Below, in pieces: positions 1 through 64,000 of a DNA stretch of 64,000 nt. The position numbers were made by a program, and so were the translations under genes. The stretch lies in assembly GCA_963920765.1 (NCBI GenBank), contig OY987242.1:12178789-12242788 (forward strand). Reading direction: 5' to 3'. The DNA comes from Ulota crispa. Taxonomy: Eukaryota > Streptophyta > Bryopsida > Orthotrichales > Orthotrichaceae. Below the pieces are notes generated by a model that saw only the letters and a list, made by a program, of their open reading frames with translations, had not been told where the DNA came from and did not search any database. The number at the start of each line of letters is the position of its first letter. The stretch's first letter is position 1.

Positions 1-160
1 ATACATCAAGCAAAGATGATGCCATCGAGATGAGCACCACTCAATATAACGCGACTGAGTTAGAAAACCTAATTTACTTGAACACAAAATACTCCAGCAC
101 GGAAAGGCAAACAAAGCAACATAAATTCTAAAGCACTAAGTTCCACAGTAGATCATTTAC
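1..160 (-). other. Intron following HSP101 exon 1
   Basis: AT-rich sequence beginning with the GTAAAT donor at 160-155 on the minus strand. No further HSP101 exon is seen before the window edge. Confidence 0.75.
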
Positions 161-570
161 CTGGCAGAGCTGATGCCAGCCTCCTTGAAACAGTCGGAGA
201 TCTGCCCATCGTCAAGCAAAGCAATAATGAGTTGATCAACCGCCAAGTGCGAATCTCCTCTAGATTTCTGCAAGCTCTGTGCCCTCCGAATACACTTGAT
301 AAGTGCAGGATTAGGAGGAGAGGCCTCTGGAGCTGGACTCTGCGACGGGATTCTCTTCACAGTGTTCTTCAATACTCGCTCCACAGAGGCGATCGTCCCT
401 TCACTCCCGGAGGCCGAAGTAATCGCTTGCCGTAGCAGACCCTCACTGTCATCAAGAAGCGCCAGAACCAAATGAGCTGGCGCATACTGCGCATGGCCCG
501 CCTCCGTCGCTAACTCTTGGCCAGCTGCGAGTGCTTCGTTCGTTTTGTGCGTAAACTTCTCCGGATTCAT
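161..570 (-). CDS. HSP101: Cytosolic HSP101 / ClpB1 chaperone, first exon (partial)
   Basis: N-terminal part of the hexameric AAA+ disaggregase that, with HSP70 and small HSPs, re-solubilises heat-aggregated proteins in the cytosol. The exon encodes MNPEKFTHKTNEAL, the typical start of plant HSP101, then both Clp-N repeats (about residues 8-70 and 85-135) with GHAQYAPAHL, RRAQS and SHLAVDQLI. Start is the ATG at 570-568; an upstream in-frame GTG is ignored. The exon ends in SSAR at a CAG|GTAAAT donor (161/160). The rest, including both ATPase domains, lies left of the window. No chloroplast or mitochondrial transit sequence precedes MNPEKF, which points to the cytosolic type. A heat-shock-element array lies upstream at 908-1018. 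Identity is secure; only the 5' coding exon is visible. Confidence 0.96.
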
Positions 571-880
571 CCTGTACAGCTGCGTCACTCAGCTCTCTCT
601 CTCTCTCGCAGAACACGAGCAAAACAAAACCTAAAATCCTTCCGCGATCTCTCCTTAAAACTAAAGACAATTAAACCAGCCGCAAAATTCTATAACAAAA
701 ATATCGCTCGAATGTTAACACTCCTCCAATGTCTCTCCACTTGTAACTTAAGCGTGCAGATCGAAATTATAGTCCAAAGTCTACAAAATTAAGCAGCATA
801 AAATTGACGAGACTGAAATCAATTGGTTCACGAATTTGTGTTGCATGAAGAGCCCTCGGCGGTCTTGATATATGGCGGAG
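571..880 (-). promoter_or_regulatory. HSP101 5' leader and probable core promoter
   Basis: The sequence upstream of the HSP101 ATG includes a GA/CT-rich microsatellite (about 590-611), typical of plant 5' UTRs. A TATATA-containing stretch lies at about 866-873 and could be the TATA box, which would give a leader of about 270 nt. The transcription start is inferred, not seen. Confidence 0.45.
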
Positions 881-907
881 CTACCACGGTATGACGGCCA
901 TGCTCGC

Positions 908-1018
908 GAAGTGCAGAAGGACCTGGAACGGAGCAGAAGGGCTTGGAATGAAACAGAAGGGCTTGGAATGAAGCAGAAGGGCCTGGAACGGAGCAGAAGG
1001 TTCGAGAGACTTCGAAAG
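908..1018. promoter_or_regulatory. Heat-shock-element array built from 20-bp tandem repeats
   Basis: GAA triplets start at 916, 926, 936, 946, 956, 966, 976, 986 and 996, an exact 10-bp register. They arise from about four tandem copies of a 20-bp unit (GGAACGGAGCAGAAGGGCTT and variants). The last GAA runs straight into a classical alternating element: GAA, two bases, TTC (1001), two bases, GAG (1006), two bases, TTC (1011). HSF trimers read nGAAn units every 5 bp in alternating orientation, so GAA every 10 bp is a step/gap-type HSE. It lies about 340-450 bp upstream of the HSP101 ATG. An open frame across it is a by-product of the repeat. Confidence 0.75.
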
Positions 1019-1263
1019 AGACAGAGTGTCTGTGTGGCGCCAAAGAGACAGGAAGCAAGTGTTCGAACTTTGAACTGCCGTCCAGGGGTGTGTGAGCCAT
1101 GCCACTTGGATTTTTGCCAAGTGGACATTCCATCCACGTGTAAGTTTACACCGAGTTCCACCCGTTTCCCTGCATAGGAAGTGAAGATTATCTTACACCA
1201 AGAAACTCCAAGAAGGGATGTCTTTTGCTTTTTCATTAGTCGAGCGATACTCACCTTATCATA

Positions 1264-1587
1264 CACGAGGTAGCAGCTCCCATAACCGTCGGAATAAGGG
1301 TTTTGAACATGATGATTTTTAATAAACATCTAGCAAATTACAGGAACCTATTAGCAAGAGAAAAATGATGAGTTTGCACTTTTAAATGTATTATTTGGAT
1401 ATTAAGAGAATAAGTTGTGAATTTTAAAGAGTTAACTGTAATTGCATCTAATGCCAACATTAAGGTTTTATGTTCACATGTTGTATATTTTTGTAATTAC
1501 ATCTATTCACTTTCACAAATTTTTCAAGATTTTAAAGGTGATAGTTATGGGTGCACTGATGGTTATGGGTGTTGCTACCTTACATGC
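1264..1587. repeat. MITE-like element, family T, copy 1
   Basis: The ends are inverted versions of each other: GGTAGCAGCTCCCATAACC on the left and GGTTATGGGTGTTGCTACC on the right. The interior (for example AAAAATGATGAGTTTGCAC and ATTATTTGGATATT) recurs at 32729-33060 and 50029-50340, and in degraded form at 12317-12527. There is no coding capacity. Exact ends and any target duplication are uncertain. Confidence 0.7.
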
Positions 1588-1689
1588 GAGGAAAAAAAAG
1601 CATAGAATTGTTCGTTGTGTGCACATCCATTCATAAATCACGCTAATGAAAATAGTCTTTATCCAAGTTTTGGAGTATCTCATTTTTTT

Positions 1690-2000
1690 GGGAATTTTTC
1701 ATGAATACCCTTGATGTTTGCAATATTTTCATAGATACCCTTGCTTTTTCAGAAATGGCACAAATACCCTTGGATCAAAAAATTTAGACGTTTGCTATGT
1801 TGTGCATGCCACTTCCCTTCTTTTGTACGTACACAAATCAAGAAAGAAGTAGTGTGTGCACTAAGGGAGAAGGAAGTGACATAAAGATAAAAAAACAAAC
1901 GCCTAATTTTTTTGGTCTAAGGGTATTTTGTGATATTTCTAAAAAAGCAAGGGTATCTATGAAGATATTGCAAACTTCAAGGCATCCATGAAAATTTCCC
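1690..2000. mobile_element. MULE-type MITE, family M1, copy 1
   Basis: A 311-bp element with long terminal inverted repeats, beginning GGGAATTTTTCATGAATACC and ending with the complement of GGGAAATTTTCATGGATGCC. It matches the copies at 46220-46531 and 51354-51666, which have 9-bp target duplications. Here the flanks are T-rich and the duplication is blurred. It has no coding capacity. Confidence 0.8.
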
Positions 2001-2524
2001 TTTTTTTTAACCCGTAAAGGACTCTTGTTCCCTTTAGAGACAAATGGGATTTTGGGTATGTACCTATGGCTAAACTACTTTGTGTGATTTTTTGAAACCT
2101 TTATTGAAAGTGGGGAATTCAAAAATCTGTATGAGCATCTAATTTTTTCTTCATTCCAACATTTGACAAAGAAGTTATGCAAGAATTTATCAAAACTACA
2201 AGAGGGGCAGCCCAAAAAAATCTTTAAAAATGACATTTAAAAAAAAAAAAGCTTGATAATTGGTTCTTTTGATTTACGTTTAAGTGGGAAGCTTTGAATC
2301 ATTCAATTTCAATTTGTGACATGAAAGCGACAAGGAGTTTTAAAGGATATTGAGAAAGATTAGTTTGTGTACAACTTTACAAATTTTCATTACAATTCAA
2401 AATTGTGGTGTCTAGGTTGCAATTATCAAAGTGGACCAATCCAATCAAAACATGTTGCCTCAAAGGTAATTGTGACCTTCAAATCCAAAATTATCACAAC
2501 AAAGGTCTTAGAATTTCTAGTCTC
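2001..2524. other. AT-rich intergenic sequence
   Basis: No gene seen. A TTAACCCGTAAAGGACTC sequence near 2006 resembles the termini of the TTAA-flanked elements, but no matching right end was found. Confidence 0.5.
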
Positions 2525-2758
2525 TTAACCCTTAAACAACCATAGGGAATAATATATACGCTGACGTATAATTGTCATTTGCTACCAATAAGAAATTTTA
2601 ATTTGGGATCTCAAGTACCTCACTAGAACCGCATTAATCTATTCTCCAACTTCTTTGTTAATCTCAAATGTAGTAGATGTGTGAATCCATTCCAAATACA
2701 AGAAAAATACCTTGTATTGTATTGGTCGCAAATGGCCTTTTGGTCATTTAAGGGCTAA
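2525..2758. mobile_element. TTAA-flanked MITE, family P, copy 1
   Basis: It begins TTAACCCTTAAACAACCATA and ends with GGTCATTTAAGGGCTAA, an imperfect inverted repeat. The roughly 230-bp body (CCAATAAGAAATTTTAATTT ... CTCAAATGTAGTAG ... GTATTGGTCGCAAA) is shared with 28635-28875, 34055-34288 (inverted) and 53220-53461. TTAA plus CCC-type ends are the pattern of piggyBac-superfamily elements. Confidence 0.75.
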
Positions 2759-2983
2759 GATGCTCAGGAGTGGGTTCTTTTAGAGCTTGTATCGGTAAAA
2801 TGAGAATACTAAATGACAAACCAATAAAGAAACGTACAAGCAATAAAGCTTTTATTGCTTTACTTTCAATTATTTGCTTTGTTTTCAAGATTAAATATAT
2901 TATTCTAGATCCTTGCTGAAAAGAAAATAAGAATGTGAGTTTCAAACAAATTCAAAATAATCCAAAGAATTTGGAGTCACAAT

Positions 2984-3413
2984 AGGGGTAGTCACAGTAT
3001 TTTCTTGGCCAGCTGTGGTGAATGAAAACGCAAACATGTCACTTTGTTGTTGACTACTAGAGTTTCCGTTTTGTTTAGCGTGCTAAATTTCTCACCGCCC
3101 CATTCTTCTCCTTCAAAGGTGAAGAATGGGGCGGTGAGAAGTTTAGTAGGAGAAGTTTCACCTCTTGCAACCCAAGTTTCACCTTGTCATGCTAATTTTT
3201 ATTGTCAATTGATTGCTCCCGTTGGTGGAGAGCGCAATAATTATTGCATTTTCTAAAAGCAAGTAATCATTCCCCATTCTCGTTCTCCAAAACAAACAAA
3301 TGGGGTGTCACACCATCTTCACAAAAAATTAGGTCCTATTGGCTCCTCTTTTCTCTCCACAACTTCTCAATCTCCATTCTCTTTTCATTCTCCGTTAAGT
3401 TGTGACTACCCCT
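2984..3413. repeat. Foldback element A with GGGGTAGTCACAG ends
   Basis: Bounded by AGGGGTAGTCACAG on the left and TGTGACTACCCCT on the right. A short palindrome lies inside (3092-3143, arms TTCTCACCGCCCCATTCTTC). Its right arm is the reverse complement of the left arm of the adjacent element B. Confidence 0.65.
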
Positions 3414-3416
3414 AAT

Positions 3417-3969
3417 AGGGGTAGTCACAGCACTTGCAAGAATGGAATGAGAATGGAGATTGAGAAGTTGTGGAGAGAAAAGGGGAGCCAATAGGAACTA
3501 GTTCTTGGTGAAGATGGCGTGACACCCCATTTTTGTGTTCTGGAGAATGAGAATGAGGAATGGTAAACACGGATTTATAGAGAAGATGCAGTAATTTTGA
3601 TGTGGGGTCACTAGGGTGCAAGGTTCATTGCTCTAGATTAGTGGGCTTGTTGGTGGGCCTTCACCTAAAGATGCATGCACAGTTGCCAGCTTTTGGAGGA
3701 AGATAGCAACTGCGCTCTCCACGGACACGAATCGACAATAAAAACAAAAACAAGCATGGTGAAATTCAGATTGCGGAAGGTGAACCTTAGATTACGGAAG
3801 GGGAAACTTCTCTTGCGAAAAGCCCATTCTTCACCTCCGAAGGAAAAGAAAGGAGCCGCAAGAAGTTTCGCATGCGAACAAAAGCCCAAGCTCTTGCAGT
3901 GAACACCAAAAGGACACGATAGCATTCTCATTCTCCATGTCTAGGAGAGGAAGTGCCGTGACTACCCCT
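3417..3969. repeat. Foldback element B with GGGGTAGTCAC ends
   Basis: Starts 3 bp after element A with the same AGGGGTAGTCACAG terminus and ends with GTGACTACCCCT. About 150 bp on either side of the A/B junction form a near-perfect inverted repeat (GAGATTGAGAAGTTGTGGAG against its complement). A Tourist-like (TWA target) insertion is possible but not proven. Confidence 0.6.
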
Positions 3970-4731
3970 AGTATAAATGGTTTTGTCTTCCAACGAGAAA
4001 AGGATCTAGGCTGAAGATTTAAAAGGATTCACGCAAAAGATTAGAAAGGATGGGCGCATCCAAGCTTCATGAATTGTCCATATTCAAAGCTTATAGTACA
4101 TATTTTTAGGATTCTCAAGTTCCTTATTATGAGGCAACAACTCAGCTTTTGCCCACTTATCCTTGAACATTTTTGATACATATATAGGTACATTTACTTT
4201 CTATTAGAAGAATTTCCTAATAAGAAAACCCAGAACCAACAACCAAGTTTAGCTAGCCGTTTATGAGTTTCACAACTCTAGGCCATCCAGGACAAATGCT
4301 TTTAACCCAATGAGCACAAAAAAGAGATCCCTCAAGTGAGACCAATCAACTACACTGCGTACCCTAGTACCCCACTCCTTGCCTACCACCCTACCTTAGT
4401 TTTAATACAATTGTACTAGCAGGTGTAAGGACCCTGTTTTCTAATCCCTAGAGACAGTATACTGTCTCTGGGGCGCTCAAGGGTATAGTCTTTGTATGCA
4501 CGAAGACTTCATTCTTACTTTTGGACATCCGTACTGGCAACATTCACTTTCTGAATAGCATTACACAGGTATCTTTACGACAGTATTGCTCTGGAAGACT
4601 GGAACTATTTTTCATCAAAGGTCCAAATCCTGTACATGCTCCTAAAGTTCAATCCCAAGTCAATTTGACTGGTGAGTGCATACCGGTCAGCCTCCAGCCA
4701 CCCATGATCTTGAGGAGCAGATTTGAAACCA
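3970..4731. other. 3' flank of the MTPC1-like gene
   Basis: AT-rich sequence with no gene. It contains a perfect 20-bp palindrome at 4450-4469 (AGAGACAGTATACTGTCTCT). The 3' UTR of the minus-strand transporter probably lies just left of 4732. Confidence 0.5.
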
Positions 4732-7700
4732 CTAGCTACTCAAGTTCAGCTGCAAGCTGATCGCTGCCAAGCCTTTCACGTTTTGGACAAGCCAGGTCTC
4801 CGCTTCACTTGCATGCCGCATGGCATCTCTACAGACGTAACCAAAACAAATGAATAGAGCCTCACTGGCACAAGGACAAGATTGCTTTAATTTGAACAGC
4901 GGCAAATGATCCATGATCTGGAATCCAGCACTTGTGCACTAGTACAGTAGTACCTGATCGAAAGGTTGGGGTCCATGGACACTCCCACCTCCGCAACCAC
5001 TTTGCCTTGCGAAAATTGACACGTTAGACTTCTGACTTTCACCACCTGCAACATCTCAAAAACATCAGTGGCTTCAACTTCCTTTTGCAACTTCAAAATC
5101 CGCGTTCTAACTCAAAAGGCTGTCTGCATCACCCATCACCACCATATTGGGCATTGAAAACATCGACATGTACTAACTCTGACATCAACTCTACTACCCA
5201 ACCAACTCTGAACTCCCTCACGCAAATATCTACTCATCAATATGACCCTGAAAGCAGTACTTTTGAGGCTGACACAGAAGTTAACATGAGCCTTCAACCG
5301 ATAAACAAGACCTTGAATCATTGTACCAGCATTCAAGGAGTGAGAGCAACTAGACTAGAGAACATCTTACGTGTTTCAGGTCAATCTGTTCTTGCGAGAA
5401 TTTGGTCTTCCGTTCCTATGATACCACCCAAAGCCATGACTAAACACACCAGGATGTATTCTTACCCAGGGAACCTTTCCCAGGCGCATTTTTGCCACAA
5501 TCTTACCTCATTTTGACATTGGCTACCTCACCACTAACAAAAAGCTGAGTGACAAAATGGACGGAACCGCCACCGCCACCGCCACATCCCTCTCAAACGA
5601 ACAGGGTGAGCCAATAGTTGGAAGACAGCTACTACTGTTAGCTTTCACAGAAGGATGTGCGCACCTAGATGATCCTATCCAGTATTTCCGTACCCTTGTG
5701 ATTTCTAGGGTGCGTGTTGCTTTGAAAAAACCACACAACTCCCTGTTCTCAGGGATCACTGCACCAAAGTCTCAAGAAACTCACCTCTCCGAATTTGCCT
5801 TGAATTTCGGAAACTACTTTCTGTCCGACTCGATTCAGGCAAGCGCGTTCATCTTCCCCTCTTACTTCACCATCCACGCTCTTGCCTTGATCCTGATTCT
5901 GGTTCTGTGAGCGTCTATTCCGATGACGCTTGTGGCCGTGATCCTGATCATGTGAATCCGAATGTTGAGCATCGTGATGCTCATGGAGGTGCTTGGGTTC
6001 ACGACTGTATTCCACACGATGATCTCCACGAGAATGCCTGTTTGTGTGCGAATGACCACCGTGGTCATGACTTTGCTTCTGCTTGTCCGTCCCGCTGGGG
6101 GCTGATAGTGATGGTCGCCCATCCGCTGCATCTGAACAAGCAAAACAACCTTTGGCCACTATAAGACTTCGCGGTAACGTGAAAAACGACTCGACACTAG
6201 TCTTTCCAGATTGGCGTGCCAAGTCCGACATTCTTTATTGCGAGCTGAAGGACTCGTCAGCAGCAGCTTCGCTTCACGCAACGAATCATTTCCAGCTTTC
6301 TAACCTCTCTGTTTGTGGAAGGAAACGTGTGGACAAACCTATATGAACAAAGATCTCTGAAACATTGGGATGACGTGATCGCACTTGCTGCCGTAACGTT
6401 TCTCCAATTGTATGGGCTGCACTCACACTCAGCAATGGATCCACCTGCCACGTATTCACGAGCTTCCGTGATTTGCAACTCCGTCATGCATCACTTGGCA
6501 TACTCAAATTGCTGTCAAGAGGCGCATCGGCTATCCAGCTACAGAGAAATCAAACTAAAAACACACCTACAAACGGTGATGAGAGTAGCATCTGAAGGCT
6601 AGCAATAGGACTCTCAAGACGTTGTCGATAGTACTCGGATTCCTTGAGAAGAATCCCGCACCTCCATATGGACGTCAACCTCCACAATGGAACCCATCCG
6701 CCGGCCTCTCAACTGACGGATGTCCTGTCAGCAAAGGAAATCATACTTTGGTACATTACAGAAAAAACCAAAAGTTCCAATCATCTCCCGCCAGCGCTTG
6801 CGCTGTTCACAACATGCAAACAGCTCTGCATATCCCTCAGTTTCTGGACAGCGTAGCCAAACAAATTGCTGACCACAAATGCGCATAAGAGAAATCTCTA
6901 ACATCCACATTCTTGGCGAGAAACCGGTGACTTCTTTTCGGTCGCGAATCTATTTCAGTGCTGTCTAACCAGTCCAAAAATCACGTAGATAAACACAATC
7001 AATTTGACCAGTTTCTTTCAACACATATCAAAGTGCACCAAAACGTGAAAAAGGTAAAAAATCTATGTGTCATAAACAGTCAGAAAAGCCACACAGGAAG
7101 TGGTTGACGATCTTTTGTAGGCATCCAGGTTTTGGAGTTCCATACCTCGACGCCGTCGACTTGTAAAACGGTTCTTCGTATGGGTGCCAGGATCGACTGA
7201 GGTAATCCCCTGTCCAAAAGCTCCTGCGCACTACACTTCGGCATGATTCAAATAAGTTGGTACAATTCACACAAAAATTTGCGTGCCTCGTCCATGCAAG
7301 CGTGCTCACATGCAATATTCGAAGAGTTTCCACCTAACTTGCAACCCATCCTACAAGGGAAGCACAGTGAACAACGACCTGGAGGCACATCGACCATTTA
7401 CCTTTGGTAACTGTACTCCAGTCCTGCTTTCATGATCATTCCAGAGACAAGCAGCGCGGCTATTGGATCCAGCAAGGGCATACCCATCATGGCCCCACCT
7501 GGTCCAGCATGACAATGTTGCAAATATCAACAACAGCAAGGAACCTTGTCAAAACTCTATGTTCTACAAACGCATCCAGTTGGATACTACAGGTGACAAA
7601 CACTGAACATCAGCGAACCCTATCACCTCTATACACTGCAGTGCTGAGCAACGTAATGCACGCGTCAAGCATTACCGACACCAATAAGAGCAACCAGGGT

Positions 7701-10700
7701 TGATACAGCGTCACCACGATGATGCCATGCGTTGGCTTTCAGTAACGCACTTCCAGACTTCTCTCCGGCCGCTTTGGTGATCCAATACAACCTGCCTCAT
7801 CAAACACGATAGTTCATTGGCAGTTGGAAATCAGATTCAACGTACATTCGATAAACATCTCGACCGAAACATCTCGGTCTAAACAAACAGATCGACTGCT
7901 CAATAAATCCACTCACACAGGGCAAGTCATCTTGTCATTTTCTTATACTCTCTACCCTCTTACAGTCCATTCAGATATTCATGCACTTCTCCTAGCTCTT
8001 TGCAAAAAGTTTGGAATGCCAATTCAGAATTCACGGAGAAGTGATGAAAACTGAATTACACAAGGAGTCAATCGATCCCTCATCACACCACAAATGATGT
8101 TGACTTCGAACATCTACCTGCCTCTAAAACCCTCCTGTGGGAACTACTCGAGAAACAACTCCGAGAAACAGGATCACCAGCAGGGATACTTTGTACACGT
8201 CGAAAACATTACCAACCATTGTGGAATACCAATTTTTGAAGCCTCAAGGACGCGCTATCTGTGCACAAATGTAACATACTATGGTGAGGTCTTCCACATT
8301 GACACAGATGATACGAGGGTGCTATTGTTCAAGAAACAAGTTCCTCTTTCACTTTCCATTAGACAAGTCCGACACATGATTCATGTGCCTGACTTGTGGT
8401 TGATGTGACTTTGGACAACCTCAACACAATGGTCAGTAGCTTGTGGCAAACTTCATATGTTCGTTTTGAGACCTGCAACTGCAGCAGATAAAGCCAGTTC
8501 TACACTCTTGTCAATCAGGCGTTCAAGGCTTCACCCACAAGCAGGTGACAAGCAGGTAGCCACGTGACAGCAAAAAATGACTTTCGAATTTCCCGCTCCA
8601 TAGGGCACTGAGCATGCACTGAAAGCTCTCCAAGAAGACCCTGGGAGAGCCACATAGGCTAGCTTACTGAGCATTCGAAGCTTCAAATCTTGATCCGTCG
8701 AATCACTGTGGACTTCTACACTTTGGCTGTAAGAATATGAGTGCAAATAGCATACCCTTCTTTCGCCCCAATACAAACAATCGCAGCCAGCAGTGCAACT
8801 TCCATATGCTCCATGTCCAAGACATGTCTATGCGCCACAAACCCGTGCTCCTCATTGCGACCGTGGTTGTGAATTTCCTGGCGTGCAGCAATATCCCCAG
8901 CTGCTTGCGTGATGGCGTCTTGAGTTGCCGACATTGCGGGTGTCAAAGCCTTCAGATCCAAAGATCAAACGTGAGTCTAGACACCAACTTCCACGTCAGA
9001 TATTTGACACGACCATGTCTCATATCCGCAATCAAGGGATCCCCTCATTCCATAAATTGGTCAAGAACGGGGACTGAAAATGTGAGGTGCACACTACCTT
9101 TTAACGACTTGCAATTTTGAGCTGACATGTCTGACCAAAGTACACGTGAGGAGTTCCATGGATATGTTCTATCTGGACCCATTTCTACGACACGCAATCC
9201 TTCAGCCAAGCCAATCAGTCATCCAACTCTCACTGGAACTGTTCAAAGAGGCTCACGGGACTGTGGGGTTCACACAATAATGCAGGGAGTCACCACTACT
9301 GCAGGAATTCAGCGCACAGCCATGACCTAACCCTAAATGCTTCTTGGGCACAAACACGTTCAAAATGGCGCGATCACTTTGCTGCACGGACTAAAGGAGC
9401 AGAAACACCGGATCTAGTTTCTGAAATCTCCTGCTTTCTCCAAAAACCTACTACATGAGGAGACACGGCCCATGTGATCAAAACGTTCGTTCATCCGGGT
9501 TGTTGGACTGTGAAAAACTCAATGAAAGACACGAGTGTCTCCACGGCAATTTGAGGAATGGAGAGGAATCGTGCGCATGCCTGTAAAGCATCGATTGCGC
9601 TCCATGCAATCCCACCACCGGTCACCAACAGGAGAACCGATATGCTCATCGCGCCAATAGTCTCAATTTTCCCATAGCCTGCATCATAAATAAGACAGAA
9701 TGATGCATGACAATGTGCGAAAAAGGCATGAACAACGCATATCGAGCATGCTGAAATTGAACGATCAAAACCTACTTCGTCACAGCATCACCGTATCTTC
9801 GTGACACAATGCAAGGAAAACCGTGGAACAATCCCTTGTGAAAGTGTTCCAATCGGTATATCCACGTCTTCCTAATTGACTCTACTCCAAACAAGCTGAT
9901 GACCTAGTACCACATCCAGATTGTACCAGATTAGTAGATTCAACTTCCACGCAGAGTTTTACCGTACGGATGCTCTTGATCTGGTGGCGCTTTCGATGCC
10001 TTCGAACACCACAATGCTACTCCACTCAGACCCTAAGCCAGATAATGCAAGCCACTTCCTTGTCATTGCTCCTGCACGAGAACATAGTGCGCAAGCCAAA
10101 GTGCTTGACAATAACCCTAAGTCTCTCGGCTTCGACGCAGGATCGCAAAAGACACGATGACGTACCCTGATTCCAAATACGTTCGTCAAAAACTATGCAT
10201 GCATTGGGCCCCTCAAAGCTCAAGTGAATTAGTGCACAATCTCGTTCACGAATCCACAGTAGATTGCTATGGTAAGTTCCACGACATCTACAGTACGGCG
10301 TTCGAGAACATTTGCTAAGACATCCAGCCAACAGAGTAAAGATCACATACAATATCTGACGCAGAATGAGCTGCGTCCGCAATGATAGCGGTGCTCCCAG
10401 ATACACAACCTGCTGCAATTTTGCATGCAGTCAACACGATGTCAGACCAGAGCCCCCATCGCAAGATCTTCTCCCCGTATGCTCCGAGCTTCTCACGAGA
10501 CTCATGGTCGTCATGCCCGTGGGTATCGCCCATGTGGTTTCGCCTTCCATGACTGAAAAACCGCCTCCACTCCTGCGTGTTGGCCGTAGAAACTTTCCGT
10601 CCCATCATTGCAGCTCTAGCAAACTTGCTCGACCAAAACAACTGGCTGGGCAGTGGTGCAAATGAAGAAATGGACTTGTGGGTGTGAGCAACGTTGTTTG

Positions 10701-10731
10701 ACCTGACTGCCCAGAGTCCTTGCTTCCCCAT
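4732..10731 (-). CDS. MTPC1: MTPC1-type cation diffusion facilitator (metal tolerance protein)
   Basis: Twelve in-phase exons (minus order): 10731-10351, 10032-9963, 9678-~9581, 8949-8756, 7791-7676, 7498-7402, 7230-7146, 6724-6662, 6444-6339, 6131-5785, 5045-4954, 4828-4732; about 581 aa. CDF proteins exchange Zn, Fe or related divalent cations for protons across organelle membranes. Recognised blocks: GSTAIIADAAHSASD (first metal site), SGVALWCSKASKAPPDQEHP, ETIGAMSISVLLLVTGGGIA, ANAWHHRGDAVSTLVALIGV (second site), LLDPIAALLVSGMI, IRQLRGRRMGSIVEVDVHM, VSEIFVHI. The N-terminus before residue 80 is basic and Ser-rich, like an organelle transit peptide. Histidine-rich stretches occur near residue 90, in exon 4, and at great length in exon 10. 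The end of exon 3 is uncertain: either a GC donor at 9580 or a GT donor at 9544. The ATG at 10731 is chosen because the 98 codons before it look like intron or UTR. Confidence 0.93.
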
Positions 10732-11364
10732 TTCAAAATACCGAATCGACAACGTCGTTGTGGTCCCTCCGCTTATTCTATCTTCGCGCTCTAAAGGGCA
10801 CAAAAAGTAAAACAACAAACCTTCCTTGGGCTGTGAGCTCAAGTCCAGTACACGGGATGACCGGGCCTTGATAAATGGCCATGTTCTCAACTTTCGCAAT
10901 CCAAAATTCTCTACAGGTCGAAAGCATGTGGGCTTCGAAGCATAGGACCCAAGGATATCTTCCATACAACTAAAGCAAAAATAAAAGTGCCTGTAGAAGA
11001 TTCCACAGGTGGATCGGAACGGCATCTATCACAATGTCGTCAACCCAAAATTTCTTCAATCTTCACCTCCCCGCACATAATGGCTAAACCCCCCTTCGAT
11101 CACTAACCAGCCCGCTCCTCATGTACTCCTTGCTCGCAAACTGATACAGCTACCAGCGAGGATCAGCACATACTTCCAGAAATCCAGGTTGCTTGCAAAG
11201 TCATTGGCATCAAAAGACAGGTTCTTTAGGAGTAAAAACAAACAATCACTACATCAAAACAAACGCATAAGGAAGCTCTAAATGTTTCACAAATTGCACT
11301 GAACATAATTCAAAAAGGCTGGGCATCAAGCTGAAGAGACGCAAATCGAGACACAAACTGACTC
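10732..11364. other. Upstream region of the MTPC1-like gene
   Basis: The exon-1 reading frame stays open up to 11025, including a second possible ATG at 10965-10963. The composition of that extension is not convincing, so I treat it as 5' UTR, intron or promoter. No other gene is seen. Confidence 0.4.
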
Positions 11365-11594
11365 CATCAAATCGACTTTGAAGCGGTTCCTCTTTGGAAG
11401 TTCTCATAAGGGTTGAACTCCTTCGGAATTGCACCAACACATTCTGCAGTGATTCCGTTCAGATATTGTGGTACCTCAAGCACCAACGCCGCTTGCTCTG
11501 AAGCTTCCTTATCGTCCTGCATCTTCCATAGTAAGCCCTGAAATGTTGACCCAACCTCCCCGGTCCATTGCTGCTTCCCATCTCCGACCTTCAT
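11365..11594 (-). CDS. Unidentified coding-like segment (probable terminal exon)
   Basis: An open frame with protein-like composition: MKVGDGKQQWTGEVGSTFQG at the start, EVPQYLNGITAECVGAIPKE in the middle, NPYENFQRG near a stop at 11367-11365. Length is 75 aa from the first ATG, and the frame extends upstream in phase (QFEL) towards a possible acceptor near 11602-11605. A second coding-like stretch, RDFADDTFPIFTIKSPSTSA, lies at about 11643-11702 on the same strand and could be a preceding exon. I do not recognise the family. It may be the last exon of a short gene whose earlier exons lie between 11600 and 12200, or a decayed remnant. Confidence 0.4.
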
Positions 11595-12316
11595 AAGCTC
11601 AAACTGGCACCTTTTGCTCTGGCGCTCAACTCATAAACAACTACACCAAAGCAGATGTCGATGGAGACTTGATAGTGAAGATGGGGAAGGTATCATCAGC
11701 AAAATCCCTCTCAATGTTCAAACATAAATATCTCCTATGCCTTTCGATCAACAGAAAGAAGAGAATATACAGAAAACCATAAAACCCGTTTCACAACACA
11801 ATAACGAGCCTCTTGAATGTCCGAAGAATGAAAACATTGTGCCTGTAAACATAGCCGTGTATAATTTTCTCTCTCCAATAAAATCACGAACGACGGCATC
11901 CAAGAGCGTCGTCTACCATATCATTTCAGAAACTTGGCATTGCTTGTACAATTTGTCAAAGGCGCCAGAACCCCAAAATCACGGACCACTCAGTCACGAT
12001 TGGATGCTTCATGAATCTGCAATTCTCCAACCAGCACTTGGTGGTTTGTGTAACCTCTGGACCATCCTTTGTCTTCTACAAATCCTCCCAAAAGCAAAAT
12101 GCACGGCCCTGAAGGCGAAATTCAAGTAGGATGGAAACAGGATCTGCTCGCACAAATTCACACCAGTGTCTGCGTCGAATGATGCAATTCGGTCTCATGA
12201 GGTTTTACTTGATCCGTAGTTAAAACATGACACGGTTGCATATATGCTCTCATCATTCATGTTAAGATTCTGTGTCCATGCATTTTTAGGGTTTGGAGGA
12301 CGTGAACCATGAAGAA
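11595..12316. other. Low-evidence region upstream of the unidentified segment
   Basis: Intermediate GC content with short open frames on both strands. A plus-strand frame at 11737-12129 has no recognisable content. May hold exons of the minus-strand gene at 11365-11594. Confidence 0.3.
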
Positions 12317-12527
12317 ATTACAACTATCAAAGAACAAACTACTCCTCAAGTAAAAATTCACAACTTATTCTCACAGTATCCAAATAATACATTCGAAAGT
12401 GCAAACTTTTTTCCTGTTCCTCACGGGATCATATAATTTTGCTAATGCTAATTTGCTAGATATTTATTAATAGTCATCATGTTCAAAACCCTTAAACTAA
12501 CGCTTATGGGTGTTCCTACCTTAATTC
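12317..12527. repeat. Degraded family T element
   Basis: Retains CACAACTTATTCTCACAGTA (complement of a family T interior block), CATGTTCAAAACCCTTAAAC and a right end GCTTATGGGTGTTCCTACCT. One end is lost or rearranged. Confidence 0.5.
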
Positions 12528-12872
12528 TTGCCTTCTCTCTCGACAATGCAACAACCCAGGATCCGCACAACGGTTCAAATTTTCAGGGATGCAATCTGCC
12601 ATTGCTCATATGGCTCTGCAGAAAACAAGGTGAGGAGTGCAAAGAGGAGAAACGCAAGTCTGCTATCTGACGTCCACGTCAACAGTGCCAAGTAAGCATA
12701 TTTTGGATCCCGACGTGGACGGTTGGATTGTTTTCTTTTTTTTAATTTGCTAGTGGATAGCCTCAGCATTTTTGAAATAGATGATGAATTTGCCTAATTC
12801 CATTTGGATTTTGAGCCTAGTTTTATCTCTGCCTAGATTTTAGATCTCATTGTCGAGGTTGATTAGATGGTA

Positions 12873-13736
12873 TTAACCCTTAAACCACAAAAGTCCGTTC
12901 AACAGTTGGTTGAAAGTTTGGGTAGGTTCCTATGAAGATGATTTTTGGTGGATGTTTCTGAAATTTGGAGGCAAGGTCCACACAATGAATGCCTTTGTGT
13001 GGGAGAAAAAAAAAAAAAAAAAAAAAAAACTCCAATTGGATGCTTGAGTAAAAAGTTGTGCTGCCCAAAAAAATTTGGGCACCTTGGGCAATTTGGGCAT
13101 TTTTGGAGAATCTTATGCTAAAACTCTCATCAACTTTTGAAACTTGACATGTATGTAACTAATAAAATATGGTGTATAATTAGTTTCTTCTAACTTCAAG
13201 TCCTATTATCTTGCATTTCATAAACTCAAAGTTCTTGAAACTTTTCTGTCATATTCTGAATGTTTGCCTCTAACTTTTCATTGTTCGGATTTCAAATAAA
13301 AAACTTCTTCATTGCACAAGAAATCATGAAAAAATGACTAATGTATTGTCAATTCACTTAACCACCTTGCATTGCAAGTTGGTTTAGAATAAACTAGATT
13401 CTATATTTGCTTCTAAAATTTTTCATGAGTGAATCTAACATCATATACTTGTGAAGGGTCCAAAATCTTGCTTTGGTATAGAGCAAAAAATTTATTTTAG
13501 AAGGGCTTGAAATTTGTTGACAAAAAGTTGTTTTTTCTCACTTCAAATATTACAACCTTACAATCTATGTGGTCAAATAGGCTGAATTTTTTTTCACACA
13601 TTGCCTTGTGTATAACATTTCTACATAGTTGAATCTCAAAATAAAAGTTTTTATTTTGAATTTCAAATAAATCATCAAAAAATGGCAATTTTGGTCTTAT
13701 TTTTCTATGCAACACCCTTTAGGCTTTAGGGGTTAA
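12873..13736. mobile_element. TTAA-flanked element, family P-like, 864 bp
   Basis: Starts TTAACCCTTAAACCACAAAA and ends with GGCTTTAGGGGTTAA. Both ends carry TTAA followed by CCC in the inward sense. The interior is AT-rich, non-coding, and has a 22-base A tract (about 13009-13030). The interior differs from the 230-bp family P copies, so this is a related but distinct non-autonomous element. Confidence 0.6.
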
Positions 13737-13816
13737 TGAAACAAAATTTGTGGAAGTGTCTTGACAATGTGAAATCCCTACAACAAGTATCAATGAACAA
13801 CAACCATCATTGTCAA

Positions 13817-14319
13817 CTAGTGCCCAGGCACACACTTTGTGCGAGTAGGACATGCATAAGTAATGCAACATTCAACTTTACAAAAAATTAATATCTCACC
13901 AATTAATTAATCTAGAATCTAATCATGATGTAATATTCAAATATAAAAAATCAATATCTCACAATTGGTGTAGAATCTAATCCTCATGCATCATTGTTTT
14001 GGTCCTTTTTTGAAACCAACAATACCAATTGCTTTCATCACAATGCCACTTTTTTATATTTTGCTAGGAGGCTCTTGACATTTTATTGATTTCTAGCACA
14101 TGGTTGGAGGGCGTTTGGTGTTTTATATTTGGTGCATCCTTTCTTATTTCAACTTCCACCAAAAGATTATACAAAATCTTGGAAATGGACATGGTTGTAG
14201 AGCACTTGGTGTTCTATATCTTGGGCATCCTTTGTTGTTTCAACTTACAACAAAAAATTCTAGAAGGTTCTAGAAAAGGACGCACTTAGAGAATCCTCCC
14301 ACTTAATAGTATAGATAGA
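13817..14319 (-). mobile_element. Non-autonomous Helitron, 503 bp
   Basis: On the minus strand it begins TCTATCTATACTATTAAGTG, a typical plant Helitron 5' end, and terminates in CTAG preceded by a short hairpin (GCACA...TGTGC). Insertion is between A and T, as expected for Helitrons. A homologous 503-bp copy in plus orientation lies at 37670-38172. No Rep/helicase is encoded. Confidence 0.82.
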
Positions 14320-14841
14320 TAATACAATTTGAGAAGAATGCACTTGTTACTTAGTAAATCAAAACATTACAATGTTGAAAAAAATAGTTCAATCCACAAA
14401 GTTAAAACAAATGTAAATCAAAGAAACATAATGAGTTTTTTCTTCCATTTCTTCCATAAGTAACCTTTAGAATATCAATCAAATCACCAAAAAAATCCAT
14501 GTAATGCAAGTATTGTATAATCACGAGTGTATAATCCATGCAAAAGGTAGTAAATAAGGTGATTACAACTCAATATACAATTGAGCATTTGAGCAATTTT
14601 ATCACACTTAAGCTATCATAGATTTCATGGACGTCATATTGGCACTCGAAAAATGATCTCAGTGCTTTTTCAAATGCATGATTAGATACTACACTAACAA
14701 TATATGATTCTTCCCAAGTTCCGATTGAAAGTGTACTTCAAATCAATGTTTGGTTTTGATGTCAATATTGTGCATAGATTATGCAAGAATCTAAACGTGT
14801 TGATTTTGAGTAGGTTACAATCATGTATAGTGGTTTATGCT

Positions 14842-15303
14842 TTAACCGCTTAACACCATAGCAATGTATTTTGGTGTCAACATAAATTTGAGGTGAAATG
14901 TTTTCTATGTGTGCTATTTTACTAAATGCCCATGAGGACGTTTTTTGTCCTCTGGCCTGAAAAAGCATTATTGGTACAAAAAAAAGTCATTTTTTTTATT
15001 TTTTATTTCCCAAAGTGACCATAAACACATGATCCATCACAAAAGGTAAATAACAATCTTATCAAATATACTCATATTTTTAAATAACTCAAATTGTGAG
15101 AAAATTCAAAATCACAATGTTAGGTCCTAAGCTGCCCTTATTACAACTTTCTTGAGGTCAATGAGCACTTTTGACTTTTGAAACTTTCCAAAGCAATACT
15201 ATTGGTGCCCATCAATCAAAACACTATTGAAGTTACAATATAAACATTGTTAAAGCTACAATATGGGCAGGCCACGGCCACCCACTTGACGTTTAAGGGT
15301 TAA
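14842..15303. mobile_element. Possible TTAA-flanked element
   Basis: Left end TTAACCGCTTAACACCATAG, right end GACGTTTAAGGGTTAA. Termini are weaker than in the other TTAA elements and no sister copy is seen here. Confidence 0.4.
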
Positions 15304-18300
15304 ACAAATATTTTGTTCAAAACAAAATATTTTGAACCCTCTACAAGGCCCTTAAGATTTTACACTCTTAACATTTATTAGGCCTAAACTGGGTACATTA
15401 GAAGCATGTGTGAAGTGTCTCTACCTCATATGACTTTCCTATTGTACACCACAAAAACCATGATTAGAAAATGGCAATCTAAGACTATGTCACAATTTCT
15501 TAATTATTCTCCTATTGTTGTACACAATCATAACTAAATGTTACCCTCACAAGTACAAGGTTGAAGATTCTAATATAGAGAAAAAGGACCATGGTAATAT
15601 GTACATGTAATTGTGACGCCCAATGAAAATTGAACATGCCAATGTGAGCCATGATTGTAGTCAAAGGCATAGTAAGGTGTAAGGAATTTTTGTTATCCCA
15701 AAGTAAAAATTTAAAAAATTAAGGAGACCCCTTGAAAGAGGTTCTTAGGGCCCTTGTGGAAGACTCATATTTTTTCTAATGAAGTTGTTATTAAGCGTCA
15801 TAAACTAAATATTTAAAAACACGTGTTTATGGCATTTTCATTCAAGATTTTGTACTACACTATCCATTCTAAAAGTTGATTCCAAAGTGTTCAAAGGGTA
15901 AAGAGGAGCTTCAAGTATGCTAGATCTTGGAAAATCAATCAAACTGCTAGTTCTTAAAAAGCTTGTAGTGCAAACTTGAGATACCATAAATTGGTTATGG
16001 ACATACAATCATGCTATGTCCTTTAACTTTGTATTTGATAGGTGACCTTAATTTGAAGTTTACTATGTCAAAAAATAGTTGAAATTGTTTGATTACTTTT
16101 GATGTTTTGAGTCCTTCAAGATAAAAAAAATTACTGCCTTTCAACTTGTATGTGGTACAATTAAGTTTTTATTTTATTTTATTTTTATCTATGTTGTAAT
16201 GATTTTAAGATTTTAACAATTGTAACTTGAAGAAGTTGATAAAACATATAAAAAATTTGGCTTTTTCTTCTAATTATAGAAAATTTCAAGAATCTTAAAA
16301 AAGGGCTCGAGCATCTGAATGTCAAGGAATGTAACAAAATGTCATTGCTTTAAGTTTTATTATAAAAATAATTGATGATAAAAATTTGTTCTAACTTGTG
16401 CTTACTCAAAAAATTATATAAAAGGATGGATCTAAATCGAATCATTATAAAGAATTCATCGATCTCTTGTATGACCTTCAACCTCAGTTTTGCTTAGAGC
16501 AAAAAAAACATTATCATTATTCTTCCATTTGCAACACCTCTTTTATTTTTCAATGCCACTTCTTTGTGCTTTCATTGATCTTCTTTATTTATTTTATTGA
16601 TTTTTACAACCATACACATCAAGTCTATGCTAAAATTCATCATTTAAAAATTGTGTTTGTTGATTGTGGTTTATAATAGAAAAAAAATACTTTTGAAATT
16701 TAAATCTTTATGTTGCATAGATGTAAGTCTCATAATACAACAATCATGGGTACTCTTTTTTCTACCTTTCAATTGACTTTATAGATATTATTGTTTATTC
16801 TTTGTTCTAACTAGTGTGAAATCTACAATCTCCCTCCATTCTACTAGTTTTTATACATTCAATAACTTACTCTCACTTACAAAAAAAATTATGACATTTA
16901 CTTTCTTGGACAAATTTATGTTAGACATTTCAAAGGGCACACTTTTCTTGATACGCTTCAACACTTCAACACTATCAAACATGCCCTCATTCCTCTCATT
17001 GGTCCTCACTCCTCCATCTTACATAGTCTGCTAGTAATTTACATAGTACCAGTACAATATATGGTGCATCATATTACAAAAACAAACAAAGCAAATCCCA
17101 TAATTTGGCAAAAGCACTAAGAAATCCTATGTTATCTTTTACAAAGACAAAGATATAATTTCTCTTGCATCAAGTTGAATCTTCCATATATTGTAGTTTT
17201 TGTAAAGTTGCTCTAAAATTCAAACCTTTGTAGTGTGCTTGATTTATATGGAATATTTATCATAGAGCTACATATTTTGACAAGTTTTTAATTAACACTA
17301 CTAGTTTAAAACATCCCAATTTTAGAAGTGAAGACAAGGATGTGGCATGTGTACAACACTAATCGTTATACTCCAATATGTATTAGATTCCAATATCAAT
17401 AGGCTTCCTAAGTGAATGAAATTTCTTGGTCAAATGTAATTGGAAATTCAATACTTCCTGTCTTAGCAAATTACTTGACATTCAACTTACACACCTTTGC
17501 CATTCACATATACCATAAATTGTATCAAAAGGAATTTCAAAACCCTACTAGGGTGCTCTCTTTGTCTAAATGTAATTAGCACCTTTCTAAAGTTAATCTT
17601 TTTTAGGATCTCAATTAGAAAGCATGTTCTTTTTTATAATCCCAAGCATATTTGTGTAGTATTCTAGATAACCACTAGAATTTCTTACGTATAGCACTGT
17701 TCACATCAAATATAAAGGGGATTTTCCTAATACATGGGATTTGTTTGACTTTTTATAAAAATGCATGATTTTTCAGATGTTTTGGTGTCACCCAATATTT
17801 AAAACTATAGTGTGATTTGAAATAACATCAAGACACATTTTTAATATACATATATAAAAAAAATGTCCTAAATGATTGGTTCACAACAATTGCAAATATC
17901 CTAAACAACTATACAATGACTCAATTATAGTTGTTTAGAACATTTACAATTGTCGTGAACTGGTTGTTTATTGCATGATTTCTTCTAGTATGTTGAAAGT
18001 AAGATGAGGAAAATACCAATCTTACCTATACAAGTCTTAGAGGGTATTGGATAACACTAAAGCAAAACTCCTTGTCAAGTGATGTTGTGTTGATATTTAT
18101 GCGATTTCATTCAAATTTACATTAGATTCCATATAAAGTTGGATTAAATCTATTTCAAAATTGAACAAATTTGAATCAAATTTGGATCAAATTTGGATCA
18201 AATTGGATGTGTACTGTACAATAAAAACAAATGCTATTAAATGGGTCAGGTTACTCTTAGTATAAACCATTTCCTATGTTTTATTACAAACTGCTTTAAT

Positions 18301-20148
18301 CTTTTTTTACCAGGCATTGCATTTTATTGCATGTTGTGTGTCTTCTATCGCATAGTGTTGTGTTGAATTGTTTTTTGGATTTATTAGTCCAACAAGCATT
18401 ATACACTCATGAATTTTGTGCTGTTGTCTACCATGTGGATTTATAAGTTAAATCCATGTTGCATATCCTTGTTGGCTTCTTTTTCAGCAATTATTGGATT
18501 AATAAGCCTAGTAAATTAGGCATTTTTTGTTGCCACAATGTTCTCTTCTCTTTGAAGCTCTCCAACAAAAAATTAAAACAACTTTGTTTTTTGAATTCCT
18601 GCACATGTGCTATACACACCTATGTCCACAATGTAAATTATAGAAGGCAAAGTAGAAAACTCTAGACGTCATTAGGTCAGCGTGAGCTACTACAAGTGGT
18701 TCATTAATTCTCAAAAGAGTATGATGTTGGTATTCACCAATTCAAATAAGAAATAACAAATGCAGTTTGTGACAAATTCCACATTTTGGTTGCTTTTTAT
18801 TATCCATAAGTGTTGTCAAAATTTTGTGAAACTTAATCTTTATTTTTTTGTGGGTAGGAATTATGTAAAAATGTTATGATGCACTTTTTTCTTGGTGCAT
18901 TTATGATAATATGGAGAATATCTCCATAAAAGCTTTGATGAAGAGGTCAACAATGCAAGGGCAAAATACAAAATCAAAAGAAAGAAACAACAATTGCTCC
19001 AAGACATGAAGCATCAAATTTTCTTTAAAGGAAACTTGATCAATTTTACTTCCATTTCAAAGTAATATTGATATCTGTACTTGATTCACCATGCACTTAC
19101 ATCATCACAATTATGTGGGTAATTTCTTTATATCACAACTTGTTGAATTTGGAGATTCTTGTTAATTGAAGCATTCTTCTGTAATAGACATAATTCTCAT
19201 AAAAAGACTTGGTGAATAAAATTTTGATACCAATTAAGATAATCAATGTAGGATCGTTAAGTAAGAGATAAGTGTTTGGAGTTTTCAATCAATTTAAAAT
19301 CCATGAAACGAGGGGGTACATCTTTGACAAGCAATAGCTATAACATTGTGTTACAAGAGGTGAGGTTTAAGTTTTTTTTTGCAATATTGAAAAAAAAAGA
19401 AAAAAATATTGTATAATCATATTTGATGATATTATAGAAAATAGGGTGCCTTTGAAAGAACAATCTATGTTCGAAGTTGTGACTACATGAATACTTTGAG
19501 GAAAGCACATGTAAAAGAAATTTGTGATGTGGTATTTTATATGAATATATTGAAAATTTCAATAAACTAAAAATGAATCATTAATGAAATTGTCAGCTTT
19601 GTCATCCATAGAAACATCAAGTTTTATCCACAACACCAAGACATGTAAATCAAAAACTAAATAATCAAAAATGGTGCATTCTCTTCTTTATGCTACTTTT
19701 TACATGTTTTATTTTATGTGTAAGAAAATATTATTCCATTACATTAAAAGGTCAAGTGGAACAAGTTGTTATGTTTCCACTTTATTCAATGCGTTGTCCA
19801 CATTGCCATTTTAAAAGAAATCACTTGCCAAATACATCTACAATATATTCAGAAACAAGGTTGAGACAAATCAAATCTATTACAAGATCAGAAAAATATT
19901 ATCCAATGACATTAAACGACGGTTTTACACACGCAAACTTGTAAATTTTTAAAAACGTATAGTGGTTTTTTTGTTTTAAATACATAAACACAATCTTATG
20001 CAATAGTTTTGATTTTGATAAATATCATTGTGTGTGTCATTTAAAATATTTGGATATTCTTATACTCAATACAATATATATTCTCAATGAGTATATATGT
20101 AATTTCAAGTTTGAAATAAAGCACAAATTATTTTTTTGACTGTTACAG
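15304..20148. other. AT-rich intergenic region, no gene recognised
   Basis: About 4.8 kb of very AT-rich DNA with only short open frames. One frame at 19690-19944 (+) contains KYYSITLKGQ and MRCPHCHF, faintly resembling the start of a pepsin-type domain, and lies just 5' of the aspartic protease exons. The missing first exon of that gene should lie in this interval. Confidence 0.5.
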
Positions 20149-23100
20149 GGAAAATGGGTATTGCTTGAAGTTGACTATTGGTAAAGCCAGAAAAGTCTAC
20201 AAGTTTTATATTGATACGGCAAGTTCACTTACATGGCTTTTTTGCAATTGGCCTAAAGAAAGAAATCAACATCAAGTAATGGTAAGACTATCATACATTA
20301 AATACATAGACAAAATAAAATACTTGAATTTTAGATTTTAGTATCATTGCTTAAGATGCATTTCTATAAATTTCCAAAATGTTTGATATACATATATGTA
20401 AATATAGATATAAATAGACATACGGAATTGCTAAAACAACACCTTCATATTTTTAATGTCACACAACTCACACCCCAAGGTTTATTGTGAGCATGCAAAC
20501 CTTCGGTAATAAATTTGGTTAAATTTAGCAAAATTTCTATCTCAAATTTGGTTGCTCTAAAATTGTATTGTAAAAACAAAGAGGAAAATTTAAAAAGTAG
20601 TCAAAATTTCAAAATGTAAAACTGTCTTTGAGGTGAGGTGCAATTTGACATGCTCCCCTATTGTTAATGGGACCTCATATTAAGACAACTTGAGTAGCCA
20701 TCAATCATATTTGATTCCCCCCACTTAGCTATAATGCAAAGTGTAAATAACACCATATTTGTTAATTTGGGAATTTTCAGACAATTTGGGACTTTTGAAG
20801 GTTTTAGTTGATCCCCTAAAACCGTGTTTGCAGTGTTTTTTTGGGTACACATGCCCTCACTTGAGAGGAGGAATTTGCAAGGGAAAAAATCTTAGTGGGT
20901 CAAACCAAATCTGGTAGCTTTGAATTTGGTTTAAGTTAACCATTTTAGTTTAAGGTGAAGTTTAGTTTGGGAACCACAAATTCCCAATTTAATGAATATG
21001 GTGATAAATGTGCTTTTTATTCACTTGCCCTCCCTTAAACGACTACTTGTAGTTATTGTGTCATGGCAGGGTTTGGCGCTTGTACAAATGTACTAAATAG
21101 TCTTTTAGTGGCTTCTTGATAAAATTGTTAGTGTACACTTTGCAAATGTCCAAGTTTAGCATTATCCCTAAACCCTAAAACAACTATGGAAGATTGATGT
21201 TAGACATCACTAATTCACATAATTGGAGAATATATGAAATAAATTTAAAAGTTACCATTTATAACCTAATAAGCTACTTTACATGTAGCTAAAAGTTCTT
21301 AGGCAAGAAAAAACTTGTAGACAAAATACTAAACTAAACAAGAAAGTATTGCAACCCGCTTACTACTAAAATTGAAGGTAGGTTGCAAGAAATCCAACCT
21401 ACAACCTATGTCTTTGGCAAGTAAAGCTAAAAACAAAAAATGAAAGTAATAGCGCTGATGCAAACTAAGAATTTAATGTTAAATTTCTTAATTCAAGTAA
21501 TTTATCATTTCTTTAATTGTGGCATTACCACATTTATGGAATAAAGGAAAACAAACTTGGTTTATTTATTGAAGCTTTAGTGTATTGTTGCTTTTTTGTT
21601 TGAGATTATTAATTTTTAATGGAATTCCAAAATCTTATACTTTTAATTGCAGATTGAAACTCAATTCCAAAATAATAGAGGTGAAAGAAGTGAAACAACC
21701 CTTGAAGTCCACATTAAGACTCTTAGCATTAAAATCTCAATATGCATGCTCACATTGTACCTTGAGAGGTGAGGTTAACAACATGAGGGTATTCAATCAA
21801 TTGTAGTAGTACTTCAAGAATTCAAGTTGATCCTTTCCTTTGCATTTATTACTTGAAGGTGATAAACAGATGATTGAATTGTAAGTTGTATAACAATTCT
21901 TTATGTCATATTCAACTAAACATGGATTATTCAAATTTTATAAGTAACAGCCCAAAAATGGCTTTTGTTTCCAAAATATTGGAAGGTACTTACAAAACAT
22001 CAAGGATGTGTTCAACTTAGAATTTATGCAAAACCATGGAAGAAATGTTTGTAAAACATTATGAAATCTTCAATGTTGAAGGACTCATAAAGTTTATAAT
22101 TACATGAGTTCATAAGTAGTTAAATATATCATAAATCTAAAATTCTTGTTTATAGACTACTATTTGGTTTTAAAATCATGTCATATTTTGCATCATTTTG
22201 GTGCATAGTCAACCAAAATTTGCGCAAGTAGATGAGGTTTTGTTGGTACTATACTATCTACTTCTAATAAAAACATTTGTCCCAAATTTAAGTCACCTTT
22301 TGGAATCATGTCATGAAGTGCCATATTTAGAACTAGAAAATATGTTTTAGGTGAAATACATTTGCACCTTTTGAATTACAAAACATTTGCAAAGTAAAGT
22401 TGGATTATATAGGCAAGGTACGAAATGTACACTTATTTTGTCATTCCATTTTTGGGCCAATTTTTGAGAAAACTTATACATGCATGTGGCTTTGTTTTAG
22501 TTCTTGAGCTCTAAATTGTTATATTACTTTTTGTGCTTGTCAAAAATAACTTTTGGGTTTTTTTGGTTATGCAAAAGTAAGCAAACAACTAATTAATTGA
22601 CCTTTCTCTTAAATTTTTAAAATATACAAAACCTTCAACTTTCAAGAGCAAAAGCAAAACCACAAGCTCATATACTTTTCTCATGAACTAAAAAATATTA
22701 TGAAGTGGCAATGTGAGGAAATGTGGAATGCAAACTTCATGAGATGCCACTATGAACTGCAAGAGTGCTAATTCATGAGTAACGACCATGCTCAATTTGT
22801 TATTGAATGTTGTTGATGGATATATATTCAATTGTGTCATGGTTACAATGTTGGCTTTGGTATATTGCTCAAATATAATTGTAGGCCCAAGCGGAACACC
22901 TCAAATTGTCACTTGGCTAAACACATTGATTCTGAAAAACTGCCACCAAAAGATTGAATTTGGGAATTTTGAATTCATGTTTGGATTCATACACATTGAT
23001 TTAATAGCTACAAGTGAAGACAAGATTGAAAATTTCTAAAATAGGGACTAATTTTTTGCTTTTCTCCTCTTTCCAAAAAATGATCTTAAGTTTTTTCACC

Positions 23101-26100
23101 TCAAACCCATAAATGCTTTTATCAAAACACTAAGTCACAACATTGTACAAGCATGAGATCCGCAAACAATTTGCATGCTGCATGGACTTTGAGAAGCCGG
23201 AATAGTTGTGAACATTTTTTACCATATCTTGTCCTATTTCGCTTGAAGTAAATGTGATATATCATATCATCTTAATGAAAAAAATGAACACAAGAACCTA
23301 AACAGTAAGGTGAATGAAAACGTCAAGGTTTGAATGCGTGAAGAATGTTTAAATTCATTGATCAAAAATTGCTTGTACTGTATAAGTCTTAAAGGTTTGA
23401 AGCATCTTTGCTATATTTTAGTTTTACTATTTTTTACATTGCCCCATTTTTATTTACTCTTTCTTTTTTCTTCAAATAATTTTATCCTAAATTAGTTGAA
23501 ATAAAAGAAGTTCTAATTAAAAAAATTTACAGGTGATTTTTGTTTTGTCTATTTAAAAAAAATTGTAAACAGTTTCTAGATGAGAAACAAATACATGTTC
23601 AAAGCTTTTTCCAAAAAAAAAAAAAAAAAAAAAAAAAGCGGAAACTTTAAAAATTGTTGCATAAGTTTAGCAAAAACTACAAATTAATTATTAATTATAG
23701 GAAAAAAATGTTTTTTTAATATAAGTAAAAAAATGTATAATGTTTAAAAAAATTTAACTTTGTATTCTAAAAGACTGCAATATATCATAAATATATAATT
23801 ATTTAAATTTGTATCAATATACAATATTATCAAATTGCTACCATAAACCTTTGTGCATTCAATTTCAAAATTGAGAGTCTACTTTGGAAGCTAAATAATT
23901 AGTCATTTATTAAAATTTTCAAATAGTTGCTCTATCTATGTCAAAATACATAATATGATATTCTATTGTACTATTGATGCATTTTGATATTTCTTTGAAA
24001 CCGCAATTTGAATGATTATTTCAAGTCCCCCCTAGTACCTAGAATTAGTCACAAATGATGATCTAGGCACAAAGGTATAATTGCAACTTCCTAAACAAAT
24101 ACAGTTTGAAACAATGTTTAATCTTTTGCATTTACCAATGAGTGCAAAGTATGTTGTTTTTCATATCAAAAAAATGTAATCAATTTAAAATATACAAATC
24201 TGATTTTAGCTTATTCTTTACTAGTTTTCTTGTTAGTTTGAATATACCATTATTATTTTGAATTGGTTCTCTACTTCAAAATTATACTTAGAATTTTTTT
24301 GGTCAATTATATGAGTTCAAAATTTACAAGTTAAACATATGTGAGGATTTGTTTCAATACTGCAATTTTTAATACCAGAAAGTCATGTCCTTTAGTACTT
24401 CAATCATTTTTGTACAATTTGATAACACTTGCATTCAAATATTAGGGGCCAAATGGACTTTATGATCCATATAATGGTGCTAAGTTAATAAAACAAGATT
24501 CATATTTATGTTTACAATATAGAAAGTATGTAGATATAAGCTCCAAAGATGTATGCCAATTGAAAGTTCATTATGAAGATTCTTTCCATCTCTTAAGTGT
24601 TTTGTGTGAAGAAGAAGTTGAACTCCATAATCAATATGGCCAAAAGTTGTCAACTATAATGAAACTTGGGTACGATAGAAATTTGAATTTGTAGTATCTA
24701 TAAGTCATATAAACTACTATTGTATGGAAGCTAGGCCTTCTTATAGACATTTTTGCTTCATTGATGATGGTTGCACAAATAGAGTCATGCAAAGTTTGAA
24801 AATGGACTTTATTTGTGTGAACATTTTCTATACTTCTCTTTCTACAAAATGTTGAGATTTGTAAAAACAAATGTTTCCAAATTTACAATAGATTTGTTTT
24901 ATCTTGTAATAAAGAAAAAATTAATTAACATATTTCCTACTTTTATCTATTCTTTACATGAAAGTGCTTTCAAAAAATGTTAAGTTGTATCAAGCACATT
25001 ATAAACTAGAATAACACATAAATTATTTTCTTACATAACATCTATCAACATTCATTTAGATAAATAGCAAAGTCTAAGGAAATAAAATTCAAAATTGTAG
25101 CAAACTCCACTTATTTGTTTCAAAGTGAGCACTTGATTTCAAATCAAATATATTACACTCATGTAAACACATTAAAAATAATACCATTGGAGGGTTGTTT
25201 GAATAACACAAAATGGACTTTATTCTTATTAAAGAAACTTTGAAATTGACTTAAAAGGTAATTTTGTTCATGAAACATTAGATGTGGGCATTCTGTGCAA
25301 AACAAAGGGAAATACTATCCAAGCCCACAAACTTTTAACTATGATGGAATATTGGGTATGGAAAAGGGACCCAAGAGTATTATAGAAAATTTTAAAAACA
25401 GCGGAGTCATCAAATCATCTGTTTTAGTATTATGTCTTCGAAAAGAAAAAAATGTGGACAAGTCCGTTGGCTTTATCATCTTTGGAAAACCTCCTTTTCT
25501 TCAATTAATTGCAAACCACTTAAAGTGGGCTGAACTGGTACCATTTGGGTATATAGTGTGTTTTTTTTTTTTTTTTTTTTTTTTTTCTCCTCTCTTTGAG
25601 CTTCAATTACGAATAGAATTTATTTTCATGTAAGTTACATTATAGATGACAAAGCTCTAATTTTAAAATATACAAATTTGAAAACTGAAGTTACATTAAA
25701 AAACATTTGTTGTAGAGAAAGCAATTCACAAGCATATGTTGTAAGAGCAGATGTTATTGAATTGGGGATTATGAATACCAAACATGAATTTCCAAACATT
25801 AAATTTATGAACATTCTCATTGATTGTGGAAGTGCATCTATATTTCTTCGAAAAAATGTGTACGATAAGCTTATAGAAAGGGTAATGGATTAAAAAACAT
25901 TCAACAATACATCTGATGTTCAAGTACTCATCAATTGTAAATAAATTTATGGCAGATTTTAATCAAATTTATATATTTTGTATTTTAATAGAGCTTTGTT
26001 GAATTTGGTGAAAACAATAAGGTTGACCTCTTTAATAAATACAACATTATGTTTAAGGGAATTGATATGTGCACACTAAGGTTGATATTTGCACACCCCG

Positions 26101-27681
26101 TGGGAAGTAAATTATAGATTTCTACCATCAAAGTTGAGTTTGAGAATTTTGAATTCAAATTTGGACTTAGAGACAATGATTTCCTCTCAAACCATAAAAA
26201 CGTTGCAGTTGAACAACACTTAGTGAAAAAGTTTAGTTAGGGGAAAAAGTGTTACTTTTATTTTTGTTTGTAAAAAAAAGATAAACTTTTTCATTGGATG
26301 TTATTCAATTGCAACCTTTCTATGGTTCTAGAGTAAACCATGGTTTGTAAGTCCAAATCTGAATTCAAAATTCTCAAACTCAGCTTTTTGATGGTAGAAA
26401 TCTATAATTTACTTCCTAGGGGGTGTGCAAATATCAACCCCCGGTGTGCACATATCAATTCCCATGTTTAATCAAGATAAAATCTAATCTATGTGTGTAT
26501 ATAAAAATAATACAAAAATTCTGGGTACTTCATGAAATATGGTGCATATTTCTCGTACGTTCAGTCCAATTCATTTTTGAATTACTCTAAAATGTAATGA
26601 GATTTTTACTACCATGGTTACTTGTTATTTGTAGATAAAAAATAAAGTCCTACAATTGACATTTATTGGGGACTTTATGATATGAATATAATTAAATATT
26701 GATATTTTAAAATAAATTCCAATAGATCATGACTGTAGGAACAAATCTAAACTATAAAGAAGAAGCAATAGAGGATGAGACTACATGTCTACGATTTCCA
26801 CCACAGTAGGTTTTAATTGTGTAAAAATGAGAATATTATACATTATTTTTGTAAGAAATTTTCTTAACAAAGTAAATATAAAATGTACACATTAGATCTT
26901 GATCAAGTTACAAACTGATACAATTCTAGATATATAATTTGAGTACATTTTATGTGAATCAGTGGTGCAAATCCTCAATTGGATTTTGATACATTACGTG
27001 TTGGTGTTATTGGATTGAATGGGTTGCATTATATATTGATTTACCCAGATCAATATCTCAGATGGGAGGTATTTAATAACACCAAAGTACAACTATTCTT
27101 TTTATGCATGCCATGCTATTTACATAGGTATACATATTTAATTTTGACTATAATCATAAAAAAATTCTACAAAATTTTATTGGGGGAAATTCGATTAATT
27201 AGAATTTAATGTCTTTTTTTCCTTCACCTTTCAGCATCACTTGATTTGAAAAACAATAAAATATGAATTTCAATCATGGCTATTTTCAGGGTATGCATTC
27301 TGGTACTACTAGAAACTATTTATGTGTGGTGATGGAAGTAGAAGATGAAGATTCTAGGCTTCCAAATTACTTCGGAATTTTGGGAGGTAAAGCATTCTTT
27401 CTCATATACATTGATATTTCAATTATTGATTTATTTACATTAATCAGTTAATTTCTTTAATAAATTATTCCATTGCTGAATTTTGGTTTTTCTGTTTTTT
27501 TTTAAATTTGTATGAATAACTAACAGCACAAGCAATACAAGACACACTCATCATTTTTGACAATGAAAACAACGCGATTGGTTGGAAATCAAGTACATGT
27601 AATGAAGTCGAAAGTGAGTTGGCCATCATTGAAAATAACATGTATGGTCGTCCGCATAAGCGACCAAGATATCACCCATGA
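20149..27681 (+). CDS. Asp1/nucellin-like aspartic protease with altered active sites (5' exon not found)
   Basis: Eight exons join in phase without a stop: 20149-20281, 24446-24669, 25282-25548, 25635-25881, 26726-26805, 26963-27068, 27290-27386, 27527-27681; 435 aa. A pepsin-fold (A1) protease of the plant Asp1/nucellin type is shown by GYCLKLTIGKARKVYKFYID then TASSLTWLFC; LGCGHSVQNKGKYYPSP; YDGILGMEKG; SGVIKSS; ILIDCGSASIF; YPDQYLRW; YLCVVMEVE; NYFGILGA; DTLIIFDNENNAIGW. The catalytic motifs are abnormal: the first is DTAS (usual DTGS) and the second DCGS (usual DSGS/DTGS). Both aspartates remain. The signal-peptide exon was not identified; it must end with two bases of a split codon. Splice signals are intact and the frame is open, so this is either an expressed protease-fold protein with weak or no activity or a recent pseudogene. 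Intron 4 (25882-26725) holds a MITE. Confidence 0.82.
20282..24445 (+). other. Large first visible intron of the aspartic protease gene
   Basis: 4.2 kb, AT-rich, with a 28-30-base A tract near 23609-23637. No exon with protease similarity was found inside. A stretch near 22950-23000 resembles part of the MITE at 26057-26463. Other open frames look random. Confidence 0.6.
26057..26463. mobile_element. MITE, family M2, in an aspartic protease intron
   Basis: A 407-bp element with about 115-bp near-perfect terminal inverted repeats starting GGGAATTGATATGTGCACAC. Flanks share ATGTTTAA (8 bp, 9 bp with one shift), close to the 9-bp duplication of MULEs. The terminus GGGAATTGAT matches the element at 44162-44581. 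Confidence 0.82.
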
Positions 27682-28212
27682 CAATGTTTTACAATATCGA
27701 CATTCTTTCTTTTTAATACATGTAAATCCAAGTGGCTAAAGATGTAATAACAAATATATGTTTGAAGGCATTGTTTGAAGGTTCCAATCATTTTCCTAAA
27801 ACATTGTTTGAAAGAGCCTTTTGCAACAAAACAAGTCTTTTATTCATTTTGTGAATAATCACAAATTGCAATCACTAATCTTATATGAACCAAAAGAACC
27901 AAAAACAAACAGAAGAAATTGCAAATATGCACTGTGGTATTTGTAATTCTAACCCTGTAAAAGGCACTGAATAGCTTAGTTTCAATACAAGTCAAGAAGT
28001 CATTAAGCTTTCAAAAAAGCAAAATCCTTAAAAAAGTAAGCCAATGAAATTCTCATGAAAACACTACTGCATAATTTGAATGAGATGCTGAAAGTTCAAT
28101 AAGGGGGGTGGGCTAAAAAGAGCTGCTTACAAGATTCAATAACGCAACAGTTCATAGGGCTTGAGAAGCTAATCTTAGTGAGAGCCAGACCATGTTGTCA
28201 TTTGTTCCGCAT
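27682..28212. other. Convergent intergenic region
   Basis: Separates the stop of the plus-strand protease gene from the stop of the minus-strand PORR gene. AT-rich; should hold both 3' UTRs. No gene seen. Confidence 0.55.
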
Positions 28213-30577
28213 TCACCAGGGAATCTTTGGGGTTGAACTTCTACGGCCAATAACAGGGGTAACCCTCTCTTGGAAAGGACGCTCGAAATTCTTAACGTTG
28301 TTGGAGTCCAGCTGCTTCACTTCCATGAGCGCTGCCAGTTTCTCCTTAACAAGGACCAAAGGGTGCTTGTCCACAAGACAATATTGCTTACTAGTTCCAG
28401 ATCCAAGAATCTTTGCAAAAGCTCCCCGTAAGAACACGGTGTCACGAGAACCCTTTCTCGAAACATAAAAGTACTCAGGATGCCGAATCAGCATGCCACG
28501 TAACTGAGATAACCACCAAAGTAGTAGTGTCAGCAGTTAAAGTGGAGTTCCTTCGATTGGTGCTTAATGGTATGTTCACACTCGGTGTTAAGAGTCGTAG
28601 TAGCAAAGGAGAATTAGATGCATTTGGGCAGACCTTAAGCGCTTAAATGACCATAGGGCATAGTATATACTATATAAGTTGCCATATGATTGGCATTTAC
28701 TACCAATAAGAAGTTTTAATTTGGGATCTCAAGTAGCTCACTAGAACCGCTTTGATCTATTCTCCAACTTCTTTGCTGATCTCAAATGTAAAGAGGTGTG
28801 AATCTATTCCAAATACAAGAAAAACAACTCGTATTGTATTGGTCGCAACGGCACGCTCAGACGTTCAGGGGTTAGACTGCATTCATATTGTTAATACCCC
28901 TCCTAACACCAATTGTGAACATACCCTAAGGAAAACAGTAGAAAGTTTCGGAACTCACGAATGCATACACTCCACGGTACTTACACTAGTAGAAAAGCAA
29001 AACAAAACATGTGCTAAGTGACCGGTTCACGACAACATTGTGGACATTTACTATCATTGTGAGCTAGTCATTTAGGACACGTTTTTCTACTGGTGTAATG
29101 CTGTGTTTTCTACTATTGTTGTGAGCTCTGGAACTTTGAGACATAAGGAAAACAAAGCATACCTTTCTTGAGAAGCTGAATTCCTTGCGAAAGTGGGTGA
29201 GATGGTCCACCAACACTTGCTTCTCCAACGTAAGAGACAGAAGCTCTTGAATAAGAAGAACTGCGCGTTTCTCAAAGTGCGTAGATCGGCGATGGAGATG
29301 ACTCGCGTCCTGGTACGGTGAAGGGCACACGGCTCCTTCAAACTTAGACAGCCGATGATGTTTCGGTGTGTGAAGAAGCTCCGACGTTGATGGAGAGTCT
29401 GTAAAGCATAGGCACGGAGAAGACGTTCAGGAAAATAACTTATAGTGCATGACACTTATAAACAACAATACAAGAAATACTAAAGCACAACACATATACT
29501 CATTAGCTCAAAAGTCAAACCCTAAGCTTCATCTTGGTGGACTTGAATTTTTTATAACTTTTTTTTGACAAGGCCTTAGGCTAAGCACTTGAATTGGGAG
29601 TTGTTAGTTATAAGTGTCATGCACCGTAGTACCAAGAGATGAAGATAAAAAAGAAGAATCTGAAAAAATTAGGGTTTCGGCTTACCATGTGCAGCACGTT
29701 GTTGCTCTTGTTCTTGAGCTTTTCGTTCGTCTTCTGTAACAGCCAGTCGAGAGCTCCACCTGACGAGCTCCAGTTTCGGATCTTCGACGTCGAGAGGATC
29801 CTGGCTTGCGACAACGCGGAAGTACATAGGGTAGTGGTACACGAGGCTTTTTCTGAAATCATCAGGCAGACCGAGATCTCGCCCTAAATGTGCTATCTTT
29901 GACAGAGACAGCGTTTTGTCACTTGACATCATAAGAAGCTTGCGCAGCTTGGTGACAACCTCGTCGTCCATTCTCTTCCGCACTGCCAGCTCTTCATCGA
30001 ATGCTGCATCTGCTTCGGCTGTGAACTGAAACCAAGGCAGCTTGCCGATTTGGGAGGTCTCGTGGACGGTGAAGACAGCCGGGTACTGTTTCAGGAACGC
30101 GATCAGACGTCCCTCGCCCTTGAACCCTATGTCGTCCTTGTACTTCCCGAGGTCCAGTACTGTCATGGATCGGCTCGGCACGGCCCCGAGGAGCTCCTTG
30201 ATGTTCAATACGATTTTCAGCTTCTTTCCTCTCTCGATGATATCATCGAAGCCCCGATCTTTCAATTGCCTGCTGGTTCGACCTAATGGCCTCGATTTCC
30301 TACGAGCCTCTTTTAGGGTTAGGGCTAGGGTTCTCTTCCCCTGTTTCCCCGCTACCTCTTTTGTCCCAGGAATTGTACCAAACGCTCCGAATTCTAAAGC
30401 AATCCTGGAACTACAATCAGCGCTGCATGTCAAATAAAATCGAAGGCCTCGCTGTGAGAATTTGAGACTTAGGTCGGGATTCAATCGGTCGTGGATGGGA
30501 AGCTGTGGCGGAAAGAATTGCAGCCCAATCGTCCTTGCCAGATTTCGACTACACCTGTGCGCCCACGTCCTGGCCAT
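28213..30577 (-). CDS. PORR-domain organelle RNA-binding protein (WTF1 family)
   Basis: Three exons, 30577-29686, 29398-29163, 28503-28213; joins CAT G|AC and AAG|TTA keep phase; 472 aa. PORR proteins bind organellar transcripts and assist group II intron splicing. The N-terminus (MARTWAHRCSRNLARTIG) is Arg-rich without acidic residues, as in a mitochondrial or plastid targeting peptide. Then come GKKLKIVLNIKELLGAVPSR, LIAFLKQYPAVFTVHE, LSLSKIAHLGRDLGLPDDFR, LVYHYPMYFRVV, RAVLLIQELLSLTLEKQVLV, HLTHFRKEF and LRGMLIRHPEYFYVSRKGSR, the PORR hallmark order. The tail after VKEKLAALMEVKQ (about 30 residues) is not recognised. Family is secure; which of the dozen or so plant paralogs it represents is not. 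Confidence 0.94.
28569..28925. repeat. Family F foldback element with a TTAA element inserted
   Basis: The outer element begins GGTATGTTCACACTCGGTGT and ends ACACCAATTGTGAACATACC. It is interrupted at 28635-28875 by a family P element. The uninterrupted sequence is seen in a sister copy near 49885-49915, where GATACATTTG leads directly into TTTTAGACTGCATTC. Confidence 0.7.
28635..28875. mobile_element. TTAA-flanked MITE, family P, copy 2
   Basis: Shares the 230-bp body with the copy at 2525-2758. Begins TTAAGCGCTTAAATGACCAT and ends GTTCAGGGGTTAG. Its ends are confirmed by the interrupted family F element around it. It lies in the second intron of the PORR gene or extends to its edge. Confidence 0.75.
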
Positions 30578-30803
30578 GGGCGGAAAGGATCACCTGCCCA
30601 CGGAATCAGTGCGTCGGGGTCCTCGTGGGACATGATGTCTCAAGCGCTCACAGCAGAAATGCACACGATGTCGCATCGAAATTTCGCAGCAACCGTCCGG
30701 CGTCCATCGTCTTCCAGGAATTTGAAAAGAGCTCCGAGAACGACCACTCCGTTCATACGCACGATTCCCAGTCTTGAGGACCCTCGGAGCTAGGGTTCAG
30801 GGT

Positions 30804-31454
30804 TTAACCTCAAAACGACCCTGGAGATTCCTGAGCTTCTAGGAATTTGCTATAATTTGAATAAAAAGCCAGCATTTTGACAAACAGTATCAATTCTTTT
30901 TGAATTATAACCGTATAAAATCAAACTAGACATGTTAGAGATCACATTTGAAAAGAAAACACAACAATATTTTTTAAGGATTGAAAGATTATGATGGTTG
31001 ATCATGAGGGTGTTAAAATTGTGAAAGTGATTTGAAGTCTTTCAATCTTTTTTTCACATGTCAAATTTAAAAACTTAGTCACCAAAAAAATATGAGGTTA
31101 AAGGGCATAACATGCATAGCCCCAATCAATTCATGACTTCTCAAAACCTACTCCAGAATTTTTTTAAATGAATTTCTAATGTGATTTTTCCTTAAAGATT
31201 TAGGATATGGCTCATTCCCAAGAGCCCTCAACACTACATAAATTCAAGATTGCAATGAACACCCATGCACAAAATCTTGAATAGAAAAATCATAATCAGT
31301 CATTTGCAAAATCATATTATTGAAAATAAAACAAAACTTTGAAAATAATTCTTCAAAAATATAAGCTACTAATAATAGTATTTTGGTAAGGTTTTATTTA
31401 ACTTCATAAATTGGTCAAGGATGCATTTTGTCCTCAAGGTCCTTTAGGGGTTAA
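30804..31454. mobile_element. TTAA-flanked element, 651 bp
   Basis: Begins TTAACCTCAAAACGACCC about 230 bp upstream of the PORR start codon and ends GGTCCTTTAGGGGTTAA. AT-rich, non-coding. The right TTAA is shared with the next element, so two insertions abut. Confidence 0.6.
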
Positions 31455-32730
31455 CCCCTCATTGCCCAAGGCACCAGATTTTGCTATTCAAAATTTTTGA
31501 GGAAACTTTAAAACTCTATTGAAGGCACAAATTTCAGTTTTTTTCCTTTTTTTGGAGAAGTTGCAGGGTGAAGTTAGCTTCAAACTTCAATTCAAATTTC
31601 CTCTATATCTTATTTCAATTATTTTTGGTGGAAGGTAAACTATAAGCATACCTCTTGTGGCCAAATAGTGTTATGAATAGTGTTACAAAGCCCATGACAA
31701 GTTGCCACATTGAAAAGACGGGTGTCAAGTTGAGAAAAAAGTGAAAATTTCTCTTGAACACTCCCTTGGGTAGTAAGGGCCATTTTACTAAATTTTTGTC
31801 ATCAAATAAAATCTAAAAGTGCATTTGGACTAAGTTCACTTGGTATGTCTTTGTTATAAAAAATAGAATTCATTCACCATTGAATTTTCTCATTGATAAT
31901 GACATTTGGTCAATAAGTGAAGCTAAAGAGTTTCTTTGTGTCAAGCAGTTACGCTTTGAGAGTTGCATTGCAAGCTCATTTGTGGGACTATGGTCATGGA
32001 TTTGGAAGGGGGGCCATTAGTTTTGGAGCTGCCCAAAACTTCTAATGCAAATTGGCAACTTTTGAATACAAAATTGGAAAACAACCACTTAGGATGCTTT
32101 AGTGTTTATTGTTGTTTCTTGAAAACTAATAGCCCCCCTTCCAAATCCATGACTACATTTTCACAAATGAGCCTGCAAATGAGCCTCCAATGCAATTGTC
32201 AAAGCACAATTGTCTAAAACAAAGAAATTTTTTAGCTTCAATTATTGACCAAAAATCATTGTGAATGAAAATAAATAAATAATAAGTGAATTCTATTTTA
32301 TACAAAAAACACATACCAATTGAGATTAGTCCAAAAGCAACTTTAGATTTTGTTAGATGACAAAAACTTTAATGAAAGGGCCCTTACTACCCAAGGGAGA
32401 GCCCAAGGGAACTCTTCACTTTTTTTGCAACTTGATGCCCATCTTTTCAATGTGGCAACTTGTCATAGGCTTTGTGACACTATTCACAATACTATTCACA
32501 ACACTATTCATGATAAAAAAGGTATAGTGCACTTTAGCTTCCAAAGAAAACAACTAGAATAAGATATGGAGGAAATGAGAATTGAATGTTGAAGCTAACT
32601 TGAGCCCGCAACTTCTCCAAAACAAAAAGAACCTTAAAACAATAAAATTTGTCCCTTTAACAGGGTTTCAAAGTTCCTTAAATTTTTTGAATATCAAAAT
32701 ATGGTGCCCCCTTGTGCAATTAGGGATTAA
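31451..32730. repeat. 1.28-kb inverted repeat flanked by TTAA
   Basis: Two arms of roughly 600 bp are reverse complements. Matching pairs include TTAACCCCTCATTGCCCAAG with TGCAATTAGGGATTAA, GGAGAAGTTGCAGGG with CCGCAACTTCTCC, CCATGGATTTGGAAGGGGGG-type sequence near 32000 with CCCCCCTTCCAAATCCATGA near 32133, and CTTATTTC with GAATAAGATATGG. Transcripts across it would fold into a long hairpin. Confidence 0.72.
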
Positions 32731-33060
32731 GGTATGTACACTCGTAAGCGTCAAATTAAGAGTTTTGAACATGATGAGTATCAATAAACAGCTAGAACAT
32801 CATAAGATCCTATTAGGAACAAAAAAATAATGAGTTTGCACTTTCAAATGTATTATTTGGATACTGTGAGAATAAGTTGTGAATTTTTAAAGAGCAAGCT
32901 GCCATTGCACCCATAACCACTTTCAAGATTTCATGTTCACATGTTGTACATTCTTGTTGTTACATCTATGCACTTACATAGATTTTCCAAGATTTCAGAG
33001 GTGATGATTATGAGGACAGTGGTGCTTAGGGACAGTGGTGATTATGGGTGTACATACCTT
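32729..33060. repeat. MITE-like element, family T, copy 3
   Basis: Termini AAGGTATGTACACTCGTAAG and GATTATGGGTGTACATACCT are inverted copies. Interior matches the elements at 1264-1587 and 50029-50340. Abuts the inverted repeat on its left. Confidence 0.7.
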
Positions 33061-34054
33061 AGTCGTAGCTACTTGAAATGCATTTTGCAAAGTTTTTTTC
33101 CCGTCTTTATGAACATGGCAATCGAAACCCATTCCAACGAGAATCAAGAATCATGGAACTTGGGCCTCAATAACAAATTGGATAGATGGATAAAGTAGAT
33201 GCTTTGACCCTAACCCTCAAATGTAATGTAGGGTTTTGAAAATACACTAAAAAGTCAGATTTGACGGGCTTGGTGTGGCATTTAGTGTTACTGCGAATAT
33301 ACTGCACGTTGGTCATGGCTGGCGCCACTCCCCAAGCTCAGCATGTTTGCGTGGTCGGTAAAGGGCCTGACCGGTAATGAACCTCGCTCGGTAAGGAGCC
33401 CGTAAGCGAAAGAAAGGAAGCCCATAACCGCGTTCAAGGGAAAGGCTAAAGGCGCTACCTCCGAGCTTGAGGAAGATCGAGGCAATTGTGAAGAACAGGA
33501 ACTTACACCTGAAACCCACAAGAATGCTGCATTCCTTCTCGCAGACATGCAGTCGATGCAGATCTTTGAGCTCCGTTTGCGACGCTAATCGCGTTTTCTC
33601 ACGACCTTTTTGAGCCTCATCAGACTACGTAGATTTGAACTTGGAGGCTTGTTTTTCTGCTGCCGGCACCACTCACTTTGAAGTTTGGTCGCTGCGCTTT
33701 TTTCGCATCCCGAGATCGGGAGCTCCCTGGTTCGTCTTCTCGCCACCCTCGGGGAGATTTTCCGCATTTGTGGACACAGTTGGTGTCTGGTTGGTTGGAT
33801 TTTGAACTTCTTGGCGATTCGGCAGGTTTTGCGGAGGTTTAGCGGAGATTTTGAGGTTTCTTGGAGCTCGACTTTTTTGAATTATTTTGACCTGTCGAGT
33901 CGCTGGAGTTTGTAGTTCAGATTTGGAAGTGGAGTGCGGGTCGAGTCGATTCCAATTGTGTACGAGTCAACGTGAATCTGACCCTGCGTATGTGTCGTTA
34001 AAATGCTAACCCTAGAGGCAGAATTGGAGATTATGCGGTGTTTTCTTTCACAGC
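33061..34054. other. GC-richer region upstream of the EGF-like gene
   Basis: From about 33290 the composition becomes gene-like with several overlapping frames on both strands. None gives a recognisable protein. Probably promoter and 5' UTR of the plus-strand gene; an unrecognised first exon of a divergent gene cannot be excluded. Confidence 0.35.
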
Positions 34055-34288
34055 TTAACCCCTGAAGGACTGAGCGTGCCGCTGCGAGCAGTAGAATACG
34101 AAGTGTTTTTCTTCTATTTTGAATAGATTTACACCTTTATTGCATTTGAGATCAACAAAGAAGTTGGAGAATAAATCAAAACAGTTGTAGTAGATTACTT
34201 GAGATCCCAAATTAAAACTTCTTATTGGTAGCAAATGCCAATTATACAACAGCGTATATACTATGCCCTATGGTCCTTCAAGGGTTAA
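34055..34288. mobile_element. TTAA-flanked MITE, family P, copy 3 (inverted)
   Basis: Perfect TTAA at both ends: TTAACCCCTGAAGGACTGAG ... GGTCCTTCAAGGGTTAA. Opposite orientation to the copies at 2525 and 28635. Sits about 200 bp upstream of the EGF-like start codon, hence in its promoter or leader. Confidence 0.8.
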
Positions 34289-34489
34289 AGAACAGCCATT
34301 CATGTTTAAAGAAGATTCTATGTTTCGGAACGTCGGTAGGGCGGGCACAAGGGATTGGCATTTTGGTTCGAGATGGTCGCGCTGAATGCTTTGGTTTTCG
34401 AGGCTGTTATCCGTGTGTCCCATTTTGACGCTCTTTCTTGCAGCTTACGGTTCTGTATCTGATGTGTCGACAGTGTGGGAGCCGTGACG

Positions 34490-36438
34490 ATGAGGTGCAG
34501 CTCTGGGAACCGGTGGTTGCTGGTGCTCCTTTTGTTAGCTCACACCGTGGCCTTCACAAGCACGCAAACCGATCAGGCTGAGACTTGTGATCCTAAATGC
34601 AAAACTGACGTTTGCGATGCAGGGATCTGCCGCTGTACTCAACCTCCTGCAAATGCTTTTAATTTCTTGGGGTGACCATTCTTTCCTTCTGCTCTTTCGT
34701 GCCTCAGCAGTCAGTCAGTCAGTGATCATTGCCATGAATGAGGTAGAAAGATATTCTTTGCATCCCCTTGAGCACTTTATCCATCATGTGGGAGTGCAAT
34801 ATTTAAGAGATTCGAGTGGAAAATATCACTTTACATTCAAGAGCCAAAATGCATCTCTCACAAAATCATTTAATAGTACCTACATATCTCTTCTGCAATT
34901 CCAATGCAGTTTCAAAGTGGATGACCTCTATAAGTGCCAATATGCAGCCCTATTTCAATTTTAGTTTCAGTGACCATTGCCATGAAGTTCAGCCATGCTT
35001 ACCCCACTTGCTAATCAATCCAACCAAGTGTACGAACAGAGTGTTGTTGGTAGCAGGGGTCTGTATAGGAGACAGGATCGGGTCTTTTTAGACCATTTGG
35101 AAGAAATCCATGGGACAAAGTTTTTTTTGCTAACTATTGGAACTTTTCTTTGACGGAGGATCATCATTTTTTGCAGAGGGAAATATTGTGATCAGCCGGC
35201 TCATTACTGCCAAGGGTCTGATGCCGGGCTCTGGTGTTTGGACAACGATGGCAACAGCACTTGTCCTTCGGCGGCTGATGGATCTTCAAAATGTATCTGC
35301 CACGCTGGATACGCTGGTGATAAGTGTGATATTGTTGGCTCTGCTTGTGGATTGGGTTATTGTTACAACAACGCCACTTGTCTGAATCAAGCGACCTGTG
35401 ATTGCCCATCGGATTGGCGAGGAAATGCCAACTGCTCCTTATCTAGTCCCATTCACAGCGGTTCCGGTGGTTCCGGCATCAAAGTGCGTTTGCTCATACA
35501 CTCACATCTCCTTACCTTCACTCTCTAATGTCGCATTCTTTGAATGCGCCCTAAATTTTTGCACATATGATTGAACAACTTCCATATGTCTTGTTCTGAC
35601 CACATGTAATAGGCGTTTTTTTGGGGTCCCGAGTATGTAACATACAAAAGCTAGTTTCTTACTTATATTTCTATACTCTCTTGCCATGTAAGATCACTTT
35701 TTTGCTACTGTATGTGCCCATTCTTGATTGGATTGATCAAATGGTCAAAAGTTGCTCTCCCATTGACCTATAAGTGTTGAAATAAACCATTTAGGAAGCT
35801 GAACTATACCCTTCATTTCTGAATGATGGAGAAATATGTTGAAAGCTGTTTTCTATTTATAGCTTTAGTACTTGGGGATTAGTTATTGCTCAATGTAACA
35901 ATTTTGTGGAATGTGGTGGATTTTACTATTCGCTACAGTATTTAATGTATGCACCTGGCGTTCTAGTAGGTTAGTAGAAGCTTAATCTGTGATCCAACTA
36001 ATAGAAACGTAGAGAGGAATAATGAACCCATTGTTTGTGGTAGCGAAGATGACGTTTCAAATATATAATCATTCTTTCCAGAGGAGATTTGTTATAGAGT
36101 AGGTTTGATCTAGCACTCTTACTTATTTTCTTTTCTTTTTATTCTTGATTTTGTATATCGTCTAGGGTGACTATTCGTTTCTAGCTTCTAAAAACTGTGG
36201 ACGGGATGGGCAGTGGTGGGGTGGTCTTCTGATTGCCGGTGCGGTCATAGCTATAGTATCTGCGGGAGCCGTATTTGGCATTAAGAAATACAAGGAAAGG
36301 ACGGAGGGTGCCAGTCGCTTTAATGAGCTGAAGAAGTCGCAAATGAGGGCCAGGGACGAATCGGATGATGAGTATGACAGTGATCCTTATGAAGATGAAC
36401 TGCAGGCGAAGAAAGCCACCACAACTGCACAACCATAG
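34490..36438 (+). CDS. Small EGF-like type I membrane protein
   Basis: Three exons, 34490-34671, 35177-35483, 36166-36438, joined in phase; 253 aa. MRCSSGNRWLLVLLLLAHTV is a signal peptide. The ectodomain is Cys-rich: CDPKCKTDVCDAGICRC, a second module ending CICHAGYAGDKC, and a canonical EGF unit CGLGYCYNNATC then CDCPSDWRGNANC. A Ser/Gly linker follows, then a membrane helix (WWGGLLIAGAVIAIVSAGAV), a basic stop-transfer KKYKER and an acidic tail (DESDDEYDSDPYEDEL). Such proteins act at the cell surface or in the endomembrane system; partners are unknown. NxT/NxS sites (NNAT, GNST, NCS) fit a luminal or extracellular side. ATG 34490 is chosen because the frame upstream offers only GTG. There is no kinase domain, so it is not a wall-associated kinase. 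Confidence 0.85.
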
Positions 36439-37669
36439 CACCTTTTATTCTCTCTCTCTCTTTCTCCTGGATTGCCATAGCCATAGCCATAGCCATAGCT
36501 TAGTTTAGACAGCAATTTGAGTTTCTAACCCTCGTGATTCAGCTCCTTTCTCACATTTACAGAAATAGTACTACTACTTCCGAGCCTTCATTGCAGAAAA
36601 TGGATATGCCAAGAGTTGTTGTACATTGGTTCGTTGGTGCAATCCACCGGTTCATGTTTCTTGTTGATTTCAACTCAATAAAATTCTGATTTGTTTGCGA
36701 TTGGAATAAATAATTGGATTGCTTTGTGTTCTCTCCTTCTGTGATCACTAGTTTTCCATGTAAGGTCCGTGCAGACGGGTTGTCGTTTTCTTTGGCGTAA
36801 TTGTGATCTCTTTTGCAAGGTTACGTACAGTTACAAGACTACAACCATGATTTTCAATAGTTGATATTTCAAATAACAATGCGAATAAAAAATTTAGCTC
36901 AAAAACCTTTGTAGAAAATCTAATTGTGGATACTAGTGAGTAGTGATAACCTCGGTGCCCTGTGAATCCTCGACCTGATCCGACAGACTATCATTTAATT
37001 CTAGATCTTTTGATTTGATTTCCCGTCTTTCTTCTTGACCACAAGCTTAGAAGGGGTACTTCACATTTGGGGGACCAAGCCTGAGCAACGAAACTGCTTG
37101 AAAATTTTCTTTTTCTTTTTGATTTTCTTGGCTTGGCCTCAAGTATGAAGTGACCGAATTCAATTGTGCTTATTTGTTTGAGGTTCAATATCTTGGCAGT
37201 TTTCCTTTTTGACAGTCTCGATATTGCCGATACTCTCATACTCTGTATCATGATTGTCCACATGCCAAATTTTGCATTCAAGAGCTCTTGTTAGGATAGC
37301 CAAAAATATTTAAATGTTTGTATTTCAAAATTGGTGTGCATAAAAGGAATCTTAGAGTATTATAGCCTTTCTAGGGTTTAGTTTTTTTAATGACTGGCAT
37401 TATATTCAACTCTTAGTGACCAAAAAAGACGATCATTTATATATTTGGGTTAAGTAACTCTATTTTTTGGAACAATATTAGTTTGTGTACATCATCACTA
37501 AAGGTAACCGCTTGCAATTATATTTACATGGTTTCATGACCACATTGTTCGAGTGGATGTGGGTTGGCTACCTTCTCATTGACGTTAACACTTTTTCTTA
37601 AAATAACATGGAAGTAAGGTTATAACTACAGTTGATTGGTCAATGCAATAAAGTTAAATCAGTTAGTCA
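36439..37669. other. 3' flank of the EGF-like gene
   Basis: AATAAA-type polyadenylation signals lie at about 36676-36710. A minus-strand frame at 36991-37281 is Lys/Arg-rich but unrecognised. Otherwise AT-rich with no gene seen. Confidence 0.45.
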
Positions 37670-38172
37670 TCTATCTATACTACTAAGTGGGAGCCTAACC
37701 CTTATTGATTTCGCGCCTTTTTCTAAAAGCTTTTAGAACTTTTTAGGTGTAAGTTGAAGCAATAAGGATGCCCTAAATATAGAACATCAAGCACCCTTCA
37801 ACCATGGCCTTTTCCAATATCTTCTAAAAAATTTGGTGGAAGTTGAAACATAAAGGATGCTTCAAATATGGAACACCAAACACCCTCCAATTATGTGTTA
37901 GAAAAACAACAAAACACCAAACGCCCCCTAGCAAATTATAAAACAAGAGCATTGTGATGAGGGCATATACTACTTTTGGTTTCCAAAATGAACCAAAATG
38001 ATGGTGCATCAAGGTTAGGTTCTAAACCAATTGTGAGATATTTACTTTTTGTAAAATACATTAGGATTAGACTCTAGACCAATTGATTTGTGAGATGTTA
38101 TTTTTTTGTAAAATTGAATGTTGCATTACCCATACATGTCCAATTCATGCAAAGCATGTGCTTGTATACTAG
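37670..38172 (+). mobile_element. Non-autonomous Helitron, 503 bp
   Basis: 5' end TCTATCTATACTACTAAGTG; 3' end CTAG preceded by the hairpin AAGCA-TG-TGCTT; inserted between A (37669) and T (38173). Homologous over its length to 13817-14319 in the opposite orientation. No coding capacity. Confidence 0.85.
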
Positions 38173-39109
38173 TAGAAGCTAAGAGCTTGAAATAGGCAAA
38201 TAACCTTACATGAAAGAAAAGTGCATGAAGAAACTTGAAATACTATCCTTTGACAAAAGGATTGTTGTTATTAAAAGAGAATATCAACTCAAGAGCACTG
38301 GATGGTCTAAGTTTGATTGTAATTATACAATTTTTATGTTTATTAAGGAATTGTTGTGCACATCTAGTCAGGATAGAAATTTACAAGGTGACTATATTGT
38401 TTAAAGATGTGTTTGTGTTGCAAAGTCTAATGTTTTAAACACGTCATAAATGTATGTCCATACTTGCAAGTTGTAAATTGACATTTATGCATTTAGTGCA
38501 ATTAACAAAGTTCAAAGGAACAAAAGTCAACAACATTAACATTGACAATTGCTTCATTTCTATAAAAACCAGAGAATAATTCAAATTCTCAACTGTAAAA
38601 AGGCGTTTTACAAAAACACAATTTAGTACATTAACTTTGAACCAAAAGCTTTAAACTCTAACCTATAGATTACATCCATACAATCAATTCTACCATTGCA
38701 AATGAAGACTTACCAGAAAAACTCGAACAAAACGAATCAGTTTTTTTTATAAAAATTGATCATGGCTAGTGTTTAGGATTTTTTTAAGGTTATAAGCTTG
38801 ACATCAAAAATACCTCGTTAAGATAAATTGTAGAGACTATTATCGTGCTAGTTTACTAGAGTTATTATTTTCACTGCCATTTTTTGAATAGGAGAAAACG
38901 AATTTTTAAAATAAAATTTGGTTACACGTGTCGCAGCTTCACCACGTCAAAGAAAAGTAATTAATGTTTTTGAGAATGTTGAATTCTTCACTTAGGACTT
39001 TCCTTGAAAAGTTCTAGAGAATGTACCGTGATAATTACTTGGCCTTCGGTTGTTCGAGCTTCGGCAAGAAGTCCATCCCATCCTCGGTTGAATCCTTGAA
39101 AGGATTAAT
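38173..39109. other. AT-rich intergenic sequence
   Basis: No gene recognised. Two overlapping short frames at 38210-38438 look random. Confidence 0.5.
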
Positions 39110-39456
39110 ACCTCTTTGCGAGAATCTTACAGATGGCCCGCTCTTGTGAAGCTCGCAGTTTTAGGGTTTAAGGAAATTGAGAAGTCTTGGAATCCTCGCT
39201 AGTATTGGGATGGGTTTGAATGTGTATGACCATATGACTTTTGGCGAGGCTTGATTTTGCATAAAGCATGAAAAGTAGCAAAAAACTTAAATGCTTGAAG
39301 GGACAGGCTTTTGTGAGGATTCTGCAGTAGGCTCATTTCTGTGAAACTTGGGGTTTTAGGGTTTAGGGTTTAAGGTTTGATAGGACTTGGTACCATTGCT
39401 AGGGCTGGGATTGGTGTGGATTGCTTGGTTTTGGCAAGCCCTAATCTGCATTGATC
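39110..39456 (+). promoter_or_regulatory. Duplicated promoter/leader segment of LpxK with telo-box repeats
   Basis: Two diverged tandem copies of about 170 bp (39110-39290 and 39300-39470) share GAGAATCTTACAG / GAGGATTCTGCAG, TTTTAGGGTTTAAGG and TGGGATGG/TGGGATTGG, and CTGCATTGATCATGAAAGG against TGCATAAAGCATGAAAA. The second has two adjacent TTTAGGG units (39352-39373), the plant telo-box found near start sites of housekeeping genes. Confidence 0.5.
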
Positions 39457-42400
39457 ATGAAAGGATTCACAGAAAGGTTGCGAAAAGCTGTGGTGCGAAT
39501 CTCAGCAACGCAGAAAAAGGATTTGCTTTTCTTGCCGAGGTTGGAGAGATCTCTTGTGCCAGTTCTTTCTGTGGTGAGCGTCTTTTATGCATTTGGCATC
39601 GCCGTGCGACGCTTTCTTTACCAGCTCGGCATTGTGCGTCCATCAAGGTAAGATTTTTCGTCCTCCCTGCGCTCTCAACAAGTTTGCCCCAGGATGCTGC
39701 TAATCTACACAGAAAGAATCACAGCAAACTTTTGATAATTTCCCTCTGTCAGTTTCAGGAATTCTTCACATTTTCCCTGTGAGCGGTTAAACATTTCTGA
39801 CTATTTCTTCTGTGGTTTTTCCCTCTGTCACATTTCCCTGTTAGTACACATGGAATTCATATGCAAATCCCTACAAGAAAGTTGACGAGAGTTTGCTGTG
39901 AATGGGAATCAAGTTAGTGTTTGATCGACTGGTTTGTTTGTAGTTTTCTCTGCACCTAATGTTTATGATACGAAATCGGACTAATTGAGCTCTTGCTGAT
40001 TCCGTTGAACTCACTGAACGATGCTCAATGCTGGGGATGTCCTGCAGGCTACCTATACCTGTGATTAGTGTTGGCAACTTGACATGGGGTGGTACTGGGA
40101 AGACTCCCATGGTGGAGTATTTGGCTCGTCACTGCGTTGCAGCTGGCGTGTCTCCGCTCATCCTCTCTCGGGTGCCTATTCTACTCCTTGACTTTTCCGT
40201 CAAGCATATTCTGAATCCATCAATCAAGATTCCATGGTTTTAAAAGAACCAATTTGGTGAATCATATTGTGCAAAATATAATTCAAATTTTACATCACCA
40301 GACATGACATGTGTCGGTCCCAAAAAAAAAAAAATCGAATAAACTAAAGCCTCCTGTATTGACCTACTCAACAGTTCTACGTAATTATGAAGCCCACTCT
40401 GGGCTTCGTGGTACGAAGGGTTTATGAAGAATGTGATGTAGAAATGACTCCAGAGTTCAGGGTTTTGGGTTTAAGGTTTACTCTCTAGTTGAAGTGTGTA
40501 AATTCGTGTCAGATATGCAACAGATTGAATGACGACCTAAGGTGACAGCCTGCAGGGTTACAGAGGAGGGGATGAAGTGCGCCTCCTTCAAAATCACCTC
40601 CAAGACACTCCCACAAGGTTTGGGGTTGGTTCAAACCGGACAAGGGTAGCACTCTCTATTCTCCAACAGGATTTTGGAGGAGGAGTCAGCAATGGACTTG
40701 ATGCAATAACCACACAGAAATCAAAGAACCATCCATGGACCATCGCTATTCTTGACGATGGGATGCAGGTCAGGTCTCACTGCTGGTGTTGTCTTTTTTT
40801 TTTTTTTTTTTTTTGTTAGGTGCTTCGTTTCTTTCATCCAGGCTGCTGGTTCCCTTGAAAACATTTCGATGACTTACAGGGTTGATTTGGTTTTTCAAAT
40901 GACGGTAATTTAAAAAAAATGAGTCAACATAAATATCATAGGGTGTCTTTTATTCACCAGATACTCTTGGATGCACAAATATTCCAAAAAAATAAAATAC
41001 GTAGGGTCCAATGAAATATTATTTTCTTTCACATGGAAAACATTTGAATATTCTGCATTTTGCGCTTGAAGTTTCATGGGTATGCTTCTTGCACTGAGAC
41101 TGAATGCTTTTGTGATGCGCAGCATTGGGCATTGGAACGCGATTTGGAGATTGTGATGATAAACGCTGTGTCTTTGTGGGGAAATGGGAAACCTGTACCC
41201 CGGGGACCCATGCGAGAGCCACTGGAAGCACTCAAGCGGGCACATGTGGTGGTTCTCCACCATGCTAAATTGGTACACCCTAATTCGGCCTATCTTTTGT
41301 AGAAATCCTCAATAAATCCCCACAACCCTCCCCATTAAATACCCTGTCATGTCAAACCATCGCCAATTTTATTAGCATTTAAGGCAGTTTTTAAAGCAAA
41401 TCCTTGCTGATTGTATCATATCTATATTTTTCAAAACCAGATCTAGGGGTTGGATTTTCATCTAGGGGTTGGATTTTCACCTAGTGCTTTCTATCATTGT
41501 CAATTGGAGTGACAATATCGTGAGCTCTGAGTGCTTACAGGAACTCTTGTTAGTTACTTATTTGAACATTTGGAGATATGCAGGTGCCAGCCGACAAGTC
41601 TAAGTCAGTAAGGCATACACTGGAGCCTTTTTTGAAGAAGAACTGCATGGTGCTAAGCAGTCACATGCGTCCTCTTTCCTTCTGCAGACTTACGAATTCA
41701 AGCAACGCACTCTCAGAGCTTCCTTTACTGATAATCAAAGACGCTGTGATCCTCTGTGTGTCAGCGGTGGGGTGCCCAGAATCTCTTGAGCTTGCCCTTT
41801 TACAGGTGCTTCTTATAACCTGGCTCTCCCTGCGATTCCTCCTTATGAATATATTGTAGATCCTTTACTTGTCGATAAGAGGTGAGTTGAGAATCAAACA
41901 TGGTTTTTAATGTAATCAATAGCACTATTATTGATAGCCCATTGACAATTTTCATTGCTATTAACAGCACGGGTGTAGGACTTGTAAGATATCAGAAAAT
42001 AAAAGTTGGAGAAGAAAATAAAATAGACTACTTGCAAGGATGAGCTCGTATTGGAAAAAAAACGATATGAAATGGACTAGGGATGGGCCTTTTTTGGGTT
42101 GCCAGGAAGGAGCTTCTCATGTTGAGCGGTTGGATTTCAGTGATCATCACGCGTTCAAGTATGAGGTGAGTATTTTTTGTTTTAAAAAGTTCCGCTTTGT
42201 AGAAATTGGAGTCACATGCTTACGCCTTTTTTTTCTAAGTCTCCATACAATCTACATTTCCTAGCGTGCGAGGTCTTTGCTTTGTGAGGATTAATCTCAT
42301 CAAACCTCAAAGTAATCTTTCATAAAACTAATTTAGAAATGTCTCAATTTGAACGTTCACTTCCAACATAATGTTCGTTTTTTTAGAGATTGAAATCGGG

Positions 42401-43559
42401 TATTAATGTACTCTACATGGCATGTTGAAAACAAGAAAACAATCGACTATGAAACATTATAACCTTCTCTTAATAGTAAATCTTCAACATTAGGGTGATG
42501 TTGGGCACGTTTGTGACCTTCTCCATAGGAACAACTTTTGACAAACAGAGAATCCCAATTAGCATGCATTAAAAAAAGAGATCAAAACTTTGGAGGAAAG
42601 TTGCCTCTCCTGAGAGCGCTATCCTAAATTTCGCAGCAATCATGTTATGGTCTCTTTTCCTCGAAGGAGACAGAACGCATAACACGAGGAAAATTCTTGA
42701 CAGGAGCTGAGAGAAATTGACGAAGCGTTCAAACAGCTCCAATTGAGGTTTCCTTGCCAAAAGATTATGCTTGTTACCACTGAGAAGGTGCGTCAACTCT
42801 CTTGAAATTGCACTCATAAATCTGTCAATCCTAAACCCTGAACAAGGTGTTTTGAACGTTGTCTTGCATACGCCACACGTAGCTAGTCAGGATGCTCATG
42901 AAGGTTATATCCGACATAGTGTAAGTCATTTTACTAAGTCTCCCCTACCATACTAAATAAAATCAATAATTTTTTTGGATACGTTTGAGCCTAGTTGTTA
43001 TAAACAGCATCCGTACATGCAGTTTTTAGTTTCTCTAACGGATCACAGCAAGGACTATGCGTTGTACCCCTCGTATTTACTAGCTATTGTGAGAGTGAGA
43101 GCTGCCTCCAAACTCGAGCAAATCCCAAGCAAAAACCATACTTGGCAGGTCTGTCAAAGCTCAATCTCCATCCCTCTGGGCATATGCCATTGGGATGTCT
43201 GGCAAGAGCCCTCCGTTTACCTGCTATCCCTGTACCTGTCATTTCTAGCTGGAAGCCTGGTTTTAGAGTCTTGCAATGCCAGTAGAATATGCCAAGGATG
43301 TCCAAAATGCGGAATTTAGGTCATGTTTCAAGCCCCAAGTGAAAAGGGGAAACAATGTGTGTGGTGGATGAAGGACTACATGAGGGATCCAACGGTGATG
43401 ATCGAACTTGGAAAGATGGAAGACGGCGTTTTTGTGCTTCGCTCAGCATTGGAGATTATAGCCCAACATGGCAACGACCAAGTTTTCATACACCTGCTCT
43501 CCACTGTGCTTAATCAACGGCGCTCATTGGATCCCCCTGCGACTGACATGTGGCGGTGA
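39457..43559 (+). CDS. LpxK: Tetraacyldisaccharide 4'-kinase, mitochondrial type
   Basis: Eight in-phase exons: 39457-39647, 40048-40171, 40556-40768, 41123-41272, 41584-41805, 42106-42165, 42704-42787, 43374-43559; 409 aa. LpxK phosphorylates the 4' position of the lipid A disaccharide precursor with ATP; plants keep a mitochondrial version of this bacterial pathway. Visible: a basic N-terminus, a membrane-anchoring helix ([18 protein letters not shown]), the P-loop [68 protein letters not shown] and [15 protein letters not shown]. All core motifs are present. The exon-6 acceptor is the CCAG before 42106, not the later open frame that starts at 42040. The C-terminus ([20 protein letters not shown]) is less familiar. 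An upstream telo-box segment may drive basal expression. Confidence 0.95.
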
Positions 43560-44161
43560 TGAAGATATCCACACTCTCAATGGCCATAAGTCTGGCCACT
43601 AGCCTTTAGGATATTTTGGTACGAAAATACCATGTTTAGCCAGATTTTGTAGCAGATTTATTGTAAATCTCCAGAAAATTGTATTGTATCTGCCAAAATA
43701 GCAATATACTATTGCAAGACTTACGAGAATGGTAGCCATGGACCTTGCTTCTTGAAGGGAAAACCTTGATGGACACTGGGGAATGCTAAGCTTATATCGT
43801 GAGCAAGGATCTATGAGCTTTACTGAGAGCACAGCGCAGCTGAATGACACGTCACTCAGAATCAGGGTTTCAAGGCGCACGTCACAATCGAATAAAACGC
43901 GCGGGGGTGCCAAGGGCCGTTAGATGGACATAATAAACGGAGGGGCCCGATGATGTCCAGGTGTCGCCATTCTGTGGTTGCATGGGGGCTATAGTGATCC
44001 ACTCCACATTGTCCACGAGTGAGGGACAACCGGAGATTTGGCAGCTACATAGCAGCTTCATCACTCTACCCAAGCCGTACATGCTAGCCCATCACTATGG
44101 AGGATCGTTTAACCCTAGGCTAGGATTTCTGTTTCAGCGATTTCTTTGCTAATTTGTTGAA
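43560..44161. other. 3' flank of LpxK
   Basis: Moderate GC with short frames on both strands, none recognised. Contains the LpxK 3' UTR. Confidence 0.45.
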
Positions 44162-44581
44162 GGGAATTGATGCATGTACCACCCCTTCTTTACTATTGTA
44201 CCACACCCTACTATATATGATCATTATTTATAATATCAAAATAGGTGTAGATCACAAGAAAAACATCACTAATTGGAAAATACAACTTGACATAAAAGTT
44301 GCAAGTTTAATTTCGTTATTTAACTTTAGATCTTGCTCATAGTATCAATTAAAAAATCTAAATTACGTTTAGTTTAATTTTTGCTTTTTTAAATTGATAC
44401 TATGAGTGGGATTAAGAGCTAAAAAACAAAATTAAAACTATATCTTCTATGTCAAGTTGTATTTTCAAATTATTAATGTTTTTTCTCTTGCTCCACACCT
44501 ATTTTAATATTGTAAATATTGACCATATATAGTAGGGTATGATAGAATAGTCAAAAAGGGGTGATACATGTATCAACTCCC
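44162..44581. mobile_element. MULE-type MITE, family M2, with a perfect 9-bp target duplication
   Basis: A 420-bp element with terminal inverted repeats GGGAATTGATGCATGTACCA and its partner ending TACATGTATCAACTCCC. TTTGTTGAA is directly repeated immediately outside (44153-44161 and 44582-44590). A 9-bp duplication marks the Mutator superfamily. Same GGGAATTGAT terminus as 26057-26463. Confidence 0.88.
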
Positions 44582-46219
44582 TTTGTTGAATTGCTCCACA
44601 ATCTTGAGATGATAATGCTTTTTTGGATGAATGTGAACTAATTTTGATGAAGAGCATTAATTTTATGTGTATTTTACATGTGGCACACTTGCACCCATGT
44701 CCATAGATGTAAATAGATTTGTCCCTTGAACAAGAATTGTTTTTTACACTACTCAAGTTGGGTGAAAAAAAAGACTTGCCCTAAGAGCATAAATGACCCA
44801 TACAAAGTTGAGGAATTTAGTCTTACATTCTTCTCAACCAACACTAGGTTCTAGTTTAATTATTTTGGAAGTATGTTGATCAAAGCACAATATTTGTTAA
44901 TTTGGGAAAAAGCCTTTTCCAAAGCAGTATTTGGGATACTAAATTTTGTATTTGTGAGAATATTTTGGTGTTTTTAAGTGAGTGTTTTTGATCATTTATT
45001 CAATATACTTTATTATTTATTTAAATTTTTGAAGAAATCATCATAAAATCCACTTAAAATCATCCAAAATCTCTTAAAAACGTAAAATCCAAAAGTCCCA
45101 ATATAGCATTTTTTTCCTAATTTAACAAATATTGCTTTTAAGATAATTGCACTTTGCAATGTCTTGATTTGATGTTGCTTGAATGTGCCCTTTAGTAACC
45201 ATAAGTACTTTAAACAAAAGTTGAGTTAATTTTTGGTTTAAAAGTGTCCTTGAAAATATGAGCTTGAGAATCAAAATAACAAAAATTCTCAAAAAATCAT
45301 AATAAAAGATCATCATATTCCAACTTCATTTCAACAAAAAATCCATTTCAAAACTATCATTTTTTTGCAAACCAAACTTAGCCAGAATTCTAAATTTGAT
45401 GTTTGAGTTTCTATACTTATATATAGTTGTGATTGTACTAGGGAATTCAATTGTATTGATGTAATCTAAACTTAAAAAATCACGACTCTTGTTCAAACAG
45501 CAACTCTCCCATATTAACTATTTACAAGATTTATAAATCTTTGAGGAAAAGAGACATTGTTATTTTCTATAATGATTGAATTATAATAATTATTTAAGTC
45601 AAAGTATTTGTTTTCATATTGCATAACCCAAATAAATATAGGGTTGTGTTTTCATTGAGATAATGTGAACATTTAAAGAATAGAAACCACCTAGGTCTTA
45701 TGGTATAGTCAAATCATTTTAACAATTTTGACTTTTTGATAGAAGGTTCCAGAAAAAGTACTTGAGTTATTTTTTTGTCAACATGGATGTATACATAGAA
45801 CAAGTAGCCTCAAAATTTGTCCATAAACTTTGAGAAAGCACAAATATTTTCAAAGGATTTGGAGCCCTAAATAGACTACTAATTGTTACCCATCAACTTC
45901 TACTTTCTCTTTGATCTCCATATTCTCTATGTTCTTCCTACCATCAATCTCTCAAAGTCTTCAAATCAATAAAAGAAATTATCAAAGGCCATTATATATT
46001 TTTTGATTTTGAGCTATAAGGCATATTTATAAATAGTAATACAAGTTCAAGATTTTCTTATGGTATAAAATACCATATAAAGAGGGAATTCCTATTTTCA
46101 ATTTTTTCAAAATTCAAGTTTTTTGCAACAGTTAGGCCTAATTGAGTTTCAACTAGCTCAACAAGCAACATAAAATTTATGGAGATTCAAGACCTTTGTA
46201 ATATCTTAAATACTTTTAA
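44582..46219. other. AT-rich intergenic sequence, no gene
   Basis: Only short random-looking frames; nothing recognised apart from the bordering MITEs. Confidence 0.55.
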
Positions 46220-46531
46220 GGGAAAATTTCATGGATACCCTTGAAGTTTGCAATATTTTCATAGATATCCCTACTTTTTCAGAAATGTCACAAATACCCT
46301 TGAACCAAAAAAATTAAGCGTTTGTTTTGTTATGCATGTCACTTCCTTCTCCCTTTGTGCACACACTACTTCTTTCTTGTTATGCATGCACACAAAGGAA
46401 GAAGGGCAGTGGCATGCCAAACAAAATAAATGCCTAAATTTTTTGGTCTAAGGGTATTTGTGATATTTTAGAAAAAGCAAGTGTATCTATGAAAATATTG
46501 CAAACTTCAAGGGTATCCATGAAATTTTCCC
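46220..46531. mobile_element. MULE-type MITE, family M1, copy 2
   Basis: Begins GGGAAAATTTCATGGATACC, ends with its inverted complement, and is flanked by a perfect 9-bp duplication TACTTTTAA (46211-46219 and 46532-46540). A secondary inverted repeat inside carries GTGTGCACA-type sequence. Confidence 0.9.
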
Positions 46532-46603
46532 TACTTTTAAATGGGTGATGTTTAAAAGGTCCAATTCTTTGGTTCTAAAAAACTTTGGCATGAACTCCTC
46601 CCT

Positions 46604-46853
46604 TTAACCCCAGAGCGCCCGAGCAACAATATAGTGTCGCTCAAAAAGCTGGGTCAACTCAATTTTGACCGTTATAATCTCATTGCACATCCGGTGAAAC
46701 AACTTCCAATCAAGCCCAGCATGATGGAGACTCTTTCTACTAACAATTCATATGATCGGATCTTGTGGATTGTATTTTTCAGTTCCACAAGGGCACTTTG
46801 ATTGAACACAAGTCAAGCTTTTTTTGTTTCAACTTTGGGCACTCAGGGGTTAA
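46604..46853. mobile_element. TTAA-flanked MITE, 250 bp
   Basis: Perfect TTAA on both sides and matching termini TTAACCCCAGAGCGCCCGAG / TTGGGCACTCAGGGGTTAA. The body differs from the other TTAA elements here. No coding capacity. Confidence 0.7.
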
Positions 46854-48319
46854 AGACAATATTTTCCACAGTATAGCTTCAAATCCTTTGAAATTTGATA
46901 GATTTGTTCCAAGACATTGCAATCATGGAAATAACACATTTGAATTTGAGTAATTTTTAGGCTGGTCCAACTCAATATAACCAACAACAGATTGGCTCTT
47001 TTGTATGAAAGAGCTCGTTTTTTGTATCAATTAATAATTTCATGATGAACATGATTTTCCATAGAGCATGACACACATCTTGTTTGCTGCAAAATTTGAA
47101 AACTAACTTTATTAAGCTTGCAAGCAGGTCACTTGTGACATTTTGATATGCCATACTGCAATTGTATGAATAAAAAAAATTAAGGAAGAATTGCTCTTAG
47201 AGCATTTTCCATTTCCAACCTCAAAATTGCATTATAACTTCTATGTTTCAGGATATAAAGTGTGAGGGAAAAACTTCAAAATGTCTTCTTAATACAAATT
47301 CATTCAAAAGAATAGTAAGGTGTGGAATTGTATGAAAACTTAGATCAACAATCTAAAGGACCCTTTAGGGCTATTGCAGCTTATACATAAATATGCTATC
47401 ATGCAATTACCATTTTTTTTTTCGGCAAATATTAGAGTATATATATTTGACAACTACTTTGAGCAATTGAAGCTCATGTGTTTATGGATAATTGTTTTTC
47501 TGAAAACATTTTCTTGTGAAATGTTGAACAATAGTATGAAATAGTCTATAATTTTGTACTACAAGTACGTCTTGCTCATGCTTGGCCTTGTGTCCCTCTA
47601 AATGTATGATCACTTTTTAAGTGACTTTTCTTCCTCTCTTTTTGTGCCTTTTTCTCTTCTTCCTTCCGTTGAATTTTCAGTGGCTTTCACCCTTCCTTTC
47701 CCCACCTTTTGCTCTCCCTCCTCTCCATTTTAAATTTCAAATTTTGGGTGATAAACATACACCCAATGTTTGACACTTAATGCGTGATAATCAAGAATTT
47801 TGAACTTTTAGTGTTAATAGAGAATCTTGAATATTGCATGATAGACAATCCCAGGGCTTTTTTTGCTAGCGACGTAAAGTCTTGAGGAGTGCACTGTATA
47901 GGGTCTTCATGGGTAATGTGCGTGCAAGGTCTTATAAGAGGGGAGCTATGTAGGTAAATTATTTAGATTTTCATAGGGCTATCTTTATCTAAATTTCTAA
48001 ATTGAAGGCATTTCATATACCCTATACTTCATTTTTAAAAAAATCTTTTCATTTTTTTTTTGTACCCTATGTTTATTATAAATACATAATGACATGTGAA
48101 GAAATTCATTCACTAGTTGTAGAATTAGTAACATTCATTGTTAGGATTTAGGCATGCAAAAATTAAACCCTACACTTAGAGTGGCTTATGGCTTGCACTT
48201 GTAAATACAAAATTCCTTTGGTTCATCATGAACTCATTTACAACACTTGTCAATTAGCCATTGAGCATGTGGCTAAAAAGTAACCTAAACTTAATAATTG
48301 TGCCCACACAGGAAGATAA
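46854..48319. other. AT-rich intergenic sequence, no gene
   Basis: No supported gene or RNA. One stretch near 47350 (AAAGGACCCTTTAGGGC) resembles a family P terminus without a partner. Confidence 0.5.
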
Positions 48320-48572
48320 TGTCAACTAAGGTGGAAGGCTCTAATTTGGTCTAGGGCTCTACTTTGGTTTAGCTCTAATAAGGGCTGACATGTTACTTCA
48401 AATATCTATTACTGTCATTGATAAGTTAGGTGGGTTTAGCAAATTAGGTTAACTTGCTAAGCCCACCTAACTCATCAATGACAGTAATAGATATTTGAAG
48501 TAACATGTCAGCCCTTCCTAGAGTTGAAGCGAATTAGAGCCCAGGACTGAATTAGAGCCTCCTACCTTAACC
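48320..48572. repeat. Near-perfect hairpin (inverted repeat)
   Basis: Arms at 48381-48442 and 48454-48515 are complementary at about 60 of 62 positions with an 11-base spacer (AGGGCTGACATGTTACTTCA against its complement). Weaker pairing continues outward (GGAAGGCTCTAATTTGG with GAATTAGAGCCTCCTACC). Could be a young foldback MITE or a small-RNA-producing hairpin. Confidence 0.75.
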
Positions 48573-49752
48573 CCTGGATAATAAAGCTTGTATCAATTAA
48601 TTCTCATCTTAGAGCATATCCACTAGTTGGCCAGTGGAATGACATGCCATATGGCTCAGCCTAGCCCCTTCATGGAGAATCAGCTTGTTATATAATTCTC
48701 GTGTCCACCAGATTGAGTTTAAGAGGACGCGTTACAAGGTTTGGAATTAAAAACTATGTCAAAAATAGCTGCAATTTATGGATGCTCTAGGCATCTTTGC
48801 CACGACAGCATGGGCAAGTTAGTAGTTTAGACTTTACAAAACTAATGCAAATAAATTGGGACCTCACCAACCATCAAGGCAATAAATAAAAGTGTTAGAG
48901 CTACAATTCAAGCACGTTACAAATGAAAACTACCATGGCAGCTGAGAGTGCTTGGAGCCTTCTTTGCCGTGGCTAGGCAAAAATTTGCCATCACCATGTC
49001 AACTTTGGACACTTTAAAACCAAAAACAATCCTAAGGCCATGGTAAATGACATGCCGGAGCCAACCGGTGGAGATGCTCTTACCTCAATACTATATCTCT
49101 AAACTGCATGCTTGAACAACACATGGCGTGTCCTAATTGCCCATAAATAACCATGAAGAAGCTGCTTAACACAGGGTATAGTATCCTGCTTTGAATACCT
49201 GCAAGAGTAATATCCATGAAAAAAACCTAAACCTATAGCTAAGAAAAGTATTGGTTTTTTATTTCTTATTTTAACAACCCTATTGTAGAACTAAAAAATA
49301 TGTAATACTGATTAGTAAACACTTCCCTTCATTACTTATAAAAACCCAAAGCCTATTAAAGTGTAGCTTCTTTATTTCCAAGCCAGATCAAAAATTTAAG
49401 ACCAAGGTAATTAAAAGAGCCCTTCATTTGATTACACGTGTACCAAAAGAAAATGGGGAGTGCACTCCCCGAGCATAAAGTTGCACGGTCCCTTCTAGAG
49501 TGGCTTATGCATGGAGGGAAGACCATACACTGGAAGAATCTAAGGAACTGTTGCCAGCAAAAAAAAGCCCTGCACTATCCACTCTACATAACATAGATAT
49601 GACATTTAGCAAAAGACTCTTAGTACATGTCGATTAATCTCTCATCACGTTTAAAACAAAAAAACAAAGAAGGCCAAAAATGGCTAATGGCTCTCTTCTC
49701 CAGAAAAGAAAAATTCATGCCAGAACTTCCATTCGAAGGGCAAAGTTTCTAA
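48573..49752. other. Intergenic sequence, no gene
   Basis: Mixed AT-rich sequence; nothing recognised. Confidence 0.5.
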
Positions 49753-50008
49753 TGATATGTTCACACTTGATGTTAGGGGGATATTAACATTATGAATGCA
49801 ATCTAAAGATGTGTTCAAATGTATTTTTAAGGATATGTTTACACTTGGTATTAAGAATGGTAGTAACAAAGGAAAATTAGATACATTTGAACACACTTTT
49901 AGACTGCATTCATGTTGCTAATACTCCTGCTATATCAAGTGTGAACATATCCTAATTTGCCTTTGCTACCGGTACTATCAATCTTAATACCAAGTGTGAA
50001 CATACCAT
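49753..50008. repeat. Family F foldback with a second family F copy nested inside
   Basis: Outer termini TGATATGTTCACACTTGATG and TAATACCAAGTGTGAACATA. An inner copy, 49833-49951, has termini GGATATGTTTACACTTGGTA and ATCAAGTGTGAACATATCC. Related to the interrupted element at 28569-28925. Confidence 0.6.
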
Positions 50009-50028
50009 AAAACGTCATCATTTCCTAT

Positions 50029-50340
50029 AAGGTACGTAGCAGCACCCATTACCATCAAATTAAGGGTTTTGAATATTGATAAACATATAGCAAATTATAA
50101 GATCCTATTAGTAAGAGAAAAATGACAAGTTTGCACTTTTGAACGTATTATTTGGATATTGTGAGAATGAATTGTGAACTTTTAAAGAGCCGATTGCAAT
50201 TGCACCTAATACCAACATTAAGGTTTCATGTTCACATGTTGTACATCCTTGTAATTACATCTATCCACTTCCACATATTCTCCAAGATTTTAGAGGTGAT
50301 GGTCATGGGGACAATAGCGCTTATGGGTGCTGCTACCTTA
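50029..50340. repeat. MITE-like element, family T, copy 4
   Basis: Begins AAGGTACGTAGCAGCACCCA and ends TTATGGGTGCTGCTACCTT. Interior closely matches 1264-1587 (ATTATTTGGATATTGTGAGA, ATGTTCACATGTTGTACAT). Lies about 750 bp upstream of the VOC gene start. Confidence 0.72.
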
Positions 50341-51088
50341 TGTGGAGTAGAGGTGTGAATGGGTTCTTCAGCACCAGAGACGATTTCACATAGAACGGTC
50401 GTTCTCCGTGGCAAGTCCCCAATTCCATACCATAACATGCCTGTTCTGAGGTGAAACACTGTTCAGAAACTGTCCTCCACCTCCGTCCTCGCCAGTCTTC
50501 ACCACCTTGTGTGGCGCCATCACGCGTCTCCATGTCGACGAGCGCATGGCAGAGAGTGTCCTCGTGTTCCACTTGTGCCCCTTGCCCACGGCCATGTGGA
50601 CTGCACAGTTCAGGAACAAGCTTCTCTCTCCATGCCAGATTTCCTGTTCCTCAGCAAGACCCCCTCACACCTCGTAAACTATAAAAATCAGTTCCTTGAT
50701 CTCTGTTTCCATATTTCGTTGGTTTCTGCAATTATTCTCCTTTGACGATCTTTGGTGATATCCTTCGTGTTTGACGCACTTCGCAATTTCGGCATATCTT
50801 TTAAAGGTTAGCGATTTGAACTAATAAGGCTGCGAGCTTTCGATTTGCGAGTAACAATGGATTTGGTTTAACTTTGTGCGTGTGAGGGGGATTTCTGTCG
50901 GCAATGCGTTTCTTTAGGTTTTGTTTGTGTAGTTTATCTTGGACCAGACGGGAGCTGAGGTAGTCGTTGTTTGTGTTGCTCGTTATTGACTCACGTTTTT
51001 GGCAACCGATAGGTATGTCGAGAGAAAGTTGTTATTGGTGTTGTTGAAAAATATTGCGTTAAAATACTTGTGCCGATGTTTAGGAAAA
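50341..51088 (+). promoter_or_regulatory. Promoter / leader region of the VOC gene
   Basis: GC-richer than the surroundings, with several overlapping non-recognised frames on both strands, as expected for a transcribed leader. No ACGTG-core ABRE was seen by eye. The transcription start is not determinable. Confidence 0.4.
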
Positions 51089-52265
51089 ATGGAGGGGAAC
51101 CGTGCGCAACTGGCTTACGTTATCGTTTACGTTCCGGATGTGAACAAGGCTGCCGAGTTTTACAACAAGGCATTCGGCTTGGAGATTCGATCCCAGAACA
51201 AGTCCCAATCGTGAGTGGCAGCTAACCGAAGTGAAGTTGTGCTGATTTTTGTTTGCTCTGTTTGACATTTGAAATTAAAAAGCATACTTATAGTATAATC
51301 TGAAAGAAAACGCAAGGAGAGGTTTTTCATCAAGCATTGTGCAATATGTCTAAGGGAAAATTTCATGGATACCCCTGAAGTTTGCAATTTTTTCATAGAT
51401 CCCCCCTGCTTTTTTAGAAATTTCATAAATAACCTTGGACCAAGAAATTTAGGCATTTGTTTTATTGTGCATGTAACTTCTTTTCTTCCTTTGTGCGCAC
51501 ACGTATCTAGAAAGAAGTAGTGTGCGCACAAAGGGAGAAGGAAGTGATATTCACAACAAATCAAACGCCCAAATTTTTTGGTCCAAGAGTATATATAAAA
51601 TTTCTAAAAAAGCAGGGGTATCTATGAAAATATTGCAAACTTCAGGGGTATCCATGAGATTTTCCCTATATCTAATTAATCCGGGACAAACCAGGAGACG
51701 TTGTGCGTGGTACGAATTTTAGTAGCTGATGTTATTGGCAAACGGTAGCAAAAATCTTAAGAGCATAATACAACGCCGCTTTATGTGGTAACGTATCTGT
51801 GATCTGTATGAAGATGGGTTGAATTGGAAAGTGGAGCTACAACCCTGGCATTTACGCCAGCGAAGCAGCATGAAACCAAGTTAATTGGAGGTGTCGATAC
51901 ATCAGATGAAGGAAACAACACTGTTGATATTTGCCTCAACTTCCCCGATGTGGACGCTGCTTACAAGGTAAGCAGCAACAGATGAATGTGATCTGTCTAC
52001 TGTGTAATTATGCTATTCGTTAAGGTTATGAATGTTGAATTTAGTGGTGAACTCAAAGTTACAAATGTTTGTAGCTCTTTCGGAGCATAACACTTGAAAT
52101 AATCTCTTTCATTTGTGACGTGAATGGTTTGTTATACAGTATGCTATATCGCAAGGAGCAAAACCTGTATCCAAACCCGAGGATAAGGCCTGGATGCAGA
52201 AAGTCTCGTATGTGAAGGATATCTACGGAAACATTGTCCGCTTGGGTTCTTTCGTTGCTAAGTAG
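51089..52265 (+). CDS. Glyoxalase/VOC-superfamily protein, DSI-1VOC-like
   Basis: Three in-phase exons, 51089-51210, 51814-51967, 52140-52265; 133 aa, a single vicinal-oxygen-chelate module. Recognised by LAYVIVYVPDVNKAAEFYNK, AFGLEIR, WVELESGATTLAFTPAKQHE, PEDKAWMQKVSYVKDIYGNI and VRLGSFVAK. The order and length match the plant desiccation-induced 1VOC protein (DSI-1VOC); related glyoxalases isomerise or bind toxic aldehyde adducts, but the substrate of this branch is not settled. No targeting signal, so probably cytosolic. The split codon at the first junction is TC|A, giving QSWVELES. Intron 1 contains a family M1 MITE. Stop TAG at 52263-52265. Confidence 0.94.
51354..51666. mobile_element. 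MULE-type MITE, family M1, copy 3, in VOC intron 1
   Basis: A 313-bp element starting GGGAAAATTTCATGGATACC, flanked by TATGTCTAA (51345-51353) and TATATCTAA (51667-51675), a 9-bp duplication with one mismatch. Non-coding. Confidence 0.88.
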
Positions 52266-53219
52266 TGTACAGATAGGGGCAGGGAATTTTTGACCTCGTG
52301 AAGTATTTAGAAGACCAGTTTTCGGCCTTCAAATTTTTGTTGAAAACGTTCATGAACATGGAAGCCTCTTCCATGTGCATATGAGTGAAAACAGGCATCC
52401 AATGTGCGTGTCGATGCGCCTACTATAGCATTATTGATTTGTGCAATTTTGTTCAGGCAATATAATCGAGGTAGTATAAATCTTTTTGAAAACTGTGTAT
52501 GTGTTTCTAGTTTTCATCGAAAATGATGTTTAATCATGATGACTTTGCCTAGCATGATCATAGATGAGCTTGTTGGCAATAAATGTCGAACTTTTTTGTA
52601 TACACTGAATACGTGCATGAAACTGAAAAGTTCTTCAAACTTCTGTACAAATTCTGCTACATGCGGAAATTGCCATGACAGTCTAAGTCAGCATCTTTCC
52701 TACCTCTATGCTACACTGAAACTGCTATTTCATAACCATCATCGTTCAAGCAAGATGTATTGTCAATCAATTTGCACTTGTACCTAATTTTTAACAATCG
52801 CTCTGGTTCCATTGTATATTGCAAACGACACGTGCAAATACTAAATTCAAACCAAAAATAAATATATTCCACATTCTAACTACAGTACAAACAATTTGCA
52901 TCTGACAACTTCCATTCCGTCGGCTTCCAATCTATGACGGGGAATAAAGTATCTACATAATCTATATTCGAAAATTGTCTCTCCTATACTATTCTGTTCT
53001 GTGCAAGTACAGTATCAAGTAAACGTCCTTCTGAAACAAACGACACTTCTAGTACGTTCAATTACGTGCAGTGTCAATCATATAAACCATTTTGCAAAAT
53101 AAATTGTAACGACATTATAATAAATCACTTCTACCCCAAACTGCCTCTAGATGAGTACGAAAAGTGCCACTTGTTTTGAAAGTATACCAAATTAACTCGG
53201 TATAATTCGAGAAAGCCTG
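52266..53219. other. 3' flank of the VOC gene
   Basis: AT-rich; a plus frame at 52536-52787 looks random. No further gene seen. Confidence 0.5.
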
Positions 53220-53461
53220 TTAAAGGACTGCTCTATGTATTACATAGTAAATATGCTGCTCTATAACTGGCATTTGCTATCTGTAAAAAGTTTTAATTTG
53301 GAATTTTGACTAACTTACTAGAACCACATTGATCTATATCCTAACTTCTTTGTTGATCTCAAATGTAGTAAAGGTAGTAAAGGTGTGAGTGCATTCCAAA
53401 TATAAGAAAATATTAAATACTGTATTGGCCGCAAAGGGCTCCTTGGTCCTTTAAGGGTTAA
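53220..53461. mobile_element. TTAA-flanked MITE, family P, copy 4
   Basis: Begins TTAAAGGACTGCTCTATGTA, ends GGTCCTTTAAGGGTTAA. Carries the family P body (AAAAAGTTTTAATTTGGAAT, GATCTCAAATGTAGTA, TGTATTGGCCGCAAAGGG). The left CCC is lost, so it is older. Confidence 0.75.
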
Positions 53462-54468
53462 ATGCGCAACTGGTAAAAATTTAAAAAGTAGTCTGATTTT
53501 TACCCAAGCTTCCGAAAAGCGTACTTCGCTGTAACAGTTTCCTAACTCTGTTCGAAGTTTACTTTAACTAGTTACTGAACAGGGATCCAGTTAACAAAGT
53601 GAATTTTTTCAAAAGCATAACTATCAACTACTTGTTGCAGAATTTATACCTCGATTTGTGAAGTTCAGAGATCATTTAAACTTGAGACAGGTTGCACAAA
53701 AATGACTATCAACAACAGCAACCAATTGCCCTGTGTTTTCAATAAAGTGCGGAGGCAGGCTCTCGAAGACAATAATCTCCACCACTAATCACAAACAGAA
53801 CTAAGATATCTTGGTGCTGTACTGTACAAAGAACCCTGTCACGGTGTTCTGTCAACCATTTCATAGCAACTCTAAGGGAAGAACTCCGCGGTGAAAAACC
53901 CTAAAATCTCCAATCCCAGTTCCTTCTACACCCGTAGCCCAGGTCCATGCCCATCGAACATAGGTAGAAAAAAAATAGAAGAGACATGACCGCCAGTTGT
54001 AAACCAGCCACGTGCAGAAAAGTTGGAGACTATTCCTGAAGGGGGAAAATTTTGTTGCAGGCTGAACTAGAGCCATTAGAAGATCACCCTCGAGGGAGAA
54101 AAAACTCATGCCATGTGGACTCGAAAGAAGGGTCGAGAGGACAGTAAGGAAAACAGATCCATACCGACCTTTTCAGGGTTTGGTGTATCTCAAGGTATCG
54201 GAAAATTCAGGAAAAAAATCCGTAGGGTTAACCTTTCAACAAGCTATCACGGAACATAATTTGTGTGAAAAAAAGTATTGTAGATTGGATTTGTCTACCT
54301 TATCGAAGATTGTGTGACAATCAAATGGGTTGAAGAAAATTGACGGGAACCCTGTAGAAACCAGAAAGGCATGGGTTTGAGTGCACTAAATACGCATCTT
54401 TGTACGCCATCCTCCAGAAAAAAGGTGTGGAGGCAGTTGCAGAGGGTTATGAAATGGCATGCCGGGGT
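53462..54468. other. Intergenic / 3' flank of the MOCOS-like gene
   Basis: No recognised gene. Short frames on both strands are not convincing. Telo-box-like GGGTTTAGGGTTTAG sits right at the 3' end of the minus-strand gene (54466-54480). Confidence 0.45.
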
Positions 54469-56857
54469 TTAGGGTTTAGACTGGTTTCGTTCCTCAACGA
54501 ATTCCATGGCTTCCGATGCGAGAAACTCCTCGTCGCGAAACCTGGAGAGGAACTGCACCAATCGGTACACATCGGAGAAGCTGGATACGGCGCCAAAGGA
54601 GGCTCGCACGGCCATGAAGCTCCAGTTCTTCTCGAGCATTCCCACGTCCACATTCGAGCGTTCGTGCGCCGGGGCGCCCAACAGATTGGCCAGCCCCGGA
54701 TTGTTAAAGTTCCCCACCGCAAGCTTTATGTTACACCTGGCCGCCATTTTCTTCACGATCTCTGGCGGCAGCACCGTCCCGGAGAAGTCGACTAAGTTGA
54801 AGCTGACAATGCTCCCGCGGTCCTTCATGGAGTGCGAACCGTAGACGCGCACGAGGTGGCGCGACTCGTCGTCGTTGTGTCGCAAGTTGCGTAGTTGTTT
54901 GAGCAGCCATTGCACCAGTGCGCGCGTCCGTTTCTGCATTGCCACTAAGCCGATGCGTTCGAGTTGGAGGAGTCCGAGGTTGAGCGCCGCGAATTGGAGC
55001 AGGTTCATGCTGTTGTCCGCGGGGCACATGATGTGGCAATCGGCGCCGGCCTCGGCGGGTTGGTTTCGCAGGAGCGCCATCGTTCCGGACGGCGACGGTT
55101 GCACGCAAAAAGACTCCCTGCGGACGAGCAGGAATCCCATGCCAGATGGATACCCTACCATGTGATGGAACGACCCGACGATGAAGTCCGGTTGGTGGAC
55201 TTCTAGATCGAGAGCGTTCGTGGGGAGCAGCGTGGTGGCGTCGACGCACACGTTCCATCCCGACTGCTGCGCTTCCACTACCCAGCTGAGCGAGTGCTTC
55301 ACTCCTGACAGATTCGATTGCGCGGGATACACAAACAAACCCCCGTTGGTGTTGCTCCGCCCGGCATGCCGACGGAGCAGCTTGTGAAGGTCGTGGCTGT
55401 GGAAACAAAGCTCCTTCTCCGTGACTGGGGCCAGAATGGCTCTCCCGCCCGCCTGAAGTGCCGATCGTATCACTGGACGAACCGCAGCGTGGTTGTCTTG
55501 ACAGACTAACAGTGGGCTGCCTCGCTGGAACGGAAAGCTCTCCGCTACTAATCGAAAACTCTCTTGAAACCCGGCGGTGAAGATGACCGAGTAGTGCCTC
55601 GATGATGTGTTGAGCATTTGTAGCAGCCGCTCCTGCGTGTCGGTAACGTGCACGAACAGAGGATTCTCCGCTTCCGATACTACTGCCGCCGAACCCAGGC
55701 ATGGACCTTGAACGAGCAGAATCTCGAGGTGTTGTCGCACCTGCGCGATCAAATTAAACACCCAACGCACAATCGTCAGCTAATCGTATAGATTCTGGAA
55801 TATTACTCGTAAACAAAGCACTCGGACTACAAAAATGGCAGACGATATCAACGACGGCTTGAAAGCCAGGATCCAAGACATGTAATTTGGTATAGTTCCA
55901 TGAAAAGTGGTGATTTTCATGGGGTTTTAAAAGGTTAAAAACCACCACTTCACACGCGTCAAATTTCAAATGTTGGGTTTGTGGACGTGAACACGGGTTT
56001 GAATCTTCGGGATCCCTTAAATCAACAGATAACAAAGTACGTCACATAGAGATGGTAGGGATGATGGATTATGGTACCTGAGAATTTGAATACAGGGCGA
56101 AGCTCGCGTAGTCGAGGTAGACGAGCTTCTGGAGCTCCAGGTTGGGGTACTGGTCGCGGCGCACGTGGTCGACATGCAGGTGATTGAAATACTCCTCGAA
56201 CTCTTCCAGAAACTCTTCCTCGGCGTCGTCATGGGACGGCAACACGGGCGGGCCGCTGTTGATCTCTTCTTCCTCCGGCAACGACGACGACGTCCAATCG
56301 GTCATTGTTGTCGTTCCCACTCGGTCCGACCGCTTGGACACCACATCGAAGCTCGTGCGCCTGCTGCTCTCCACCGAATCCCGCTTGTACTCCCAGCTCT
56401 GGCGTCGACTCATTTCATGCACACCCTCCGCCCGACCATCGGAGCTCCACGAGCTCTCGCTCAACCTGCGCTCACGCGGCACGGCACCACTGCTCGGCGT
56501 GACGGGAAAGAGACTCTCGGCGTAGGAGACATTCCCATCCGTGTCGTCGCTGTCGTAATTCGTATCCAGAGACGCCAGAACGGGAAGATTTAAACTAGGT
56601 TTTGTGTCATCTCTCTTGCCTGCTGCTGCCGGCAACAGGCTGTTAGTTCGTCGACGACCAAGGTCTTGCGGGTGCACCGTAGGTGGTATTCGAGTTCCCT
56701 GTGGAGACGACAATTGAGAAGCTTTGCCATACCTCGGAGACTGGTACAGGTTCCGATCATCGTCGCCGTCGTCGTCGTCATAGTGATGATTGTTCCTCGG
56801 AGGAGACACAGTTTGCGACCCTCCCTTGGACCGAAATTTCGAGAATTTCGAAAACAT
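54469..56857 (-). CDS. MOCOS-like PLP-fold (aminotransferase class V) protein lacking the usual lysine
   Basis: Two exons, 56857-56078 and 55740-54469, joined at CAG|GTG in phase 0; 683 aa. Exon 1 encodes a low-complexity acidic/Ser-rich leader (YDDDDGDDD, SSWSSDGRAEG) ending in an EEEFLEEFEEYF stretch and LQKLVYLDYASFALYS, the entry to the PLP fold. Exon 2 holds the domain: VIFTAGFQESFRLVAESFPF, GGLFVYPAQSNLSGVKHSL, NVCVDATTLLPTN, PDFIVGSFHHMVGYPSGMGF, KLAVGNFNNPGLA. It belongs to the plant family related to the molybdenum-cofactor sulfurase N-domain. In true sulfurases the Schiff-base lysine follows SFH; here the codon at 55164-55162 is CAC, His (residue 453). The cofactor-site Asp (VDATT) is kept. 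Start ATG 56857 is used; upstream in-frame codons begin only with GTG. Role unknown. Confidence 0.9.
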
Positions 56858-58018
56858 AGCGCTTGCTTGAATTGAGTCAATTACTACTCCAATCCTGTCT
56901 CTGATGCATTCTGTTGGCACCCAAGCACTTGATTGATTCTAGCTCTAAACCCCAACGAGCTGCCTCGATTTTTTTGAAAACGCACCGAAGTTTGAATTCG
57001 ATCTTTCCACACAACCTAGGTGCCCAGCGAAGAGCTCACCAATCACAAAACGGTACCAACAAACATGAAGGATCAAGCTGCCACCTACGTACAACAGGGT
57101 GAATTACACCACCGCAACAAAACCTTAAACCTTGAAATTCATCAACAATAGTCAACGCTCGCAATTGCGCACTACAGTACCAATATAGACACCGCGTGCG
57201 GTGAGGCCCACAGTACTCCCACTCAAAGCAGCTCGCAAAAAACGTTTCCAAAATGTATAACCCTTAAACCCCGAGTCTCAGAATAATATAATCTCTTAAT
57301 GAAATCTCCGTCGTCTCTCCGGTGGTCATTGGCGACATTCGACAAGCCCCCAACAGGAATTAGTCAGCAGTGAGTTGCGTCGATATGGCAAGACCGTGTG
57401 CAGAATTGAGGTGCGCGTCACAGAGCCACCGTGAGTGAGAGCAGCGACGGTGCACATACAAGTGTAGAAAGGGAGGGGCAGAGTAGAGTAGAGTGGGGTG
57501 AGCATGACGAATTAAAGTCTTCCCCGCAGCTTCGCAAGCAGGACAGCTGCGAAGACTATTGTTTCGCACTATTGTATCTCCTGTTCTGATGACTCTGAGA
57601 TGGTGGCACCAGCTTATTTGTTGCCTTTGTCGACGGATGACGACGGGGCTGCACGGGTGTCATGAGGGCCCACTGGCCCAGGTCGGCATTTTGACGCTGC
57701 AGTAACGGACGACGCTATTTGGTGAGCACGCCGTGAGTGGGGATTCAAGATTCTGTGAGCAGGAATGAAGTTTCAACTAAAAATCTTTGGAATAATAAAA
57801 AACACAACAAGTTTTTCAAGAGATCATAGATTAAAATGTACATAGTGTCCTATATACACATTTATGGGTAAATTTTATTATTTTGACAAAAAATCTCTGC
57901 TCACGACTCATGACTCACGAATCCCCGCTCATGAAATAGCATTCCCCTTGCAATAACTTTCTATTTGGGAAAAAGGCGGAGAACTACGCACGACGACGGG
58001 GGATGGGGACTAGGGAAC
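56858..58018. other. Promoter region of the MOCOS-like gene and intergenic DNA
   Basis: Moderate GC near 56900-57700, including a GAGTAGAGTAGAGTGGGGTG short repeat near 57480. No recognisable gene. Confidence 0.4.
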
Positions 58019-58207
58019 ATAACATTGTTAACCAACCCCGGTGAATAATGCTCCTCAGATACTGGGGGCTTTAGTTATAATTCAACCAATTTCATTGGCT
58101 GAGCTGATTAGCGTAACCAATGAAATTGGCTGAAGTAGAACTAAAGCACCCCAGGTATCTGGGAGCATTATTCGTCACCGGGGGGGGGGGCTGGTTAACA
58201 ATGTTAT
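58019..58207. mobile_element. Palindromic MITE, 189 bp
   Basis: Almost entirely two complementary arms: ATAACATTGTTAACCAACCC ... against its complement at the right end. Centre near 58110, with CCAATTTCATTGG opposite CCAATGAAATTGG. A G run (58180-58190) interrupts one arm. No clear target duplication. Confidence 0.7.
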
Positions 58208-58783
58208 AAGTGGCCGAGCCGCCGAGTGGGGACGGGGCGGGGATAGGGCAGGGAAGAAGCGCGGGAGTGGGGGCCGGGAACAGGCCGCGGGTGGGGAAAA
58301 TGGCGCGGGGGTAAGTTAAGTGGGGAACAGCCATCAGCACGATTGTGGTCTGGTGTTCTGGTTGGAATGTTGCTGTCGACCAAGCGTGGCGGAGCCCAAT
58401 ACTCCGCGCGTTCACGCGCTCTGCATGGGCAGTGATGCCGGGGCCACACAAACCCAAAACCGGCACTTTGAAATCTATGAAGAGTAACTTGTATTTTGGA
58501 AATTGAGAGACAATCACTTTTTTAAGTTTTCATTTACTATTTGTTTGAAGATAACCTCTCCACCATTCAAGAGCAAGAGGTTTGAGACACCAGTTTGTAA
58601 ACTCTTAAAATTAGTAGGTTTGAACAAATTAGAAAAGTGAACCCTTGAAAGTTAATGCTTCTATGCAAACTAGTAACTTTGCCATTTGGTTTTTACAAAT
58701 TGCCTGTTTGAACGCCGGTTCTAGCCTATGTGGCTCGGCCTTGACTCTGTTGTAACTTTACCAAGTAGTACATTTAGGTTGCC
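58208..58783. other. Intergenic sequence with a GC-rich patch
   Basis: 58208-58450 is unusually GC-rich (GCGGGAGTGGGGGCCGGGAA) for this window. Minus-strand frames here are Pro/Arg-rich and look like composition artefacts. Confidence 0.4.
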
Positions 58784-59698
58784 TTAACCCTTTAAGGACC
58801 GCACCCATTTTCACAAATCCATTAAAAACAAGGGCTGTAAGCTTAGATGTGCAATTGAATCCAATATGGACTCAATTTGAATATTCCAACCATACAAATG
58901 CAAGGACACTTTGATAGTTGTAATGTATCAAAATTTTAGTTAGATCTACTGTTGGAGGTGAAACATTATAATGATTGAGTGAACCATATGCAAAAAATCT
59001 TCAATGTTTCATGCTTGTGTGGTTTTGAAAGTTAACGCTTCAAGCAAAGCTTTGATTGAGAAGAGCCTTACATTTCTAGAAAGCAAGGTTTCCCACCTTT
59101 CCAACAAGACTAGTTTCACACAAAACAGACAAAGATAGCTTTCACAAGGTGTAGCTAAGTGGACAAAAAAGGTCAAGAATCCCACTTTCTTTGCTACCTT
59201 CAAATGGTTCTACAAAAAAATGATAATTGTTATGGAAAATCCAATTGGTGAAGGCTATCAAGAATTGGCCTTAAATGCACAATGACAAAATTTAAAGATG
59301 AAATGACAACGCTATTTCAAGAGATCTTCAAATACTATAATTATACTGCTACCATATAGGAAAACAATACAAGTATATTTCTTAAGCAATTTGAATTTTT
59401 TTTGGATTGCGAAATTGGAATTTGACATTCTTCTTGCATATTTGATGCATTGTGCTGTTGCTTTGATCGGGCATCTTCGACAAAAAGGGATAGGTATTTT
59501 GAAGTCATGTTGTATAAACACCATTATTTGTCAACTCACAAACCCGATTCCATTGTTATTTTTTTAGATGGATGCAAAAATCTTGTGATCACATGCATTC
59601 TTCAAGACCAAATTCCAAATTATTGAGTGATTTCAATCTATAAGCCAAAACCCACTCCCTGCGACCAAAATATGGTTGAGTGGTCCTTAAAGGGTTAA
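58784..59698. mobile_element. TTAA-flanked element, 915 bp
   Basis: Perfect TTAA at both sides with 17-bp termini that match closely: TTAACCCTTTAAGGACC and GGTCCTTAAAGGGTTAA. Interior is AT-rich and encodes nothing recognisable. Longest of the TTAA elements with piggyBac-like ends. Inserted next to a GTACATTTAGGTTGCC repeat. Confidence 0.75.
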
Positions 59699-61213
59699 TA
59701 GTTAAGTTGCTTTACCTTAGTAAAGTTACCTCATGACTCACCCTTGACCACCTAGAGGGGCATGCAAATCTCTTTGTGTTATAGGTTTTGTCTAGAGTTC
59801 AAGCTTCCTTGCTCCTTGGTTTTGGCCTTTTTGTTGTGCCCAACCTCTGCTTGCTTCTTCCATTGTTTATAGGAATAATTATTGACAAAATTTACTTGAT
59901 TCTTGGTAACTATTGAAATAGTGTGAAATGTCAAAAAATAGTATGAGGCAACCTAAATGTACTATTTGGTGTACACTAATATAGCTCATTTAGGTTGCCC
60001 CACACTAGTTTCTTGACATTCATTTTGTGAAAATACTTATGGATAATACAATGATTTTCATCAATAGTAAGTGCAATAAACAATTTCTAACAACAATAAG
60101 GATTTGCCAACAACAACATTACGGAAAAATAAACTAGTGTTGTCCAAGCCATAAACCATGTAAAATCCTAGTATCAAGTGAGTTGCATGCGCTTCCAAGT
60201 GGTTAAGCAATGAGTCATGAGATAACTTTCTAGGGTAAGGCAACCTAATTGTTAAAGTAAACTCAATATAGTATTTACAGTAGTGACTACGCTTTCATAC
60301 GCTTTCGTGTGAGACCTGATTCACAAAATCATCTACGAATACCAAGCGAGACAACCCACATAAAAAATGTACGGAAGAATTGAATGCCCACGGTGAGTCT
60401 ACAAAGGCGCTCATATCTTGAAGACTTGCCGTAGAGAACATGAGGATCATACGATTAGTGAGAGACGTTGAAGTCAGGCCACCAACTGTTTCTAGCTCAT
60501 CGTCGAAGGTGTGCAAGAGTGCGGATGCAGAAGGTTGGAGTAGGGATAGTCATTGGTAAACCCTAAATTGGATTGATCGGCCTTATGATTGTCGGTTTTC
60601 GAGAACACATGGTAATATCAACGAACAACACGACTATTCCAATACGGCTACAGATCCAAACACCAAAATAAAAAATAACTTCCCACCTGATTTCTAGAGG
60701 AAAATCAGGGCCAATAGAAAGAATCCTACTAATCCAGACATGACTTTCTGCATGCCTATTCTCACAATACAGAATTTTCCACAAACATGCAGCTCAAATG
60801 TGAACACCACTCAATGACTGCAGTCATTGGTTAATCTCTTATTCTCTTCCAAGCAATTGCCTGTCTGCACCGAATGGCATTGTGAACGAACTAATTCACG
60901 AGTCTTCACTTCACACTCAAATGTGTGATGAGGCTAATTTCTGATAATTTACAGAAGATTACTGCTACCTTCAGACAAACCGTGCAGGCTCCTCAGCTTC
61001 ACAACTTGTGCAGTCGTCTGCAAATACAAGCCCAATTTAACACGATGGGGTCCAATAGATAATGCACTCGTAGATAGCTGTGTTTAATTAAGCAACAATA
61101 TCTGTTTTAGGATCACACTAAAAAGAAGTTAACCTTGGACCAGTTGGTTGACTAAGAATTTAAAACCATAGTAAAGTGAGGAAAACCTGGATAAGAAAGT
61201 CGAGGTGGGAGAG
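59699..61213. other. Intergenic / 3' flank of QSOX
   Basis: The motif GGCAACCTAAATG or its complement recurs at about 58771, 59947, 59988 and 60238, suggesting remnants of another inverted-repeat element. A minus frame at 60295-60560 (contains HTFDDELETVGGLTSTSLTN) has mild coding character but no recognised family. Confidence 0.4.
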
Positions 61214-63769
61214 TTAATACTTGCGCTTTTTTTGTTGCTTGCGCCACCACCATACGACAAGTATCAAACCCGAGCCCGCCATAAGAATGCCAATAAAGGC
61301 GTTTTTTACGAATGAACTACCGCCCCTGCTCATCTCATCTTCCGCCTCACTTCGGACTTTGACTGACCGTTGCAGCGATGGCCCATACCAGTTTGTCAAG
61401 AATTTGTAAACGGCGTCCTCGTTCCAAACTGGTTCCAGGAGGTTGGAACCAGAGAAACAATCACCACAAAGATGCTTAGTTGGCCATAGAGTTCTTGGAG
61501 ACTGAGAATCTATTTTTCCGGATTCCAGTTCCTCTTTTGCTAGACGATTATTTACCTGTTGTTCAAGCCCATAACAAATGCGTGAGGACATCCGTCATAG
61601 TTTCCAAATCCTTATGTCACTAATCACGCAGCCACCAGAATCTTTTCAGGGAAAAACACCGCGCCACTTCTCTTAACTTACTACTGAGGGACGAGGAATA
61701 AGAAATGTTACCTCGTTGTGTGCCTGCCAAAGCCACATCACCAAATCTCGTTGTGTCTTCACTGTATTCATCACGCTGTTTTAATCATAAAAAATGAAAA
61801 GGTCAATCCAAATAACATTTAGAAGGCTACCTCACAATACCATAGGGGAAGTGACAGCATGAACTACACCATTAAAGAAAATGTGTGGAAATACGACGCT
61901 TTGTAGGACATGACCCTCTGATTCAACTAAACAGCTTTCACAATAGAGCTGAATTCATGACTCTTAGTATCCACCATGTGGATAAAAAGTTGCATGGATA
62001 GAGAGAGCGGACATTCATGAGAAGCCAACCAGAGAACAAAAAAGAGGGGCCTATCTTTGCCCAACCCTCTGAATCCATGGATGAGCTATTCAACAGACTA
62101 GCCACGACAAAAAGGATAAAAAAAACTGTTTGAAAATCTAGGGGAAAGTGGTAGATACCTGGAGCTCATTTCCAGGAAATGTTCCCGACACTCTTGACAC
62201 TTGAAGAAATGGTCAACAAACCCACGAATTGCTAAAAATGCTTCGGAGCTTTCAGAATCGGATACTCGAACACTCAGTGAGTGAAAAAGAAGCCACATCC
62301 CGCAGCTGCATACCCACAACCCGGTTAGAGTACTCCAGCACTGCTCCTAAAACAAATACCGACTCATCTGCGGTACAAGATCCCATTTGAAGCGACATTT
62401 ACTGCCATATAATATAGAAATACTGAGCGTCAAAACCATCAACAATACACAAAAAAGGCTCAAGGCCGCAGTTGCAACTCAAAATCAGAAGAAGGTAGTG
62501 ATGATTACTTGTAGCCCCGATTGTCACCCCGGCAGGACACCTACAAAAGTATAGAAAGGTTCCACCCGAATATCCAATCAACAGCTATGCACGAAGTAGA
62601 TCGGAAGCTTGGAAGATATTGCAAACTAGAATCTCACATAGACGATAAGAAAATTGCCAGTCTACTCATCCATAAAACAAGCACTAGAACTTCAGCTGAT
62701 TCTATGGTCCTCTTCTGTAGAAATGACGAGAAAAGTGAAAATTATTGGTGCTACACTGACCCAAAAATTTGATGGTGATGACTTTCCACAGACGTGATAT
62801 TTGCTTAAAGCCTCAATCGATGGTTCACCCTCAGACCATAAATCAGCCAAATCCACTAACAGGCTGGCGGAACCCTTCCTGCACCTGATCCCCGAGAATG
62901 CAACTGTGAGAATCTGAAGCAACATACAAAATCTCCGAAGACACTGTATAGGCCAGAATCTCAAAAGACATCGGATCCAAGAACCCAACCAAATACGACA
63001 CAATCTAAAAATCGTCATCCATACTCCTGTGAACAAAAGATACTGGCATCAGCGCAGCTAAAAATTGCAGTGGGTCCATAACAATGTATTTCCACAAAAG
63101 ACAAATGAAAACCAGCACGCGGGAAAAAGGTCAGGATAGATTTCAACCTTCTCGAGGGGTGATGGGCAACGAGTAGTTGCATATATCGAACCAAGGGCCC
63201 TCGACTCTTCAGATTCAGGAGCTGTCATTCCATCACAGCAGGTTAGTATAGTGCACGTTGCGCATGCATCTTTCCAGTAATCAAATTGTAGAGATAACGT
63301 CAAAGACCACATCAAAAAGACTGATGCAACCACCGAGATTTCAACTCGTGAAAGCTTCGACTCAATGGTCTCAAAATGAGTCCTGTAGGGATTTGTAGTC
63401 GAGGAAGAAAAAAAAGGCAAATGCATATAGTCACACCATGTTTATAGCCGATTTTCATACAAGAAAAAACTTTGAAAAATATTGACTTACCTTTTCATCA
63501 ACGATTATCTTGAACGCTGTAGAAGTGGCCTCTTCGGTGTCATGAATAGACGCAGCCATCTTCGCATGCACAAACACAATTAAATGGGTCACAATTGCAT
63601 GGTGAAAATAACGCAGACAGCGGAAGCAATAAGAAAAGATTCCGTCCAGTCACAGCGGGAAATTTCGATGCAGCCAAAAGATATGATAAAGACCTGCACG
63701 ACTTCACGAACCGGTGCGTTGTCAGCTCCCTTGCCGTCTACTCCAGTTACGTCACTTAGAGAATATGCC
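61214..63769 (-). CDS. QSOX: Quiescin sulfhydryl oxidase (QSOX), C-terminal part
   Basis: Eight exons seen (minus order): 63769-63694, 63559-63491, 63369-63346 (a tentative 24-nt microexon), 62943-62761, 62540-62509, 62305-62159, 61775-61712, 61555-61214. The first begins inside a codon, so the gene continues right of the window, where the thioredoxin domain should be. QSOX oxidises thiols to disulfides in the secretory pathway, passing electrons through FAD to oxygen. Visible: RCRKGSASLLVDLADLW, CGMWLLFHSLSVRV, FVDHFFKCQECREHF (redox CxxC), QRDLVMWLWQAHNEVNNRLA (FAD site), LWPTKHLCGDCF (second CxxC), WNEDAVYKFLTNWYG. A C-terminal membrane helix (FIGILMAGSGLILVVWWW) and a basic tail follow, as in plant QSOX. 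Stop TAA at 61216-61214. The exons at 63346-63769 are less certain than the Erv domain. Confidence 0.9.
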
Positions 63770-64000
63770 CTAATTGGAGCATAAATACGAGCATGTTATT
63801 ACACTTCTGAAAGGCTGCAGAAAAGGGACAGCTATCTAGAACGTCCAGAAGTCACACAGTCCAACGACTCAGCTCACAGTAGCGTAAGTCAGTAACTCCC
63901 CATTCTCGGCTCAAACGTGAAAATCATAGATGAAGCAATAAGGAATAATGCCTACAAATACTGAAAAAAGATGTGAATTTACATCAAATTAATGCCTCAA
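63770..64000. other. Probable QSOX intron at the window edge
   Basis: No thioredoxin-domain exon recognised in this stretch on the minus strand. Confidence 0.4.

Follow-up and report, generated by a model that had tools for sequence, protein, structure and literature searches.

An aspartic protease-like gene with altered catalytic motifs in the moss Ulota crispa, possibly encoding a peptide-binding protein

Some plant inhibitors possess the pepsin fold but are free of catalysis. The TAXI xylanase inhibitors, after which the Pfam domain TAXi was named, are non-proteolytic, and the rice S5 ORF5 aspartic protease is connected with hybrid sterility. In mammals, the pregnancy-associated glycoproteins (PAGs) are known as catalysis-free pepsin-fold proteins; active and inactive members of this family are described (PMC6221303). 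Bovine and buffalo PAG-1 contains an Ala instead of a Gly in the active site, which is reported to displace the catalytic water (PMC3335542). For plant aspartic proteases of the A1B type, D[T/S]G is given as the first and DSG (D[T/S]G) as the second catalytic motif (PMC7284499).

The gene described here, named gene W in the text and in the tree, is located at positions 20149-27681 (+) of a window of 64,000 nt from Ulota crispa, the window being the whole stretch of DNA that was analyzed (GCA_963920765.1, contig OY987242.1, positions 12,178,789 to 12,242,788 of the forward strand). For a gene next to it, the best hits that carry a name are moss sequences. With the nucellin/Asp1-like branch of the A1B proteins (nepenthesin-type, TAXi_N/TAXi_C), gene W shares the Pfam matches, the order of the landmarks, the catalytic Asp residues and the flap Tyr, but DTA and DCG are present instead of D[TS]G and DSG, and the flap does not contain the DGSSTMG of the ordinary relative L024, which we take to be of the Asp1/nucellin type. 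The Gly-to-Ala change resembles that of PAG-1, where the altered residue is presumably the Gly of the first DTG, matching the position of the DTAS Ala in gene W; PAG-1, however, is an animal, placental protein with the pepsin fold as the sole kinship, and in gene W the second loop is altered too. TAXI proteins are likewise plant proteins of this fold, known for xylanase binding, of which gene W gave no sign. S5 ORF5 is comparable as an aspartic protease of plants that serves a special function, in its case in reproduction. A search of a limited literature collection did not bring up any moss aspartic protease of the DTAS type, which is a weak negative. With a rough probability of 0.46, gene W would be an intact, divergent A1B homologue (TAXi_N-type, nucellin/Asp1-like) that binds peptides and has lost or weakened its catalysis.

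Gene model and intron positions

Eight exons between 20149 and 27681 joined in phase into 408 open codons plus a stop and not into 435 codons, as had been counted in an earlier note on this DNA. Outside the span of that note, a probable 5' exon (19690-19940, +) connects to exon 2 in phase 2 and extends the frame to 492 codons; it was delimited by the first in-frame ATG and the donor, so that the true start may be further 5'. All eight exons are preceded by an AG acceptor, and all except the last are followed by a GT donor. On the + strand, exon 2 (20149-20281) encodes the first catalytic loop with DTAS (GAT ACG GCA AGT, 20213-20224; Gly to Ala), exon 3 (24446-24669) the N-lobe and the flap YEDSFHLLS with its Tyr retained (24572-24598, from the alignment with relatives), exon 4 (25282-25548) GCGHS and DGILG, and exon 5 (25716-25881) the second catalytic loop with DCGS (GAT TGT GGA AGT, 25822-25833; Ser/Thr to Cys). 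These are followed by exon 6 (26726-26805), exon 7 (26963-27068), exon 8 (27290-27386), which ends in FGILG, and exon 9 (27527-27681) with the C-terminal AIGW, a basic tail and the stop. Both altered motifs and the landmarks GCG, DGILG and C-terminal IGW were found as the earlier note had described them. A palindromic MITE-like element is located in the intron that separates exon 5 from exon 6 (26052-26483), and copies that are about 71-86% alike occur at four other loci, in a locus comparison made with the 11 loci L029-L039 left out.

A frame open by chance was ruled out by stop counts: codon-position-matched shuffles of gene W contained a mean of 30 and a minimum of 19 stops (500 shuffles), and its own introns 35 stops per 492 codons, with a minimum of 21 in 52 overlapping stretches.

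The exon ends were chosen by eye to hold the frame, and the recurrence of the introns in relatives is therefore the better check of the model. The seven introns of 20149-27681 were compared by spliced alignment of the gene W protein to the paralogues L015 and L017, with an aligner bonus that favored the intron places of gene W and not shifted ones. The places 128/phase 0, 202/2 and 409/0 were exact in both relatives. Place 373/2 recurred only in L015, with 370/1 in L017 instead, and 441/1 was found in L017 and, by a further alignment, also in L015. For 291/2, the place in the relatives was two residues off with the phase unchanged, and 347/0 was replaced by 348/1 in both. Between L024 and L017, 4/7 introns were exact and one more was two residues apart. 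The agreement of gene W with its relatives is partial, with most places in common, and most of the gene structure is shared with the related A1B paralogues L015 and L017. A mis-joined model of unrelated open stretches would fit the selection of exon ends by eye and frame and the phase of the exon 5-6 junction, which is unlike that in L015 and L017, but is very improbable because the spliced protein alignment placed most introns of both relatives at the gene W places and the Pfam matches extend over exon joins. The splice sites and the recurring introns confirmed the earlier model of eight exons in phase.

Relatives in the genome and origin of the motifs

The genome family search scored 80 candidates and listed 52 matches, with gene W itself absent from the list. 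The count of this clan is a lower bound, with L016, L020-L023 and L025-L028 (ordinary, pepsin-type or not modelled) not counted. Nine modelled proteins, including two of the five genes of the sister cluster C2, were used for the tree, and five of the nine for alignment A1. The nearest modelled relative of gene W, L015 (C8, 12.54 Mb), has DTGS/DCGS and a frame open across the exons found. L017 (C3, 14.83 Mb) has DTAS/DTGS and 381 open codons, the partial model of L019 has DFRG and DGSL, and all five C2-cluster relatives retain DTGS. Gene W grouped with L015 (support 81/85), and L017 was positioned among the DTGS relatives C2 and L014 (97/99); the branches of gene W, L014, L018 and L019 were flagged as long.

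DCGS, common to gene W and L015, is an inherited motif. DTAS seems to have arisen twice, in gene W and in the L017 clade, with GCA as Ala codon in the former and GCG in the latter. Inheritance of DTAS is disfavored by the tree since L015, C2 and L014 keep DTGS, albeit with a support of only 81/85 for gene W plus L015 and with the long branches named above. Deamination of C to T was rejected as the source because a change from GGN to GCN exchanges G for C, a transversion, and a methylation footprint is consequently no explanation for this change. A search for DTAS in relatives had been proposed in the earlier note; within the genome, the motif recurs in L017, and L015, C2 and L014 have DTGS. 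Paralogues with DTGS, which had been named there, together with frameshifts in other accessions, as a sign of decay, do exist; since open relatives with changed motifs (L015, L017) exist too, they are no pointer to decay of gene W. A single genome with DTGS/DTGS, DTGS/DCGS, DTAS/DTGS, DTAS/DCGS and fully altered motifs represents a natural series, which could allow the stepwise loss of catalysis and the later use of the fold to be measured.

Constraint, decay and the AT-rich block

Retention of invariant columns was evaluated with relatives chosen by the analyst, and all five sets run for gene W are given. Gene W retained 25/31 columns invariant in C2a, L014, L018 and L024; the six misses comprised four conservative swaps (M>L, L>M, I>L, Y>F), one Thr-to-Ile and the Gly-to-Ala of the catalytic motif. 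The other sets yielded 21/22, 24/30, 29/38 and 24/37, so that in some sets (29/38, 24/37) between one quarter and one third of these columns was altered. The mean identity across 195 non-invariant columns was 17% (six-relative set). On the basis of these alignments, the retained columns speak for a long constraint on gene W and not for old decay. An old pseudogene was ruled out by the open frame, the retained columns and the recurring intron places, and the earlier statement to this effect gained support from the retained columns, the DCGS common to the open L015 and the second DTAS paralogue. The dN/dS of gene W versus L015 was saturated (NG86 0.81/2.89; ML dS 27). Outside relatives of gene W, sought in a set that includes moss proteins, did not pass among 3338 candidates with the gene as query (E 0.001) or among 5508 candidates with the 5-row family alignment (E 1e-5).

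The gene is located in an AT-rich block (12700-28000, GC 0.294) with a CpG o/e of 0.25, a CHG o/e of 0.43 and a TpG/CpA of 1.35, compared to a CpG o/e of 0.70 and a CHG o/e of 0.94 in the window outside the block. The coding exons had a CpG o/e of 0.45 and a CHG o/e of 0.48. From its base composition, this depletion is a methylation-like footprint, which counts against a function. Because the locus lies in such a block, gene W may have been functional until lately and now be methylated and drifting with its frame still whole. The excess of TpG and CpA in the block and the empty searches for outside relatives or expressed copies agree with this recent silencing, as does the relic L040 (C1:15.925 Mb, 3.7 Mb off), which matches at 73% exon 4 and 46 intron bases only and contains two stops; its differences by codon position (24/89, 22/89, 32/90; intron 9/46) are too few for use. 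Recent silencing is nevertheless unlikely. Under neutrality, a frame would stay unbroken for a short time only, with a probability of about 0.09 for a divergence of 1% and 0.009 for one of 2% if indels amount to 10% of substitutions, or 0.36 and 0.13, respectively, without indels. Moreover, DCGS is common to L015 and hence older, the CpG o/e in the exons exceeds that in the introns (0.22), and the GC1 of 0.42 remains above the intron GC of 0.27.

Catalytic cleft, N-terminus and possible function

The gene W protein matched Pfam TAXi_N over its full length (68.6 bits, E 9.8e-19) and Pfam Asp over both lobes (32.7 bits, E 6.9e-8); a match to TAXi_C was reported for L017 and not for gene W. Judged by the A1B motifs, DTA(S) stands in place of D[T/S]G and DCG(S) in place of DSG (D[T/S]G), with both catalytic Asp aligned and retained as in A1B proteins. 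The Ser of both catalytic loops and the flap Tyr, a column invariant in the five rows of A1, are retained as well. The flap reads YEDSFHLLS versus YADGSSTMG in L024, to which the protein is 23% identical. A PDB search with the gene W protein alone gave no match; with A1, plasmepsin V and BACE1 led the best 60 of 110 matches, a likeness at the fold level only.

The product would be a bilobed protein, N-terminally anchored or secreted, with both Asp, the flap Tyr and most fold-defining residues retained around the loops DTAS and DCGS. With Ala beside the first Asp, the side chain would leave less room for the catalytic water, as has been suggested for the Gly-to-Ala of PAG-1, and a Cys instead of Ser/Thr beside the second Asp would loosen the fireman's grip (PMC11313796). 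The cleft might then hold peptides or protein segments and cut none of them, or only very weakly. Gene W may thus encode a known kind of protein with a fresh twist, holding rather than cutting protein chains, and an altered or non-proteolytic role, as suggested earlier, is probably the likeliest reading in view of the retained columns, the DCGS common to L015 and the DTAS of L017.

Some activity is conceivable because both Asp are retained. A still functional aspartic protease whose active site is retuned, slower or more specific, would agree with the small size of Ala and Cys and with the retained Asp, loop Ser and flap Tyr. L015 keeps DTGS together with DCGS, and DCGS alone is therefore tolerated. 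In the C2 cluster, moreover, the N-terminal exon is conserved and the next two exons change at about the neutral rate: pN/pS was 0.24 for exon 1 but 0.94 and 1.10 for exons 2 and 3, covering exons 1-3 of 5/5 genes, with exons 4-5 read in two. Such fast exons in DTGS genes are as under shifting substrate choice. A working protease is nevertheless rather doubtful, since the Gly-to-Ala change in the active site is considered to inactivate PAG-1 (PMC3335542) and the flap sequence is altered as well.

Peptide binding with catalysis lost or weakened, as preferred for gene W, may belong to a wider change. The conserved anchor exon and the near-neutral pace of the cleft exons in C2, the loss of the catalytic Gly at least twice independently (gene W, L017) and the full motif loss in L019 would tentatively, and with considerable doubt, suggest that an anchored protease-like clan in one moss genome is shifting from cutting to cleft-binding receptors or decoys, as a plant counterpart of the PAGs.

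Upstream of L015 (about 1.1 kb scanned), L017 and L018, a hydrophobic segment followed by FPLY was not found. The likely 5' exon of gene W encodes such a segment, then the FPLY motif and a propeptide-like stretch; the segment and FPLY are also present in 5/5 C2-cluster genes and L014. The hydrophobic 17-mer of gene W starts 5' of the ATG and has a mean of 2.79; the values for C2a and L014 are 2.41 and 2.52, respectively. With the start codon provisional, about 70 residues separate the segment from the domain, compared to a signal sequence plus a prodomain of about 40 residues in A1B proteins.

Gene structure and intron positions

The window corresponds to C1:12178789-12242788 of a 275-Mb genome with 157 contigs. 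Between window positions 20149 and 27681, the eight exons of the aspartic protease-like gene connect without a phase shift into a frame of 408 codons closed by a stop, with AG acceptors throughout and GT donors in all exons except the last. The in-phase exons and valid splice sites described in the earlier note were thus recovered; its 435 open codons have to be corrected to 408. A likely 5' exon has its donor end at 19940 and a phase 2 join, and with it the frame comprises 492 codons counted from the first in-frame ATG (19690). This exon encodes a hydrophobic 17-mer that starts 5' of the ATG and is followed by FPLY, and the gene may possess another exon still further 5'. The mean of the 17-mer was 2.79 on the Kyte-Doolittle scale. 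The same combination occurred in L014 (2.52) and in all five related genes L009-L013 of a cluster on contig C2 (2.41 in its member C2a). In the upstream parts of L015 (about 1.1 kb scanned), L017, and L018, it was not found. Pfam assigned TAXi_N (9.8e-19) and Asp (6.9e-8) to the protein.

Codon-position-matched shuffles of the gene contained on average 30 and minimally 19 stops (n = 500), and its own introns 35 per 492 codons, with a minimum of 21 (52 overlapping stretches). Because the exon ends had been picked so that the frame stays open, intron positions in relatives provide a better test of the model. The seven introns within 20149-27681 were compared (residue/phase) with a purpose-written spliced aligner, whose bonus for the intron places of this gene favours exact matches but not near ones. 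Introns 128/0, 202/2, and 409/0 were at identical places in L015 (C8, 12.54 Mb) and L017 (C3, 14.83 Mb). Intron 373/2 recurred in L015, with 370/1 instead in L017, and 441/1 recurred in L017 and, by a second alignment, in L015. Introns 291/2 and 347/0 were represented in both by 293/2 and 348/1, respectively. The first intron, 83/2, was also found in both models and was left uncounted because their 5' exons look spurious. When the protein of L017 was aligned with the ordinary relative L024 (C3, 25.37 Mb; DTGS/DSGT), the two shared four of seven introns exactly and one more two residues off. A palindromic MITE-like element is located in an intron at 26052-26483, and copies about 71-86% alike are present in L015, L021, L022, and L044.

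The neighboring PORR gene (29669-30577, minus strand) matched 21 proteins. Three of these carry an organism name, one from Ceratodon purpureus (61%) and two from Physcomitrium patens (70% and 71%), all of them mosses, and the host was on this basis regarded as a moss. Open frames nearby encode homologues of class-V aminotransferases (54469-55770, minus) and cation-efflux proteins (10315-11025, minus).

Catalytic motifs among the relatives

The gene is genuine, its frame is intact, and its catalytic motifs are unusual. By our reading of the loci, its clan comprises at least 11 members, these being the gene itself, L014, L015, L017, L018, L019, and the five genes at C2:12.17-12.34 Mb; the models of relatives other than L015 (open over exons 2-7 and 9) and L017 are partial. 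Of the relatives, which the earlier note proposed to search for a conserved DTAS, one carries this motif, L017 (G000:C3:14830500-14840400, 5121-9096; its frame stays open for 381 codons between exon 2 and the stop), and eight of the 11 loci have DTGS as first motif. The remaining one, L019 (G000:C1:39170000-39179900, minus strand, partial model), has DFRG. The second motif, read in eight of the 11 loci, is DTGS in L017 and the cluster genes C2a and C2d, DTGT in L018, DTGA in L014, DCGS in L015 and the gene itself, and DGSL in L019, which still matches TAXi_N at 1.1e-20 although both motifs are replaced.

The protein is 21-28% identical to the eight other modelled proteins. A maximum likelihood tree of these nine joined it to L015 (81/85) and L017 to L014, C2a, and C2d (97/99), with long-branch flags on the protein itself, L014, L018, and L019. 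Taken as it is, this tree would imply one origin of DCGS and two of DTAS, and the Gly-to-Ala exchange in L017 was apparently independent. The Ala codon is GCA in the gene vs. GCG in L017, and both the gene and L015 encode the Cys by TGT. A relic, L040 (G000:C1:15920500-15930400, 4762-5075), matches exon 4 only, is 73% alike, and contains two stops; no further exon matched within 9.9 kb.

Constraint on the fold, possible silencing, and proposed role

Columns invariant in chosen relatives were used to score whether a held-out protein keeps them. The protein retained 21 of 22 columns invariant in L015, L017, C2a, L014, L018, and L024, with a mean identity of 17% in the remaining 195, and 24 of 30 when L018 was left out of this set. 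It kept 29 of 38 columns invariant in L017, C2a, L014, and L024, 25 of 31 in C2a, L014, L018, and L024, and 24 of 37 in L015, L018, and L024. The misses in the 31-column set were M>L, L>M, I>L, Y>F, T>I, plus the G>A of the catalytic motif; the 37-column set also has harsher ones (D>K, T>E, and G>V). Against this last set, L017 kept 28 and L019 23 columns, and L015 kept 28 of the 41 invariant in L017, L018, and L024. Retention of most invariant columns with loss of the catalytic Gly indicates that the fold was under selection during much of the divergence, the Gly being given up meanwhile. The pairwise dN/dS with L015 was left unused because it is saturated.

The gene sits within an AT-rich block that spans 12.7-28 kb and shows a TpG/CpA excess; CpG and CHG o/e ratios are 0.25 and 0.43 there, vs. 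0.70 and 0.94 elsewhere in the window. Its coding GC is 0.338 (GC1 0.42, GC2 0.33, GC3 0.26) and that of the introns 0.27. The exons are also depleted (0.45/0.48), with higher values in L015 (0.65/0.82), L017 (0.60/0.85), and C2a (0.58/0.77). This pattern looks like prolonged CG and CHG methylation of the locus, which in plants is a sign of silent chromatin. Alternatively to a function, the gene may thus have been silenced; the depletion of block and exons counts in this direction, as does the outcome of a search of the protein collection, limited by its word filter, in which no relative passed. Any silencing would be recent, the probability of an unbroken frame at 2% neutral divergence being about 0.009 if indels are set at 10% of substitutions, or 0.13 without indels. 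CpG-poor AT-rich blocks at 12700-28000 and about 31000-32000 (CpG o/e 0.08-0.42 per kb) adjoin CpG-richer genes.

In nepenthesin-type (A1B) enzymes, the two Asp residues are located in D[TS]G and DSG, and a flap Tyr is present (PMC7284499). The fireman's grip of pepsin consists of Thr33 and Thr216 adjoining the two Asp (PMC11313796). Buffalo and bovine PAG-1 (pregnancy-associated glycoprotein 1) are described as inactive but still bilobed, with an active-site Gly-to-Ala exchange said to displace the catalytic water; the passages in question list the conserved motifs DTGS and DTGT without naming the Gly concerned (PMC3335542). Pepstatin binding is reported for PAGs (PMC6221303). By analogy, DCGS would weaken the fireman's grip. 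If the Gly changed in PAG-1 is, as we presume, that of the first DTG, DTAS would spoil the catalytic-water site, and the remaining cleft could still bind peptides. Of the readings considered, a putative non-proteolytic role suits this protein best.

Evolution of the sister cluster

All five cluster genes (G000:C2:12.17-12.34 Mb) are open in exons 1-3 and carry DTGS as first motif. Over ten pairs, pN/pS was 0.24 in exon 1 (85 codons; 49 nonsynonymous and 67 synonymous differences) and near the neutral rate in exons 2 (0.94) and 3 (1.10), with differences of 0.085-0.20 in aligned intron parts. By stretch, it was 0.48 for codons 1-15 and 1.17 for codons 16-41, which hold the first motif, in exon 2, and 1.10, 1.21, and 0.79 for codons 1-32, 33-60, and 61-80 in exon 3. 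Exon 1 differed from exons 2-3 with a Fisher P of 0.0004, the contrast being picked post hoc and counts divided by 4 as a rough correction for shared branches. Omega for exons 2-3 was 0.74-1.94 (NG86) and 1.12-2.40 (maximum likelihood) over ten pairs and 0.95-1.29 (YN00) over six. These rates would be compatible with cleft requirements that shifted or became relaxed, and do not establish positive selection. For C2a and C2d, omega was 0.59-0.77 over 262 codons of exons 2-5.
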